From NCBI GenBank assembly GCA_030278955.1, contig JAOANR010000001.1, positions 25,611,120 through 25,675,119 on the forward strand: DNA of 64,000 nucleotides, in the 5' to 3' direction. The notes beneath the pieces were generated by a model, which was not told the origin of the DNA, did not search any database, and saw nothing but the letters and a program-made list of their open reading frames with translations. The position numbers and the translations under genes were made by a program. This document shows, in pieces, positions 1 to 64,000 of this stretch. Origin of the DNA: Hygrophila difformis. Its lineage: Eukaryota; Streptophyta; Magnoliopsida; Lamiales; Acanthaceae. Within the stretch, counting starts at the first letter, position 1; every line of letters starts with the position of its first letter.

Positions 1-324
1 TAGTGTTGGGCACCACATATCTATCTATATAATAAATCCTGAATACTTTTTTGTCTGTGCAGACTCTTTTATCCTTATTCAATATAACTAATTCTTTGTA
101 ATATTTAGGATTATATCAGTAATTATAACACCATTTTATAATCAATGGCTACAATTAATCCACGTCATTGATGATTAATCGCTGACTAATTCCAACTCAC
201 CTTCCACATCATCAATATCTATATTTAGAAAATAAATCTATCTATTAATATAATAAAATCTTCAGAAAATCTTTATATATATCTTAAAAAGATATGAATT
301 TTTTTATGACACTTAAAAGATATA

Positions 325-455
325 AGTTATGGTTGGGGGTTCGATCCCTACCCGGCCCTCTATCCCTCCCCTTTATCCCCCTTTGTAATTTGTGTGGTTT
401 GGGCTCCCACACACCTTTGCCGACACATGAGTGCCACTGTTTACCAAAAAAACTA
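325..455 (+). repeat. SINE-like fragment with B box
   Basis: GGTTCGATCCC near 338 matches the RNA polymerase III B box of tRNA-derived SINEs. The downstream part (GGTTTGGGCTCCCACAC, then CTTTGCCGAC) ends in TTTACC plus an A run. The same sequence recurs reversed at 2275-2335. No A box is visible, so the copy looks 5'-truncated. It lies inside the first Helitron. Confidence 0.5.
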
Positions 456-1080
456 ATGTTGAAAATTAAATAATATACACAAGAAAATAAGTACTCCATT
501 AATAAAAAAATCAATCTATTATTTTATGTACATAAATTAATATTATGACTGCACAGACTGTTTTAAAAGTTGTACTTCGTTGGCTGATTACTATGGCAGT
601 GAAATGATTTTTTCTCAAAAAATAAATTAATATTATGATAATTTATCCTTTTTATGGTAGTTTATATTTTATATATGTTTTTATTAGTCAACATATTTTT
701 TCGGTGATTAAGAATGAGTACAAAGGTGAAAGTTTTAATATACTTAATTATTTTAATTATACAAATTATTTTTATAATTAGGAGGGTTGGTAATCTTAAT
801 AAATTAATTTTTTCTATTTATGTTTTATTTGCATAAAAAAATTTTTGGTAAACTATTTGCATAAAAATTTGAATTTATACTTTGGTATGTATTATGATAA
901 AAAATTAGAAATTTGTTTCTTCTATTATTTTGAAAAAAATGATAATAGAAATTATATATTATTAAAAAAAATATTTTGTTCATAAATATACTAAAATAAT
1001 ATCTTCTATCATTTTAAATTAATCAAGTTAAGTATTAGTTTGTATCGAGTTAATATTAGTTTATAGAAATGAGCTGATAA

Positions 1081-1240
1081 CGAACACTTCTTTACGACGT
1101 GGGCCTTTCTGCCAGACGAATGGGGCCTCTTATTAAGGCAGATTCTGCTGGCACTTGGTTCCCTCGGGCCCATTGATTTCGTTTTTTTGATTTTTTTTTC
1201 CTGTAGCCTTATATGCTGTTAAGCAAAAAAAAAATAAAAA
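1081..1240 (+). pseudogene. 5'-truncated LINE, RNase H C-terminal scrap
   Basis: Translation near 1081-1110 gives a peptide like EHFFTTWAFLPDE. It matches the C-terminal tail of the two LINE RNase H domains elsewhere in the window (EDFFTTWAFPPD at about 38650; EEFFTSWAFPPDE at about 3430). A 3' untranslated segment and an A-rich tail at 1225-1240 follow. It is a typical 5'-truncated L1 insertion or a captured fragment, and it lies inside the Helitron. No target duplication was identified. Confidence 0.65.
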
Positions 1241-1282
1241 TAGAACTAACACCCGTGCGCGTAGCGCGGGTGAAAAATCTAG

Positions 1283-1828
1283 TTTACTTGTAAAAAATTA
1301 AACAGCAATATTCCTTCATTTATGTAAGGAAATCCATTTAATTAAAATTCCTAAAATGAAATGTTGGAGAATTCTTTATTCAGATGGAATGGCTTGAAAC
1401 AGTTAAATACCACCCAATCCCCGTACCACTTACAACTCAGCACTTTTGAATAACAATTAACGATTTTATATATACATAATCAACATACTAATACATTTCA
1501 AAAACCGCCACATAAATATAATATACATGTTCATGACATACCAAAAATTTCTCGGATAACCCTCCATGTAATATTTTGATCCACTTCCCCATATATGGTT
1601 TGGTTATTACATTCATTTTTACCAACCCATTGCAAACTTTATCGCAATTTGAATACATCAAAATATATATGTAATTAATATGCACAAAGCCCAAAATTCA
1701 TAGAAAAGGAAATTCCCCCAGGCAAAATGTAAAAACCACAGCAAACCAATTAGATTGGAAACCAAACACGTAGGCATGGTTTATTCAATCTTCGCCAAGA
1801 TTAATTTATTTGTCTGATGATGTCAAAA
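1283..1828. other. Intergenic, AT-rich
   Basis: No convincing coding frame, RNA gene or repeat is seen. The segment includes the probable 3' flank of the minus-strand peptide gene that ends at 1829. Confidence 0.6.
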
Positions 1829-2101
1829 TTATTTAGAATGGGGCAAGCGGGGAAGATCTCCGCAGCCACCTATGCCGCCACTCCGACATTGCTCGTCGCA
1901 ATATTTTTGGCAACAAGCCGCACGTTGTTCAACATTTCCTATAAAACATCTACATAGCGCCCGACTATTGCACAATTGGTTGCATTCATCCTTCTCGTCC
2001 ATTGGCCGGAAACTGCCCTCCATGGCGGCAATGGCCACCGTGACCAAGGCCATGATGATGACGGCCGTGGCGGCGGATTTTCCACTGAATTTCCTGGCCA
2101 T
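1829..2101 (-). CDS. Small secreted cysteine-rich peptide
   Basis: A single 90-residue frame without an intron. Residues 1-26 form a basic N-end and a hydrophobic stretch (VIIMALVTVAIA), a likely signal peptide cleaved near A26. The mature part has nine cysteines spaced C-x3-C-x5-C-x-C-x10-CC-x3-C-x3-C-x7-C. This does not match the spacing I know for plant defensins, snakin/GASA (12 Cys), thionins or lipid-transfer proteins, so no family is assigned. Nine is an odd count, so one cysteine may be unpaired or used between molecules. The GC content is above its AT-rich surroundings, which supports coding. A TATA-like box lies about 75 bp upstream of the ATG. Role in defence or signalling is inference only. 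It could also be a decayed member of a larger family. Confidence 0.65.
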   Translation of the reverse strand: MARKFSGKSAATAVIIMALVTVAIAAMEGSFRPMDEKDECNQLCNSRALCRCFIGNVEQRAACCQKYCDEQCRSGGIGGCGDLPRLPHSK

Positions 2102-2173
2102 GATTTTGAGTATTGCTTGTGTAGAATAAAAAGGGAAAAAAGATGTGAATGAGTATGATGTAAAGAATTGTAT

Positions 2174-2184
2174 GAATTTATATT
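2174..2184 (-). promoter_or_regulatory. Candidate TATA box of the cysteine-rich peptide gene
   Basis: On the minus strand the segment reads as a TATAAATT-type box, about 75 bp upstream of the ATG at 2101. This is a normal plant spacing with a short leader. Supported by position only. Confidence 0.4.
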
Positions 2185-2274
2185 GGAGGTAAAGTTGAAG
2201 ACTTGAAGCAACAGTTACTTAATTTGAATATGATTATTAGGTAGATATTATTAATAATATTATAGTAGTAAATA

Positions 2275-2335
2275 TTTTTTGGTAAACTTGATACTCGGAA
2301 AAGGGGTGTGGGAGCCCAAACCATACAAATTATAA
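2275..2335 (-). repeat. SINE-like tail fragment, second copy
   Basis: This is the reverse complement of the tail part of the repeat at 377-452: TTTTTTGGTAAAC on one side and GTGGGAGCCCAAACC in the middle. A short internal deletion separates the copies. The B-box half is absent. Confidence 0.5.
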
Positions 2336-2487
2336 ATGAATATAGGGTTCGATTTATTTACAAAGGGGTGTGAATTTATATTGAAGGTAAAGTTGCAACT
2401 CACCATATCAGCGCCAATGGTGATTAGTACAAAGCTCTATGGAAGTCTAAGTAAAGGCTACCTTCGGGTGAGAAATCTTCTAGAATA

Positions 2488-2640
2488 TATTTTTTGGCGT
2501 CGGGTATCTTCAAGTCATATTGGGCTCAATACTAATATCTCGGGGATCTGGTGGATATTGAAGGGTTGCTTCTCCCAAAACTGAATTCTGCATACACAAA
2601 GATTTGACCCGAGACCTTTGCTTAGCAATAAAATTGTTTT
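2488..2640 (-). repeat. tRNA-derived SINE, minus orientation
   Basis: The minus strand carries GGTCTCGGGTCAAATCTTTG, a diverged B box, and a body containing AGATCCCCGAGATATTAG and CCCAATATGA. The same order of blocks (TCTCGGGTTCGAGC, GATCCTCGAGGGATTAG, CCAATATAGC) is found at 63366-63537 on the plus strand, so two copies of one SINE family bracket the window. The A-rich tail lies at about 2488. Confidence 0.65.
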
Positions 2641-3055
2641 TACAAGGAAATGATATGTAGAATACAATTATTGCAATTTCTAGATTGTACATTCATCAAG
2701 TAATATTTACTTATTGCTTTTATGTATAAGAATAAAAGTTTTTTAAATATATTTATTACTTATATTTCAAAATTACAAGCTTTATAAGAAGGGCCTATGA
2801 ATTTTCTAAATACACTGATTTAATTGAATACAATCTCCTAGAATGAGATGAGTAACCGCTCAAAAAATCCAATGAAAAATATTTATTGTCTTGTGATTTC
2901 GAATTTCATGAGATGCAATTTATACTACAAAAACCCATTAAAAATCCTTAAATCGCAAATTATTAAAATCCTATCATATTTTGATACTTTCGTATTTTAG
3001 TTAATATTTTAGACCAAATACCTACAGATTTTAAATCATATTTTAGTTTCTCAAT
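2641..3055. other. Intergenic, AT-rich
   Basis: No gene, hairpin end or conserved repeat is recognised between the SINE and the MITE end. Confidence 0.55.
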
Positions 3056-3354
3056 TAAGGGGGTGTATTCAATAGGATTTTTGGACATTTAAAGTTTGGG
3101 TGTATTCAATTTAGATTTTAAAAAGTTTTTTAAAATCTAGTTGTATTCAATACAGATTTTAAAAAGTCTTTAAAAATCTAGGTGTATTCAATACATATTT
3201 TAACAGTCCATGGATTTTAAATTTTTATAGATTTTAATGGATTCTTTTTTTTGTTTGGTGAACATGACGCCTAGCGTCGGCAAAGTAAACAAACTAACAA
3301 AAACTACAGAAAAAGGGGTTAAGGAGAGACGAAATCCAATCAAGGTAACAAGCA

Positions 3355-4165
3355 TCAAAATCGCGGGAACCAAACCCCCGCCCTATCTGCAGCCAAAGCT
3401 GAAGTCGCCTCATCTGGAGGAAATGCCCATGAGGTAAAGAATTCTTCCATCCCAGCACCAAGCTTAGCTAAAGAATCAGCCACCATATTCCCTTCACGCA
3501 AGAGATAAAACCACTGTATCCTCGGAACCTGAGAATTAAGATCAGCAATACGGCGGGACAGTGGTTGTAGCCAATGTCCCTCACAAGTACCCTGACGAAG
3601 AATCCGCAACGCTTCCATGGAATCAGAATAGCAAATAACGTCTTCCAGTCCCAGAGCTAAAAGACGCTGAAGTCCATTCAACATGCCATGGAGCTCAGCA
3701 ACAAGGTTCGATGCGACTCCAACAGACCCCGCAAATCCGTCAATCCATCTCCCCTCGGAATCCTAAATGACACCCCCAAATCCAGCCTTACCCGGATTTC
3801 CCAGCGAACTACCATCCACATGGAGGAAATAACTACATGCTCCCAATGGATTCCAAGACACCCACCGAGGAGACACATTACGGACTGGCTTTCCAAGGCT
3901 ACGAACAAAGGCATCCCCCATGAACCGAGCCTCCTTCACAGCGCCCACCAAGTCCACTGCCTCATTTCGCATAACTACAGCATTCCTACCTTTCCATATG
4001 ACCCATGATATAGCCCATTCACGACCAGAACATCGCCGACAGTTTCTATAGAAGTCCTCCGCAAGACTTTCATCCTCCCCAATCCGCCAATGTGCAACGT
4101 TCACCCCACATCCTTCCCACACAGCCATCGCCCATGCACACTGAAAAAAGACATGGCGGATAGAC
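3355..4165 (-). pseudogene. LINE A ORF2 3' part: zf-RVT end and RNase H
   Basis: The segment encodes HVFFQCAWAMAVW (end of the zf-RVT module) and then an RNase H fold with HVDGSSLGNPGKAGFGG, CYSDSMEALRIL and REGNMVADSLAKLG, which hold the Asp/Asp/Asp metal ligands. It ends with EEFFTSWAFPPDE. A single in-frame TAG at 3763-3765 breaks the frame right after GFGGVI. The frame is otherwise continuous to 3355. It cannot be translated in place, because the rest of ORF2 lies 27 kb away. Confidence 0.85.
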
Positions 4166-4175
4166 TCATGGTGAA

Positions 4176-4560
4176 GTGAAACTTTTGACAAATTTCGTTA
4201 ACACGAGTATTTTCAAAATATCCCAGGTTAAATTTATTAAATGAAAATAGTTATGATTCGTGGGAAAGGGGTTTAAGGATGTATTTCACTTTTTATTACT
4301 CATGTGAGAAACTTGGAATTCAAACGGCGTTGTGGACCTCCCCGGCATGAAACTTTTGACAATTTCCTGCCGTGAAGATCCTTGCCATGAAACTTTTGAC
4401 AAGTTCCCATTACATGAGTATTTTCTGAAACATAATAATCCTGGTTTTCAATTTTATTTAATGAAACCAAATTATGAAGGCGGAGTTGGGATTAGGGATA
4501 TATTATAGGTTGTCACGTTTTTATTACTCGTGTTAAGAAACTGTGCCCCCGAAAGCGCAC
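4176..4560. repeat. Diverged ~210-bp tandem duplication
   Basis: GAAACTTTTGACAA starts three blocks (about 4178, 4350 and 4388). The first and third continue in parallel through an ACGAG/ATGAG-TATTTTC block, a TTTATT(T)AATGAAA block and a TTTTTATTACTC block. They are therefore two old tandem copies of about 210 bp. The second copy is cut at 4560 by the first gypsy element. Confidence 0.6.
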
Positions 4561-7500
4561 TGTAACACCCCGAAATTCATCCTCATAAGGTTTCAGAATG
4601 TTATCGCCACATTTGTCAGTCAGGCTTGCCCTTTGGCTAACTTAATTGACAAGTGCTACGGCTAAATATCTTCACATATAAATTTTTGTAATATGGACTT
4701 TAAAAATTATTGCCAATTTTATAAAATATAGTCATAAGAAAATTTAAAGTACTTAATACCAAAGTCATTGTTCTTTCTCACGCGGAAGCATAAACTAAAG
4801 GCAATATATAAGACATTAATAATTAAAAGTACGTGGTTCCTTAAAGCAACAATCTTTTTGATGAAAGGTAATCCCATCCCCAAATGCTCATGTCATGAGA
4901 TGCAGTTCACATGTCAGCTCCAATATCTGTAAAAAGATAACACAACAACTTTTTATCAGTACAATGGTACTGAGTAAGTCAACCCGCTCCACTTTAAGAA
5001 GTGGATTTTAAAATAATGGTTGACACTCATTTTAAAAAAAAATAATTTTCACTTTTTCTTTTAAAAAGGATCACACACATTACCTTTAACAAAATAAATA
5101 ACTTTCATTCTTACCATTGTAGCAACTATGCACAAGAGGACACCATTTTCCATATATCATATCATATCATATCATATCGATCATAAGTCATGATCAGCAT
5201 GCAGCGGACTCATATACAGACACACTCCGGAGCCTTGGGTAACCCATCACGGATACACCCAAGAGTATAGACTCATACATGCAACAACGTCGTTTTGGCA
5301 CAATTTATCAACAATGCCGTCTTGGCATATTTAGAGGGGGAGGCCCCGCAAGACACATCCCTAGTGCATTAGCCCTCTATCAAGTATGGCATCTTACTCA
5401 AGTTAATAGTGCACAATGGATTTAAAAGAGTTTTTTCACAATTTTTCCACATAATATCCTCTTTAAAAGAGTTTTCAACAATTTCACGGGAGTAACCTCA
5501 TAACAAGGGCATTCAATAATGCCAAATATCATTTCAACATTTAACTCCCATATCAATATCTCATAGATATGAAAATATCATTTCATGGATCTCAAAATCC
5601 AACAATTTCTCATTTGGACCAAATATCAAGTCCAATGTCGCAGTTTACGCCAAGTCAATTTAAAAATTCATATAAAAGGCGATTGCTTTGAAATTTAAAC
5701 TGTAGATACTCAACACATAGTTGAACAAGTTTCATGTTTTACACTTTTCAAAATAAGGTATGGAAATAGTTCAAAAATTGAGTTCTTTTCAGAACATGTA
5801 TTCTGTCAGAAATTCAATGGTGACTCTATAATTTTCAACAGGTTTTAAAAATAGTAATTTACGACCAAAAATTCTAAAATTTTACTACAAGGTAGATAAC
5901 ATATAGATAAATATTTTTCATGAATAAACCATTTAGGTTTGAAACACTTAAGACCTTCAAAAATGAGGATTTAAGAACCACTATCATTTCTTAGATTTCA
6001 ACAAAAAGAGATTTCGACCTTTCGATAAAGCGGATCCCATAACTTTTTCATATGAGTTCTAAAAATTATAAAAGTTTCCAGAAATATACTCAACTCAATA
6101 AGGAACAAGTTTTATGAAGGAACCTTTGAGGTATAATGAACCAAAATATTTTAAAAAGATGGATCATTACGTAAACGAAAAACGGACAGATTTTGGTATA
6201 ATGAGGGCATTCTAATTTTGTACTCTTAAAACATGGATGAGGATCTCCAAACTTAAAGAGAGAGTGTTAACTTACAGAATAGATGTATAAGACCAAGGAG
6301 ATTCAAAGATAATGGCCGTTATAACACAAGATTCGCACCACAAATTACGGGTTTCGCTGAAATTCGACAAATAGAGGGAAATCAATTTATAGTATAAAAA
6401 TAAAAGATTTAGATCTCTAAGATACAAGTTTCAAGGATGATATCTTACTAACCAAGTGTTGAGAAGAATTAGAACTCTTAGAATAATGAAGGTTGCCAAG
6501 CCTACAAGACTCCACAATCCTTAAGATATGCTCACTATGTGGGAGAACTTTGAAGAATAAAATGGGTAGTGAATTTGGCTAATGAGATGGATGAGATTGG
6601 TGTGTTTGAAGGCTAGAAACCCCCTCTATTTATAGGCTAAGATTTGAACAATTGAACATGACACATTGTGAGAGTGATTACAACCTCACCAATCATCCAA
6701 TTAAGTGTGTCTTGAGCAATAATGGTTAGAGTATTTGTATCCACTCATTTGGTCCTTATAGCCTAACAAAGAGGCTATTAATTTGGGAGGCTATTAATTT
6801 TGTCCATCATGTTGTCTATTAACATAATGGTTTGCCTATTATGGAGGCTATTAATCTTGGTGGGTTCAAGAGATAATTGATCACCTTTCTTTGCTAGCCA
6901 TTCATCCAAGACACTTGTTAATCATGTTGATTTTTCATCTATTTGTTTAGGAAGAAAATTTCTTGCAATTGCTTTTTAACCTTATATTTGTGTAAGTAGT
7001 GTATCATGAAAATGATTGAAGTATTAGCTTGTCTAGAAAAATCATTATTCTTGCCATTATTTAGTGGCATGCATTTATACTCAATGAGTTGGATATGATA
7101 ATATAATATTTATTTATTTATTTCAAGTATTGTATTTATATTAATGTGCTTTCAAAAAGATAATAATAATATACTTGCATGGTTTTATTTTATTCATAAC
7201 AATACTCAAACCACAAAGTCTTCATGTCATCATCAAATAAAAATTATAATCTATGAATATATTTTCTTATATATAAAAGTTAATTCTCATAGATTCACAT
7301 AAAAACTCATACTTTTATTTTTATAAAAATTTATTCCATAATGAATACCAAAGTACTTAAAATATTCACATACTATCCTCATAAAAATTTTCAAGACCAA
7401 TTTGTATATATATAAAAACTTATATATATAATTTAAACAATAGATTTAAAAACTATATAATTCTATTACCCTTGATATTGAAATTCATATTTCTTTTGGA

Positions 7501-7643
7501 AAAGACAAATTTACATATATAGTTTTTCAAGTGTTGTTTTGTAGAAAAAAACATATACTAATTCTTTAAGCAAGTGATTAAATATTTAATAAAAGTCTCT
7601 TTAGTGAATTACAATTATTTCGGGTAATTTCTATGGTATTACA
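4561..7643 (-). repeat. 3' LTR of gypsy element 1
   Basis: Matches 13306-16385 almost throughout. It contains an ATATC microsatellite near 5153-5177 and a run of TGGC/CGTC boxes at about 5285-5330. The minus strand reads TGTAATACC...GTGTTACA. Confidence 0.95.
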
Positions 7644-7659
7644 ATCCACCCTCCTTAAG
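7644..7659 (-). other. Polypurine tract of gypsy element 1
   Basis: On the minus strand the sequence just before the 3' LTR reads CTTAAGGAGGGTGGAT, the usual plus-strand primer position. Gypsy element 2 has nearly the same tract at 20315-20330. Confidence 0.8.
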
Positions 7660-7821
7660 AATCAACTTCGTCCTCGAAGTTTTAATGAAAAATACTATGA
7701 CAATCTAATATGCGGAATATAAGATAAAAGTTAATGGAAAAGAAAAAAAAATAGGAGATTTTGAACATACCCTATCAAGATTGTGTCGGGTGATTACATC
7801 CTCCTCCCCTTAAGCCTACAG

Positions 7822-10800
7822 TTATGTCCCCATAACTGTTATTTGGTCGTTTAAAAAGAGATTGGGGTAGCGTTGCTTCATATCATCCTCTAGTTCCCAT
7901 GTTGCTTCTTCCGTACCATGATTGGACCAAAGTACTTTAACAATCCGGGTGGTCTTGTTCCTTGTCGTTCTTTCTTTGATATCGAGTATTTGGATTGGAT
8001 ACTCTTCATAAGTTAGATCTTCTTTGAGTTCAATTACTTCCTGTTGAAGTACATGGGTTGGGTCACGCACATATTTCTTTAACTGTGAAACATGGAACAC
8101 ATTGTGCACTCGAGATAGTTGTGGCGGTAGGGCTAGTCTGTATGCCAGGGTTCCGACTCGTTCCAGAATGTCATACGGTCCAATATATCGAGGACTTAAC
8201 TTTCCTCGCTTTCCAAAACGCATCACTCCTTTCATAGGTGATATTTTCAGCATAACCTTATCTCCAACTTGAAATTCTAGGTCTTGTCGCCTAACATCGG
8301 CATAACTTTTCTGTCGATCTTGTGCTGCCTTCATTTTCCCTTGGATCATCTTGATCTTTTGGGTCATGTCTTCAATGAGTTGCGGCCCAACCACAATAGA
8401 ATTATCACATTTTTCCCAACATAATGGGCTTCGGCACTTGCGTCCATAGAGTGCCTCAAACGGTGCCATACCTATACTAGCATGATAGCTGTTATTGTAA
8501 GAGAACTCTATCAAAGGTAGATGCCTTTCTCAACTTCCTTTAAATTCAAGAACGCATGCTCTCAGCATGTCCTCCAGTGTTTGGATTGTCCTTTCTGTTT
8601 GTCCATCCGTCATCGGGTGAAAAGCGGTGCTCATTTTAATTTGGGTACCAAGAGCTTCTTGCAGCTTGGTCCAAAAATGAGAGACAAATCTGCTGTCTCT
8701 ATCAGAGATTATATCATGTGGTACTCCATGTCGTCGAACCACGTTATTGATATATGCTCTTGCTAATTGATCCATAGACCATGTATCCTTCATTGGTATG
8801 AAGATCGCAATCTTTGTCAATCTATCAACAATTACCCAAATTTTATTCATTCCTTTTGGTGATCGTGGTAGTCCTGAAACAAAATCCATTGATATACTAT
8901 CCCATTTCCAACTCGGGATTTCCAATGGTTTCATGAGTCCTAAGGGCTTCTGACGTACTGCTTTAACCTTTTGACAGGTTAAACATCTAGCCACAAACTC
9001 AACAACCTCATTCTTCATCCTTGGCCACCAATAAACCTTCTTTAAATCCTTATAAAGCTTATCACCCCCTGGATGTACTGAATATGGGGTGTTGTGGCCT
9101 TCTTCCATTAATCTTCGTTTTAGCTCTACGCATTTATGCGGTACGCACCATCTTCCTTTGAAGCGAATGCTTCCATCCTCATGGATTGCAAAACCAATTG
9201 CTTTTCCTTCAGCAACCTTCTTCTTGATCCTTTCAAGCTTTATGTCGCCTGGTTGAGCACTGCGTATTTCATCAAATCCCGTAGATTCAATGGTCATAGC
9301 ATTAATGACATTTTCCACAGTTCCATAATGGACTAGCTCCGTATCTACCTTGACCAAGTCCATATACAGTTTCGAAGGTAAGATAAGAGTATTTACCACG
9401 TGTCGAGTCTTGCGGCTCAACGCATCTGCGACCACATTAGCTTTCCCTTCATGGTAGGCGATGTCCAAATCATAATCCTTGATCAACTCTAACCATCTGC
9501 GTTGCCTCATGTTTAACTCCTTCTGAGTAAATATGTACTTAAGGCTCTTGTGGTCTGTGAATATCCGACAAGTTCGTCCGTACAAGTAGTGTCGCCAAAT
9601 CTTTAATGCGAACACTACCGCTGCTAATTCTAGGTCGTGCGTCGGATAATTCTCCTCATGAGGCTTCAATTGTCGTGATGCATATGCAATGACTTGTTGT
9701 TGTTGCATTAAAACACACCCTAGCCCCTCTTTTGAAGCGTCACTATACACTTCAAAATCTCCATTCTCTGTTGGCAATGTTAAAATTGGTGCTGTTGTGA
9801 GGCGTTTCTTTAACTCTTGAAATGATGATTCACACTTTTCTGTCCATTCATACTTCAAGCCTTTCTTCAAAAGTTGAGTCAGAGGTCGTGCAACTTTGGA
9901 AAAGTCCTTGACGAACCTCCTGTAATATCCAGCCAGTCCAAGAAAACTTCTCACTTCTGTTTGATTAGTAGGCGTAGGCCACTCGGTGATTGGTGATATT
10001 TTTGCTGGGTCAACAGAAACTCCATCAGCTGATACAACGTGGCCTAAAAATCCTACTTTTTCTAGCCAAAAGTCACACTTGGACAACTTGGCATAGAGTT
10101 GGTGTTTCCTTAATGTCTTTAGCACCTGATGCAAGTGTTGCTCATGTTCTTCATTGCTCTTTGAATAGATCAAGATGTCGTCGATGAAAATGACTACACA
10201 TTGATCTAACAATTCTCGAAACACATCATTCATGAGATTCATGAATACTGCTGGGGCATTTGTTAGCCCAAAGGACATCACTGTAAATTCGTAATGTCCA
10301 TAACGTGTCCTGAAAGCAGTTTTCGGAATATCCTTTTCAGCAATTCGCAGTTGATGATAACCGGATCGCAAATCTATCTTGGAGAATACCGTTGCACCTT
10401 TAAGTTGATCGAAAAGGTCATCAATCCTAGGTAACGGGTATTTGTTTTTAACCATTACCTGATTTAAACCTCTATAATCGATACAAAGACGTAACCCTCC
10501 ATCTTTCTTCTTGACGAATAAGACTGGTGCTCCCCACGGCGACGTGCTAGGTCGTATATACCCCTTTTGTAATAATTCCTCAAGTTGCTCCTTGAGTTCA
10601 TTCATTTCTAGGGTTGCCATGCGATAAGGAGCTTTTGATACAGGTTCTGTTCCGGGAAGTAGATCGATTGTAAACTCGACTTCACGTTCTGGAGGCATTC
10701 CAGGAATTTCTTCTGGGAATACATCTGGATACTCCCTCACTACTGGAATGTCATCAATTTTATTCTCCTTTAACTTGAGGTTATGGATATAGCATGCATA

Positions 10801-12612
10801 AAGCATATATCCTTTCTGCATAAGACTATAAAATTTTAAGGCATTTACTACCTTAGTCTTACGTTTGGGGAGTTGGACATAGTAGTTGACCATTTTGCCT
10901 CTCGTCTTAGACAGTGTAATTTTGTGTTTCTGACACTCAATTACAGCTTTATATTGGGTAAGCCAATCCATTCCCAATATAATATCAAAATCTTTAAGGT
11001 CAAATTCTACTAAGTTTGCATAGAACTCAAGGTTCTTAATGACTATAGGAATCCCATCGTATCGTTTGGTGCACGATACAATTTTTCCCGAAGGCAACTG
11101 AATTCCTAAGTTAATCATTTTAGGTTTTGGCATCTCTAATTCAGGCAAGATTCTAGAAGAGATAAACGAACAACTTGCTCCAGAATCGAATAAAACCTTA
11201 ACAGGCACACTTAAAGCCGTAAATGTACCTGTTATCACATCCCCTTGAGTTGAAAGATCTGCCTGATTAATAACATTGAGCCGCCCTATAGGTGCTCCAT
11301 GGTTCCCTTGTTGGTTTCTATTTTGCTGAGGCCTCTGTCCTTGATTATTTCCGTTTCGCACATCCTGATTATTTGGCTGAGTGGGGATATTGATAAGGTC
11401 ATCTCTTTTTGTAATATTTTCAATGCGGGTCCTACACTCCTTCCTCATATGACCTTCTCGGCCACATCTATAACATGTACCCGGCTTGGGGCATCCCCTA
11501 GCCAAGTGGGGCTTGTTGCATTTTGGGCATTGTGGTATGTACCCTTCATGGTTTCTAGTACCATTGTTGCCCCCTCCTTTGTTTCCCTGGACGGGTCGAT
11601 TCTGCCCACCTCGAATATTGCCTTTATTGTTGCTGAGGTGGTTGTTGTTGCTGCTGCTTCCTCGGTTGTCCCGAATCCTCTTGTCCTGTCCTTGGAACCC
11701 GCGGCTAGACTCCCCGGCTTTTCTCTTCATCTGTTGTACACGAGAAACTGCGACAGCTCGATCGTAGATCGCTTGGAGGGTAGGATACTGAACTCCAGCC
11801 ACCACTTCTCTAATGGAGAGGTTTAATCCCATTTCGAACTTCTGTGCCTTCTCGGCATCGGTGGAGACTAACTAAGGAGCAAATCTGACTAACTCCTTGA
11901 ATCTGACATAGTATTCTTGTACAGATTGTGCTCCTTGTCGTAACGATAGAAACTCTTCATACATTGCTGCTTTGGTACTCATCGTGTAAAACCTTTCTCT
12001 TAGAGCTTCTGTAAAGTTTTCCCATGTATACTCCTCATCATCATCTAGCTCTCTCTTCTGTAACTGCCACCAGTCATCTGCATCACCTCCTAAAAAGTAC
12101 GAGGCTACAGTAATCTTCTGCTCATCTGGGCAACGAGTCGCTTCGAGTAGCTTGTTGAAACTTTTTATCCAATCCTCCAATTTAATAGGGTCCTCCTGCC
12201 CATCATAACGAGGTGGTCTGTATTGGTTCACCACTGCTAGGTGATTGAGCTGGGCTTGAGGTGGCGGCACAGCTGCTGTGGCTTGATTAATTTGACCCTG
12301 ACCCAAGGCAATGAGCATTTGCTCAATGATCCTTAGGCGATCATTGTCAAGCGAGTTTGGCGTGTTTCGATTCTGAGGGGTTTGGTTGTTGGGTGCTCCC
12401 TGATTAGGAGGTACCATGTTGTGTCCAACGCCCTGATTGTTGGTGATGTCAGGGTGATATATGTTGTGTGCAGGTGGTACAGCTTGTTGATTGGATACAC
12501 CCGGTGCTGCTGGCACTTCGTGGTTAGTCATGTTTGGATTTTGGTGTGGCTCCATGTTGTTGAGGGCATTAACACTTCGGAGGGTTTTTCTAGTCCTTGC
12601 ACGGGGTGCCAT
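7822..12612 (-). pseudogene. gag-pol of gypsy element 1, two nonsense codons
   Basis: One frame from ATG 12612 to 7822 (about 1600 codons) with no frameshift, but with TAG at 11872-11874 and TGA at 8530-8532. The TGA replaces the Trp codon expected after FKGS. Order: gag with a WENFTEALRERF core; zinc knuckle [14 protein letters not shown]; protease [14 protein letters not shown] with [13 protein letters not shown] and [11 protein letters not shown]; RNase H with [13 protein letters not shown]; integrase with an HHCC zinc finger and the D, D, E residues in [18 protein letters not shown] and [10 protein letters not shown] chromodomain-like end follows (EEYPIQILDIKER ... VKVLWSNHGTEEATWE). All catalytic residues are present. 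The element needs only read-through at two stops to be complete, so it may still act in trans or be a recent casualty. Confidence 0.95.
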
Positions 12613-13290
12613 TCTGCTAAGGATGGTTAAGCAAGAGTGAGTTCAAGTCTAAGGGATGATTATGTCCTAAAACTCGTTAGGTCATAGTATAAGGATGAGT
12701 TAACGCAGAAATGTCTAAGTTAGGAGTATGACTTTATTTAGAGATTAACCAGAAGGGATGAAATAACAAGATTTATTTCATAAATCTAGAGAATATTACA
12801 AGATAGAGAATTTAAAAAGAGCACTTATAATAAGGTCAAATGACTTAGTATATCATAACAATATATATTTTTTTAAAAAAATTTTTTATAAAAAATGATG
12901 CATGCTCATGAATGCATATGTCCCCACCCCAAAAATAATTTCAAAGTTTCAAAATTTAACATAGCCCATATGGGCCTTTGAAAAATATTTTGCATATTTC
13001 TTTCTCAAAATGGACTTTTTTTTTAATCCATAAACCGGAGTTAAACTGTCGCATCCCTTAGTCAAGCTCGCCTTGTTGCTAACTTAACCAAGAAATGCTA
13101 AGATTAGAGGGTACCGCCTTCTAAGTAATTTGCCAACTAGTTAAAATATAGAGCTACAAAGTTGATTCCCAGGAAAGACTGGTAGAGCCACCGGCTGACG
13201 GGCAATCTTTAAAAACCAGACTCCTTAGACAGAATCAGCTCATGCAGTTCTATATTTAACAGTTTACAAATACTTAGAGTTTAAAAATAC
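12613..13290 (-). other. 5' leader of gypsy element 1
   Basis: Non-coding segment between primer site and gag. At 13040-13100 it carries a diverged copy of the block found at the head of both LTR families in this window (a GCTCGCCTTG box, then GCTAACTTAACC and GCTAAG). This suggests an old LTR-derived duplication in the leader. Confidence 0.6.
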
Positions 13291-13302
13291 GCTCTGATAC
13301 CA
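13291..13302 (-). other. Primer-binding site, initiator tRNA-Met
   Basis: The minus strand reads TGGTATCAGAGC next to the 5' LTR, the standard complement to plant initiator tRNA-Met used by most gypsy elements. Confidence 0.95.
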
Positions 13303-13305
13303 CTT

Positions 13306-16300
13306 TGTAACACCCCGAAATTCATCCTCATAAGGTTTCAGAATGTTATCGCCACACTTGTCAGTCAGGCTTGCCCTTTGGCTAACTTAATTGACAAGTG
13401 CTACGGCTAAATATCTTCACATATAAATTTTTGTAATATGGACTTTAAAAATTATTGCCAATTTTATAAAATATAGTCATAAGAAAATTTAAAGTACTTA
13501 ATACCAAAGCCATTGTTCTTTCTCACGCGGAAGCATAAACTAAAGGCAATATATAAGACATTAATAATTAAAAGTACGTGGTTCCTTAAAGCAACAATCT
13601 TTTTGATGAAAGGTAATCCCATCCCCAAATGCTCATGTCATGAGATGCAGTTCACATGTCAGCTCCAATATCTGTAAAAAGATAACACAACAACTTTTTA
13701 TCAGTACAATGGTACTGAGTAAGTCAACCCGCTCCACTTTAAGAAGTGGATTTTAAAATAATGGTTGACACTCATTTAAAAAAAAATAATTTTCACTTTT
13801 TCTTTTAAAAAGGATCACATACATTACCTTTAACAAAATAAATAACTTTCATTCTTACCATTGTAGCAACTATGCACAAGAGGACACCATTTTCCATATA
13901 TCATATCATATCATATCATATCATATCGATCATAAGTCATGATCAGCATGCAGCGGACTCATATACAGACACACTCCGGAGCCTTGGGTAACCCATCACG
14001 GATACACCCAAGAGTATAGACTCATACATGCAACAACGCCGTTTTGGCACAATTTATCAACAATGCCGTCTTGGCATATTTAGAGGGGGAGGCCCCGCAA
14101 GACACATCCCTAATGCATTAGCCCTCTATCAAGTATGGCATCTTACTCAAGTTAATAGTGCACAATGGATTTAAAAGAGTTTTTTCACAATTTTTCCACA
14201 TAATATCCTCTTTAAAAGAGTTTTCAACAATTTCACGGGAGTAACGTCATAACAAGGGCATTCAATAATGCCAAATATCATTTCAACATTTAACTCCCAT
14301 ATCAATATCTCATAGATATGAAAATATCATTTCATGGATCTCAAAATCCAACAATTTCTCATTTGGACCAAATATCAAGTCCAATGTCGCAGTTTACGCC
14401 AAGTCAGTTTAAAAATTCATATGAAAGGCGATTGCTTTGAAATTTAAACTGTAGATACTCAACACATAGTTGAACAAGTTTCATGTTTTACACTTTTCAA
14501 AATAAGGTATGGAAATAGTTCAAAAATTGAGTTCTTTTCAGAACATGTATTCTGTCAGAAATTCAATGGTGACTCTATAATTTTCAACAGGTTTTAAAAA
14601 TAGTAATTTGCGACCAAAAATTCTAAAATTTTACTACAAGGTAGATAACATATCGATAAATATTTTTCATGAATAAACCATTTAGGTTTGAAACACTTAA
14701 GACCGTCAAAAATGAGGATTTCAGAACCACTATCATTTCTTAGATTTCAACAAAAAGAGATTTCGACCTTTCGATAAAGCGGATCCCATAACTTTTTCAT
14801 ATGAGTTCTAAAAATTATAAAAGTTTTCAGAAATATACTCAACTCAATAAGGAACAAGTTTTATGAAGGAACCTTTGAGGTATAATGAACCAAAATATTT
14901 TAAAAAGATGGATCATTACGTAAATGAAAAACGGACAGATTTTGGTATAATGAGGGAATTCTAATTTTGTACTCTTAAAACATGGATGAGGATCTCCAAA
15001 CTTAAAGAGAGAGTGTTAACTTACAGAATAGATGTATAAGACCAAGGAGATTCAAAGATAATGGCCGTTATAACACAAGATTCGCACCACAAATTACGGG
15101 TTTCGCTGAAATTCGACAAATAGAGGGAAATCAATTTATAGTATAAAAATAAAAGATTTAGATCTCTAAGATACAAGTTTCAAGGATGATATCTTACTAA
15201 CCAAGTGTTGAGAAGAATTAGAACTCTTAGAATGATGAAGGTTGCCAAGCCTACAAGACTCCACAATCCTTAAGATATGCTCACTATGTGGGAGAACTTT
15301 GAAGAATAAAATGGGTAGTGAATTTGGCTAATGAGATGGATGAGATTGGTGTGTTTGAAGGCTAGAAACCCCCTCTATTTATAGGCTAAGATTTGAACAT
15401 GACACATTGTGAGAGTGATTACAACCTCACCAATCATCCAATTAAGTGTGTCTTGAGCAATAATGGTTAGAGTATTTGTATCCACTCATTTGGTCCTTAT
15501 AGCCTAACAAAGAGGCTATTAATTTGGGAGGCTATTAATTTTGTCCATCTTGTTGTCTATTAACATAATGGTTTGCCTATTATGGAGGCTATTAATCTTG
15601 GTGGGTTCAAGAGATAATTGATCACCTTTCTTTGCTAGCCATTCATCCAAGACACTTGTTAATCATGTTGATTTTTCATCTATTTGTTTAGGAAGAAAAT
15701 TTCTTGCAATTGCTTTTTAACCTTATATTTGTGTAAGTAGTGTATCATGAAAATGATTGAAGTATTAGCTTGTCTAGAAAAATCATTATTCTTGCCATTA
15801 TTTAGTGGCATGCATTTATACTCAATGAGTTGGATATGATAATATAATATTTATTTATTTATTTCAAGTATTGTATTTATATTAATGTGCTTTCAAAAAG
15901 ATAATAATAATATACTTGCATGGTTTTATTTTATTCATAACAATACTCAAACCACAAAGTCTTCATGTCATCATCAAATAAAAATTATAATCTATGAATA
16001 TATTTTCTTATATATAAAAGTTAATTCTCATAGATTCACATAAAAACTCATACTTTTATTTTTATAAAAATTTATTCCATAATGAATACCAAAGTACTTA
16101 AAATATTCACATATTATCCTCATAAAAATTTTCAAGACCAATGTGTATATATATAAAAACTTATATATATAATTTAAACAATAGATTTAAAAACTATATA
16201 ATTCTATTACCCTTGATATTGAAATTCATATTTCTTTTGGAAAAGACAAATTTACATATATAGTTTTTCAAGTGTTGTTTTGTAGAAAAAAACAATATAC

Positions 16301-16385
16301 TAATTCTTTAAGCAAGTGATTAAATATTTAATAAAAGTCTCTTTAGTGAATTACAATTATTTCGGGTAATTTCTATGGTATTACA
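13306..16385 (-). repeat. 5' LTR of gypsy element 1
   Basis: Near-identical partner of 4561-7643. Differences noticed include a missing 8-bp AATTGAAC block near 15393, one extra ATATC unit, and scattered point changes. Confidence 0.95.
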
Positions 16386-16390
16386 CGCAC

Positions 16391-18073
16391 GGAGTCAAAA
16401 ATTGCAGTATTTATAGTAAGTACCGGATCATTCACCGAAGGATGTGCAATGGAAGCAGGGCCCACGTCGTTTACTAAGATTTTCCACTCGGTTAGTCGAT
16501 TCAAGTTTGTGTTTTTAACTATCATCTACTTGACATAATTTAATTCTAAGCTATGAAAGCAATAGAATAAAACAGATAAAATTATTCTAGAAAGCGAATT
16601 AAATTTAATCTAAGAAAGCAATAAAATTATTCTAAGAAAGCGGTTAAATTAATCTAAGAAAGTAGATTTAAAATGAGACAGAAGGGACAGGAAGAAAATA
16701 ATAAGAATTGGACAAGATTCAGATGAAATACAATTAAACTTCCATTTTGTTACACAGATCTTAGCTTGGGATAATCCTTTCAGATAGCTAACTCTCATGC
16801 TTTCTATACTGTGTTCCCTTTAACAGACAGGTACTTACAGTAAGAATTTACATGCTCTTAAGAAATCATAATCTAAGACACCACAGACTCATAACTCCCT
16901 TCACAGGCCTTGCAAAGTTATATTATTTATCTGTGGTGGATAAGCAACACCTGACAAATCATTAGTTGAAGTGTCAAGTACCGCTATCATTCCCCCATGT
17001 CACATCCAAAGATTCTAATCAGGCCCTGAACTATCCCTTAACTATCAGTCCTAGTAGCAGTTACGCAACTCTCAATACAACCGAGTGACCTCTAAAGAAA
17101 GCAGTTAAAAGAAAGCATTTAAAATCCTATCACTCGGAGGTTTTTGAAAGTCTGACCCTGGTAGTAAAAGACAGCCCCCAGTCAGAATGACCGGGTGTGG
17201 ATCAAGAATTCCCTATTCTTGGTGAACCGCTCGCAGTGTTCACTTCCCGTCGGGTGGTTATGAGATACAAACTAATGAAATAAACTAATAAATTAGTTCA
17301 TTCCGGATGCACTCACTCAGGACTCAAAAATAGGCTTTGGCAGAAGAGGATAGCAGTTAAAAGGAACTCAACCCTACCTTAGAAAATAACCAAGGCCCAC
17401 ATGTTGTTCTTCTAGTATTATCTATTACACCTCATCTGAATCCAAGTGGACTCTGAGTCAGTGCAATATTTAATATAAGATTTCCAACATACAGCAATTT
17501 TGGAAAATAATTGATTTGAAAATCATTCCCTAAACAGGTACTGGACTCTCAATTAAAACACAGATCCTTTCAGTCTAGATGAGACCTAATCGCTGACCCT
17601 GCTTCTAATGTCCCAAAATCAACCCCCAGTCGGATATAAATTAGTCATAACTGAGGAATTTATCCCTTACTTAGATCCGGATTTTATAAATGACTTTTTG
17701 TTGGAAATTTATTGTGAGACATCTGATTTAAATCAAGACTTCTATGTCCAAGGGAAGGATCCCAAAATAATATTGACCACAATATTTACATAATAATATC
17801 ATGCATAATTTTATAAGGAAGTGTAAAATTAAATTAACCCAAAATATAAGGTGGGTTTAGACAGAAGTTGGAACACAAAGATGAAATAGCCGGAGATGAG
17901 AAGAATTTTGGCTAAAGAGAGTGCCAGAAATAACTGGGGTGATCTGGACTGCAAACATCTGCTATCCAGTTCCCAATTATTCCAGATGGAAAGATTTTTA
18001 GACAGAAAGGAATTCCAAGTGACGGTGACCACCGTCATTCATCTCCCTTTTGTCTGTGAATGGAAGAAAAACC
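16391..18073. other. Middle part of the unidentified element
   Basis: Mostly non-coding. At 16537-16680 a ~26-bp unit (TCTAAGAAAGC plus TTAAAT) recurs three to four times. A 61-codon plus-strand frame at 17608-17793 (starts MSQNQPPVGYKLVITEEF) has a protein-like composition, but I recognise no family and it ends in an AT-rich stop region. It may be a coding remnant of the element. Flanks: the CGCAC duplication of gypsy 1 on the left and the CACAT duplication of gypsy 2 on the right. Confidence 0.4.
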
Positions 18074-18078
18074 CACAT

Positions 18079-20314
18079 TGTAACACCCCCGTTTTCCACG
18101 CCCAGCTTTGCAGCGGAAGTTTCTAATGGGAATCCGGGGTTGTTACCGCCACGCCTCCCGATTAAGCTCGCATTTGCCTTGCATTTGCTAACTTAACCGA
18201 GAAGCGCTAAGGCTAATTTTAAATTAAATCTAAATGCACTTTAAACTGACTTATTATTTATAAAAATATACTTTGCAATAAATATAATACAATTTGCAAA
18301 ATATGGTGATTACGCTTGCTGCAGGAAAACAATTTCTCATATTGACTAAAAATTTAAAATAAAACTTTTACTAACTGCTTTGTTAAAGAACAATTAACTA
18401 AATTTAAAAGAATATTTTTAATCCAAATAAAATATCTGAGTTTATAAAATATGATAACTACGATTTACTATTCAAAAGATTATTTTATGACTAGTGGCAC
18501 ATAATTTAAAATAACCAGTTTAAAAGTGAAACTGACACCCGTGCCCGTGCCCATGCCTCTTAGTGGGGTCCAATCCTGTAAAAAGATGTAAGTAAAGTTT
18601 ATCAGCCCACCGGCTGAGCAAGCAAATTCTTGTCCCTTGGACAAAAGCAATTTAATATTACTCAACAGTAAATGGCATGTCAAACCAATTGCAATAGTTC
18701 AATCCACATGTAGCTCGACTATGATGCCTACACCCGGGGTATGTCATAGGACCTAGCATGCTCACATAGTGACCGAAGTCAAACTATGGTATACAAGGAT
18801 GGCCCTACCTTGCATCTAGAAAAACTGATTGTGAGACCCTTGGCCCAAACACAATCCTCTTCATGGGGATCCCTTGGATAGCCCATGAAATAACTCACGA
18901 CGATATCTACCTCTTTGATATACGCCGCATAATAATAATTCAATAATCACATGCCATACACTGAAAATTTCATTTTTCACATGCATGGCCTAGCCCCAAA
19001 AATAGTAAAACACATAATGGGACATTACCTCTGCATAAATCAATTGCATGAATAAACCCTAAAATTATTAAAACACAAAAGAATTTAAACATGCAAAATA
19101 CTCTTGGGACAAAGCCCGCAGAACAAAAATTTACTTACAGTTCTTCCGAAGATAGCTTATTAAAATCTTTAGAACTTTGAACGACCGCACTAGCTACTCA
19201 TCCTCTTGAAGTAGTGTGTGGAATGATAATGAACTGGTCCTGATGTCTCGAATGGGGTTTATATAGGCATTGGAAGGCGGCTACTGTTCCTTTATTATTT
19301 TATCTGTATTGTTATTGTCAAACCCCAATGCCACACGTCATTATGCATGGAAATTTGTTGGTTACATTACATGCTGCGTATCTTTCCCTTTTTCTTTTTT
19401 CTATTATTTTATTTTGTTAATATTTTTTTATTAGGCTTTGCAAATTTTACTAAAACAAGTCTCTCCACTTTTCAAAATTTTATCTCCAAATCCGTTACTT
19501 GTCCCCTCAAGCTGTTTAATTTTGCAGATCAGGTACTGACACTATCAATCCTATCTCTTTGAGTGTGTCTTTACATGACCTGCACATTACATTGTACTCA
19601 ATTTGTATAGTTATATTTACCTTAGTTGATTATATTCTCTGCCAATTCGGTTTCCTCGAGCTGAGTATCCCTCCCAATTTACATCTAATCCATGCAGCCT
19701 TATAAACATTTTATTATTTATTTTCATAATTTTACCATTTTATGTCAACTCTATCCTATTTATATTGTATCTTGGACGCATTTGTCACTTGATCTGCAGC
19801 CTATTTTGAGCACCGGACTTTCTTATCCCCTTCTGCACCTCCTAGTTTTATGTCAACTCTGCCTCTTTCTAATTTGTCTTATCTCTCCTCCACAACGTGT
19901 ATATCATTAGTAAATTATTATTCTTCAATTATGCTGGCCTATCTCACATGACAAGAAGCAACATTTATCTTACCAATAGGCTAATGATGATTTTATGTTA
20001 ACTAATAAAATTAACTATACTTAATATAAAAGTTGTTAGAAAAATAATATCTAACTAGTCACGTAGAATATTTCACTTGGAAATATATTTCTCAATTTAA
20101 ATATTTTCTTTCTTAGAAAGTATAATTCTCTATTTAATAAATTATTATACATCTCTCAATATTTTCCTTTGGAAAATAATTCACTTCTTTCAAATGATCT
20201 CTATCTTGGAAAATATTAGTTTATTTACCAACTCAATTTTATTTCTTAAGAAATAACAAAGAATTATTTCTTTAGAAAAATATTATTAACGTACCTAACT
20301 TTCAGGGTATTATA
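18079..20314 (-). repeat. 3' LTR of gypsy element 2
   Basis: Begins TGTAACACCCCCG and ends GGGTATTATA. The short open frames inside it (about 67-72 codons) occur identically in the other LTR and are not genes. Confidence 0.95.
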
Positions 20315-23300
20315 ATCTACCCTCCTTAAAAACAAACTTCGTCCTCGGAGTTTAATCAAACAACAACTATTGCAAGACTAAATAAGGCTCTCACATATAG
20401 AACTTTTCTTACCTTATTCTTTATAGGACTATGACATCCTCCCCCACTTGTTTTCACAGCTATGTCCCCATAGCTGCATCGATTTCAAGAAATAGCTCCG
20501 GATAGTTTTCTTGTATTTCTGCATCAGTTTCCCACAAGGCATCATTCTCGTCATCGTTTGACCATTGGACTTTGACCATGACTTGGCGCCTCGTGGCTCG
20601 CTATGTATTGTCTAAGATTTTGACTAGTCTCTTTTCATAAGTAAAGTCGTTATCTAGTTCAATAATATCTGATGGAATCATTCTCTTAAAGTCATGATGG
20701 TACTTTCTATGTTGTAATACGAAGGCTTAGCTTATCACGCTTACCGAATTGCATCACTCCTTTCATATGTGATACCTACAATAATACCTTGTCAACTATT
20801 TCATATCCTCCCTCTCGCCTTCTCTAGTTGGCATACGTTGTTGTTTAATGATCATGGGGAATTTTATTTTGAGTTGGATTTGCTCAATAACATGCTTTGT
20901 CTCCTCATTTAGTTGTGGTTCAATAGAAATTGGATTTTCGCCAGTAGTACAACAAAGTGGTCTTCGACACTTCCTACCGTATAGTGCTTCAAATCGGGCC
21001 ATGCGGAAACTAGCATGATGATTACTATTGTAATTAAATTCCACTAGCATAGGTTATTTTCCCAACTTCCTTAGAATTTTAAAGCGGAAGTTCTTAGCAC
21101 GTCTTCAAGACCCTGGATTTTTCTATTTTTCCATCGGTTGTTGGGTGGAATGTTGTCCTCATCAGTTGTTGAGATGAATCGACGATCTCAATCGGAAGCG
21201 ATATCTTAGGAAATCCCCTGCATTTGTACGGCATTCTCGATATAAGCTCTGGGTAGCTGATTCACACCCCACGTCTCTTTCATGGGTATGAGTATAGCTA
21301 CTTTCGTTAATCGTTCTACAATTATCCATATCTTATTATATTTTTCCTCTTTGTGTCTTTGGTAATATTGAGACAAAGTCCACGGAAATGCTATTTCACT
21401 TCCATTCTGGACTTTGAGTGGTTCTACTAATATAAGTGGTTTCTTTCGCTCAGCCTTGACCTTTCTACGGATTATGCTACCGTTCGCTTCATTTTAGGCC
21501 ACTATCCTCTAAGGTGTACAAAATAAGAAGTTTTGTGTCTGTCATCGTTTGGGGTCCCCGTATGCTTTTGGCATGGGCCAACGACCTTTAAGTTGAATGT
21601 TGTCATCTTCGTGGATTATTCATAGCTTCACGTTATGCGATTTTTGCCTTGACCCTTTCGAATTTGACGTCATCGGCCCTTTATATATATATATATATAT
21701 ATATATCGGATTTTGTAATAATGGCCGGCCGAATTGTGATAACATTGGTCAGTTGGGTGAGCGTACTTTGTTATACCCAGTCAATGTCAGCGGACCGATT
21801 ATATGTATATTCAGGCGGTAACTAAGATGTTTTGACCTTCGGCTTGGAGGAACAACCACAATTTATTGGCTTTTCCTTCGTGATACGTGATGCCGAAGTT
21901 GTAATCCTTCTTCAGTTCTAACAATCGTCTTTGGCACTTGTTGATCGCTTTTGAGTATAGATATATTTTAGTCTTTTGTATTCAGTGTATATTTCACAAC
22001 TTTGGTCGTACGAATAATGTCTTCGTATCTTCAGAGCAAAGGCAACCGTGGCTAATTCCAGGTCATGATCTGGATCATTTGGCCTTTGTCGTAGAGAAGC
22101 ATATACTATGACTTTCCCCCTCTGCATTCACACGCATCCTAGCCCAAATTTGGGAGTATAAATATAAATTTCAAAATTGTCCTTTCCATTGGGCAAGGTT
22201 AGGACAAGTGTCGTGGTTAGCCTTTTTTTAATGTATGGAATGCAGCTTTGCATTTGAATGTCCTATAACCTTTGTTAATTCATGAGATTTTGTGTTAGTG
22301 GTCTTGCAATTTTTGAGAAGTCTTTTATGAATTTCATGTAGTAGCCTACCTAACCGAGGAAACTTCTGATCTTGGTTTGTGAGGTTCGTACAGTGCAATT
22401 TTTCACATATGCTACTTTAGCAGAGTCAACTGGTATTCCATCGGCAGAGACGATATGACCGAGGAATGTAATCGTGTTTGGCCAAATTCACAATTAGCTA
22501 ATTTGGCGTACAAATGACAGTTTTTTTTTTTTTTTTTTTGTGTTTACAGGACTTGATATAGATGTTGTTCATGTTCTTCCTCATTCTCAAAGTAGACCAA
22601 TATGTCTTCAATGAAGACAACTATACATTTGTTTAATAGTTGTCGAGACACATTGTTCATGAGAGCCATGAATACCGTTGGAGCTTGGTTAATCCAAACG
22701 ACATCATGGTAAATTCTAATGTCCACAATATGTTCTAAATTTCATCTTTTGGATATCCTTGTTAGTTATGCTAAGTTGGTGATATTCGGATCTCAATCAA
22801 TCTTCGAAAAGGTTCTGACTCACTTGAGTTGTTAAAATAGTCATAAGCTCGTGGAAATATGATTTATTCTTCATTGTCATCTCATTGATGCCCCTGTAAT
22901 CAACAAAGAGCCTCATGTCATTGTCCATCCCTCGTACAAACAGTATAATTGCTCCCTATGGGGACGTACCGAGACGAATGTATCATTTTTCTAAAAGGTC
23001 ATCGAGTCGTTCTTTCAATTCTTTTGTTTCAGCCAGTGCCATTCGGTATGGCGCTTTTGATACAGGTTTCGTACCTAGAATCAAGTCGATCGTGAATTCA
23101 TTCTCTACTGCTTGCAGAATTTGGACACAACATAGATAAAGGGGGTTCCCTTTTGTTATTTGTGTTGCAAATTGCATTGTTGCATGGCTGAAATAACCTT
23201 CATTGTTGGTCCTCTTTGCTCCACATAGCATGAAATTTGTTGTTTATTCGGCCCCATCATTGTTATGTTTTGTTGGGCATAATAAATGGTGGCTTGATTT

Positions 23301-24335
23301 TGTGTGAGCCAATCCATCCTCAAGATAACATCAGAATTTTTTTTTTTTTTTTAAGTCAAGTTCTATGAGATCAGCGGTAAACTCAACTTCATAAACGCAA
23401 ATCTTTTGTTCCAGAGCCAAGTTTTGAATGTGCTCTAGCCCGGAGCGTGAAAGCGGCTTGGCATTTGAGCATTGACTCTTTTTTTATTGAAATTGAGGTT
23501 ACATATTTGTTCGAAACTTTTCTTTGAATTAGAAAAATGGAACTTTCTCGTAACGTTTTGAGTTGTTAACTACTGCTCCGTTGGGTAAGAAAATTCTAAA
23601 TCTAGCTTATAGGGTTTATCGAATCCCAACTCGGGCAATTTACTATGAGATACGAATGAACTAGTAGCTCCAGAATCAAACGCAACACGAACTTTGGAAT
23701 CTTTAATCTTGAAAGTACCTTCGGCCGGGTCATCAATAGCATACAGGTCAGCTTGGTTGACTGTTCAGCCATCCTCGATTAGGTCTACCTTGGTGTGGTG
23801 GAGCTCTATTGACTACTCCTGGTTCACAAGGGAAAAATGGTCGTTGCTCTTGATTCCCTTCATTATTTTCAAGTCTTTGTATTTTTTTTTTAGCATTAAT
23901 CCTCTTTTTTTTTTTTTGCAAATCGATCCGAAGTTGGTTAGGATCAAGCCTCAAGCAATTGTTTGTGGCCCTGTGATGTTTTTAAGCCACAACAACAACA
24001 TTGTTCACCTTGTGGACAACAGTAATATTGGTTCCCTATATTAGGTTGGATAGGGTACCTTATTATGTTGTTTGGCTGAAAATTTCTCGTTTCACGGTTA
24101 TGATTTACTTTCTCGAAAATTATAGCTTGATCTTATACTTTTCATAAACTTGTCAATTGCTTCCCATCGAACATTTTTCGGATATACTTGTTCGAACCAA
24201 GCGCAAACTTTTGGGCCTTGGTCTTATCCATTGCTACCAGGTTTGGAGCAATTCTTAAGAGTTCATTAATTTTGGCATTGAACTCTTGTACGAATCAACT
24301 ACCTTGTTAAAGAGTAATAAACTCTTCATATTTTG

Positions 24336-24392
<57 letters not shown>

Positions 24393-25570
24393 TTAATTGT
24401 TTTGGAGGCTGATCGAGTGTGTAAAATTGTTCCCTCGAACTCCTTGAAATTTCTCCCGAGTAACTTGGCGGTCTTGTTGTGACCTTAACCAAGTATTCGT
24501 TATTCATGTTAGGAAGAATGTAGCTACTCCTATCTTACGTTCTTCAGAGTATTCTATTACCTCGAGTAGCTTCTTGAATGACCCAATTCACCCTTCTTGT
24601 ATAGTAAGGTTCTCTTGGTCGTTATCTCAAGGTGATTGTAATTTATTAACCATTTCGACAATCTCAATGTGCTTCCTGATGTTCTCATTTCTCCACTTGT
24701 TTTCCAACCATTGCTCCAAGAATGAGCAATAACTGTGCTATTGTTGTTGACGGTCGTTGTTATCGGTCATACTAATGTTAATAATCACCTAGTATTAGTC
24801 TAGAGGTTAGTGAGTGAAAAAGATAGATCACACATCTTCGATACTAAAAAGAAAGAGATGCATCACAAAATTATCAGCATCTCCATTTACTATCTAAAAC
24901 CGACACGATTATAGAATCTCAAAGCCTAATAAAGAATCTTTTAAACTTACTAAGTGTTATCAGCAGGATATTAGCAAGTTTATAAATCATCTAGTTTCTT
25001 TAGGGTTCTCTACCCTGATGTATTATTTTCTAGAGATATGTCTAACTTTTTCATACTGGTAGCATACCCAACTTTCAGGGTATTGCCTCGGGAGATGTTG
25101 TTGACCTCACTTCCCACACTGTGGTGGAAGAAGTTTACCAGGGAATTCTTTACTATCTCATTTTTTTTCTCGCAATTAATTGATTATATCATCATGTTCG
25201 ATTATCAAGCCTTCTGGGCATAGGGCTCTCTATCCTCTAATCTTTGTATTTCTTTCTTCTTATGAGTCATCCCCTCTTGGACTCCTTTTATAAAATATTA
25301 TTCTTTAATAAAGATCTCTTAAATTATTTATCTCTCATCTAGCAAACAATATTGCCATGGATACAATGCAATTACCAAACATAATAACTATATGAACTGT
25401 GACTAATGCAAATGTGATGTGTCCCATCCCAAAATAAATGAAAATTTTCCTAAGCTGCAAGAAAGTACTTTTTTTTTCTTTTCAAAAAGTCCAATAGGAT
25501 TTTGATTCTAAAAATAAAGATTTTGACTCCAAAAAGATTTTTGTTTTTGACTCCGGCTCTGATACCACCT
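20315..25570 (-). pseudogene. Decayed gag-pol interior of gypsy element 2
   Basis: Fragments in gypsy order on the minus strand. Protease/RT boundary at 23231-22983 ([20 protein letters not shown]). RT at 22726-22544, where the metal box reads VVFIEDILVY, so the second Asp of FIDD is Glu at a catalytic site. RNase H at 22127-21918 (DLELATVAFALKIRRHY). Integrase C-part at 21050-20796 (FEALYGRKCRRPLC). No frame exceeds 85 codons. Simple repeats break it: (TA)n near 21673, T runs near 22519 and 23338, and (ATT)n at 24336-24392. The gag part (about 23700-24780) is recognisable only as scraps. It is non-functional as a coding unit. Confidence 0.9.
25556..25567 (-). other. Primer-binding site of gypsy element 2
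   Basis: The minus strand reads TGGTATCAGAGC, then CGG, adjacent to the LTR. It is the same tRNA-Met site as in element 1 and is fully preserved despite the decayed interior. Confidence 0.95.
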
Positions 25571-27806
25571 TGTAACACCCCCGTTTTCCACGCCCAGCTT
25601 TGCAGCGGAAGTTTCTAATGGGAATCCGGGGTTGTTACCGCCACGCCTCCCGATTAAGCTCGCATTTGCCTTGCATTTGCTAACTTAACCGAGAAGCGCT
25701 AAGGCTAATTTTAAATTAAATCTAAATGCACTTTAAACTGACTTATTATTTATAAAAATATACTTTGCAATAAATATAATACAATTTGCAAAATATGGTG
25801 ATTACGCTTGCTGCAGGAAAACAATTTCTCATATTGACTAAAAATTTAAAATAAAACTTTTACTAACTGCTTTGTTAAAGAACAATTAACTAAATTTAAA
25901 AGAATATTTTTAATCCAAATAAAATATCTGAGTTTATAAAATATGATAACTACGATTTACTATTCAAAAGATTATTTTATGACTAGTGGCACATAATTTA
26001 AAATAACCAGTTTAAAAGTGAAACTGACACCCGTGCCCGTGCCCATGCCTCTTAGTGGGGTCCAATCCTGTAAAAAGATGTAAGTAAAGTTTATCAGCCC
26101 ACCGGCTGAGCAAGCAAATTCTTGTCCCTTGGACAAAAGCAATTTAATATTACTCAACAGTAAATGGCATGTCAAACCAATTGCAATAGTTCAATCCACA
26201 TGTAGCTCGACTATGATGCCTACACCCGGGGTATGTCATAGGACCTAGCATGCTCACATAGTGACCGAAGTCAAACTATGGTATACAAGGATGGCCCTAC
26301 CTTGCATCTAGAAAAACTGATTGTGAGACCCTTGGCCCAAACACAATCCTCTTCATGGGGATCCCTTGGATAGCCCATGAAATAACTCACGACGATATCT
26401 ACCTCTTTGATATACGCCGCATAATAATAATTCAATAATCACATGCCATACACTGAAAATTTCATTTTTCACATGCATGGCCTAGCCCCAAAAATAGTAA
26501 AACACATAATGGGACATTACCTCTGCATAAATCAATTGCATGAATAAACCCTAAAATTATTAAAACACAAAAGAATTTAAACATGCAAAATACTCTTGGG
26601 ACAAAGCCCGCAGAACAAAAATTTACTTACAGTTCTTCCGAAGATAGCTTATTAAAATCTTTAGAACTTTGAACGACCGCACTAGCTACTCATCCTCTTG
26701 AAGTAGTGTGTGGAATGATAATGAACTGGTCCTGATGTCTCGAATGGGGTTTATATAGGCATTGGAAGGCGGCTACTGTTCCTTTATTATTTTATCTGTA
26801 TTGTTATTGTCAAACCCCAATGCCACACGTCATTATGCATGGAAATTTGTTGGTTACATTACATGCTGCGTATCTTTCCCTTTTTCTTTTTTCTATTATT
26901 TTATTTTGTTAATATTTTTTTATTAGGCTTTGCAAATTTTACTAAAACAAGTCTCTCCACTTTTCAAAATTTTATCTCCAAATCCGTTACTTGTCCCCTC
27001 AAGCTGTTTAATTTTGCAGATCAGGTACTGACACTATCAATCCTATCTCTTTGAGTGTGTCTTTACATGACCTGCACATTACATTGTACTCAATTTGTAT
27101 AGTTATATTTACCTTAGTTGATTATATTCTCTGCCAATTCGGTTTCCTCGAGCTGAGTATCCCTCCCAATTTACATCTAATCCATGCAGCCTTATAAACA
27201 TTTTATTATTTATTTTCATAATTTTACCATTTTATGTCAACTCTATCCTATTTATATTGTATCTTGGACGCATTTGTCACTTGATCTGCAGCCTATTTTG
27301 AGCACCGGACTTTCTTATCCCCTTCTGCACCTCCTAGTTTTATGTCAACTCTGCCTCTTTCTAATTTGTCTTATCTCTCCTCCACAACGTGTATATCATT
27401 AGTAAATTATTATTCTTCAATTATGCTGGCCTATCTCACATGACAAGAAGCAACATTTATCTTACCAATAGGCTAATGATGATTTTATGTTAACTAATAA
27501 AATTAACTATACTTAATATAAAAGTTGTTAGAAAAATAATATCTAACTAGTCACGTAGAATATTTCACTTGGAAATATATTTCTCAATTTAAATATTTTC
27601 TTTCTTAGAAAGTATAATTCTCTATTTAATAAATTATTATACATCTCTCAATATTTTCCTTTGGAAAATAATTCACTTCTTTCAAATGATCTCTATCTTG
27701 GAAAATATTAGTTTATTTACCAACTCAATTTTATTTCTTAAGAAATAACAAAGAATTATTTCTTTAGAAAAATATTATTAACGTACCTAACTTTCAGGGT
27801 ATTATA
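25571..27806 (-). repeat. 5' LTR of gypsy element 2
   Basis: Base-for-base match to 18079-20314 as far as I could read. Flanked outside by CACAT. Confidence 0.95.
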
Positions 27807-28444
27807 CACATATTTTCTTGCTGTAATAATTCTCAAATAATGTTGGTCGACATCATTTAATAATACTACAACTTGAATTCAGGTTTTGAAATTAAGATAA
27901 AGAAAATAAAACTGTATCCGGATAGGAATCAGCTGAGCAGCTATTATAATCCCGGATGGACGAACCGCCAAGGCTTCCACCGACCACTATCCGGACCATG
28001 CAAAATAACGTCTAGTAATTAATATACAGACCACGAGCTAGTTTATCCGTGTGGGAATACCCGCCAACATTAGTCTGTTATATCTCTTGCTAGCTGTTTC
28101 ACACAACGCGGGTAAAGACAAAATAAATAAAAGAAAATATTTTTGGGTCATCTTGTATGAGAGACATTGGTTTCTCATGCAAGGGTATGGAATTAAATCC
28201 ATAATTACTCTTTATGGTCTAAATAATCTCTCATTCCATAATTAATTAATTAATTAAAGTCCGGATTATATACTTAGATCATTAGAGTTTAATTTTGTAG
28301 AAAAGTCTTTTAATGGAAATTGAACAAAGTTCTTTATATCAAATTAATCATGGGTTGAGATCATTGGATTTCAACCTCAAAATATTAATATAAAGGTTCA
28401 ATTAATTAAGTGAGGAAAATGGAGAAATGGAAAATTTGGCAAAA

Positions 28445-28915
28445 AAATTGCCAATTACGACGCTAGACAGATTTTTACGATGTTATCTTAAGATAGCGTC
28501 GTGAGGTTAGCGTCGTCATGGGTTGGTGAAAGGGATGTGAAATTTTTGTGGTTGAAGGGGTTTGTACGACGCTATACACTAAACTATGGTGCTATCCTAG
28601 GATAGCGTCGTGAGTGTAGCGTCGTAGCTGGTTTGAGAAATTGGGGAAGAAAGAAGTTTTTGGAAAAACGAGAGATGCTACGGCGCTATACACTAAATGA
28701 CGACGCTATCCTAGGATAGCGTCGTAGGTATAGCGTCGTAAGTGGGTTTTTGTGAAAAGGAAAATGTTTTGGGGACCTACGACGCTATCCGAGGATAGCG
28801 TCGTTGGTCTAGCGCCGTAAGGCAAATTTTGTTAAGTCTGGACGACTACGGCGCTAAACCTCACCTACGACGCTATACAAGGATAGCGTCGTAGGGCGGT
28901 TAGCGTCGTAGCTAG
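28445..28915. repeat. Cluster 1 of nested palindromes built on TACGACGCTA
   Basis: About 18 copies of TACGACGCTA or its complement TAGCGTCGTA (with G/A variants such as TACGGCGCTA) lie in roughly four to five modules of ~100 bp. In the best module an outer pair (TACGGCGCTATAC ... GTATAGCGTCGTA) encloses a perfect 26-bp palindrome at 28700-28725 centred on CCTAGG. Short motifs in both orientations near element ends are known from CACTA (En/Spm-type) transposons, but no CACTA terminus is visible. Confidence 0.85.
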
Positions 28916-29094
28916 CCCAGAATGTTGTTGTTCGGGTGATGCAATCTCTGCGATTGCAAACCCTAAAATAGTTGGTCGGGTAATGCAATCTATGCGATTG
29001 CAAAACCCTATTTTAGTTTTTGAACATGCACAAGCACAATAATATCATCCACATTTTAGATCTATTAAACTAAACTAAAAATAAAATAAAATAA

Positions 29095-29126
<32 letters not shown>

Positions 29127-29770
29127 ATAAAAAAACCAACACTAAGCAAAAATAAAATCTAAACTACACTAATAAATCTAAAAAGGGATGAACATCTAGC
29201 ATTTGTGCACTTATTAAAACTAAACAAAGTATTTAAACTAACTAAAACACAAAAACATTGGTCAAATGACCCAAAATAAAATCAAACAGTAACTACCCAC
29301 AACAAATTTTTGGGAAACATTTTCCTTGATTAACACCAAAATATGGTTCAAACACCCATTGATTTAAGTGTTTCAAACCCCAAAAAAACTACAAATGAGA
29401 AGCTGTAAAATATGAAAATATGGCTAACTAAATCTAACAACCCATTTACAAACTAAGCATAAGAAATTAAAACTAAAGCTAGAAAGAAACTACATTACAT
29501 AAAAATAATCTACCTATTCTACCTATGAGCTAGAGCCCAATGCTCTCTTAAAGAACAGCAAAATAATTTTTCAAAGTGGGTGTAGGCTACTGTTGAAAGA
29601 AGCAAAACAGCTATTTAAAGCTAGGAAACCCTAGTCCAATGGGTCCTCGTTCACTGTGGGGGGGCGCGGGTCTTGAAGTCCAACAAGAAAAGACAACATG
29701 ATTTTGCACATCCGGACTTCAGGTCCAGGGACTTTCCAATCATTTGAGCACATGTGAAATTCAAATTGAG

Positions 29771-29955
29771 GCTTACGACGCTATCCTCTTTTACGACGCT
29801 ACACTAGCGTCGTAGCTCTTTTGTATAGCGTCGTAGTGCTTGGTTTCAGCATTGTATAGCATCGTAGCAGCTCTCTATAGCGTCGTAGCTGCATTTTCCT
29901 TTGTGGTTGGGGATTTTATAGCGCCGTACCCTCTCTCATCTAGCGCCGTAGTAGG
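29771..29955. repeat. Cluster 2 of the TACGACGCTA / TAGCGTCGTA motif
   Basis: Eight copies or near-copies. The first two are in one orientation and the remaining six in the other, spaced 17-40 bp apart. It is simpler than cluster 1 and 850 bp from it. Confidence 0.85.
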
Positions 29956-30285
29956 TTTTTTTTCCATTATGCTTCTTTTTCTCTTTCCTCCTCCAATTCT
30001 TTCTCCAGTTTTCTTTTCTGTTCTCTCTTTCTCTTGATTCTCGTTCTTTCTTCTTCTCTCTTTCTTCACAGATTTTCTTTCTTTCCTCCATTCTTGTTCT
30101 AGTTTCCTTTCTTCCTTCTCATTCTCTATTTCATTTTCTTTAATTTTTGGGGGATGCCCGGCGAGGCTATTTGAGATGGAGATGGGGCTGAGCAGTTGAA
30201 GGTGAGGCTATTTGAGACGGAGGTGCGGCGGCGGCCGTGGGCTGAAGCAGCGGCGGAGATAGTGGCTGCGGCTTGAAGGTGGCGA

Positions 30286-30795
30286 ATGGATGAAGGTGAG
30301 GCGGAGGGTAGTCGGAGGTGGAGAGGGCTGCTGCTGTTGGAGGCGGGAAAATGGTGGCTCGCGGCGGCGGCGAGTGGTGGTGGCTCGAGCAGGCGGTGCT
30401 CGGAGGTGGACGAAGGAGCTTGGAGGCGAGCGGCGATGGCTGCTGCTGGATCTGTGGCTGCGTATGGTGGCCGGAGGAAGATTGAAGGTGGTGCGGTGAG
30501 GTGGAGAAGGAAATGGGGCTGGGAAACGGAGGGATGGCTGGCAGTGTTGGTGGAGGAGATGATCGGAGGAGTGGCGGCGGTTGGGCGGAGCAGAGGGTGG
30601 ATGAGGATGGAAATGGTGGTGGAAATGGGGGATGAGGCGGCTGTGGGTGGCGAAAGAGATGGGGGCAGGATCTGGTTTTGGAGTCGCCGGAGTTGGACGG
30701 AGAAGATGACCGGAATCTCGCCGGCGGCGGCTGGCGGCGCCGGAAAATGGGTGGCTAGGGTTTGGGGTTTAGTGGTTGGGCTTGGACTGAATTAG
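30286..30795 (+). other. Purine-rich low-complexity open frame, probably non-coding
   Basis: A 169-codon frame rich in Trp, Gly, Arg and Ala exists because the sequence is GGC/GGA-rich. A second frame (30290-30499) is equally open. No domain or motif is seen. I treat it as leader-like DNA of the unidentified element. Confidence 0.5.
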
Positions 30796-31405
30796 TGTAA
30801 TGGGCTTTGGGGAGTTGGGCTAATGGAGATGGTTTGGGCCGAGACAAGTGTTGCTGGGCCTGGAGGATTTGAACTGAAAATGTGATTGGACTAATATTTT
30901 TTGTTGGGCCAGCTCCTTGATGCTTAAATGGACTAATTTGGACTGGACACCTGCATTTAATAAATTGCACTTAATTAAAATTGATTAGTAGACCAATTAT
31001 TTTTAATAATAGCAGAAAACAGAAATGAAAAATAAACATAAAAATTATGAATATATACATCAAAAATATTAATTAAAATAAACATAGATATTTATCCCAC
31101 TTGACTATTTGGTTTGTGTTCCATCTAATAGACTCGTGTTCCACCGAATAGACAACACCGAACCAAAATTAATCAAGTGTAGGATTTTTAATATTTTTAT
31201 CATGTTTTTGGGTTTTTAACACAAATTTAATAAAAATAACAATATTTTTGTATTTTTTAATACCAGCTTATTATTTATACAAACTTGCATATATCTGTCA
31301 AATTCAACTGCTTTCTTATTTAAATAAGACCGGAATGCGATCAAATGCCCATGTTTAGACACGGAAATAGATTGAAAATAATGGTCAATTTTGGCCATTA
31401 TCATG

Positions 31406-34400
31406 AAGGCCGCACACAGCACATAAGGCCGAGTCTGCTAGTTTCCGTCGATGGCGCAGCTTATTAGTTAGAAGAGCTGCATGAATAATCAACCAAACCA
31501 TGAACTGCACCTTCTGATATACGCCAAATCCAAGACCAAGATCTATCCCACTGCTATCCCCTCTGATCAAGGAGCCATAGATAACCATCCTTCACCCTCT
31601 ATCTCCCATCCATCGCCCCCTTCCAGCTAGCAGCATCAGGAATGGAATCATGCAACACTAACGGCCCAAACTCCCTTACTTCAGCCTTTATGGACTCCGA
31701 AACAGCTGTAGCTACATTCTCCCATTGCCACCTATTGTTAAAGAAGACATCCTTGACTCTCAAATTCAAATCCGAGATATGGATTGAGGGAACCCGGTTA
31801 CCTATCGCTCCTGCATTAAGCCAAGCCGTGCTCCAAAAGTTGCAATCCCCCCTTCCCATTCTCATACGCAATCTAACCGCTAGCAGCGGACCCGATTTAA
31901 CCAAAGCACGATAGAATGCGGATGCTACCGGCCGCGGTTTCATGATAGGGAGTGCAGGCCCATACTTCTTCGCGAGAACTTCCACCCAAGGCTTCGAGGA
32001 CCCATTCTGGAATTCCATATAGCTCTTACCCAATAACGCCACATTTATATCTCTGCTAGATCGAATCCCTAACCCTCCCATGCTCTTTGGTAAGGTCGTC
32101 TTAGACCACCCGACCAGGAAAAGGCCATGGCCGGCCGCATCCTTCCAAATGAAAGTCCTAATGATCGCATCAATTCTCTCACAAGTCTCCGCCGGCAACC
32201 AATTCAATTGCATAACATAATTTGGCATTGCAGCTAGTACCGACCGTGCAAGGGTCAATCGGCCTGCCTTATTTAATAAGGCCCGTTTCCATGTGCTTAA
32301 TCAAACCTGAAGGGCCTCAGTGAGGAACTGAAAATGGTGTTTCCTCGCTGCCCCAGAAAAAACTGGAAACCCCAAGTAGTGCCCAAGATCACTAGTGAAT
32401 CCAATGTTCAAGATATTTGCAATCCCTTGACGAGTGGTATTAGCTACAGAAACTGATGCCATTGCTTGGGACTTTCTTAGGTTTATGCGCAACCACTATT
32501 GGATTACAAAATTGCTGAGGACTTGATCCATGCATCTTGCACTTTCAAGAGTAGCTGCCGAAAATAAAAGGAGATCATCTGCGAACATGAGATGGGAAAT
32601 AGGAGGCGACCCGCATCCCAACACAACAGGCTGCCACTGCCCTTCACGAACCTTAGCCATAATGGTTTGCGAAAGTTTTTCCATAACAATAATAAAAAGG
32701 TATGGCGATAGAGGGTCCCCCTGCCGAAGACCCTTAGAAGGCATGATAGCAAGAAGTGCCGCCCTGTTCCATAAGATCGAATACATCGGCGAACGAACAC
32801 AGAACATGATAAGACGATGTAGGCAAGAAGGAAGAGCCATCTCTGTAAGACAAGCCTCTAGAAAATCCCAGCTAACATTATCATATGCTTTCTCCAGGTC
32901 CACCTTCAATAGAAATTCCTCCCTCTTATGATGTTTAATATGAAATGTATTCACTACCTCTTGCAAGATAATAGCATTCCCCGAGGTACCACGCCCCGGT
33001 AGAAATGCCGATTGATAGGGCCCAATGAATTTCTGGAGAACTGGCCGTAGGCTATTCACCAAAACTTTGGTGATAATTTATAGCTTGCATTACATAAGCT
33101 AATCGGATGAAATTGTTTAATCTCCCTGGGGACCTCCACCTTTGGGAATAGACAAATAAAAGTAGAGGCAATGGAAGGATCAAAGCAACCATTAGTAACA
33201 AGCTGAACAACCGCACTCCCAACAAAATCCCAATACTTCTTGTAAAACAAGGGCGGAAATCCATCCGGACCCGGAGCCGAGAGACCCTTCATGGTCTTAA
33301 TCGCTGCCTGAACCTCCTCCCTGCAAATGTCCTTAGCTAACTCAGCCTCTCCTTCGACCTGTGGAAGAGTTTCCAGTGAGGGATGGTGATTAGCGGATGG
33401 AACCAAGAGTCCATATGCCCCCCAAAATAGGTTAAAATATGATTCTGTAGCTCATCCGGATTAGTTGTCCAGTTCCCATCTATGTCAAGACCAATAATAC
33501 GACCTCGTTGCCGCCGGATCAATGTTTGGGAATGAAAATATCGCGTGTTCCGATCCTCCAATTTAATCCAACTATCCCGCGATTTCTGGTGCCACATCAT
33601 TTCTTCTTGAGCTAAGACCTCATCTAGTTCTCGAAGAAGACTATATTCAAGCCGATGCATTCATGCAGAATCCCGTCGCACCAAGACTCGTCTGACTCCC
33701 TCTATCTGCTTGATCAGCTTTTGTTTTCACCGACGGATATTACCAAATGTGTTTCTATTGAAGAATACTGATGACTCCTGGACCTGAGCGAGCTTACCTT
33801 GAAAGTTCGGCTCCCCCAGCGACCAAACAGCATCCACAACATGCACATATGAAGGATGAGATGCCCACATGGCTTCCCATCTAAACGGACGTGTCGATCG
33901 CACCTCACTAGGCCTAAAGCAGCGAAGCAAGAGCCCGTTATGATCCGATGCCCGCTTAGCCAATACTTCCACATACCCTTCAGGGAACATCTGGTACCAA
34001 CTAGCGTTGCCCACATCACTATCCAAGCCTACAAGCTCGGGCACCACCTGAATTATTTCGACTCCAAGTGAATGAATCCCCTATGGTATGAATTGTATGC
34101 AGCCCGCAATCCTCAAGCATTGCAATAAAGGATTCGGTCTGCCTGGGCACAAAATGCATTCCCACATTTTCAGAAGACGAAATAATAGAATTCCAGTCTC
34201 CGATCGCAAGCCATGGCCCTTCGATCGAAGCACTCGTCGTTCTCATATTCCTCCAATCAACCTCTCTTTCAGATGCACAAGGGTTAGCATATACCGCCGA
34301 GAGACACCACGAAGCGCTACCCTGCTGCACCTTAACCGAAGCCATCCTAGGATAGAGCCCAAAACAAATAAAAGCATACGGGGATCCAGTGCGGGTTAAA

Positions 34401-34699
34401 ATCCACAAGCCACCCGCTTGTCCAACCGCATCGGAAATATATATCCCTTCATAATTCAAACGATAGAAGAAAACCCTAACTCTCTCGAATAGGGCCCTGG
34501 GCTCCATCAAGATAAACACTGTAGGTCTACTCGATCGCAAAACATCCACAATGTACATTCCCAAACATTGATTAAATTGCACTATAAGGAAACCATTCCC
34601 CGTCCTTCTTCCTTTGATCCACATGTGGCGTTGAGTATTCCTATGCATGGCGCCACATACATTCCATGCAAGCACTGAAAAATCTCGGAACTCAATCAT
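31406..34699 (-). pseudogene. LINE A ORF2 5' part: endonuclease and reverse transcriptase
   Basis: ATG 34699 overlaps the ORF1 stop as ATGA. Endonuclease (34699-33730): LAWNVCGA, LMEPR, VYANP, GDWNSIIS and SDHNGLLL mark the APE-like fold. RT (33400-32300): SAPGPDGFPPLFYKKYW, YQSAFLPGRG, KAYDNVSWDF, GLRQGDPLSPYLF and catalytic FADDLLLF. Then the thumb (32258-31599) and the zf-RVT start (FMVWLIIHAALL ... CAVCG). Breaks: frameshifts near 34030, 33400-33660, 33060 and 31590, and in-frame stops at 32496 and 32301. It cannot make a full protein. The insertion at 31405 removes the RNase H end. Confidence 0.9.
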
Positions 34700-36132
34700 T
34701 GGGAAACAACATCAACTTGATCTTGTGCCCCAGTCTCATGCCATTCAGCATCCTTGTCGTGTCCATGCCAAGCCAAGGCTAGGAATGGATTGTGCTGTGG
34801 TGACTTCTCAGTCTTCGAACCCTGTCCTATCTCCACGGTTCGTCGTGCCCGCTTGCCCTTAGCAGCTCGAGCCATCCCCTGCGAATCATCCTGTACTTTC
34901 TTGATACTTGCTACCTCCAATTCTTTCCCCTTCCCGGCCATCGAGACCCTAGAATTCCCCATATGCAGGTGGCTCGACTTTTCCATATGGACCGGCGTAC
35001 GCACCGGTGCCTGAACCGGTCCCTTACCCGATTTGTCCGTCCCGCTCCGTCGGGGCGGCCTTGGAGCCCTAGTTACCATTATCCATTCTCCATGAGTCTC
35101 AATTGGTAAGTTACCCTTGATAGCAGATACCGAATCGGATTCTCTAGTTGACTTAGGTTTAGGGTTTGATTGGTTAAGAGCCAAATCAGTGTCCCCACCC
35201 GTATCCATGGGAATTGGCACATTTCCATCCGTATCCTCCCTATTAGGAAAATAACCTTTCTCAATATTTGGAAGATCTTCTCCTATCTTACCTGAATCCT
35301 GCTCCTGATTCGTAACATCTCTTGGCGGAACAGTCGCAGCCTCCGCCGCCGAGGGGGTTTCCCGATCATGATGCTCACAAGTAGAGAGATTGAAACGAAA
35401 GCGACCGCACGACGTGCAAATGTGGTGCAGTCCTTCATATGCTACGTTCTGCCAAGTAGAGTTTACCATAACCCGACCGATAACCGGTTTACTAAGATCA
35501 ATCTCCACACAAGCGCGCGCAAACCGGCCACGCTTCAGATCCTTAGTATTAATGTCCACACGCAAGGGACGACCAACCATACTCGCAATAAGCAGCATCA
35601 TCTCTTCTTCACAGAATATCGGATCCAGATCAGGGAACCGAACCCAATCCGAAGTCTTCGTGATTTTCCCGGTCGTGGCATGAGCATCCTTTGACGAAGG
35701 GGCCACTGCCAGGAGGTGATTAAATATAGAACAAGGGCCATCATAAAGTGCATGACGCCTATCATCCTCCGATGCAAACTTCACAATGAAGTAACCCCTA
35801 TCACCATCAACCACATGCATATGTCCCTTAGGTTTCCATATCGTTGTTAACCTGTCTTGCATGATAGCATGACTGATTCTTTTCCCCATAACTCGCACCA
35901 CCAGCGCATCCATGAATGGCAAATAAAGGCGGTTAATCGCCACCTCATGAATCTGAATTCTAGGCAACAACAGATTATCATCTACCAAATCAAAGGAAAC
36001 CAATTCACTATAAGGCACATCAGAAAACGCAGGAGGATCAAAGGAAGAAGGACGGGGAAGGGCAATATCTCGGAACGACGGTTTTTCGACGGAGCCACCG
36101 TGTTGACGGGGGTCGGAGAGGGGGTAGGGCAT
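34696..36132 (-). CDS. LINE A ORF1 (gag-like, DUF4283 type), damaged zinc knuckle
   Basis: 478 codons open. Residues about 70-220 match the DUF4283 region of plant L1 ORF1 (GKRISHAIMQDRL, VRFPDLDPIFCEEEMM). A CCHC knuckle follows (CTSCGRFRFNLSTC), in which the expected His is Phe. The C-half is basic and low-complexity and probably binds RNA. A second ATG at 36170, in another frame, starts a Pro/Ser-rich peptide. The original start may therefore lie there, with a frameshift at about 36130. The stop overlaps the ORF2 ATG (ATGA), so reinitiation is the likely way ORF2 was made. Expression today is unlikely. Confidence 0.75.
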   Translation of the reverse strand: MPYPLSDPRQHGGSVEKPSFRDIALPRPSSFDPPAFSDVPYSELVSFDLVDDNLLLPRIQIHEVAINRLYLPFMDALVVRVMGKRISHAIMQDRLTTIWKPKGHMHVVDGDRGYFIVKFASEDDRRHALYDGPCSIFNHLLAVAPSSKDAHATTGKITKTSDWVRFPDLDPIFCEEEMMLLIASMVGRPLRVDINTKDLKRGRFARACVEIDLSKPVIGRVMVNSTWQNVAYEGLHHICTSCGRFRFNLSTCEHHDRETPSAAEAATVPPRDVTNQEQDSGKIGEDLPNIEKGYFPNREDTDGNVPIPMDTGGDTDLALNQSNPKPKSTRESDSVSAIKGNLPIETHGEWIMVTRAPRPPRRSGTDKSGKGPVQAPVRTPVHMEKSSHLHMGNSRVSMAGKGKELEVASIKKVQDDSQGMARAAKGKRARRTVEIGQGSKTEKSPQHNPFLALAWHGHDKDAEWHETGAQDQVDVVSQ

Positions 36133-36398
36133 GGAGTCGGCAGAGAGGAACCATCAGACACGGAAGCCATTTTACATGAGAAATTTCGTTCAATAAATTA
36201 CTTATTTTAATGGATTCTTTCAAAAAACATAACTAAACAAAATTTCTCTAAACAATCCAAAATTTCTAAAAGTCAGCTAGACTCTAGCCAAGCTCTGCAT
36301 GGAGTCTACACAAAATCAATCAACTCTATGTAAGTCTATGGACTCTCTAAATCCACCAACTTTTTAAAATCCATAACACTCTGAATTGAATACACCCA

Positions 36399-36500
36399 TA
36401 AATACACGATTTGTAATTATTGTTTATAATTATAATCTGAATTCAATACTTTCAGATTCTCCTCTATTTATTAAAATCCTAAACTAGAATATACTAGAAC

Positions 36501-36542
<42 letters not shown>

Positions 36543-36578
36543 TTCAATCTAGTTATATTATTCGATCTAATTCCAATC

Positions 36579-36642
<64 letters not shown>

Positions 36643-37073
36643 TCGAACTAGATTGAATTAGACCGAACAAAAAATAATCAAATCAGACAAGATTGGAATA
36701 AAGACCAAAATAGTCCCTAACTATTTTTTATTCAAAAATCATCCAGAATCTAGTTGAATTTATTAAATAGACCTATAACTATTCGAATTATAATCATTTT
36801 TGTCGTAGGCCACGTAGAAAACTCCATCTTGATCATTTCCTAGCTAATTAATCATGTGGCTTCCGCACATAGAAAATCCTTCTGAACATTGAAAACTCTT
36901 TCAGCACATAGAAATCACCATTTTAATATTTCAGTAACTGCTGATTCAGCTCCAAATCGAATTCCCAACTAATGGTTGGAAAATAGACACGCTTCACGGT
37001 CACCCCCACTTCTACATGTGGGTATCGGTTAGCAGTGAATGGAGATTTTTTCCGCTCCACCAATCATATATAA
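36399..37073. other. Intergenic with inverted AAT/ATT microsatellites
   Basis: (AAT)n at 36502-36542 and (ATT)n at 36580-36642 face each other across about 40 bp, so the pair can fold back. Nothing coding is seen in the remainder to the Helitron end. Confidence 0.6.
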
Positions 37074-37469
37074 TAGATTTTTTCGCCCGCGTACGGGCGT
37101 TGAACTAATATGCAGATATAAAATATGAATATAGTTTTTTTTTTATTACATAAGATTCAAAGTCTTTTACTTAAATAGTTTTTGAATGCATGCAACCAAA
37201 ATTTAAAAGGAAAACCTACAATCAGGTAGACATAATATAAATAAATTATTTCTACTGTTAGTAAACTAAATATATAGTGTTTGCTTTCATATCTAAAATT
37301 ATGAGAGCAAGTGGAAAATAAATACACTTTAACTATTCAAAATTAGAAGAAAAAAAAAAGATATATTTTGCATTATTAAGGTTGTCCGGAGTAGAATGAG
37401 TTATTGTATTAAAGTGCAATGGTTGATGTGATGTTTGTCTGAAGGAGTAAAAATTTTCTAAATAAGGAA

Positions 37470-37545
37470 ATGTGATAATTGTAGTAGGACGGACCAAAAT
37501 AGAAATGAGACATTTAAAATGGGACGGAGGGAGTATTATTTTACT
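37470..37545. repeat. Truncated Stowaway-like MITE end
   Basis: GGGACGGAGGGAG followed by TA at about 37530-37545 is the consensus terminus of plant Stowaway (Tc1/mariner) MITEs. No matching CTCCCTCCGTCCC end was found to the left, so this is a partial copy. Confidence 0.55.
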
Positions 37546-38580
37546 TTCTAATATGTTGTACATTTTGACTATTATCCCTAAAGTTTTTAATTATTTATAT
37601 TTTTTTATTATCTTTTTATCATTTAAAACATATATTTTGTTAAGTAATGTATTTTAAATTTTATTGTCATTAGTTTTTATGGACTTATCTTTAAATTTAT
37701 AAAATAAATTTTAATTATAATTACGCTTTGATTATCTGTTAATTTTTAAAATAGTATTTTAGTCCATAACATTTTGTCCAATTTTTTCTTTTGCCTTATT
37801 GATTATGAAAAAGTTTGGTAGTTAATATTTTTTTAATTTAATTAGATTTTTATTATTTTTTAATTAATTATTATTATAAGCCCTAAATTAAATTTATACT
37901 CCGATACTAAATTTTTTAGGGGTACGTTTTTTTAGCACATTTTTTATCATTCTAAATTATTTTTTCTATCTGGATAATGATATTTATTGTTTGAGAAATT
38001 CCAATGAAATAAAATTAGAAAAATAAAAAATATGAAAAATAATGAAATTGAAATAAAAATTTCCAAATAAAGTAAAATAAGAATCTAAATATAATTAATA
38101 ATGAAAATACTTTCTAAAATTAAAGATATTACAATAAATATAATTTGATTTATCATTCATTATATGTTATTTTATTTTATTAAATAGTATAATCTAATTT
38201 TATGAGTTAATTATATTTTTTGTATTTAAGTTAAAAGGAAAATTAATTACTAAATATATTATTTTTAAATTGGTGTGCTAATAGGAAACTCTTCAAACGT
38301 GCATGAATGGATGGAATGATATTATTTTCAAATTTTAGGACAAAAATGAGATATTTTTAGAATTGATGAGGTCGAATTTAATATTTTAAAAGGTAGAAGG
38401 GGAGAATTTTAAAACTAAATAAAAAAAAATTTAAGGTGTATTTTTGTAAAAAAAATAAGGGTACAAATGACCCATCTTGTTTTTTTTTTTTGGATGAGCC
38501 GAAGCCAGGCAACAAAGCGAAAAAGAGAAAAAGGAAAACAGAAGCAAACAGGCAAACAACAGGCCAATAGACAGCCCAAA

Positions 38581-41500
38581 CTAATGACTAGGGGAATAAA
38601 AGGCCGAAGCATCTCTCGCCAAATCCCCATCCACGAAGTCCGGCGGGAAAGCCCATGTCGTGAAGAAATCTTCCACAGAAGCCCCATGTCTAGCTAGCAT
38701 ATCCGCCTCTGAATTTCCCTCTCGGTTCAAATGATGAATGTGGCAGTCGATAAATTTCTCCTTAGTACTCTTAATGCGGTGGATGAGGGTAGCCATCGGA
38801 TGAAACAACGAAGAGGTGTTGAGAGAGTTGATCACCTCCATTGAGTCGGAATAGCAGAAGCACTTACTGACTCCTTGCTGGACTAGAAAATCCAATCCTT
38901 CTGCCAATGCAGTTAGCTCAGTCTGTAGGATGGATTTGGTACAAAGGTGGCCACAGCCTACTCCTTTCCAGCCACCTGCCTCGTCACGGTGAACAAAGCC
39001 AAATCCGGCACGCCCCGACGTGCCAAAAATGCTCCCATCAACATGGAGGATGTCAACCCCCGTTACAGCAGGATTCCATGGCAATCGTTGAGGTCGAGGA
39101 GCCTTCCTCGGTCTTCTATCCGCTGCATTTGCTAAGTCAGCTACCAATCGAATGATGTCTCGAACGATCACCCATTCTTTTTTAGCCTCGCCCCGAAAAA
39201 TCCTAGCATTTCTCTTTGTCCAAATATACCACAGTCCTGCCACCATCGTATGACCAAATTTATGGACCATAGCAAAAAGAAGATGTCTGATGTTTTCCTT
39301 TGGCATTCCCTCGCAGTCCATTGGTACTATGATTTGGAGCTTTGTCCAGATATGCCAAGCCCAAGGGCATGAGAACAAACAGTGACTCCAATTCTCCTCC
39401 TCAACGCCACAAATCACGCACAAAGGGGAGTTGGTTAGCTGCCGTTTGAACCTAGTTGAATTCACCGACAAAGAATCCTTACAAATCAGCCATATCAAAA
39501 AACCGATCTTTTCTGGGATGTTTGCGGACCACATCCAACTCCAGCCTTTTCTTGTTTCCTCGGTGTTGGAGAGTAACTTATATGCCGAGCTAACTGAATA
39601 GAAACCATTTTTAGAGTTCTTCCATATCGACATATCAGGGACCAGCTCATGAAGGATAGGAGGGGGGCCAAGCATATATCACAGAGCAAAGTTGCCGGGA
39701 GCTGGGTGTGCACCTCCTGCCACTGCCAACGACCATGTTTTATGACATTATTTACCTTGAGTTCAATGTCTCTAGTTTCAACAAAAGGGACGATGGATCC
39801 AATATGCACATCTTTCCACCATTCTTCAAACCACAAGGAAAGTTCCCCTTTTCCAATTCTAAATCTGTAACCAGGCTTGACATACTTCACTACTTTTTGC
39901 ATTAAGCCACCAAGTTTCGAGTTGTGCATATTGCCAGAAAGAAATTTTCCACCCCTGCCAATCCCAAAATCTTTGAGAAGTTGGACCCAAATTTTCTCAG
40001 GAGAGTGCATGAAATTCCACACAAGCTTACCCAGTAATGCTATGTTCATGATCCTGGCCTTGCGTAAACCGAGTCCCCCCTCCTTCATAGGAATAGCACA
40101 AGTGTCCCATTTCACCAAATGAAGACCCTTTTCCTCCCTATCTTTCCATAAAAATCTGTTTATCCTCCTATCAATGGCAAAGCACGTCAACTCAGGGAGC
40201 CAATGCACTTGCATGAAATATGTACGGATGGCCGCCAAGACGGCCTGACAAAGTGTAAGGCGCCCCGCTTTGTTAAGTAGTTTACACGCCCATCCTTCCA
40301 ATTTTGGATCAATCTTGTCGATGATGAAAGCGAAATCTCCACACCGTCGCCTGCCCGTGAGCATTAGAAAACCCAGGTACTGGCCAAGAGATTCAACCAC
40401 TGTAATGTTGAGATTTTGCTCAATCCAACTTCTATTCCCATAGTCAACAGCTCTAGAAAAATATAATAAGGATTTCTGATGATTTAAATGGAGGCCAGAC
40501 GCCTTGGAGAAATATTCAAGAGTCTTAGTGATGCACTGGATACTCCCCTTGTCGACCATTGATCCGAGTATTAAGTCATCCGCAAAAATCAAGTGAGAAA
40601 CTCCAACCCCATCCCTTGTCAGCCTAATCGGTTTCCGGTAACCTTGGGACACTAGCCGATTGATTTGAATAGATAGCTTCTCCATAATGATTAAAAAGAG
40701 GTATGGGGAGATCGGGTCCCCTTGACGAAGCCCTTTACCCGGCTTAAATTCCTCCAAGTGCCTCCTATTCCATAGGATAGAAAAGGATGGGGACGAAACA
40801 CATAACATGATTAATTTTCTAACCTCATTAGGGATCCCCAATTCCATTAAACACCGATCAAGAAAATCCAATGAACGTTGTCGTAAGCCTTGGCCACATC
40901 GATTTTAAGAATGATAGCCTTCACCCTGGAGTTGCAACTCGACAGGTTGGAAATAAGTTCTTGCAGAGTTAGTGCATTATCCATGGGGCCTCTCCCCGGG
41001 AGGAAAGCGGCTTGAAGGTGTGAGATACAACTCTGCAAATAGGGTTGAATCCTGTTTACTAACACCTTAGTCATAAATTTATAAAGCACATTACACAAGG
41101 TAATAGGCCTAAATTCTGACATCCGAGAGGGAGAAGCAATTTTGGGTATAAAGGCAGATAAATGCCTTCGTAATTTCAGTAGGAATATAGCCCTCGTTGA
41201 AGGCTTTGTTTATGAATGAATGAACTGAGCTCCCCACTACTTCCCAAAAACATTTGAAGAAATAACCCGGAAACCCGTCCGGACCCGGGGCCGAGAAGTT
41301 GTTAGTATCTTTAACCACCGTCTCCACCTCCTGAAAAGTAACTTCCCTGCCAAGCTTAGCTACTTCCTCCACTGGAAAAGCCTTTAGCGGTGGTAGATGA
41401 ATCATGTCTCCCTCATTTGCCAATATGTGACTTAGACTAACTCGGGGGCAAGAGTATAGTTGTTGAAAAAATACTCTAGCATGGCTTTGTAGGTCCTCCT

Positions 41501-42700
41501 CATTTTCACACCAAACCCCATTAGATAAGAAAAGTCCATGGATGCGGTTTCGATGCCCCTTAGACTTTGCACGCGCATGGAAATAAGCCGTGTTTCTGTC
41601 TCCCAACTGGATCCATTTATCACGGGCTCTTTGAAACCAATAGATTTCCTCTTGTCGTAAGATCTCATCATATTCCCTACGCAGCTCATCTTCCAACAAA
41701 TTAAGGCGAACTGAGTCCACTTTTTCCAGCATCCTAGTCACTCTCTTCATCCTGTTCAGAATTTTAACTTTTCTCCATTTAAAATTCCCAACTTTCGATT
41801 TGCTGAAGTTCACCGATGCCTGCCTCAGTTCATTCAGCTTATGAGGAATAAAGCCAGTATTACTACTCCACGAATTTTTCACCACCTCCTCATAATCCTT
41901 GTTCTCCGTCCACGAAGCTTGCCATCGGAAAGGAGCGCCATCCCCCCTCCTAATGATTGGACCGCAAGAGAGCAATAAAGGCAGGTGGTCCGATCCAACG
42001 CACGGGATAGGCTTAACGAAGCCTCCAGAAAACATAGTCACCCATTCACTATTGATCACACATCGATCCAAACGCTTGTGGATTCGTCCGGTGTCACCAA
42101 TCGGCCTAGACCAAGTGTGACATCCCCCTTGTGTGTTAATTGTAGATAATCCGCAATCATGCAAAATGTTCCCCAATTCTTCCGCTCTCGCTAAATTATA
42201 TATTCCACCCCGGACTTCATCAGAGCTTAGAATTTGATTAAAATCACCGATGGTAGCCCATGGACCATTAATTTTACCTGCTAAATTCAACAAATTCCCC
42301 CAACACAGCTGCCTATTCGGATACTAAGGAGGAGCATAGATGGCAGTAAGATACCACGAACAGTTCCCTTGAGTTAAACACACGGTGCTCATCCTATCCC
42401 GAACATCAAAAGTACTAATCTGGAATTTTAACCCATTTCGAATTAAAATTCAAATTCCTCCAGCCTTCCTAATTGCTTCCTGAATACAAACTTCTTCATA
42501 ACCTGCTTGGAGAAACAAGTTCCGGGTTCGAAGGAAAGTTGATTGTGGCTCAAAATGCAAACCAAATCCGGTCCATGAACACGCAAAATTTCCTTAATCA
42601 TTCGCCTAACAGACTCGCCAATGATTCCCCCCACATTCCACGCCAAAATTTTACAATTCTTGAAGATCGTATTAATCATGATAAACAAAAGATTGTAACG
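38581..42700 (-). pseudogene. LINE B ORF2: endonuclease, RT, RNase H with frameshifts
   Basis: The endonuclease starts near 42690 (CKILAWNVGG), continues with GDFNQILSSDE and SDHLPLLL, and breaks between about 42440 and 42293. RT: NNFSAPGPDGFPGYFFK, FRPITLCNVLYKF, AAFLPGRGPMDNA, KAYDNVHW, GLRQGDPISPYLF and catalytic FADDLILG. The RNase H block (38581-39675) keeps HVDGSIFGTSGRAGFG, TELTALAEGL, CYSDSMEV and NREGNSEADMLARHG, so all four acidic sites look present. Frameshifts lie near 42440, 41120, 40860 and 39500-39670. It is a fairly young copy that would need several repairs and is not functional as it stands. Confidence 0.9.
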
Positions 42701-44093
42701 AGCAGTTTCTACAGCCATACCTTCGGCCATGGTTGTGTCTTCCCCCTCCGTTTTAGGGGAATTTTCATCTAAGGGGTCGCGAGTTAGACCCTTCATGTTC
42801 GGCACTTCAATCACCTCCGTCACCACCTCCGATGTGTCAGTAGATCTCTGTATCTTAGAGCTGCTTTGGTCGCCTCCCGTTTCTTCAGTACAGCCCTGTT
42901 TGGTAGCCACCAATTCTGTAACTGGGCTCTTACCCTTGGGCCGAGGCTTTTCTCTTTTAACCATAGTATTAGTTATGGGCTTCAATAGTTTGCCTTTCCC
43001 TATCGGGGGCTTGGGCCTTATTTTTTGTTTCAAACTGGACACCCCATCCAAAGGTTTAGGTTGGGCTCCTTTCCCTCCATTACCTTTCTTCCCACCACTT
43101 TGTTTCTTCTTAACGACCATAATCCACTCACCTCCTTTTGGTTGTGGAGGATTATGCTGATCTTTTTCTGCAAACTGTAACAGGTCTCTAACCCCCGATG
43201 ACTCGTGACTTTCCTTCCCAGTGCATAAATTTGTCTCGGGCAGATGATCCCCTTCCTCGTTCCTAGCACTTTCCTTTTCGGTATCCTTCACAAAGTCAAC
43301 CTCCATTGCTTTAAAATCTTTTTTGTCTTGTTTGCTAAAAACAGGTCTGTCTGTTTTTTCCTCTGCATGGGCTAGTTTAGCCACCCCTATTCTCCTGTGA
43401 CAGCTTCTCCTTCCCAACTAGTACACCCACCGGAGCTTCCTCCTTGGTCGGAGACGCCTCATCCTCTTTCACTATTCCATAAGTGCATTTTGTGTTCGAA
43501 TGGCCATATCTTTGGCAGTCCTTACAAAGAAGATGAAGACCATCGTAAGCTACTTTTTGCCACCTATTCCCAACCAAGATACTTGAAACCACCGGCAAAC
43601 TTAAATCAATCTCTATGCAAACCCTTGCATATTTTCCTCTATCAACCCCTTTGGTCATTGCATCTACCCGAATGCATCTTCCCAAAGCCGCTGCCATGCT
43701 CGTGATTAACATTTCATCAAAATATTCAAAGGACAGCCCTGGAAATCGAGCCCACACCAATGTTTTCTTAGGTGTTTCCTCATCCGCAATGAAATTTGGT
43801 CGCCAAGGACACACCGTAAGGTAGCTATCAAAAATCATCCACGGTCCTCCACTTAGCACTTTCAGTCGATCCTCACTTGTGTCAAACTTGATTAGATAGT
43901 ATCCCGCATCCATATCCACCATTTTGAACTTATTGGCCATGTTCCACAGACGAGACAGTCTCTCAAGGAGGGCAGAATACCCCACCCTCTTCCCCAAAAT
44001 AGAAATAATGATAGCATCCTCAAAAGGCTTACACATCTGTTCATGTAGGCGCGAATCTATGACAAGCTTTGGTTTGAGTCGATCACCGTTCAA
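42443..44093 (-). pseudogene. LINE B ORF1 (gag-like, DUF4283 and CCHC)
   Basis: 44093-43377 holds the DUF4283 region (GKRVGYSALLERLSRLW, WARFPGLSFEYFDEML) and an intact CCHC knuckle (CKDCQRYGHSNTKC). A frameshift in 43377-43417 moves into a second frame to 42443. That frame contains a Lys/Pro-rich basic linker and then runs straight into the endonuclease start without a stop, so ORF1 and ORF2 are fused in this copy. The original start codon may lie a little upstream of 44093. Confidence 0.75.
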
Positions 44094-44319
44094 CAGCTCA
44101 ACTTTGACAAGATTGGCGTTTGTCGGATCTTCTTTCAGAGGTCTAGGGGCATTGCCCTTTTCCCTCTAAAACTTTGTCACGAAATGACACAACTGAAGTA
44201 CCTGAGAAGAAAAAAGGAGCTCGCGTGCCCGGAGTGGTCGGAGCAGGCAAGTTAGGAAGAAAAGCACTCTGCGTTGAGGAGGCAGAGGGCTCCATAGAGA
44301 GAGGAGAGAGCAAAAGTTA

Positions 44320-44608
44320 GGCCCTGTTCTCTACGCCTTAATTTTTCTGGTCTGATCTGGTCTGGTTTGATCTGAATTTGTCTGGTCTGGTCTGAATTTT
44401 TCTGGTCTGGTCTGATATGGTCTGGTCTGATCTTATTTTCTGTATATTATTATAATGATTTGATCTGATCTGGTCTGATCTGATCTGGTGTGGTCTGATC
44501 TTATTTAATCTGGTATGAATTTAATATTTCTTATCTGATCTGGTCTGATCTGATTTCTATAAAAAAATAAGTAATAAGCCTTGAAAATAAGTCCTAGAGA
44601 ACGGGGTC
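44320..44608. mobile_element. Harbinger-like MITE with TCTGGTCTGA tandem repeats
   Basis: Ends GGCCCTGTTCTCT and AGAGAACGGGGTC form imperfect terminal inverted repeats. The flanks are TTA at 44317-44319 and 44609-44611. The interior (44340-44540) is mostly tandem TCTGGTCTGA/TTTGATCTGA units. It sits in the 5' region of LINE B. Confidence 0.7.
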
Positions 44609-44673
44609 TTACTGTTCACTCTAGAGAGCAAAAGTTTTTTTTAATGCAAATTTATTAAATGACCCATCTTGTT

Positions 44674-45264
44674 AAGTTTAGGTTATATTTTGGGAAAATG
44701 TCGAATAATAATTAGTTAGTAACTATATATTTATGTTTAACTGTTTACTTTAGGCTATTCTTTGTGAAAAATAAAATGGTAAATGATGTTTGATTGAATT
44801 CACATGTTTTGAACCATGTTTGGACATGCAACATTATCACTTAATATTAGAGCTTTTTTGGATATAAATATTGTTACAACCCAAACTATTTAGTATTACC
44901 ACAAATCTTTACATATTGTTTATAGTAAAATACTTCTAATATTCTTTTACAATACTCTGAATTTTATATACATTTTTATTTTATATTGAAATAGATAGGG
45001 ATTACTGGATAAATATTCTTTTATGTTGAAATAGATAAAGATTACTGAATTAATGATATTATGTATAATAATTAAATTATGATGTATTTTAGTTTTTTCT
45101 TTTCTTTTTTTTTTGTTGTTCTTTCTTTTCTTCTTTAAAATGAACAAAAAATTAAAAAGAATTTGTTTAGAATGGTATCAAAATTTTTAAGTGATTAGTC
45201 ATTTTATATTAATCAATAATGACTAATTAAACCCTTAAAAATAAGAAGGATGAATTAAAATTAA
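44674..45264. other. AT-rich body of the second Helitron
   Basis: No coding frame, tRNA-like box or clear repeat. Confidence 0.5.
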
Positions 45265-45490
45265 TAAGGACAAAAGAGTCTGCACATGGCAAAAAGTATT
45301 CAGGATTTATTATATTAATATATATAGTTTGATAAATTAACTGAATTATGGTTATTATTAATTAGTTTTTAATTTATTATATTGATGAGGTTAATATTTC
45401 AGGTTCAAATTTTTATATAATTAATATAATATATTTGAAAATATAATATATTCAATTAAATAGTATATGTCGAGGAAAAGTTAAAAACTA

Positions 45491-45749
45491 CTCCCTCCGT
45501 TTTTTTTAACTTCACCTATCCTGCACTGCACGCAATCCAATGCACATTTTCAATCATCAATATCTCATATTATATATAAGTAAAAATTATAAAAATTTGA
45601 TATTCCAAAACTACGTGATTAGATGAATCTAACAAGATCTCACTTGACTATGTTTTATCTTATATAACTATATGAAAAAATTGAATTAAAGTTACTCAAT
45701 GAATAGTATCTACTATGCTAATGGTGAACTTAAAAAAAAACGAAGGGAG
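45491..45749. mobile_element. Stowaway MITE, 259 bp
   Basis: The left end CTCCCTCCGTTTTTTTTAA and right end AAAAAACGAAGGGAG are inverted. Both are flanked by the target dinucleotide TA (45489-45490, 45750-45751). The right repeat has one change from the Stowaway consensus. Confidence 0.8.
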
Positions 45750-45751
45750 TA

Positions 45752-46408
45752 TATATTGGTTTAACTAAATCTATCATAATATCAAATATATTCCAATTTA
45801 TATCCTTTTCAAATATATGAAAAGATTTTTTCAAGATTTTTTTATACTGATAAATAAATTTATTACCTAAATATAAGATTTAAAATATTAATTGACTTGG
45901 CAAGTAGGATGATTCAGCGCTGACGTGTAATTAATTTGGATGAATGTACGTTTCTAAATGATTACTTTTCACGCCTTGTACGTTTACTCATATCTTACTT
46001 AAGCATATGGTATCGCCACATCTTATAATTTCTGAAATATCTCCTATTTTTTTTTAATGGGCATAACATAACTTTTAATTAACTCTAGTACTTGCAAGAT
46101 GGGAAATGGAAGTAAAATGCACCTACACTACACATGAAATCAAACGTGATGGATGGTAAAAACAAACACATTCCACAGGCAGCTAAAAGAGAGGCAAATA
46201 AAGAGCGATAGCCAGTTTGTTAAAACCATGCAGTTGAATAGTTCTCAACTTCTCATTCTCAAACAAGAGCTGTACAGTCAAACATGTTTCTCTTCTCATT
46301 CTAGAAATAAAATTGGCAGTTTATAATATGTGCCTCCACAAAGCATGTGCCATTTCAAAATTGCTACAGACCCACCCGTGAGTCGAAAGGTAATATCAGG
46401 CATGTCTG
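45752..46408. other. Intergenic, 3' flank of adenylosuccinate lyase
   Basis: AT-rich. The part next to 46408 should contain the lyase 3' untranslated region. No clear polyadenylation hexamer was singled out. Confidence 0.5.
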
Positions 46409-51586
<5,178 letters not shown>

Positions 51587-51727
51587 GATCGGCGCCGGCA
51601 GAGAGTTGGAGAAGAAGAAATGGGGGAGTGGCGGAGACTGGAGTTTGGAGGGTGCGGGTGTGAGCTGCTGACTTTTCTAACAAATCTAAAATTGATAGTA
51701 ATAAATTAGATAATTTAAAGCCTATTT

Positions 51728-51735
51728 AAACCCTA
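51728..51735. promoter_or_regulatory. Telo-box in the lyase promoter
   Basis: AAACCCTA (in AAACCCTAGGTTT) lies about 140 bp upstream of the presumed lyase ATG. Telo-boxes are known promoter elements of plant growth and housekeeping genes. Functional role here is inference. Confidence 0.45.
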
Positions 51736-51749
51736 GGTTTAAGTTTTCG

Positions 51750-51934
51750 GGAAATTAAAGAAAAACCCACCAAAATTTTCAAAGTTTAAGATAGGTACCC
51801 AATTGAATTTTTCTTTAAGATAGGTACCCAATAGTTTTATTTCATTTAAGAATGGTACCTAATAACCAAAACTATAAAATGAGTTTAACACTTCTCTAAA
51901 AAAGTGCCCAAAAAACACACCCCCTCTAAAAATT
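51750..51934. repeat. Flank of the viral copy: triple GGTACC-containing repeat
   Basis: A unit of about 30 bp, (TTT)AAGATAGGTACCCAAT, occurs three times (about 51788, 51816 and 51846, the last diverged). It follows ACCCACCAAAATTTTCAAAG. Similar blocks in inverted order lie at 62546-62640 on the far side of the virus. Whether the flank is host, another element or viral intergenic DNA cannot be decided by eye. Confidence 0.55.
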
Positions 51935-51947
51935 TGGTATCAGAGCC
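51935..51947 (+). other. Viral primer-binding site, initiator tRNA-Met
   Basis: TGGTATCAGAGCC, the conserved minus-strand primer site of Caulimoviridae. By convention it marks position 1 of the circular genome. The first frame starts only 21 bases downstream. Confidence 0.9.
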
Positions 51948-51968
51948 TAAGTTGCGATTTTAGGGCTT

Positions 51969-52223
51969 ATGGCTAATGACGGATTAAAAGATAATCAAAA
52001 CGCAATTAAATTAAATGACAATATTAATTACGAAAAATTTTTAATAATTGATATTGAAAAGAAAAGGCTATTCAAAAACCAAACTAAAGATTGTAAGATC
52101 TGTAAACAAAATAAAATAAAAATCAAAAGAATAAAACTCAAGAAAAATAGAACTTTTAAAAATTATTGCAAACTAATCGTAAGATTAGAAGCTTTAAGAC
52201 AACACTTAAAAACTCATGAATAA
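51969..52223 (+). CDS. Viral ORF 1: small basic protein with CX2C
   Basis: 84 residues and very basic in the second half (KIKIKRIKLKKNR). CKIC at about 42-45 forms a CX2C pair, with a further Cys and His pairs downstream (CKLIVRLEALRQHLKTHE), so a zinc-binding or nucleic-acid-binding role is possible. No family recognised. Its end overlaps ORF 2 by 8 bases (ATGAATAA), typical of caulimovirid stop-restart translation. Confidence 0.7.
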   Translation: MANDGLKDNQNAIKLNDNINYEKFLIIDIEKKRLFKNQTKDCKICKQNKIKIKRIKLKKNRTFKNYCKLIVRLEALRQHLKTHE

Positions 52224-52617
52224 AATGTTAACAAATAAAAACATGGATATACAAAGAAGTCTTCAATCAATTGAAGCAAAACTAGATAAGTTAGAATTAT
52301 TAGGAAAACAAAATAATACAAATCTTAAAGTAATATTAGAAAACCAAACATACTTATCAACCCAGTATGATAAATCATCCAGTGGAATGAAAAATTTATC
52401 TAAAACCATAACAACACTTCAATATGAAAGTTCTAAACTAGTTAATGATATCCCAAATCCGAGAAAAATCATTAACCATAGTGAGGAATTAAAACAACTA
52501 CAAGATAAGGTTGAAAAACTTGATAAAGAGATAAAAGAAATTAAAAATATTGTTGAAAACAATATTGAAAATGTAAATGAAATGTGTAACAAAATTATAA
52601 AAATCATTAAAGGATAA
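52216..52617 (+). CDS. Viral ORF 2: coiled-coil protein, virion-associated-protein-like
   Basis: 133 residues, almost wholly helical and charged. It has heptad-like runs (LQSIEAKLDKLELL; LKQLQDKVEKLDKEIKEIK) and no cysteine-rich motif. Size, position before the movement protein and coiled-coil content resemble the caulimovirus virion-associated protein and the badnavirus ORF 2 product, which bind capsids. Homology is inferred from shape only. The stop TAA shares its last A with the next ATG (TAATG at 52615-52619). Confidence 0.7.
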   Translation: MNKMLTNKNMDIQRSLQSIEAKLDKLELLGKQNNTNLKVILENQTYLSTQYDKSSSGMKNLSKTITTLQYESSKLVNDIPNPRKIINHSEELKQLQDKVEKLDKEIKEIKNIVENNIENVNEMCNKIIKIIKG

Positions 52618-53096
52618 TGGAAACAGCTTTGAAAGAGGTTAAAGAAACAATAGAAAACTTTAAACAAGAAATTAATAATAAATTCAAAGAAATAAACAAA
52701 GAATTAGTAGAAATAAAGCTAAATGTTAATAATCTTCATAAGAAGATTGGCGAAATAACAGACCATAATAAAACAAATAATACAAATATTAGTCTAATTG
52801 ACAAGAAAATAAAAGAGCTTGTAACAACTGAAATACTAAAGAAAAAAATTGATGATGTACATGTTCAAATGGAAAACATGAAAAAATATCAAGACCCTGC
52901 ATTAAGAATAGCCATTGAAAGCATAGATGAAAAACTTGAAAGAATACAAGCTGTTAGAATACCTGAAGATAATACAATAAAACAACTAGCTGAACAAATT
53001 GCAAAATTACCTGCAGAAGCTAGAAGGAAAACTAAACCACAAGAAAAACTGAACTTCTGGGTTGTAAAACCAGACGAAAAATATTTACAAAAATGA
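52617..53096 (+). CDS. Viral ORF 3: second coiled-coil protein
   Basis: 159 residues. An N-terminal coiled coil (about 1-105; VKETIENFKQEINNKFKEIN) is followed by a C-end with IAKLPAEARRKTK, a basic Pro-containing tail like the DNA-binding tail of virion-associated proteins. It may be the true virion-associated protein, with ORF 2 as its partner or paralogue. It overlaps the movement protein start as ATGA (53093-53096). Confidence 0.7.
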   Translation: METALKEVKETIENFKQEINNKFKEINKELVEIKLNVNNLHKKIGEITDHNKTNNTNISLIDKKIKELVTTEILKKKIDDVHVQMENMKKYQDPALRIAIESIDEKLERIQAVRIPEDNTIKQLAEQIAKLPAEARRKTKPQEKLNFWVVKPDEKYLQK

Positions 53097-54058
53097 GTAG
53101 GAGATCATTTTCTCTTACTAATGAATCCCAAAACAGTCTAGTAGAAAGAAATAATTCTCAAAGGATTGAAAGCTCAAACTTTGAAAAAACCTTAATAGAT
53201 AGGATGTTTAGAGAAAAAACCAAACTTGAAGAAGGGCCAACAATAATTGAAGAAATAATTGACCCTGATATTGAATTTGAAAACTTCAAGAAAAGAACGT
53301 TAATCCAATTGGAACCAAGATTATTGTATGACCAAAGATTCCTTAATTGGAACACAGGTTATTACAAATATCATTATACGGAACCAATAAGCTGTCTAAA
53401 AGATGACAAAAAACTAATAAAATTAATAAGCAATAATGAAGCAATTAGGCTTCAAAGACAAGGACAAAAATACATGCATATGGGATTAATTTCCATAGGA
53501 GTAAAAGGTTTAACTAGAAAAAACTTAGGAACTAAAGTCCTAATGACTGTTCTAGATACAAGGTGGACTAATCCAACCCAAGCTATCATAGGGTTAATGG
53601 AAATTGATATGAACCCTAATGTAGGAGTATGTTATTTGGCACCAGATTATATGATACAAATAACAGATTTTATGAAGCATATCCAAATAGGAATTCAGAC
53701 TCTAGGATATGAAGAAATGGAAACTGGTCACAACCTAATGATATGTGTAGGCTTCTTAGGAAGAATAACAAACAATGGTCAAACCAGACATAAAACAAAA
53801 ATTGAAACTGTGGTAAGTATCATAGGAAGTGAAGGAGTAAAAATGATAGGACCAACTGAAATATCATCAGAAGAAAATGCTGGGAAAAATTGGGATCTAT
53901 CAAAATTCTTTGAAAAACCAAATGTTAAAAACTTAACCCCAAAAAATGTAAATTACTTCATAAACTCCAGAGGAGAAACGTCAGTAAGATTTAATGATTA
54001 TGAAACTGCAAAAAGACCAATAGATTTTACAGAAGAAGAAGGTCAGGAAAATGAATAG
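53093..54058 (+). CDS. Viral ORF 4: movement protein (30K superfamily)
   Basis: 321 residues, the usual size for a free-standing caulimovirid movement protein that opens plasmodesmata by forming tubules. The core at about 120-230 shows the family pattern: YMHMGLISIGVKGLTRKNLG, then VLMTVLDTRW with the conserved Asp, the turn IIGLMEIDMN, and NLMICVGFLGR. N- and C-ends are charged and variable. In badna- and tungroviruses this domain is fused to the polyprotein. Here it is separate and overlaps the next frame by 8 bases (ATGAATAG). Confidence 0.88.
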   Translation: MSRRSFSLTNESQNSLVERNNSQRIESSNFEKTLIDRMFREKTKLEEGPTIIEEIIDPDIEFENFKKRTLIQLEPRLLYDQRFLNWNTGYYKYHYTEPISCLKDDKKLIKLISNNEAIRLQRQGQKYMHMGLISIGVKGLTRKNLGTKVLMTVLDTRWTNPTQAIIGLMEIDMNPNVGVCYLAPDYMIQITDFMKHIQIGIQTLGYEEMETGHNLMICVGFLGRITNNGQTRHKTKIETVVSIIGSEGVKMIGPTEISSEENAGKNWDLSKFFEKPNVKNLTPKNVNYFINSRGETSVRFNDYETAKRPIDFTEEEGQENE

Positions 54059-57000
54059 ACAAATGAAAAGGTTTATCGTAGAAAAACCAGTAACAGATAA
54101 CTATGTAAAATATGAAGGAAAACATATATTCCACCCTAGTGAAGAAGAAGTGGAAAGAATTGCTAAAGACATTCAACATATTTGTTTAAAAACAAGAAAA
54201 TTTGAAAACTTTAAAAAAGGAAAAATTCTAAATAAAAGAGAGTACCATGACAGGTATGAAAGAGTTTTCTCACAACATGTACATTCTGCATTAACTAAAA
54301 AATTCAAAAACAAAGGAATATTACCTCACAATTGTCAAGATTGTAAAATTGATCTTGATAGAAGATATTCTGATAAGTTAAAACATATGATCCATTTAAT
54401 AGAATGTCCAAAACATAGTGGATATTTTGAAAATTGGATAGAAAATTATGAAGAAATGATAAGAGAAATATCAAAACTAAATGAACAAAAACAAGAATTA
54501 AAGGATAAAATGAAAAGAAAAAATAAAGAATGGAAGAATAATTTAGAAGATATTATTGAGAAAGAAGTACAGAAAAGATTACAAAAAATACAAATAAAAG
54601 AAGAACAACAAGCAGATATAGAAGCTCACTTGTTCCTAAAGGAAAACTCATCAGAAGTAGGACAAAGTTCTGATAATACATTAATGGAACAATATATGGG
54701 AGACCATATCTCCTTACATTCTGAGAAAACAAATAAAACAGCTAAAGAATTCATGAACAAAGATATTGTCATGAAAAATACAGGAGACAGTATAACAAGA
54801 GTCCCTGGAACTCCCTTTGCCCCATACCAAAGAGGGACTGAGTGGAGACCTGGAACTAATTATACTGGAAACAATTCTAGACACTCAATCACACATGTTC
54901 ATCCAGAATATCCTTATGGAAAGATACAACCTGGGATGATAACAAAACCTAGAGGAATTAGGCAACCCTTAGAAAGAGGATATTATCATAACCCAGCAAT
55001 ATTAGAAGTAACAAATGTAAGCCCTCAAGAATGGGGCTCAGTAATTGCAAAATGGAAAAACATAGTTGTAGCTGATTACATCAAAAACAAAAATGATTAT
55101 AATGATACAGCTGAATCAATGTATGGATATCTTGAAACCTATTTAGGAGAATTCGCACAGTCAATGTGGGAAGTATTTAAAAGAGACTATCCAATAGATT
55201 ATCAAGACTTAATAGAAAGAGGACCGAATCCTTATAACTTTGTAAATAAAATATCAAGTCTAATAACGGGTGAAGATGGTAATTCAGGACATATAACAAC
55301 ACAAATGGATGCCTTAATCCATCTAGACCAAATGCACCTAGATGACTTATATGGAACAGTAGACTTCTTAAATGAATATGTCTACTATACAGGCCTAGCA
55401 GGAGGTGCTTTTAACCAAGAGTTAGGTGAAAAATTATTTATGAAAATACCAAGACCAATTGGTCAAGAAATTCAAGATACATGGAATAAGATGGTTGAAA
55501 AGAATCCCCAACAATACACTATTAGTATGAGGGCCGTTCATGTGGTAAAAATATTAAAAGATAAGTGTACAAATATAATAGCACAAAAACAACTTAAGAA
55601 AACTGATTATTCATTCTGTAAGAGGATATACACTCCTCAACGATATGGTAGGCCAGAGCCATTAAGGAAAAAACCTAAATTCATAACAAGAAAGAAGTAT
55701 TTCATAAAACAATCAAATAGTAGGAAACCTTTCTTAAAACAAAAACATCACGTCAGAAAATATAATCCTAGTAGAAATTATACAAAGAAACTTGCTTGTT
55801 TCACATGTGGTGATGAAAGCCATTTGGCAACAGCATGTCCTAAAAGAAAAAACCAACATTCAAGAGAAGCAATTCTTACAGAATGTATACAACAAGATAT
55901 ATTGGATGTAGACTCAGATGTTTCTGAGACTGAAACAATATATAGTATAGTAACAGTGGAAGAAAATGTTATGGAAGAACAAGGGGATGATGATCCCTAT
56001 GAATTGATAAATATGCTTGCAAATGAAAACTCGTATAATGGTATCACATATAAAGAGTATATGATGCCATATGAAACTGAGTATATGATGAGAGAAATTA
56101 ATGAATGCGAAAACCATAATTGGCTTTTCAGGGTAGGCACTGATTCTACACCTTGTATAAAATGCTCTTATTACCCATCAAGAAAACTTAGAGCTAAATG
56201 TACAATATGTCATGTAGAAATATGCCAAATATGCTTGTTAAAATATTATAAAATTAAATTCCCCGAAGAAATGCCAATAACAAAAATTGATGATAATTAT
56301 ACATTCATCACAAAAAGAATAGATATAATAGAAAGAAAACTTTTTGATTTACAAGATATAATGAATCCTAAGGAATTAAAAACCAGAATTGAAAACATAG
56401 AAGAAATCTTAGAAGAATATAATATGTTGAGTCCTAAAAATACGGAAAATAAAGGAAAAGAAGTCCCTGAAGAAGAATCTAATAATGAACAAAATCCTAG
56501 TACGGAGTACATGTTAGCACAAAACCCTGAGTACATACCTGTGTGCCACGATCCATCATCATTAACTACATTAAGGGTACCAATAATCTTTAAATTAAGA
56601 GAATTGGTATTTCGTACTAATGCAATAATCGATACAGGATGTACTAGAATAATAATAAATGAGAAACTTATCCCAGAACATCTACAGAAAAACTTAACAA
56701 AACCCATTAAATCAGAATTAATGGATGGAAGAATATCATATACAACAAAACAACCTATTTCAGGTGGACAGATATTCTTTGAAACCAATTGTGGAATATC
56801 AGAACCCTATGGAGTTCCTGATAATTCATATATAAAAGACTTAGTAATAAATGCAGATGTAATCTTAGGATTACAATTCTTCTTACAAAATAATGGAGGA
56901 TTATTTATTACAAAAGATTATATCCAAATTGTTGAAAAAGCAACTTTGGCAATGTTTGCACCTAGTATTAGTAATGCGGGAACCAAGCTTTTAACAACAT

Positions 57001-58763
57001 CAGAGTTGCGAGAGAAGCGTGGTGGAGCCCCTACTAATACAAAAACAAAAAATAAAAAACTTTTAAAAGAAAAAGATATTGAAAATTGTAAATGCAAAAT
57101 AAAAGGAGCATGTAAACAAACTTGTAAAGAAAACATACAAATTACAGAGTTTGAAGAAGAATATATTCCTGAAACTCCAAAACTGAAAGAATTAATAAGT
57201 ATAACTAGATTTAAGCCTGAAGAAACCATAACAAAATGGATTGAGAGGTTAGAAAAATCCCAAATTATTGGAGATAACATCCAGAAATATTGGGAAAAAG
57301 ATGGAACAATATGCAAGCTTGAAATAATAAATCCAGAATTGAGAATCTCAACTGCAGAAATAAATCCTACAAATCTGGATATAGCAGATTTCAAAATGCA
57401 TATTGATGAATTAAAAGCTTTAAAAGTAATTAGAGAATCAAACTCCAGACATAGGTCTGCAGCTTTTATTGTAAGAAAACATTCTGAAATTGTAAGAGGA
57501 AAATCAAGAATGGTCATTAATTATAAAAGACTTAATGACAATACAAAAGATTTTGCTTACAATATACCAGATAAAACAGTCTTAATAAATAGAATTCAAG
57601 ACTCAAAAGTATATAGCAAATTTGACTGTAAGTCAGGATTCTGGCAAGTAAAGATGCATCCTGAGTCAGTTGAATGGACTGCGTTCACATGTCCAGAAGG
57701 TTTATTTGAATGGTTAGTAATGCCATTTGGACTAAAAAATGCACCAGCTATATTTCAACAAAAAATGGATAAAATTTTTAAACCATACCAAAAATTTGTT
57801 TTGGTATACATTGATGATATTCTAGTATTTTCAAAAAATAGTACTGAACATATGAGTCATCTTGATACAGTGTTTAGGCTATTTGAAAAACATGGAATAA
57901 TCATCTCAAAGAAAAAGATGGAAATTAATAAAACTAAAATAGCATTCCTTGGGGCAGAAATTGGAAAAGGAAAAATAAAACTCCAAGATCATATTGCTAA
58001 AAAGGCTATTGAATTTCCCGATAAAATGGAAGATACAAAACTATTACAACAATTTTTGGGATTGGTTAATTATGCTAGACCATACATTAAAAACTTATCC
58101 TCATTAACAGGATCATTATATAACAAACTGGGAAAAAACGGCCAAAGATATTTTAATCAAGAAGATATAAAAAATGTACGAAAAATTAAAGAAGCATTAA
58201 AAACACTTCCAGAATTGGTTTTGCCAGAAGATAGTGATTATCTTATTGTGCAAACTGATGGATCACATGAAGGATGGGGAGCTATCCTTTTGCGAAAAAA
58301 GGATGTCTACTCACCTAAAAGTAAAGAAGAAATTTGCCAATATGCATCAGGGAAATATAGAGAGAAGGGAAACCTTTCCTCAATTGATGCAGAACTGTTG
58401 GCAATAAAATACGCACTTGATAAATTTGAACTGTTTTTAACAGGAAAACCAAGATTCACAGTAAGAACTGATTGTGAAGCCATAGTAAAATTTCATAGCC
58501 AACTCCAAGAAAAAAGATCAATGTCTAGGAGAAGGTGGTTGAATTTTACAGATGTTATTAGTCAGAAAGGCTACAAAATAAAATTCGAACATATTAAAGG
58601 AGAAGATAACAAAATTGCTGATATACTATCTAGAATTCTGATTAAAGAAAGGGAAAAACCATTATATGACACTGAATTTAAAAACGAATCAATTGATAAT
58701 TATGATGAAAATGACGAGGAAAAATATAAATTAAAATGGGATCAATTTTACAGGGAGGACTGA
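54051..58763 (+). CDS. Viral ORF 5: coat-protease-RT-RNase H polyprotein
   Basis: 1570 residues, uninterrupted. Residues ~90-125 hold a CX2C...H...C cluster (CQDCKID) and ~140-200 a coiled coil. The coat core is ~320-550, with CP-type zinc knuckle CFTCGDESHLATAC at ~582. A second Cys-rich module at ~705-735 (CIKCSYY, CTICHVEICQIC) is a feature shared with badna/tungroviruses. Aspartic protease AIIDTGCTR is at ~860 and VILGLQFF follows. RT spans ~1080-1300, with SKFDCKSGFWQV, FEWLVMPFGLKNAPAIFQ and catalytic YIDD at ~1254. RNase H spans ~1400-1530 (QTDGSHEGWG, DAELLAIKYAL, RTDCEAIV, KIADILSR). All catalytic acids are present. The product would package, process itself and reverse-transcribe the viral RNA. 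A 32-base gap separates it from the next ATG. Confidence 0.95.
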   Translation: MNRQMKRFIVEKPVTDNYVKYEGKHIFHPSEEEVERIAKDIQHICLKTRKFENFKKGKILNKREYHDRYERVFSQHVHSALTKKFKNKGILPHNCQDCKIDLDRRYSDKLKHMIHLIECPKHSGYFENWIENYEEMIREISKLNEQKQELKDKMKRKNKEWKNNLEDIIEKEVQKRLQKIQIKEEQQADIEAHLFLKENSSEVGQSSDNTLMEQYMGDHISLHSEKTNKTAKEFMNKDIVMKNTGDSITRVPGTPFAPYQRGTEWRPGTNYTGNNSRHSITHVHPEYPYGKIQPGMITKPRGIRQPLERGYYHNPAILEVTNVSPQEWGSVIAKWKNIVVADYIKNKNDYNDTAESMYGYLETYLGEFAQSMWEVFKRDYPIDYQDLIERGPNPYNFVNKISSLITGEDGNSGHITTQMDALIHLDQMHLDDLYGTVDFLNEYVYYTGLAGGAFNQELGEKLFMKIPRPIGQEIQDTWNKMVEKNPQQYTISMRAVHVVKILKDKCTNIIAQKQLKKTDYSFCKRIYTPQRYGRPEPLRKKPKFITRKKYFIKQSNSRKPFLKQKHHVRKYNPSRNYTKKLACFTCGDESHLATACPKRKNQHSREAILTECIQQDILDVDSDVSETETIYSIVTVEENVMEEQGDDDPYELINMLANENSYNGITYKEYMMPYETEYMMREINECENHNWLFRVGTDSTPCIKCSYYPSRKLRAKCTICHVEICQICLLKYYKIKFPEEMPITKIDDNYTFITKRIDIIERKLFDLQDIMNPKELKTRIENIEEILEEYNMLSPKNTENKGKEVPEEESNNEQNPSTEYMLAQNPEYIPVCHDPSSLTTLRVPIIFKLRELVFRTNAIIDTGCTRIIINEKLIPEHLQKNLTKPIKSELMDGRISYTTKQPISGGQIFFETNCGISEPYGVPDNSYIKDLVINADVILGLQFFLQNNGGLFITKDYIQIVEKATLAMFAPSISNAGTKLLTTSELREKRGGAPTNTKTKNKKLLKEKDIENCKCKIKGACKQTCKENIQITEFEEEYIPETPKLKELISITRFKPEETITKWIERLEKSQIIGDNIQKYWEKDGTICKLEIINPELRISTAEINPTNLDIADFKMHIDELKALKVIRESNSRHRSAAFIVRKHSEIVRGKSRMVINYKRLNDNTKDFAYNIPDKTVLINRIQDSKVYSKFDCKSGFWQVKMHPESVEWTAFTCPEGLFEWLVMPFGLKNAPAIFQQKMDKIFKPYQKFVLVYIDDILVFSKNSTEHMSHLDTVFRLFEKHGIIISKKKMEINKTKIAFLGAEIGKGKIKLQDHIAKKAIEFPDKMEDTKLLQQFLGLVNYARPYIKNLSSLTGSLYNKLGKNGQRYFNQEDIKNVRKIKEALKTLPELVLPEDSDYLIVQTDGSHEGWGAILLRKKDVYSPKSKEEICQYASGKYREKGNLSSIDAELLAIKYALDKFELFLTGKPRFTVRTDCEAIVKFHSQLQEKRSMSRRRWLNFTDVISQKGYKIKFEHIKGEDNKIADILSRILIKEREKPLYDTEFKNESIDNYDENDEEKYKLKWDQFYRED

Positions 58764-58791
58764 AATATTGAGAATTGAATAATATTGTTAC

Positions 58792-58793
58792 AG
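58792..58793 (+). promoter_or_regulatory. Candidate splice acceptor before viral ORF 6
   Basis: The run AATATTGTTACAG ends two bases before the ATG of ORF 6. With the leader donor at 60840 this would give a spliced mRNA for ORF 6, as is known for ORF 4 of rice tungro bacilliform virus. Inference from sequence only. Confidence 0.5.
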
Positions 58794-58795
58794 GA

Positions 58796-60241
58796 ATGGC
58801 AGAAAACTCCCAGAAAAACTCTTTGAAAATCAGCAATGAAAATGGAGTAAAAACCACAGGGATGGTGAAAACCCCAGAGGGATATTACACAATCCCTTCT
58901 AAAACCAGCATCCCAGAGGGGAAGAAAAAAGATAAACTCCCAGAAAAAGGAGTAAAAATCTGCTTTGGCAAAAGAGCAGAAACTGGCAATAATGTAGAGT
59001 TAATCTTATTTGATAACATGAAGTACAGGCCTATCACAGGGTTGAACTACACAGAGGAACAGATCTGCCTTTGTGACAACATCTGGAGAGCATCATTTGA
59101 CAAAAACAACAGCAGGTATATTGTTACTTGTCTCTCTGCTTTAAGCATGTATTTCCAGAAATTTAATAACATAAAACCATTTTTATATTATGTAATCTAT
59201 GAAGGTTATAAAAAAGGAATTTATGATAAAAATGATATTTTACCTCTTAATGAAGATAATGAAAAACCTCTTCATAAAGGATTTTATGACATAGTGTCTG
59301 CAATTCAATTTGCAAAAACCACAATGGGCCCAGATTTCTTTGTAAGCCCAAGTTTGAAAAACATTGTTGATGGTTTGAGACCAAAAACCCAAAATCCTAC
59401 AGGCCCAGTCCAATATTCAATTGGACATTCTTCTAAAACCCACATTGTGTTTTGTGACCATTGTGAAAAAATGGCCAAGGAAGTCTGTAAATATGAAGCC
59501 CAAAAGGCCGAATGGTTACAAAATTTTGAAAACCAAAAAATGAAAACCCTTGAAGCAGAGGCCCAGATTGAAACCCTCACCAAGAAACTTGAAATCCTTC
59601 AAAACCAAAATGAGAAATTGACCTCAAAAATTGTGTCCCTCACACTGAAAACACCAAAGCCAGAAGAAAAACCAGTCTATGGTCCAGAACCCAAACCCAC
59701 CAGTTCTATGACTGCAGTAGAATTGGCAAAAGCCTGGATGCAGCAAAACCAGGAAAATTCAACTCCTGAGGTCTTTAAGGATCAAAAGTTTGAATCTAGT
59801 CCGTCTCAAACGGCAGACGGTAAAGACGAGTCAAGTCCGTTGATAGCTGATGCTTTGCTAAAAAGCATAAGTTCAGATGATTTTGAACCAAACCAGGGAA
59901 GTTCTAACCCTGAGGTCTTTGAGGACCAAAATATTGAACTAAGCCCATCTAGTCCGGTAGATGGTAAAAGCACATTAATTCCGGTTATGGCTGGTAGTTT
60001 GCCAAAAACTATGAGTCCAGTACAGACTGGAAAATTTGAAAACCTCAGTGAAGAAGAAATTCTTCATAAGCTTGAAATGGAACTAAAGCCTACTTTTGCT
60101 GAAGCAATGGCAACCAGAAAAAGTGGAAGGTTTAGTGCACTGGTGGCACTAAGAAAAAATGAAGCAAAATTCCAGGCCAATAAAATTATAAAAAATCAGA
60201 AAAAAGAAAGTGGCGGCCCCCACAATGATGAAGAATACTAA
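58796..60241 (+). CDS. Viral ORF 6: candidate transactivator/inclusion protein
   Basis: 481 residues from the first ATG (MAENSQKNS). The frame is open a little further upstream but without an ATG. Position after the RT polyprotein and size suggest the translation transactivator/viroplasmin or the tungrovirus P4 product. Residues ~85-190 form the most protein-like domain (EEQICLCDNIWRASF, FLYYVIYEGYKKGIY). FCDHC at ~220 starts a CX2C segment followed by a strong coiled coil (~230-285). The acidic middle has two diverged copies of a ~45-residue unit (STPEVFKDQKFESSPSQ / SNPEVFEDQNIELSPSS). The C-end is basic (KIIKNQKKESGG). True homology to known transactivators was not demonstrated. Confidence 0.75.
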   Translation: MAENSQKNSLKISNENGVKTTGMVKTPEGYYTIPSKTSIPEGKKKDKLPEKGVKICFGKRAETGNNVELILFDNMKYRPITGLNYTEEQICLCDNIWRASFDKNNSRYIVTCLSALSMYFQKFNNIKPFLYYVIYEGYKKGIYDKNDILPLNEDNEKPLHKGFYDIVSAIQFAKTTMGPDFFVSPSLKNIVDGLRPKTQNPTGPVQYSIGHSSKTHIVFCDHCEKMAKEVCKYEAQKAEWLQNFENQKMKTLEAEAQIETLTKKLEILQNQNEKLTSKIVSLTLKTPKPEEKPVYGPEPKPTSSMTAVELAKAWMQQNQENSTPEVFKDQKFESSPSQTADGKDESSPLIADALLKSISSDDFEPNQGSSNPEVFEDQNIELSPSSPVDGKSTLIPVMAGSLPKTMSPVQTGKFENLSEEEILHKLEMELKPTFAEAMATRKSGRFSALVALRKNEAKFQANKIIKNQKKESGGPHNDEEY

Positions 60242-60586
60242 TGGAGCCACGAAGAAATGAGCTGGAATTCACAATAAATACCAGCATGTGAAGAAAAGAA
60301 TCCGGAAAAGAAAAAGTCAAGAAGAAAACAAAAATGCTAGTGGAGCCAAAAGCACCACTAACCATGTGAAAGCGGGAATCCAAGGCGGAAAAGGTCAAAA
60401 ATCCGACAAGAGCCATGTGACTCTTGAAAACCGCGTTAATGGGCACTAGGCCCCTCTTTACTACATTATTATATTGTTGTATTATTGTACTAGTTGTTTG
60501 ATTTTTCATCCGAACCTTATCGGATAACTTTGCCACTTGGCACGTTTTTATTGGTTGTTGTGGATTACTTAGATGACATTCCCATC

Positions 60587-60594
60587 TATAAATA
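60587..60594 (+). promoter_or_regulatory. TATA box of the viral pregenomic promoter
   Basis: TATAAATA, followed by AGAGGGATGG and an expected start near 60618. It is the only strong TATA box in the large non-coding region. Confidence 0.75.
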
Positions 60595-60730
60595 GAGGGA
60601 TGGTCTTCACTTGTAACAGACACACTCACTTCTTAGCTCTCTAGCTCTCTAAGGTTTTTGAGACTGCATTCTTGCTACTCTCGAAAGCTCTTTCTCTTTC
60701 TAGTTTTCTTGTATCCTTACCCTTTTCAGT

Positions 60731-60736
60731 AATAAA
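60731..60736 (+). terminator. Viral poly(A) signal just after the RNA start
   Basis: AATAAA lies about 115 nt downstream of the predicted RNA start. The RNA would then have a terminal redundancy of roughly 130-150 nt, as needed for template switching in pararetroviruses. Confidence 0.65.
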
Positions 60737-60805
60737 ATTTCAGTTTGTAAAGAAAGACCCGGTGTGGATTGCTTCCTCTTTTCTTTACTTTCTGAAATAC
60801 AGGGG

Positions 60806-60819
60806 CCCGTCTGAACGGG
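60806..60819 (+). other. Short GC hairpin in the viral leader
   Basis: CCCGT-CTGA-ACGGG is a perfect five-pair stem with a four-base loop in an otherwise AT-rich region, just before the splice donor. Function unknown. Confidence 0.5.
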
Positions 60820-60839
60820 AAAGCCTCTCCTCTCTCAAG

Positions 60840-60841
60840 GT
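60840..60841 (+). promoter_or_regulatory. Candidate leader splice donor
   Basis: CTCAAG|GTATGG is a near-consensus plant donor about 220 nt after the predicted RNA start. It pairs in the circular map with the acceptor at 58793. Confidence 0.5.
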
Positions 60842-61032
60842 ATGGGTTAGTTTATGATTTATGTTATGGTATGATTGTTCTATGTATGGATGATAATGTT
60901 ATAAACATAAGCATGTAACCTTTTAAAACTTAATTGATGAGATATGCCATTAGGGGAGTAAGATAAAAATTTAAAAGGCTTTATGCCATAAAAGCTGTAA
61001 GAAAGACTCGTTAGGGGAACCACAATTCAGGG

Positions 61033-61230
61033 ATGTTTGTTAAACATAATGATGTTTTTGTTACTATTGTCCCTTTTAATTTGCCCCTTAGACCCCCTGC
61101 TTACATTTCAGATCTAGGTCTGGATAATGCTAATTTGAATTTGAAACCCAAAACAGGCCCAGAAAAATATCTCATCAGTGACAGTAATAAGAGGATTGCT
61201 GGCTTAATGTTTATGATAATATTTCCATAA
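61033..61230 (+). CDS. Possible small leader ORF
   Basis: 65 codons. The middle part (DLGLDNANLNLKPKTGPEKYLISDSNKR) has protein-like composition, but nothing is recognised. Caulimovirid leaders usually carry several short ORFs that regulate ribosome shunting, so this may be regulatory rather than coding. Confidence 0.3.
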   Translation: MFVKHNDVFVTIVPFNLPLRPPAYISDLGLDNANLNLKPKTGPEKYLISDSNKRIAGLMFMIIFP

Positions 61231-61400
61231 CAGAGGACAATCGGACCCATGACACATAATCAGAAATTTAACACGACCAAGAGGATAATAGGAGATGGCA
61301 AGTACCTAGTAAGACATCACGACATATAAGTTTTTCGCGCACAAAAACCAGTGTTTTTAAAACTTTTATCTGAAATAACTGATATCTTTTATCAAAACAA

Positions 61401-61823
61401 ATGGAGAATATGACTAAAACTGCTGAAAACTCTAAAACAGATTTGTTTAAAGCAGAAACTTTTGAAAACACAGAAACAAGATTTGTTATTGTACCTTATC
61501 CGAAAACACACTTTCTATGCCAAGAATGTGAAATTTGGCTTATTAGACTGATGAATAAGCGAAATCAAATAGACATGATTTGCAGAAAACAAAGATTATT
61601 TGAAAATATTATAAAATGGAAAGTGACTAAGGAGGCTGAATTTCTAAAAAATGAAATAGAAATTCTAGAAAACAGTTATCAAAAGCATACTAAAATCTAT
61701 AATGTTTTTGAAAAGTTACAGGATAACCATATAAAAAGATGTGAAAACTATTTCATAGCATGTGAATATGAAGAAAAAATGTGGAAAAAATTACAAGAAG
61801 AACATTTAGCCAGAAATAACTAA
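61401..61823 (+). CDS. Viral ORF 7: small helical protein with CX2C
   Basis: 140 residues. FLCQECEIWL gives a CX2C pair at about residues 40-43, with further Cys at MICRKQR and KRCENYF. The rest is charged helix (EAEFLKNEIEILENSY). It lies downstream of the leader, so in the circular map it is the first main frame of the pregenomic RNA. No family recognised. The stop TAA overlaps the next ATG (TAATG at 61821-61825), so translation is coupled. Confidence 0.65.
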   Translation: MENMTKTAENSKTDLFKAETFENTETRFVIVPYPKTHFLCQECEIWLIRLMNKRNQIDMICRKQRLFENIIKWKVTKEAEFLKNEIEILENSYQKHTKIYNVFEKLQDNHIKRCENYFIACEYEEKMWKKLQEEHLARNN

Positions 61824-62137
61824 TGGAAGCACGAACACTTTTTGATATTTGTCCAGAATGTGGAAAACTTGGAGAAACCATGTGGAAAACAGAAAAAGAA
61901 ATAAAAGACCTTAAAGATTCAATTATAAGGTTAAAAGAATATAAAGAAGACGAAGAAGAAGAAGTACAAGAACTCATATATGGGTTAAACCATGAAGAAG
62001 AAATAAATATCATTCGTAATTCAATACACAGATATGAAGAAGTGATTAGTTACCAATCATCTGACCTTAAAACAAAAATAGAAGAATTGAATACTTCCAA
62101 AACAGAATTCATTAACCATATCAAAAACCAACATTAA
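61823..62137 (+). CDS. Viral ORF 8: small acidic coiled-coil protein with CX2C
   Basis: 104 residues. ICPECGKLGE near the N-end is a zinc-ribbon-like CX2CG knuckle. It is followed by charged helices (KEIKDLKDSIIRLKEYKEDEEEE) and a second coil. It resembles ORF 7 and part of ORF 6 in having CX2C before a coil. No known family is assigned. Two bases separate its stop from the next ATG. Confidence 0.65.
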   Translation: MEARTLFDICPECGKLGETMWKTEKEIKDLKDSIIRLKEYKEDEEEEVQELIYGLNHEEEINIIRNSIHRYEEVISYQSSDLKTKIEELNTSKTEFINHIKNQH

Positions 62138-62139
62138 AA

Positions 62140-62394
62140 ATGACCTATAAAACAATAAGAGACTACAGTAAATGGGAGAAAACTGCAATTGAAAGATATC
62201 GCATTAAAAAAGAAATTGTGAAAATCCAAATCAAAGCAAAAATAAAATGCTTACAACTCTTAAACAGAAAAAATCTCATACTAGAAGAATTAGATTTAAG
62301 TTTTTGGATAAATGATGAAATCAACAACCTACAGGCATATGAAAAGGGAATAGACCGGGAAAGAAAACAGTGGCAGGTTAATTATACCGGGTAA
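62140..62394 (+). CDS. Viral ORF 9: small basic helical protein
   Basis: 84 residues, basic and helical (KKEIVKIQIKAKIKCLQLLNRKN), with one Cys. The frame closes at TAA within the start of a long A run, so its native C-end may have been changed by growth of the poly(A)/(AAT)n tract at the integration edge. Function unknown. Confidence 0.55.
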   Translation: MTYKTIRDYSKWEKTAIERYRIKKEIVKIQIKAKIKCLQLLNRKNLILEELDLSFWINDEINNLQAYEKGIDRERKQWQVNYTG

Positions 62395-62413
62395 AAAAAA
62401 AAAAAAAAAAAAA

Positions 62414-62453
<40 letters not shown>
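62393..62453. repeat. Poly(A) followed by (AAT)n at the viral right end
   Basis: A run of about 22 A then about 13 AAT units. It may be viral A-rich DNA expanded by slippage, or filler formed at the integration junction. The AT-rich stretch to 62540 is similar low-complexity DNA. Confidence 0.8.
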
Positions 62454-62457
<4 letters not shown>

Positions 62458-62540
62458 TAAACAAATAAATAAATAATAAAAACAATAATAAACAATATAA
62501 TATATAAAATACAAACAAGCAAATAAAAATAAAATATAAA

Positions 62541-62660
62541 TGCAAGGTACCCAACTCAAAGTTTTGAAAACATTCGTGGGTCTAACCTAAAGGATGAAAC
62601 TTTTAGGTACTAAACTTAAAGTTCCTATTGTTGGAGGGTATATATCTCCAAAAACCCCTT
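62541..62660. repeat. Right flank, inverted relative of the left viral flank
   Basis: Read on the minus strand, blocks such as AGTACCTAAAAG, ACCCACGAATGTTTTCAAA and GGGTACCTT appear. They match the order and spelling of ACCCACCAAAATTTTCAAAG and GGTACCCA at 51765-51805. The match is partial. Confidence 0.45.
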
Positions 62661-62837
62661 AAGTTTTTTATACTAATATTATTAATATTATTACTTATTA
62701 TTTATTTATATTTAAATAGATCATCATCATCATCGCCCTAAATCGTAAATCGTAACTCGTAAATAAATATAAATAAATATATAACCTAAAATTATTGTGT
62801 AAAATTTTAAAATTTTTCGCCCAATGAACTGTTTTAT

Positions 62838-63245
62838 GGGTCTGTTCTGCACGCAGCTTTTGGGAGCTTTTGGGAGCTTTTGGTAGCTTTAGCTTTTATT
62901 TTAAAACAAAAGCTCCGTTCTGCACACTAGCTTTTAGGAGCTTATGGGAGCTTTTGGAAGCTTCTTTTTAGAAGCTACTTGTAGTAGCTTTAAAAAATAA
63001 GCTCCTAGCTTATTGTTGAGCAATTACAATTTTATCCCAATAACTAACTAACTACCCAATAGTCTACATTAATGTTTGTCATTTTATGTCATTTCATACA
63101 TTTTTTGACAGCTACAGCTAGTTGTACAGAACACTTAAATAAAACTGACAGCTACAGCTCCCACAGCTCCCTACAGCTTCAGCTCCCTACAGCTTCAGCT
63201 CGCAGCTACAGCTCACAGCTACAGCTCTGCGTGCAGAACAGACCC
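62838..63245. mobile_element. MITE with perfect 19-bp terminal inverted repeats
   Basis: GGGTCTGTTCTGCACGCAG at 62838-62856 and its exact complement at 63227-63245. Element length 408 bp, no coding capacity. Subterminal arrays differ at each end: GGGAGCTTTT units on the left and CAGCTACAGCTCC units on the right. The target duplication is unclear (TAT on both sides). The ends resemble the MITE at 44320 (GGCCCTGTTCTCT), so a Harbinger-like origin is likely but unproven. Confidence 0.85.
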
Positions 63246-63365
63246 TATATATATCATTTTTATATATCCTTTTATCATTTAAGTAATTTATATATACTTT
63301 AATTTTTTAAACAATTAAATTAAATACATATCATTTTAAAATTTATTTATCAAAGTATTTTAATT

Positions 63366-63537
63366 TTTGACTTGAGTGGATCGGAGCTCTAGTCGCTTAA
63401 ACAATGTCTCGGGTTCGAGCTTTGTGTATGGAAAAAAACGCTTTGGGAGAGGCGCCCTTAATTGTCCATGCAGATCCTCGAGGGATTAGTGGTTTTGGGT
63501 CCAATATAGCCTGGGGATATCCGTTTCACCAAAAAAG
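63366..63537 (+). repeat. tRNA-derived SINE, plus orientation
   Basis: Carries the B box GGGTTCGAGC at 63411-63420, a body with AAACGCTTTGGGAGAGGCGC and GATCCTCGAGGGATTAG, and an A-rich end at CACCAAAAAAG. It is the same family as the minus copy at 2488-2640. Confidence 0.7.
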
Positions 63538-63540
63538 TAT

Positions 63541-64000
63541 TTTAATCTTTCCGTATAAATCTATCTGTATTTTGAAAACTAAATATTAAAAAAAAAAATT
63601 GGAAATGAAATATTAAAAAAATGAAAATTAGATAATATTAGAATATGTATTATTTTTTAAATAAATGGATCCATATATACCGTTTTAAAATATTTTTATC
63701 ATTTATCAATTTATAAATATTTTATTCTTTTCTGAAACAATTAAATACATATATTTTTGAACCAATTTCTAATCCGCACAACTATAATCTTTTATTTGGT
63801 GGGAAAATTGTTATGTTGGACTAGGATTTTAGACAAATTTCACCCGTCATTCCGAAGGGTTTTTGAGAGAATATTGTCAATGCTACCATAAATTATTCTT
63901 ATTTGTGACACAAGTGTATTGTGTTACATTTAACTAGAAATATGCGTCTAGAAAATGCAAGTACAACTTCAGAAAATGATTATGAAAATGAAGTTGAAAT
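63541..64000. other. AT-rich edge region
   Basis: Nothing is identified up to about 63940. A frame starting with ATG at 63942 (MRLENASTTSENDYENEVE) runs off the window. It could be the start of a gene or transposase, but 19 codons are too few to judge. Confidence 0.4.

What the first reader, a model, noticed from the sequence alone, without database searches (positions are those of the whole stretch)
51935..62394. Endogenous pararetrovirus with nine intact frames and an unfamiliar gene order
A complete caulimovirid genome with no stop or frameshift in about 2,900 codons is rare among endogenous copies. The order (three small frames, free movement protein, coat-protease-RT-RNase H polyprotein, candidate transactivator, intergenic region, three small frames) and the ~10.4 kb size do not match the genera I know. 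It could be a new genus. Intact frames raise the question of whether the copy can be expressed or give rise to episomal virus.
Basis: partly seen in the sequence, partly recalled or inferred. Interest (0 to 1): 0.92.

Follow-up and report, generated by a model that had tools for sequence, protein, structure and literature searches.

The report
Plant pararetrovirus with transposon-like ends
A plant DNA virus related to the tungro and orendo viruses sits in this genome in many young copies, most of those read with fixed ends and a 9-letter copy of the host target on each side, so it seems to insert like a jumping gene and not by the accidental joining usually assumed for such viruses.

Summary
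The virus is real and its nine frames are open, but its limits and nature were misjudged. The inserted unit is 51748-62658 (10,911 bp), flanked by the 9-bp duplication TTAAGTTTT. I compared the window copy with 40 others from the same 915-Mb genome. Both ends could be recognised in 32 of 41. Of these, 29 had an exact 9-bp duplication and 31 at most one mismatch; mismatched controls gave 1 exact in 992. The ends are short imperfect inverted termini (GGG...CCC) of three types; 5' and 3' types matched in 32 of 32, although distant parts of the interior are recombined. This is what Mutator-like (MULE) DNA transposons do, not known endogenous caulimovirids. Proteins are under strong purifying selection between copies, and some copies on different chromosomes differ by 0.12%. 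So this looks like a pararetrovirus that multiplies with its own proteins and is inserted by a transposase. None is recognisable in it; a host MULE acting in trans is my best guess, unproven. By RT it is a separate branch in the badna/tungro/orendo/yendo clade; a new genus is possible, not shown. The five full-text searches that were answered listed no pararetrovirus described this way.

The parts
51739..51747 (.). left copy of 9-bp target site duplication TTAAGTTTT
   Evidence: identical to 62659-62667
51748..51876 (+). 5' terminal segment, type B (CGGGAAATTAAAGAAAAACCC...)
   Evidence: copies of types A, B, C differ here and become alike at 51877; the end is found next to viral core in 30 of 30 loci read
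51877..51934 (+). start of the core shared by all three end types
   Evidence: BLAST border at 51877 in most type A and C copies
51935..51946 (+). tRNA-Met primer binding site TGGTATCAGAGC
   Evidence: motif recalled
51969..52223 (+). ORF1, 84 aa, Cys/His-containing, unknown
52216..52617 (+). ORF2, 133 aa, coiled-coil-like
52617..53096 (+). ORF3, 159 aa, coiled-coil-like
53093..54058 (+). ORF4, movement protein
   Evidence: PF01107 2.6e-10; 35-37% to movement domains of orendovirus-like proteins
54051..58763 (+). ORF5, coat - A3B protease - RT - RNase H polyprotein
58796..60241 (+). ORF6, transactivator/viroplasmin candidate
   Evidence: 30% over 257 aa to P0011, 1e-25; no Pfam match
60587..60594 (+). 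TATA-box-like TATAAATA, candidate start of genomic RNA
   Evidence: read; role inferred
60731..60736 (+). AATAAA, candidate poly(A) signal about 140 nt after the TATA box
   Evidence: read; role inferred
61401..61823 (+). ORF7, 140 aa, CxxC, unknown
61823..62137 (+). ORF8, 104 aa, CxxC, unknown
62140..62394 (+). ORF9, 84 aa, unknown, most divergent between copies
62394..62540 (+). A-rich tract of variable length
62541..62658 (+). 3' terminal segment, type B (...ATATCTCCAAAAACCCC)
62659..62667 (.). right copy of 9-bp target site duplication TTAAGTTTT

Best explanation
A caulimovirid lineage that carries transposon-like ends. Shown: fixed short inverted termini, 9-bp duplications of AT-rich targets, many young copies, conserved proteins, recombined interiors. 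Inferred: the genome is transcribed from a circular form in which the two ends abut just before the primer site; its own RT copies the RNA into new circles; a DDE transposase, most likely of a host MULE acting in trans, cuts at the abutting ends and inserts the DNA. In the chromosome the candidate RNA start (60587) lies downstream of ORF6, so a full-length redundant RNA needs a circle or a head-to-tail pair. Whether the cycle runs inside the germ line or through infection is open.
For: 9-bp duplications at fixed ends in 29 of 32 copies exactly, 31 of 32 with at most one mismatch, control 1 of 992 (one more is exact after a one-base shift). End types match 32 of 32. RT: dS up to 0.227 with dN at most 0.013 among 21 copies, no stop in 20 of 20, which were chosen for long frames. 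Even the closest copies show 25 silent to 7 replacement changes where 3.8 replacements per silent change are expected. Coat region dN/dS 0.12-0.15 in 5 older copies. Distant regions are uncorrelated in divergence, r 0 to 0.3, as expected of template switching. Closest pair 4 differences in 3,396 sites on different chromosomes. MULE transposases abound: 150 scored of 2,395 candidates, 76 of them with one identical score by my count. MULEs typically make 9-nt duplications and may end in GGGG/CCCC (passages of PMC4486113).
Against: No transposase or integrase is recognised in the element. The one MULE copy read (L139, 8 kb) has no end like the viral ones and no clear TIR pair. The viral ends are short and imperfect, while many MULEs have long TIRs. 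Matching ends could be kept by selection alone. Recombination could be gene conversion between DNA copies. No circle, RNA or transposition was seen. Motif GTAC is denser in most terminal segments (2-5 per about 280) but not in two (1 and 0).
Confidence: 0.6

Rival explanations
1. Passive cargo: a MULE captured a viral genome once and spreads it by DNA transposition; the viral genes do nothing.
For: Ends and duplications of MULE kind; Pack-MULEs that carry captured sequence exist (abstract listing). 14 of 40 type-A ends have no coat hit in the capped list, so non-viral elements with these ends are not excluded.
Against: Strong purifying selection in RT, coat and several small frames, also between the youngest copies; type-B ends were never seen without viral core in 30 loci read, one of them with only 53 bp of it.
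Confidence: 0.17
2. The element encodes its own, unrecognised recombinase, alone or with orphan frames ORF1, ORF7, ORF8 (Cys/His-rich) as end-binding subunits.
For: Six small frames without match among the relatives at hand; ends found with the virus; ORF1, ORF2, ORF7, ORF8 are mostly conserved.
Against: The small frames (84-159 aa) are short for a DDE nuclease; Pfam finds none. ORF9 and ORF8 carry frame-changing indels in some copies.
Confidence: 0.15
3. Ordinary accidental integration by break repair, with the duplications a coincidence or tied to AT-rich repeats.
For: Targets are 95% A+T, and endogenous caulimovirids favour TA repeats (PMC4241990, PMC10377300, passages).
Against: Same base-exact ends and 9-bp duplications in 31 of 32 copies (at most one mismatch) against 10 of 992 in controls.
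Confidence: 0.02

Closest known systems
Orendovirus-like endogenous elements of grasses (Oryza P0041, Lolium P0023, Triticum P0140) and tungroviruses
   Same: coat-protease-RT-RNase H polyprotein; RT-RNase H 63-69% identical to the grass proteins and 50% to Agapanthus tungrovirus
   Different: movement protein on its own frame, whereas P0014, P0020, P0021 list PF01107 in the polyprotein; three frames downstream of the non-coding region; transposon-like ends; outside their clades in the tree
Yendovirus-like dicot sequences and metagenome contigs (P0010, P0129, Taraxacum P0148)
   Same: nearest rows by path in the tree; P0010 66% in RT-RNase H
   Different: no supported grouping with the window; their ends are unknown to me
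MULE DNA transposons, e.g. MuTAnT (PMC4486113)
   Same: 9-nt duplications, G/C-run termini, AT-rich targets (passages)
   Different: no MULE transposase inside; carries a full reverse-transcribing virus; MuTAnT TIRs are longer
Teratorn, piggyBac-herpesvirus fusion of fish (PMC10175614)
   Same: a whole virus genome between transposon ends that multiplies in the genome (passages)
   Different: herpesvirus, encodes its transposase, about 180 kb
Florendovirus, endogenous PVCV, eBSV
   Same: high-copy or intact endogenous caulimovirids (PMC4241990, PMC10377300, passages)
   Different: fragmented, rearranged or tandem copies; no fixed ends or target duplications reported in the passages seen

Membership tests
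Caulimoviridae | coat, A3 protease, RT, RNase H, 30K movement protein | tested here: met
Caulimoviridae | tRNA-Met primer site | tested here: met
   exact 12 bases at 51935, site recalled
Caulimoviridae | circular dsDNA in virions | not testable with these tools
   no reads or particles
Orendovirus / Tungrovirus | RT-RNase H inside the genus clade | tested here: not met
   outside the 14-row grass clade (100/100) and the 4-row Agapanthus tungrovirus clade (100/98); own place unresolved
Orendovirus / Tungrovirus | movement protein in the polyprotein | tested here: not met
   separate ORF4
Badnavirus | RT inside the clade | tested here: not met
   outside the 19-row clade with named badnaviruses
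Genus-level unit of Yendovirus+Orendovirus in PMC13308828 | at least 62% RT amino acid similarity | tested here: inconclusive
   60-69% to several relatives, but over RT-RNase H and not with that paper's reference set
MULE DNA transposon | 9-bp target duplication | tested here: met
   31 of 32 copies with at most one mismatch
MULE DNA transposon | terminal inverted repeats | tested here: inconclusive
   about 8 bp plus scattered similarity in types A and C; type B weaker
MULE DNA transposon | MULE transposase in autonomous members | tested here: not met
   none in the element; present elsewhere in the genome
LTR retrotransposon | long terminal repeats and integrase | tested here: not met
   no terminal direct repeat among the 20 families shown of 22; no integrase domain

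The most novel reading that the evidence does not exclude
A living or very recently living pararetrovirus that has adopted regular chromosomal integration: the abutting ends in its circular genome are a transposase substrate, so it alternates between reverse transcription and cut-and-join insertion, and has spread to hundreds of copies while under selection as a virus.
Probability: 0.45. Interest if true: 0.95.

Novelty: new variant of a known kind. Interest (0 to 1): 0.88.

Why it matters
Endogenous caulimovirids are thought to arrive by accident: PMC4241990 calls a virus-controlled process unlikely, PMC10377300 calls the mechanism speculative, and PMC10175614 calls integration and propagation of endogenous pararetroviruses unexplained (passages read). 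Fixed ends with 9-bp duplications give a concrete, testable answer for one lineage, and a plant counterpart, with a reverse-transcribing virus, to the Teratorn kind of virus-transposon hybrid.

Tried and rejected
Borders at the primer site and ORF9: rejected. A tail made by LINE-type retrotransposition from the A-rich tract: rejected, the tract lies inside the 3' end. LTR structure: none seen. IMG/VR viral contigs: two scans, no relative. Type A 3' and type C ends were not searched with success. One MULE copy read: no viral-like ends. Dropped rows: L001, L004, L008 (minus-strand loci read on the plus strand only), L028 and L034 gave nothing; copies c5 and c19 were left out; 9 of 41 copies have an end not recognised. 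The age of about 84,000 years for the closest pair uses a recalled rate of 7e-9 per site and year.
Full report
What is there. The nine frames exist as described and the domains make it a complete caulimovirid. ORF6 is a viroplasmin candidate only by a 30% alignment to P0011; Pfam does not see it. ORF1, ORF2, ORF3, ORF7, ORF8 and ORF9 have no match among the RT-bearing relatives listed, a narrow test.

Copies. The window lies in a 915-Mb genome of 246 contigs, unnamed to me. A search with the coat domain scored 150 of 1,681 candidates; all 150 pass the cut-off and by my count 61 have open frames of 1,579-1,591 aa.

Ends. I fetched both junctions of 20 plus-strand copies with long frames, then of 10 minus-strand copies with long frames and 10 with short frames. 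Homology does not stop at the primer site or at ORF9 but at sharp termini: type A GGGAAAATACC...GAATTTTCCC, type B (the window) CGGGAAATT...CAAAAACCCC, type C GGGAAAATTATTT...TTGCCC. Read at fixed positions, 32 of 41 copies, the window included, have both ends; 29 have an exact 9-bp duplication, 31 at most one mismatch, and the last (c12) is exact after a one-base shift. Pairing the left flank of one copy with the right flank of another gave 1 exact and 10 with at most one mismatch in 992 pairs. The duplications are 95% A+T. By group, both ends were found in 28 of 30 long-frame copies, 3 of 10 short-frame copies and the window.

Window copy. Target duplication TTAAGTTTT at 51739-51747 and 62659-62667; element 51748-62658, 10,911 bp.

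Selection. In the RT-RNase H part, 20 copies and the window differ by up to 0.227 at silent sites but at most 0.013 at replacement sites. On a minimum spanning tree, close pairs (six changes or fewer) sum to 25 silent and 7 replacement changes and wider ones to 120 and 34, where neutrality predicts 3.8 replacements per silent change. The 20 copies were chosen for long frames, which removes stops but not replacements. Five older copies with stops give dN/dS 0.12-0.15 around the coat. ORF1, ORF2, ORF7 and ORF8 mostly show the same; ORF9 is weaker (about 0.4-0.5 between groups) and has frame-changing indels. So the proteins mattered for the spread.

Mosaics. Distances in ORF1, RT and ORF7-9 are nearly independent (r from 0 to 0.3), while neighbours such as ORF1/ORF2 (0.84) agree. 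End types A and B recur with the same ORF7-9 groups and different RT groups. Yet 5' and 3' types matched in 32 of 32. This fits ends that lie next to each other in a circle, but selection for matching ends would give the same.

Age. The closest pair fetched, on C8 and C11, differs at 4 of 3,396 sites, about 84,000 years at a recalled rate of 7e-9.

Who inserts it. A 9-bp duplication with G/C-run ends is typical of MULEs (PMC4486113, passages); retroelement integrases of plants leave about 5 bp (recalled). The element has no recognised nuclease for this. The genome is rich in MULE transposases: 150 scored of 2,395 candidates, 76 with one identical score by my count. One such copy read over 8 kb has no viral-like end, so the donor is not found. 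Type-B ends were attached to viral core in 30 of 30 loci read; for type A, 14 of 40 could not be tied to a listed coat hit.

Relatives. In a 74-row RT-RNase H tree the window sits in a 62-row group with badna-, tungro-, orendo- and yendo-like sequences (100/100), apart from the Caulimovirus and rose yellow vein virus side, with an end branch of 0.36 and no supported sister. Best identity is 69% over 230 columns to a rice protein. PMC13308828 (outline and sections 6, 7, 9 read) sets genus-level units at 62% RT similarity and lumps Yendovirus, Orendovirus and a Vitis group; the window could fall in that unit. Genus status is open.

Literature. Searches answered; none listed a pararetrovirus with inverted termini and target duplications. 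Subscription papers are not held. PMC9794742 (passages and section 9) reports many identical RT copies in some genomes without giving a mechanism for them; fixed ends may be worth looking for there.

Noticed in passing
8533-12612 (-): Ty3-type retrotransposon with gag, protease, RT, RNase H and integrase domains; an exact tRNA-Met primer motif lies at 13291 on the same strand.
   Followed up: no
34699-43417 (-): LINE-like remains: DUF4283, RT, zf-RVT and RNase H pieces.
   Followed up: no
59746-60020: 131-nt direct repeat, 71% alike, inside ORF6: an internal duplication in the transactivator candidate.
   Followed up: no
62394-62540: A-rich tract between ORF9 and the 3' end, very variable in length between copies.
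   Followed up: partly
own genome: A young MULE transposase family: 76 of 150 scored places share one score and many share a 353-aa open frame.
   Followed up: partly
L128 (copy at C10:46554032): The 5' flank holds a second, reverse piece of viral core of 35 bp, perhaps a nested fragment.
   Followed up: no
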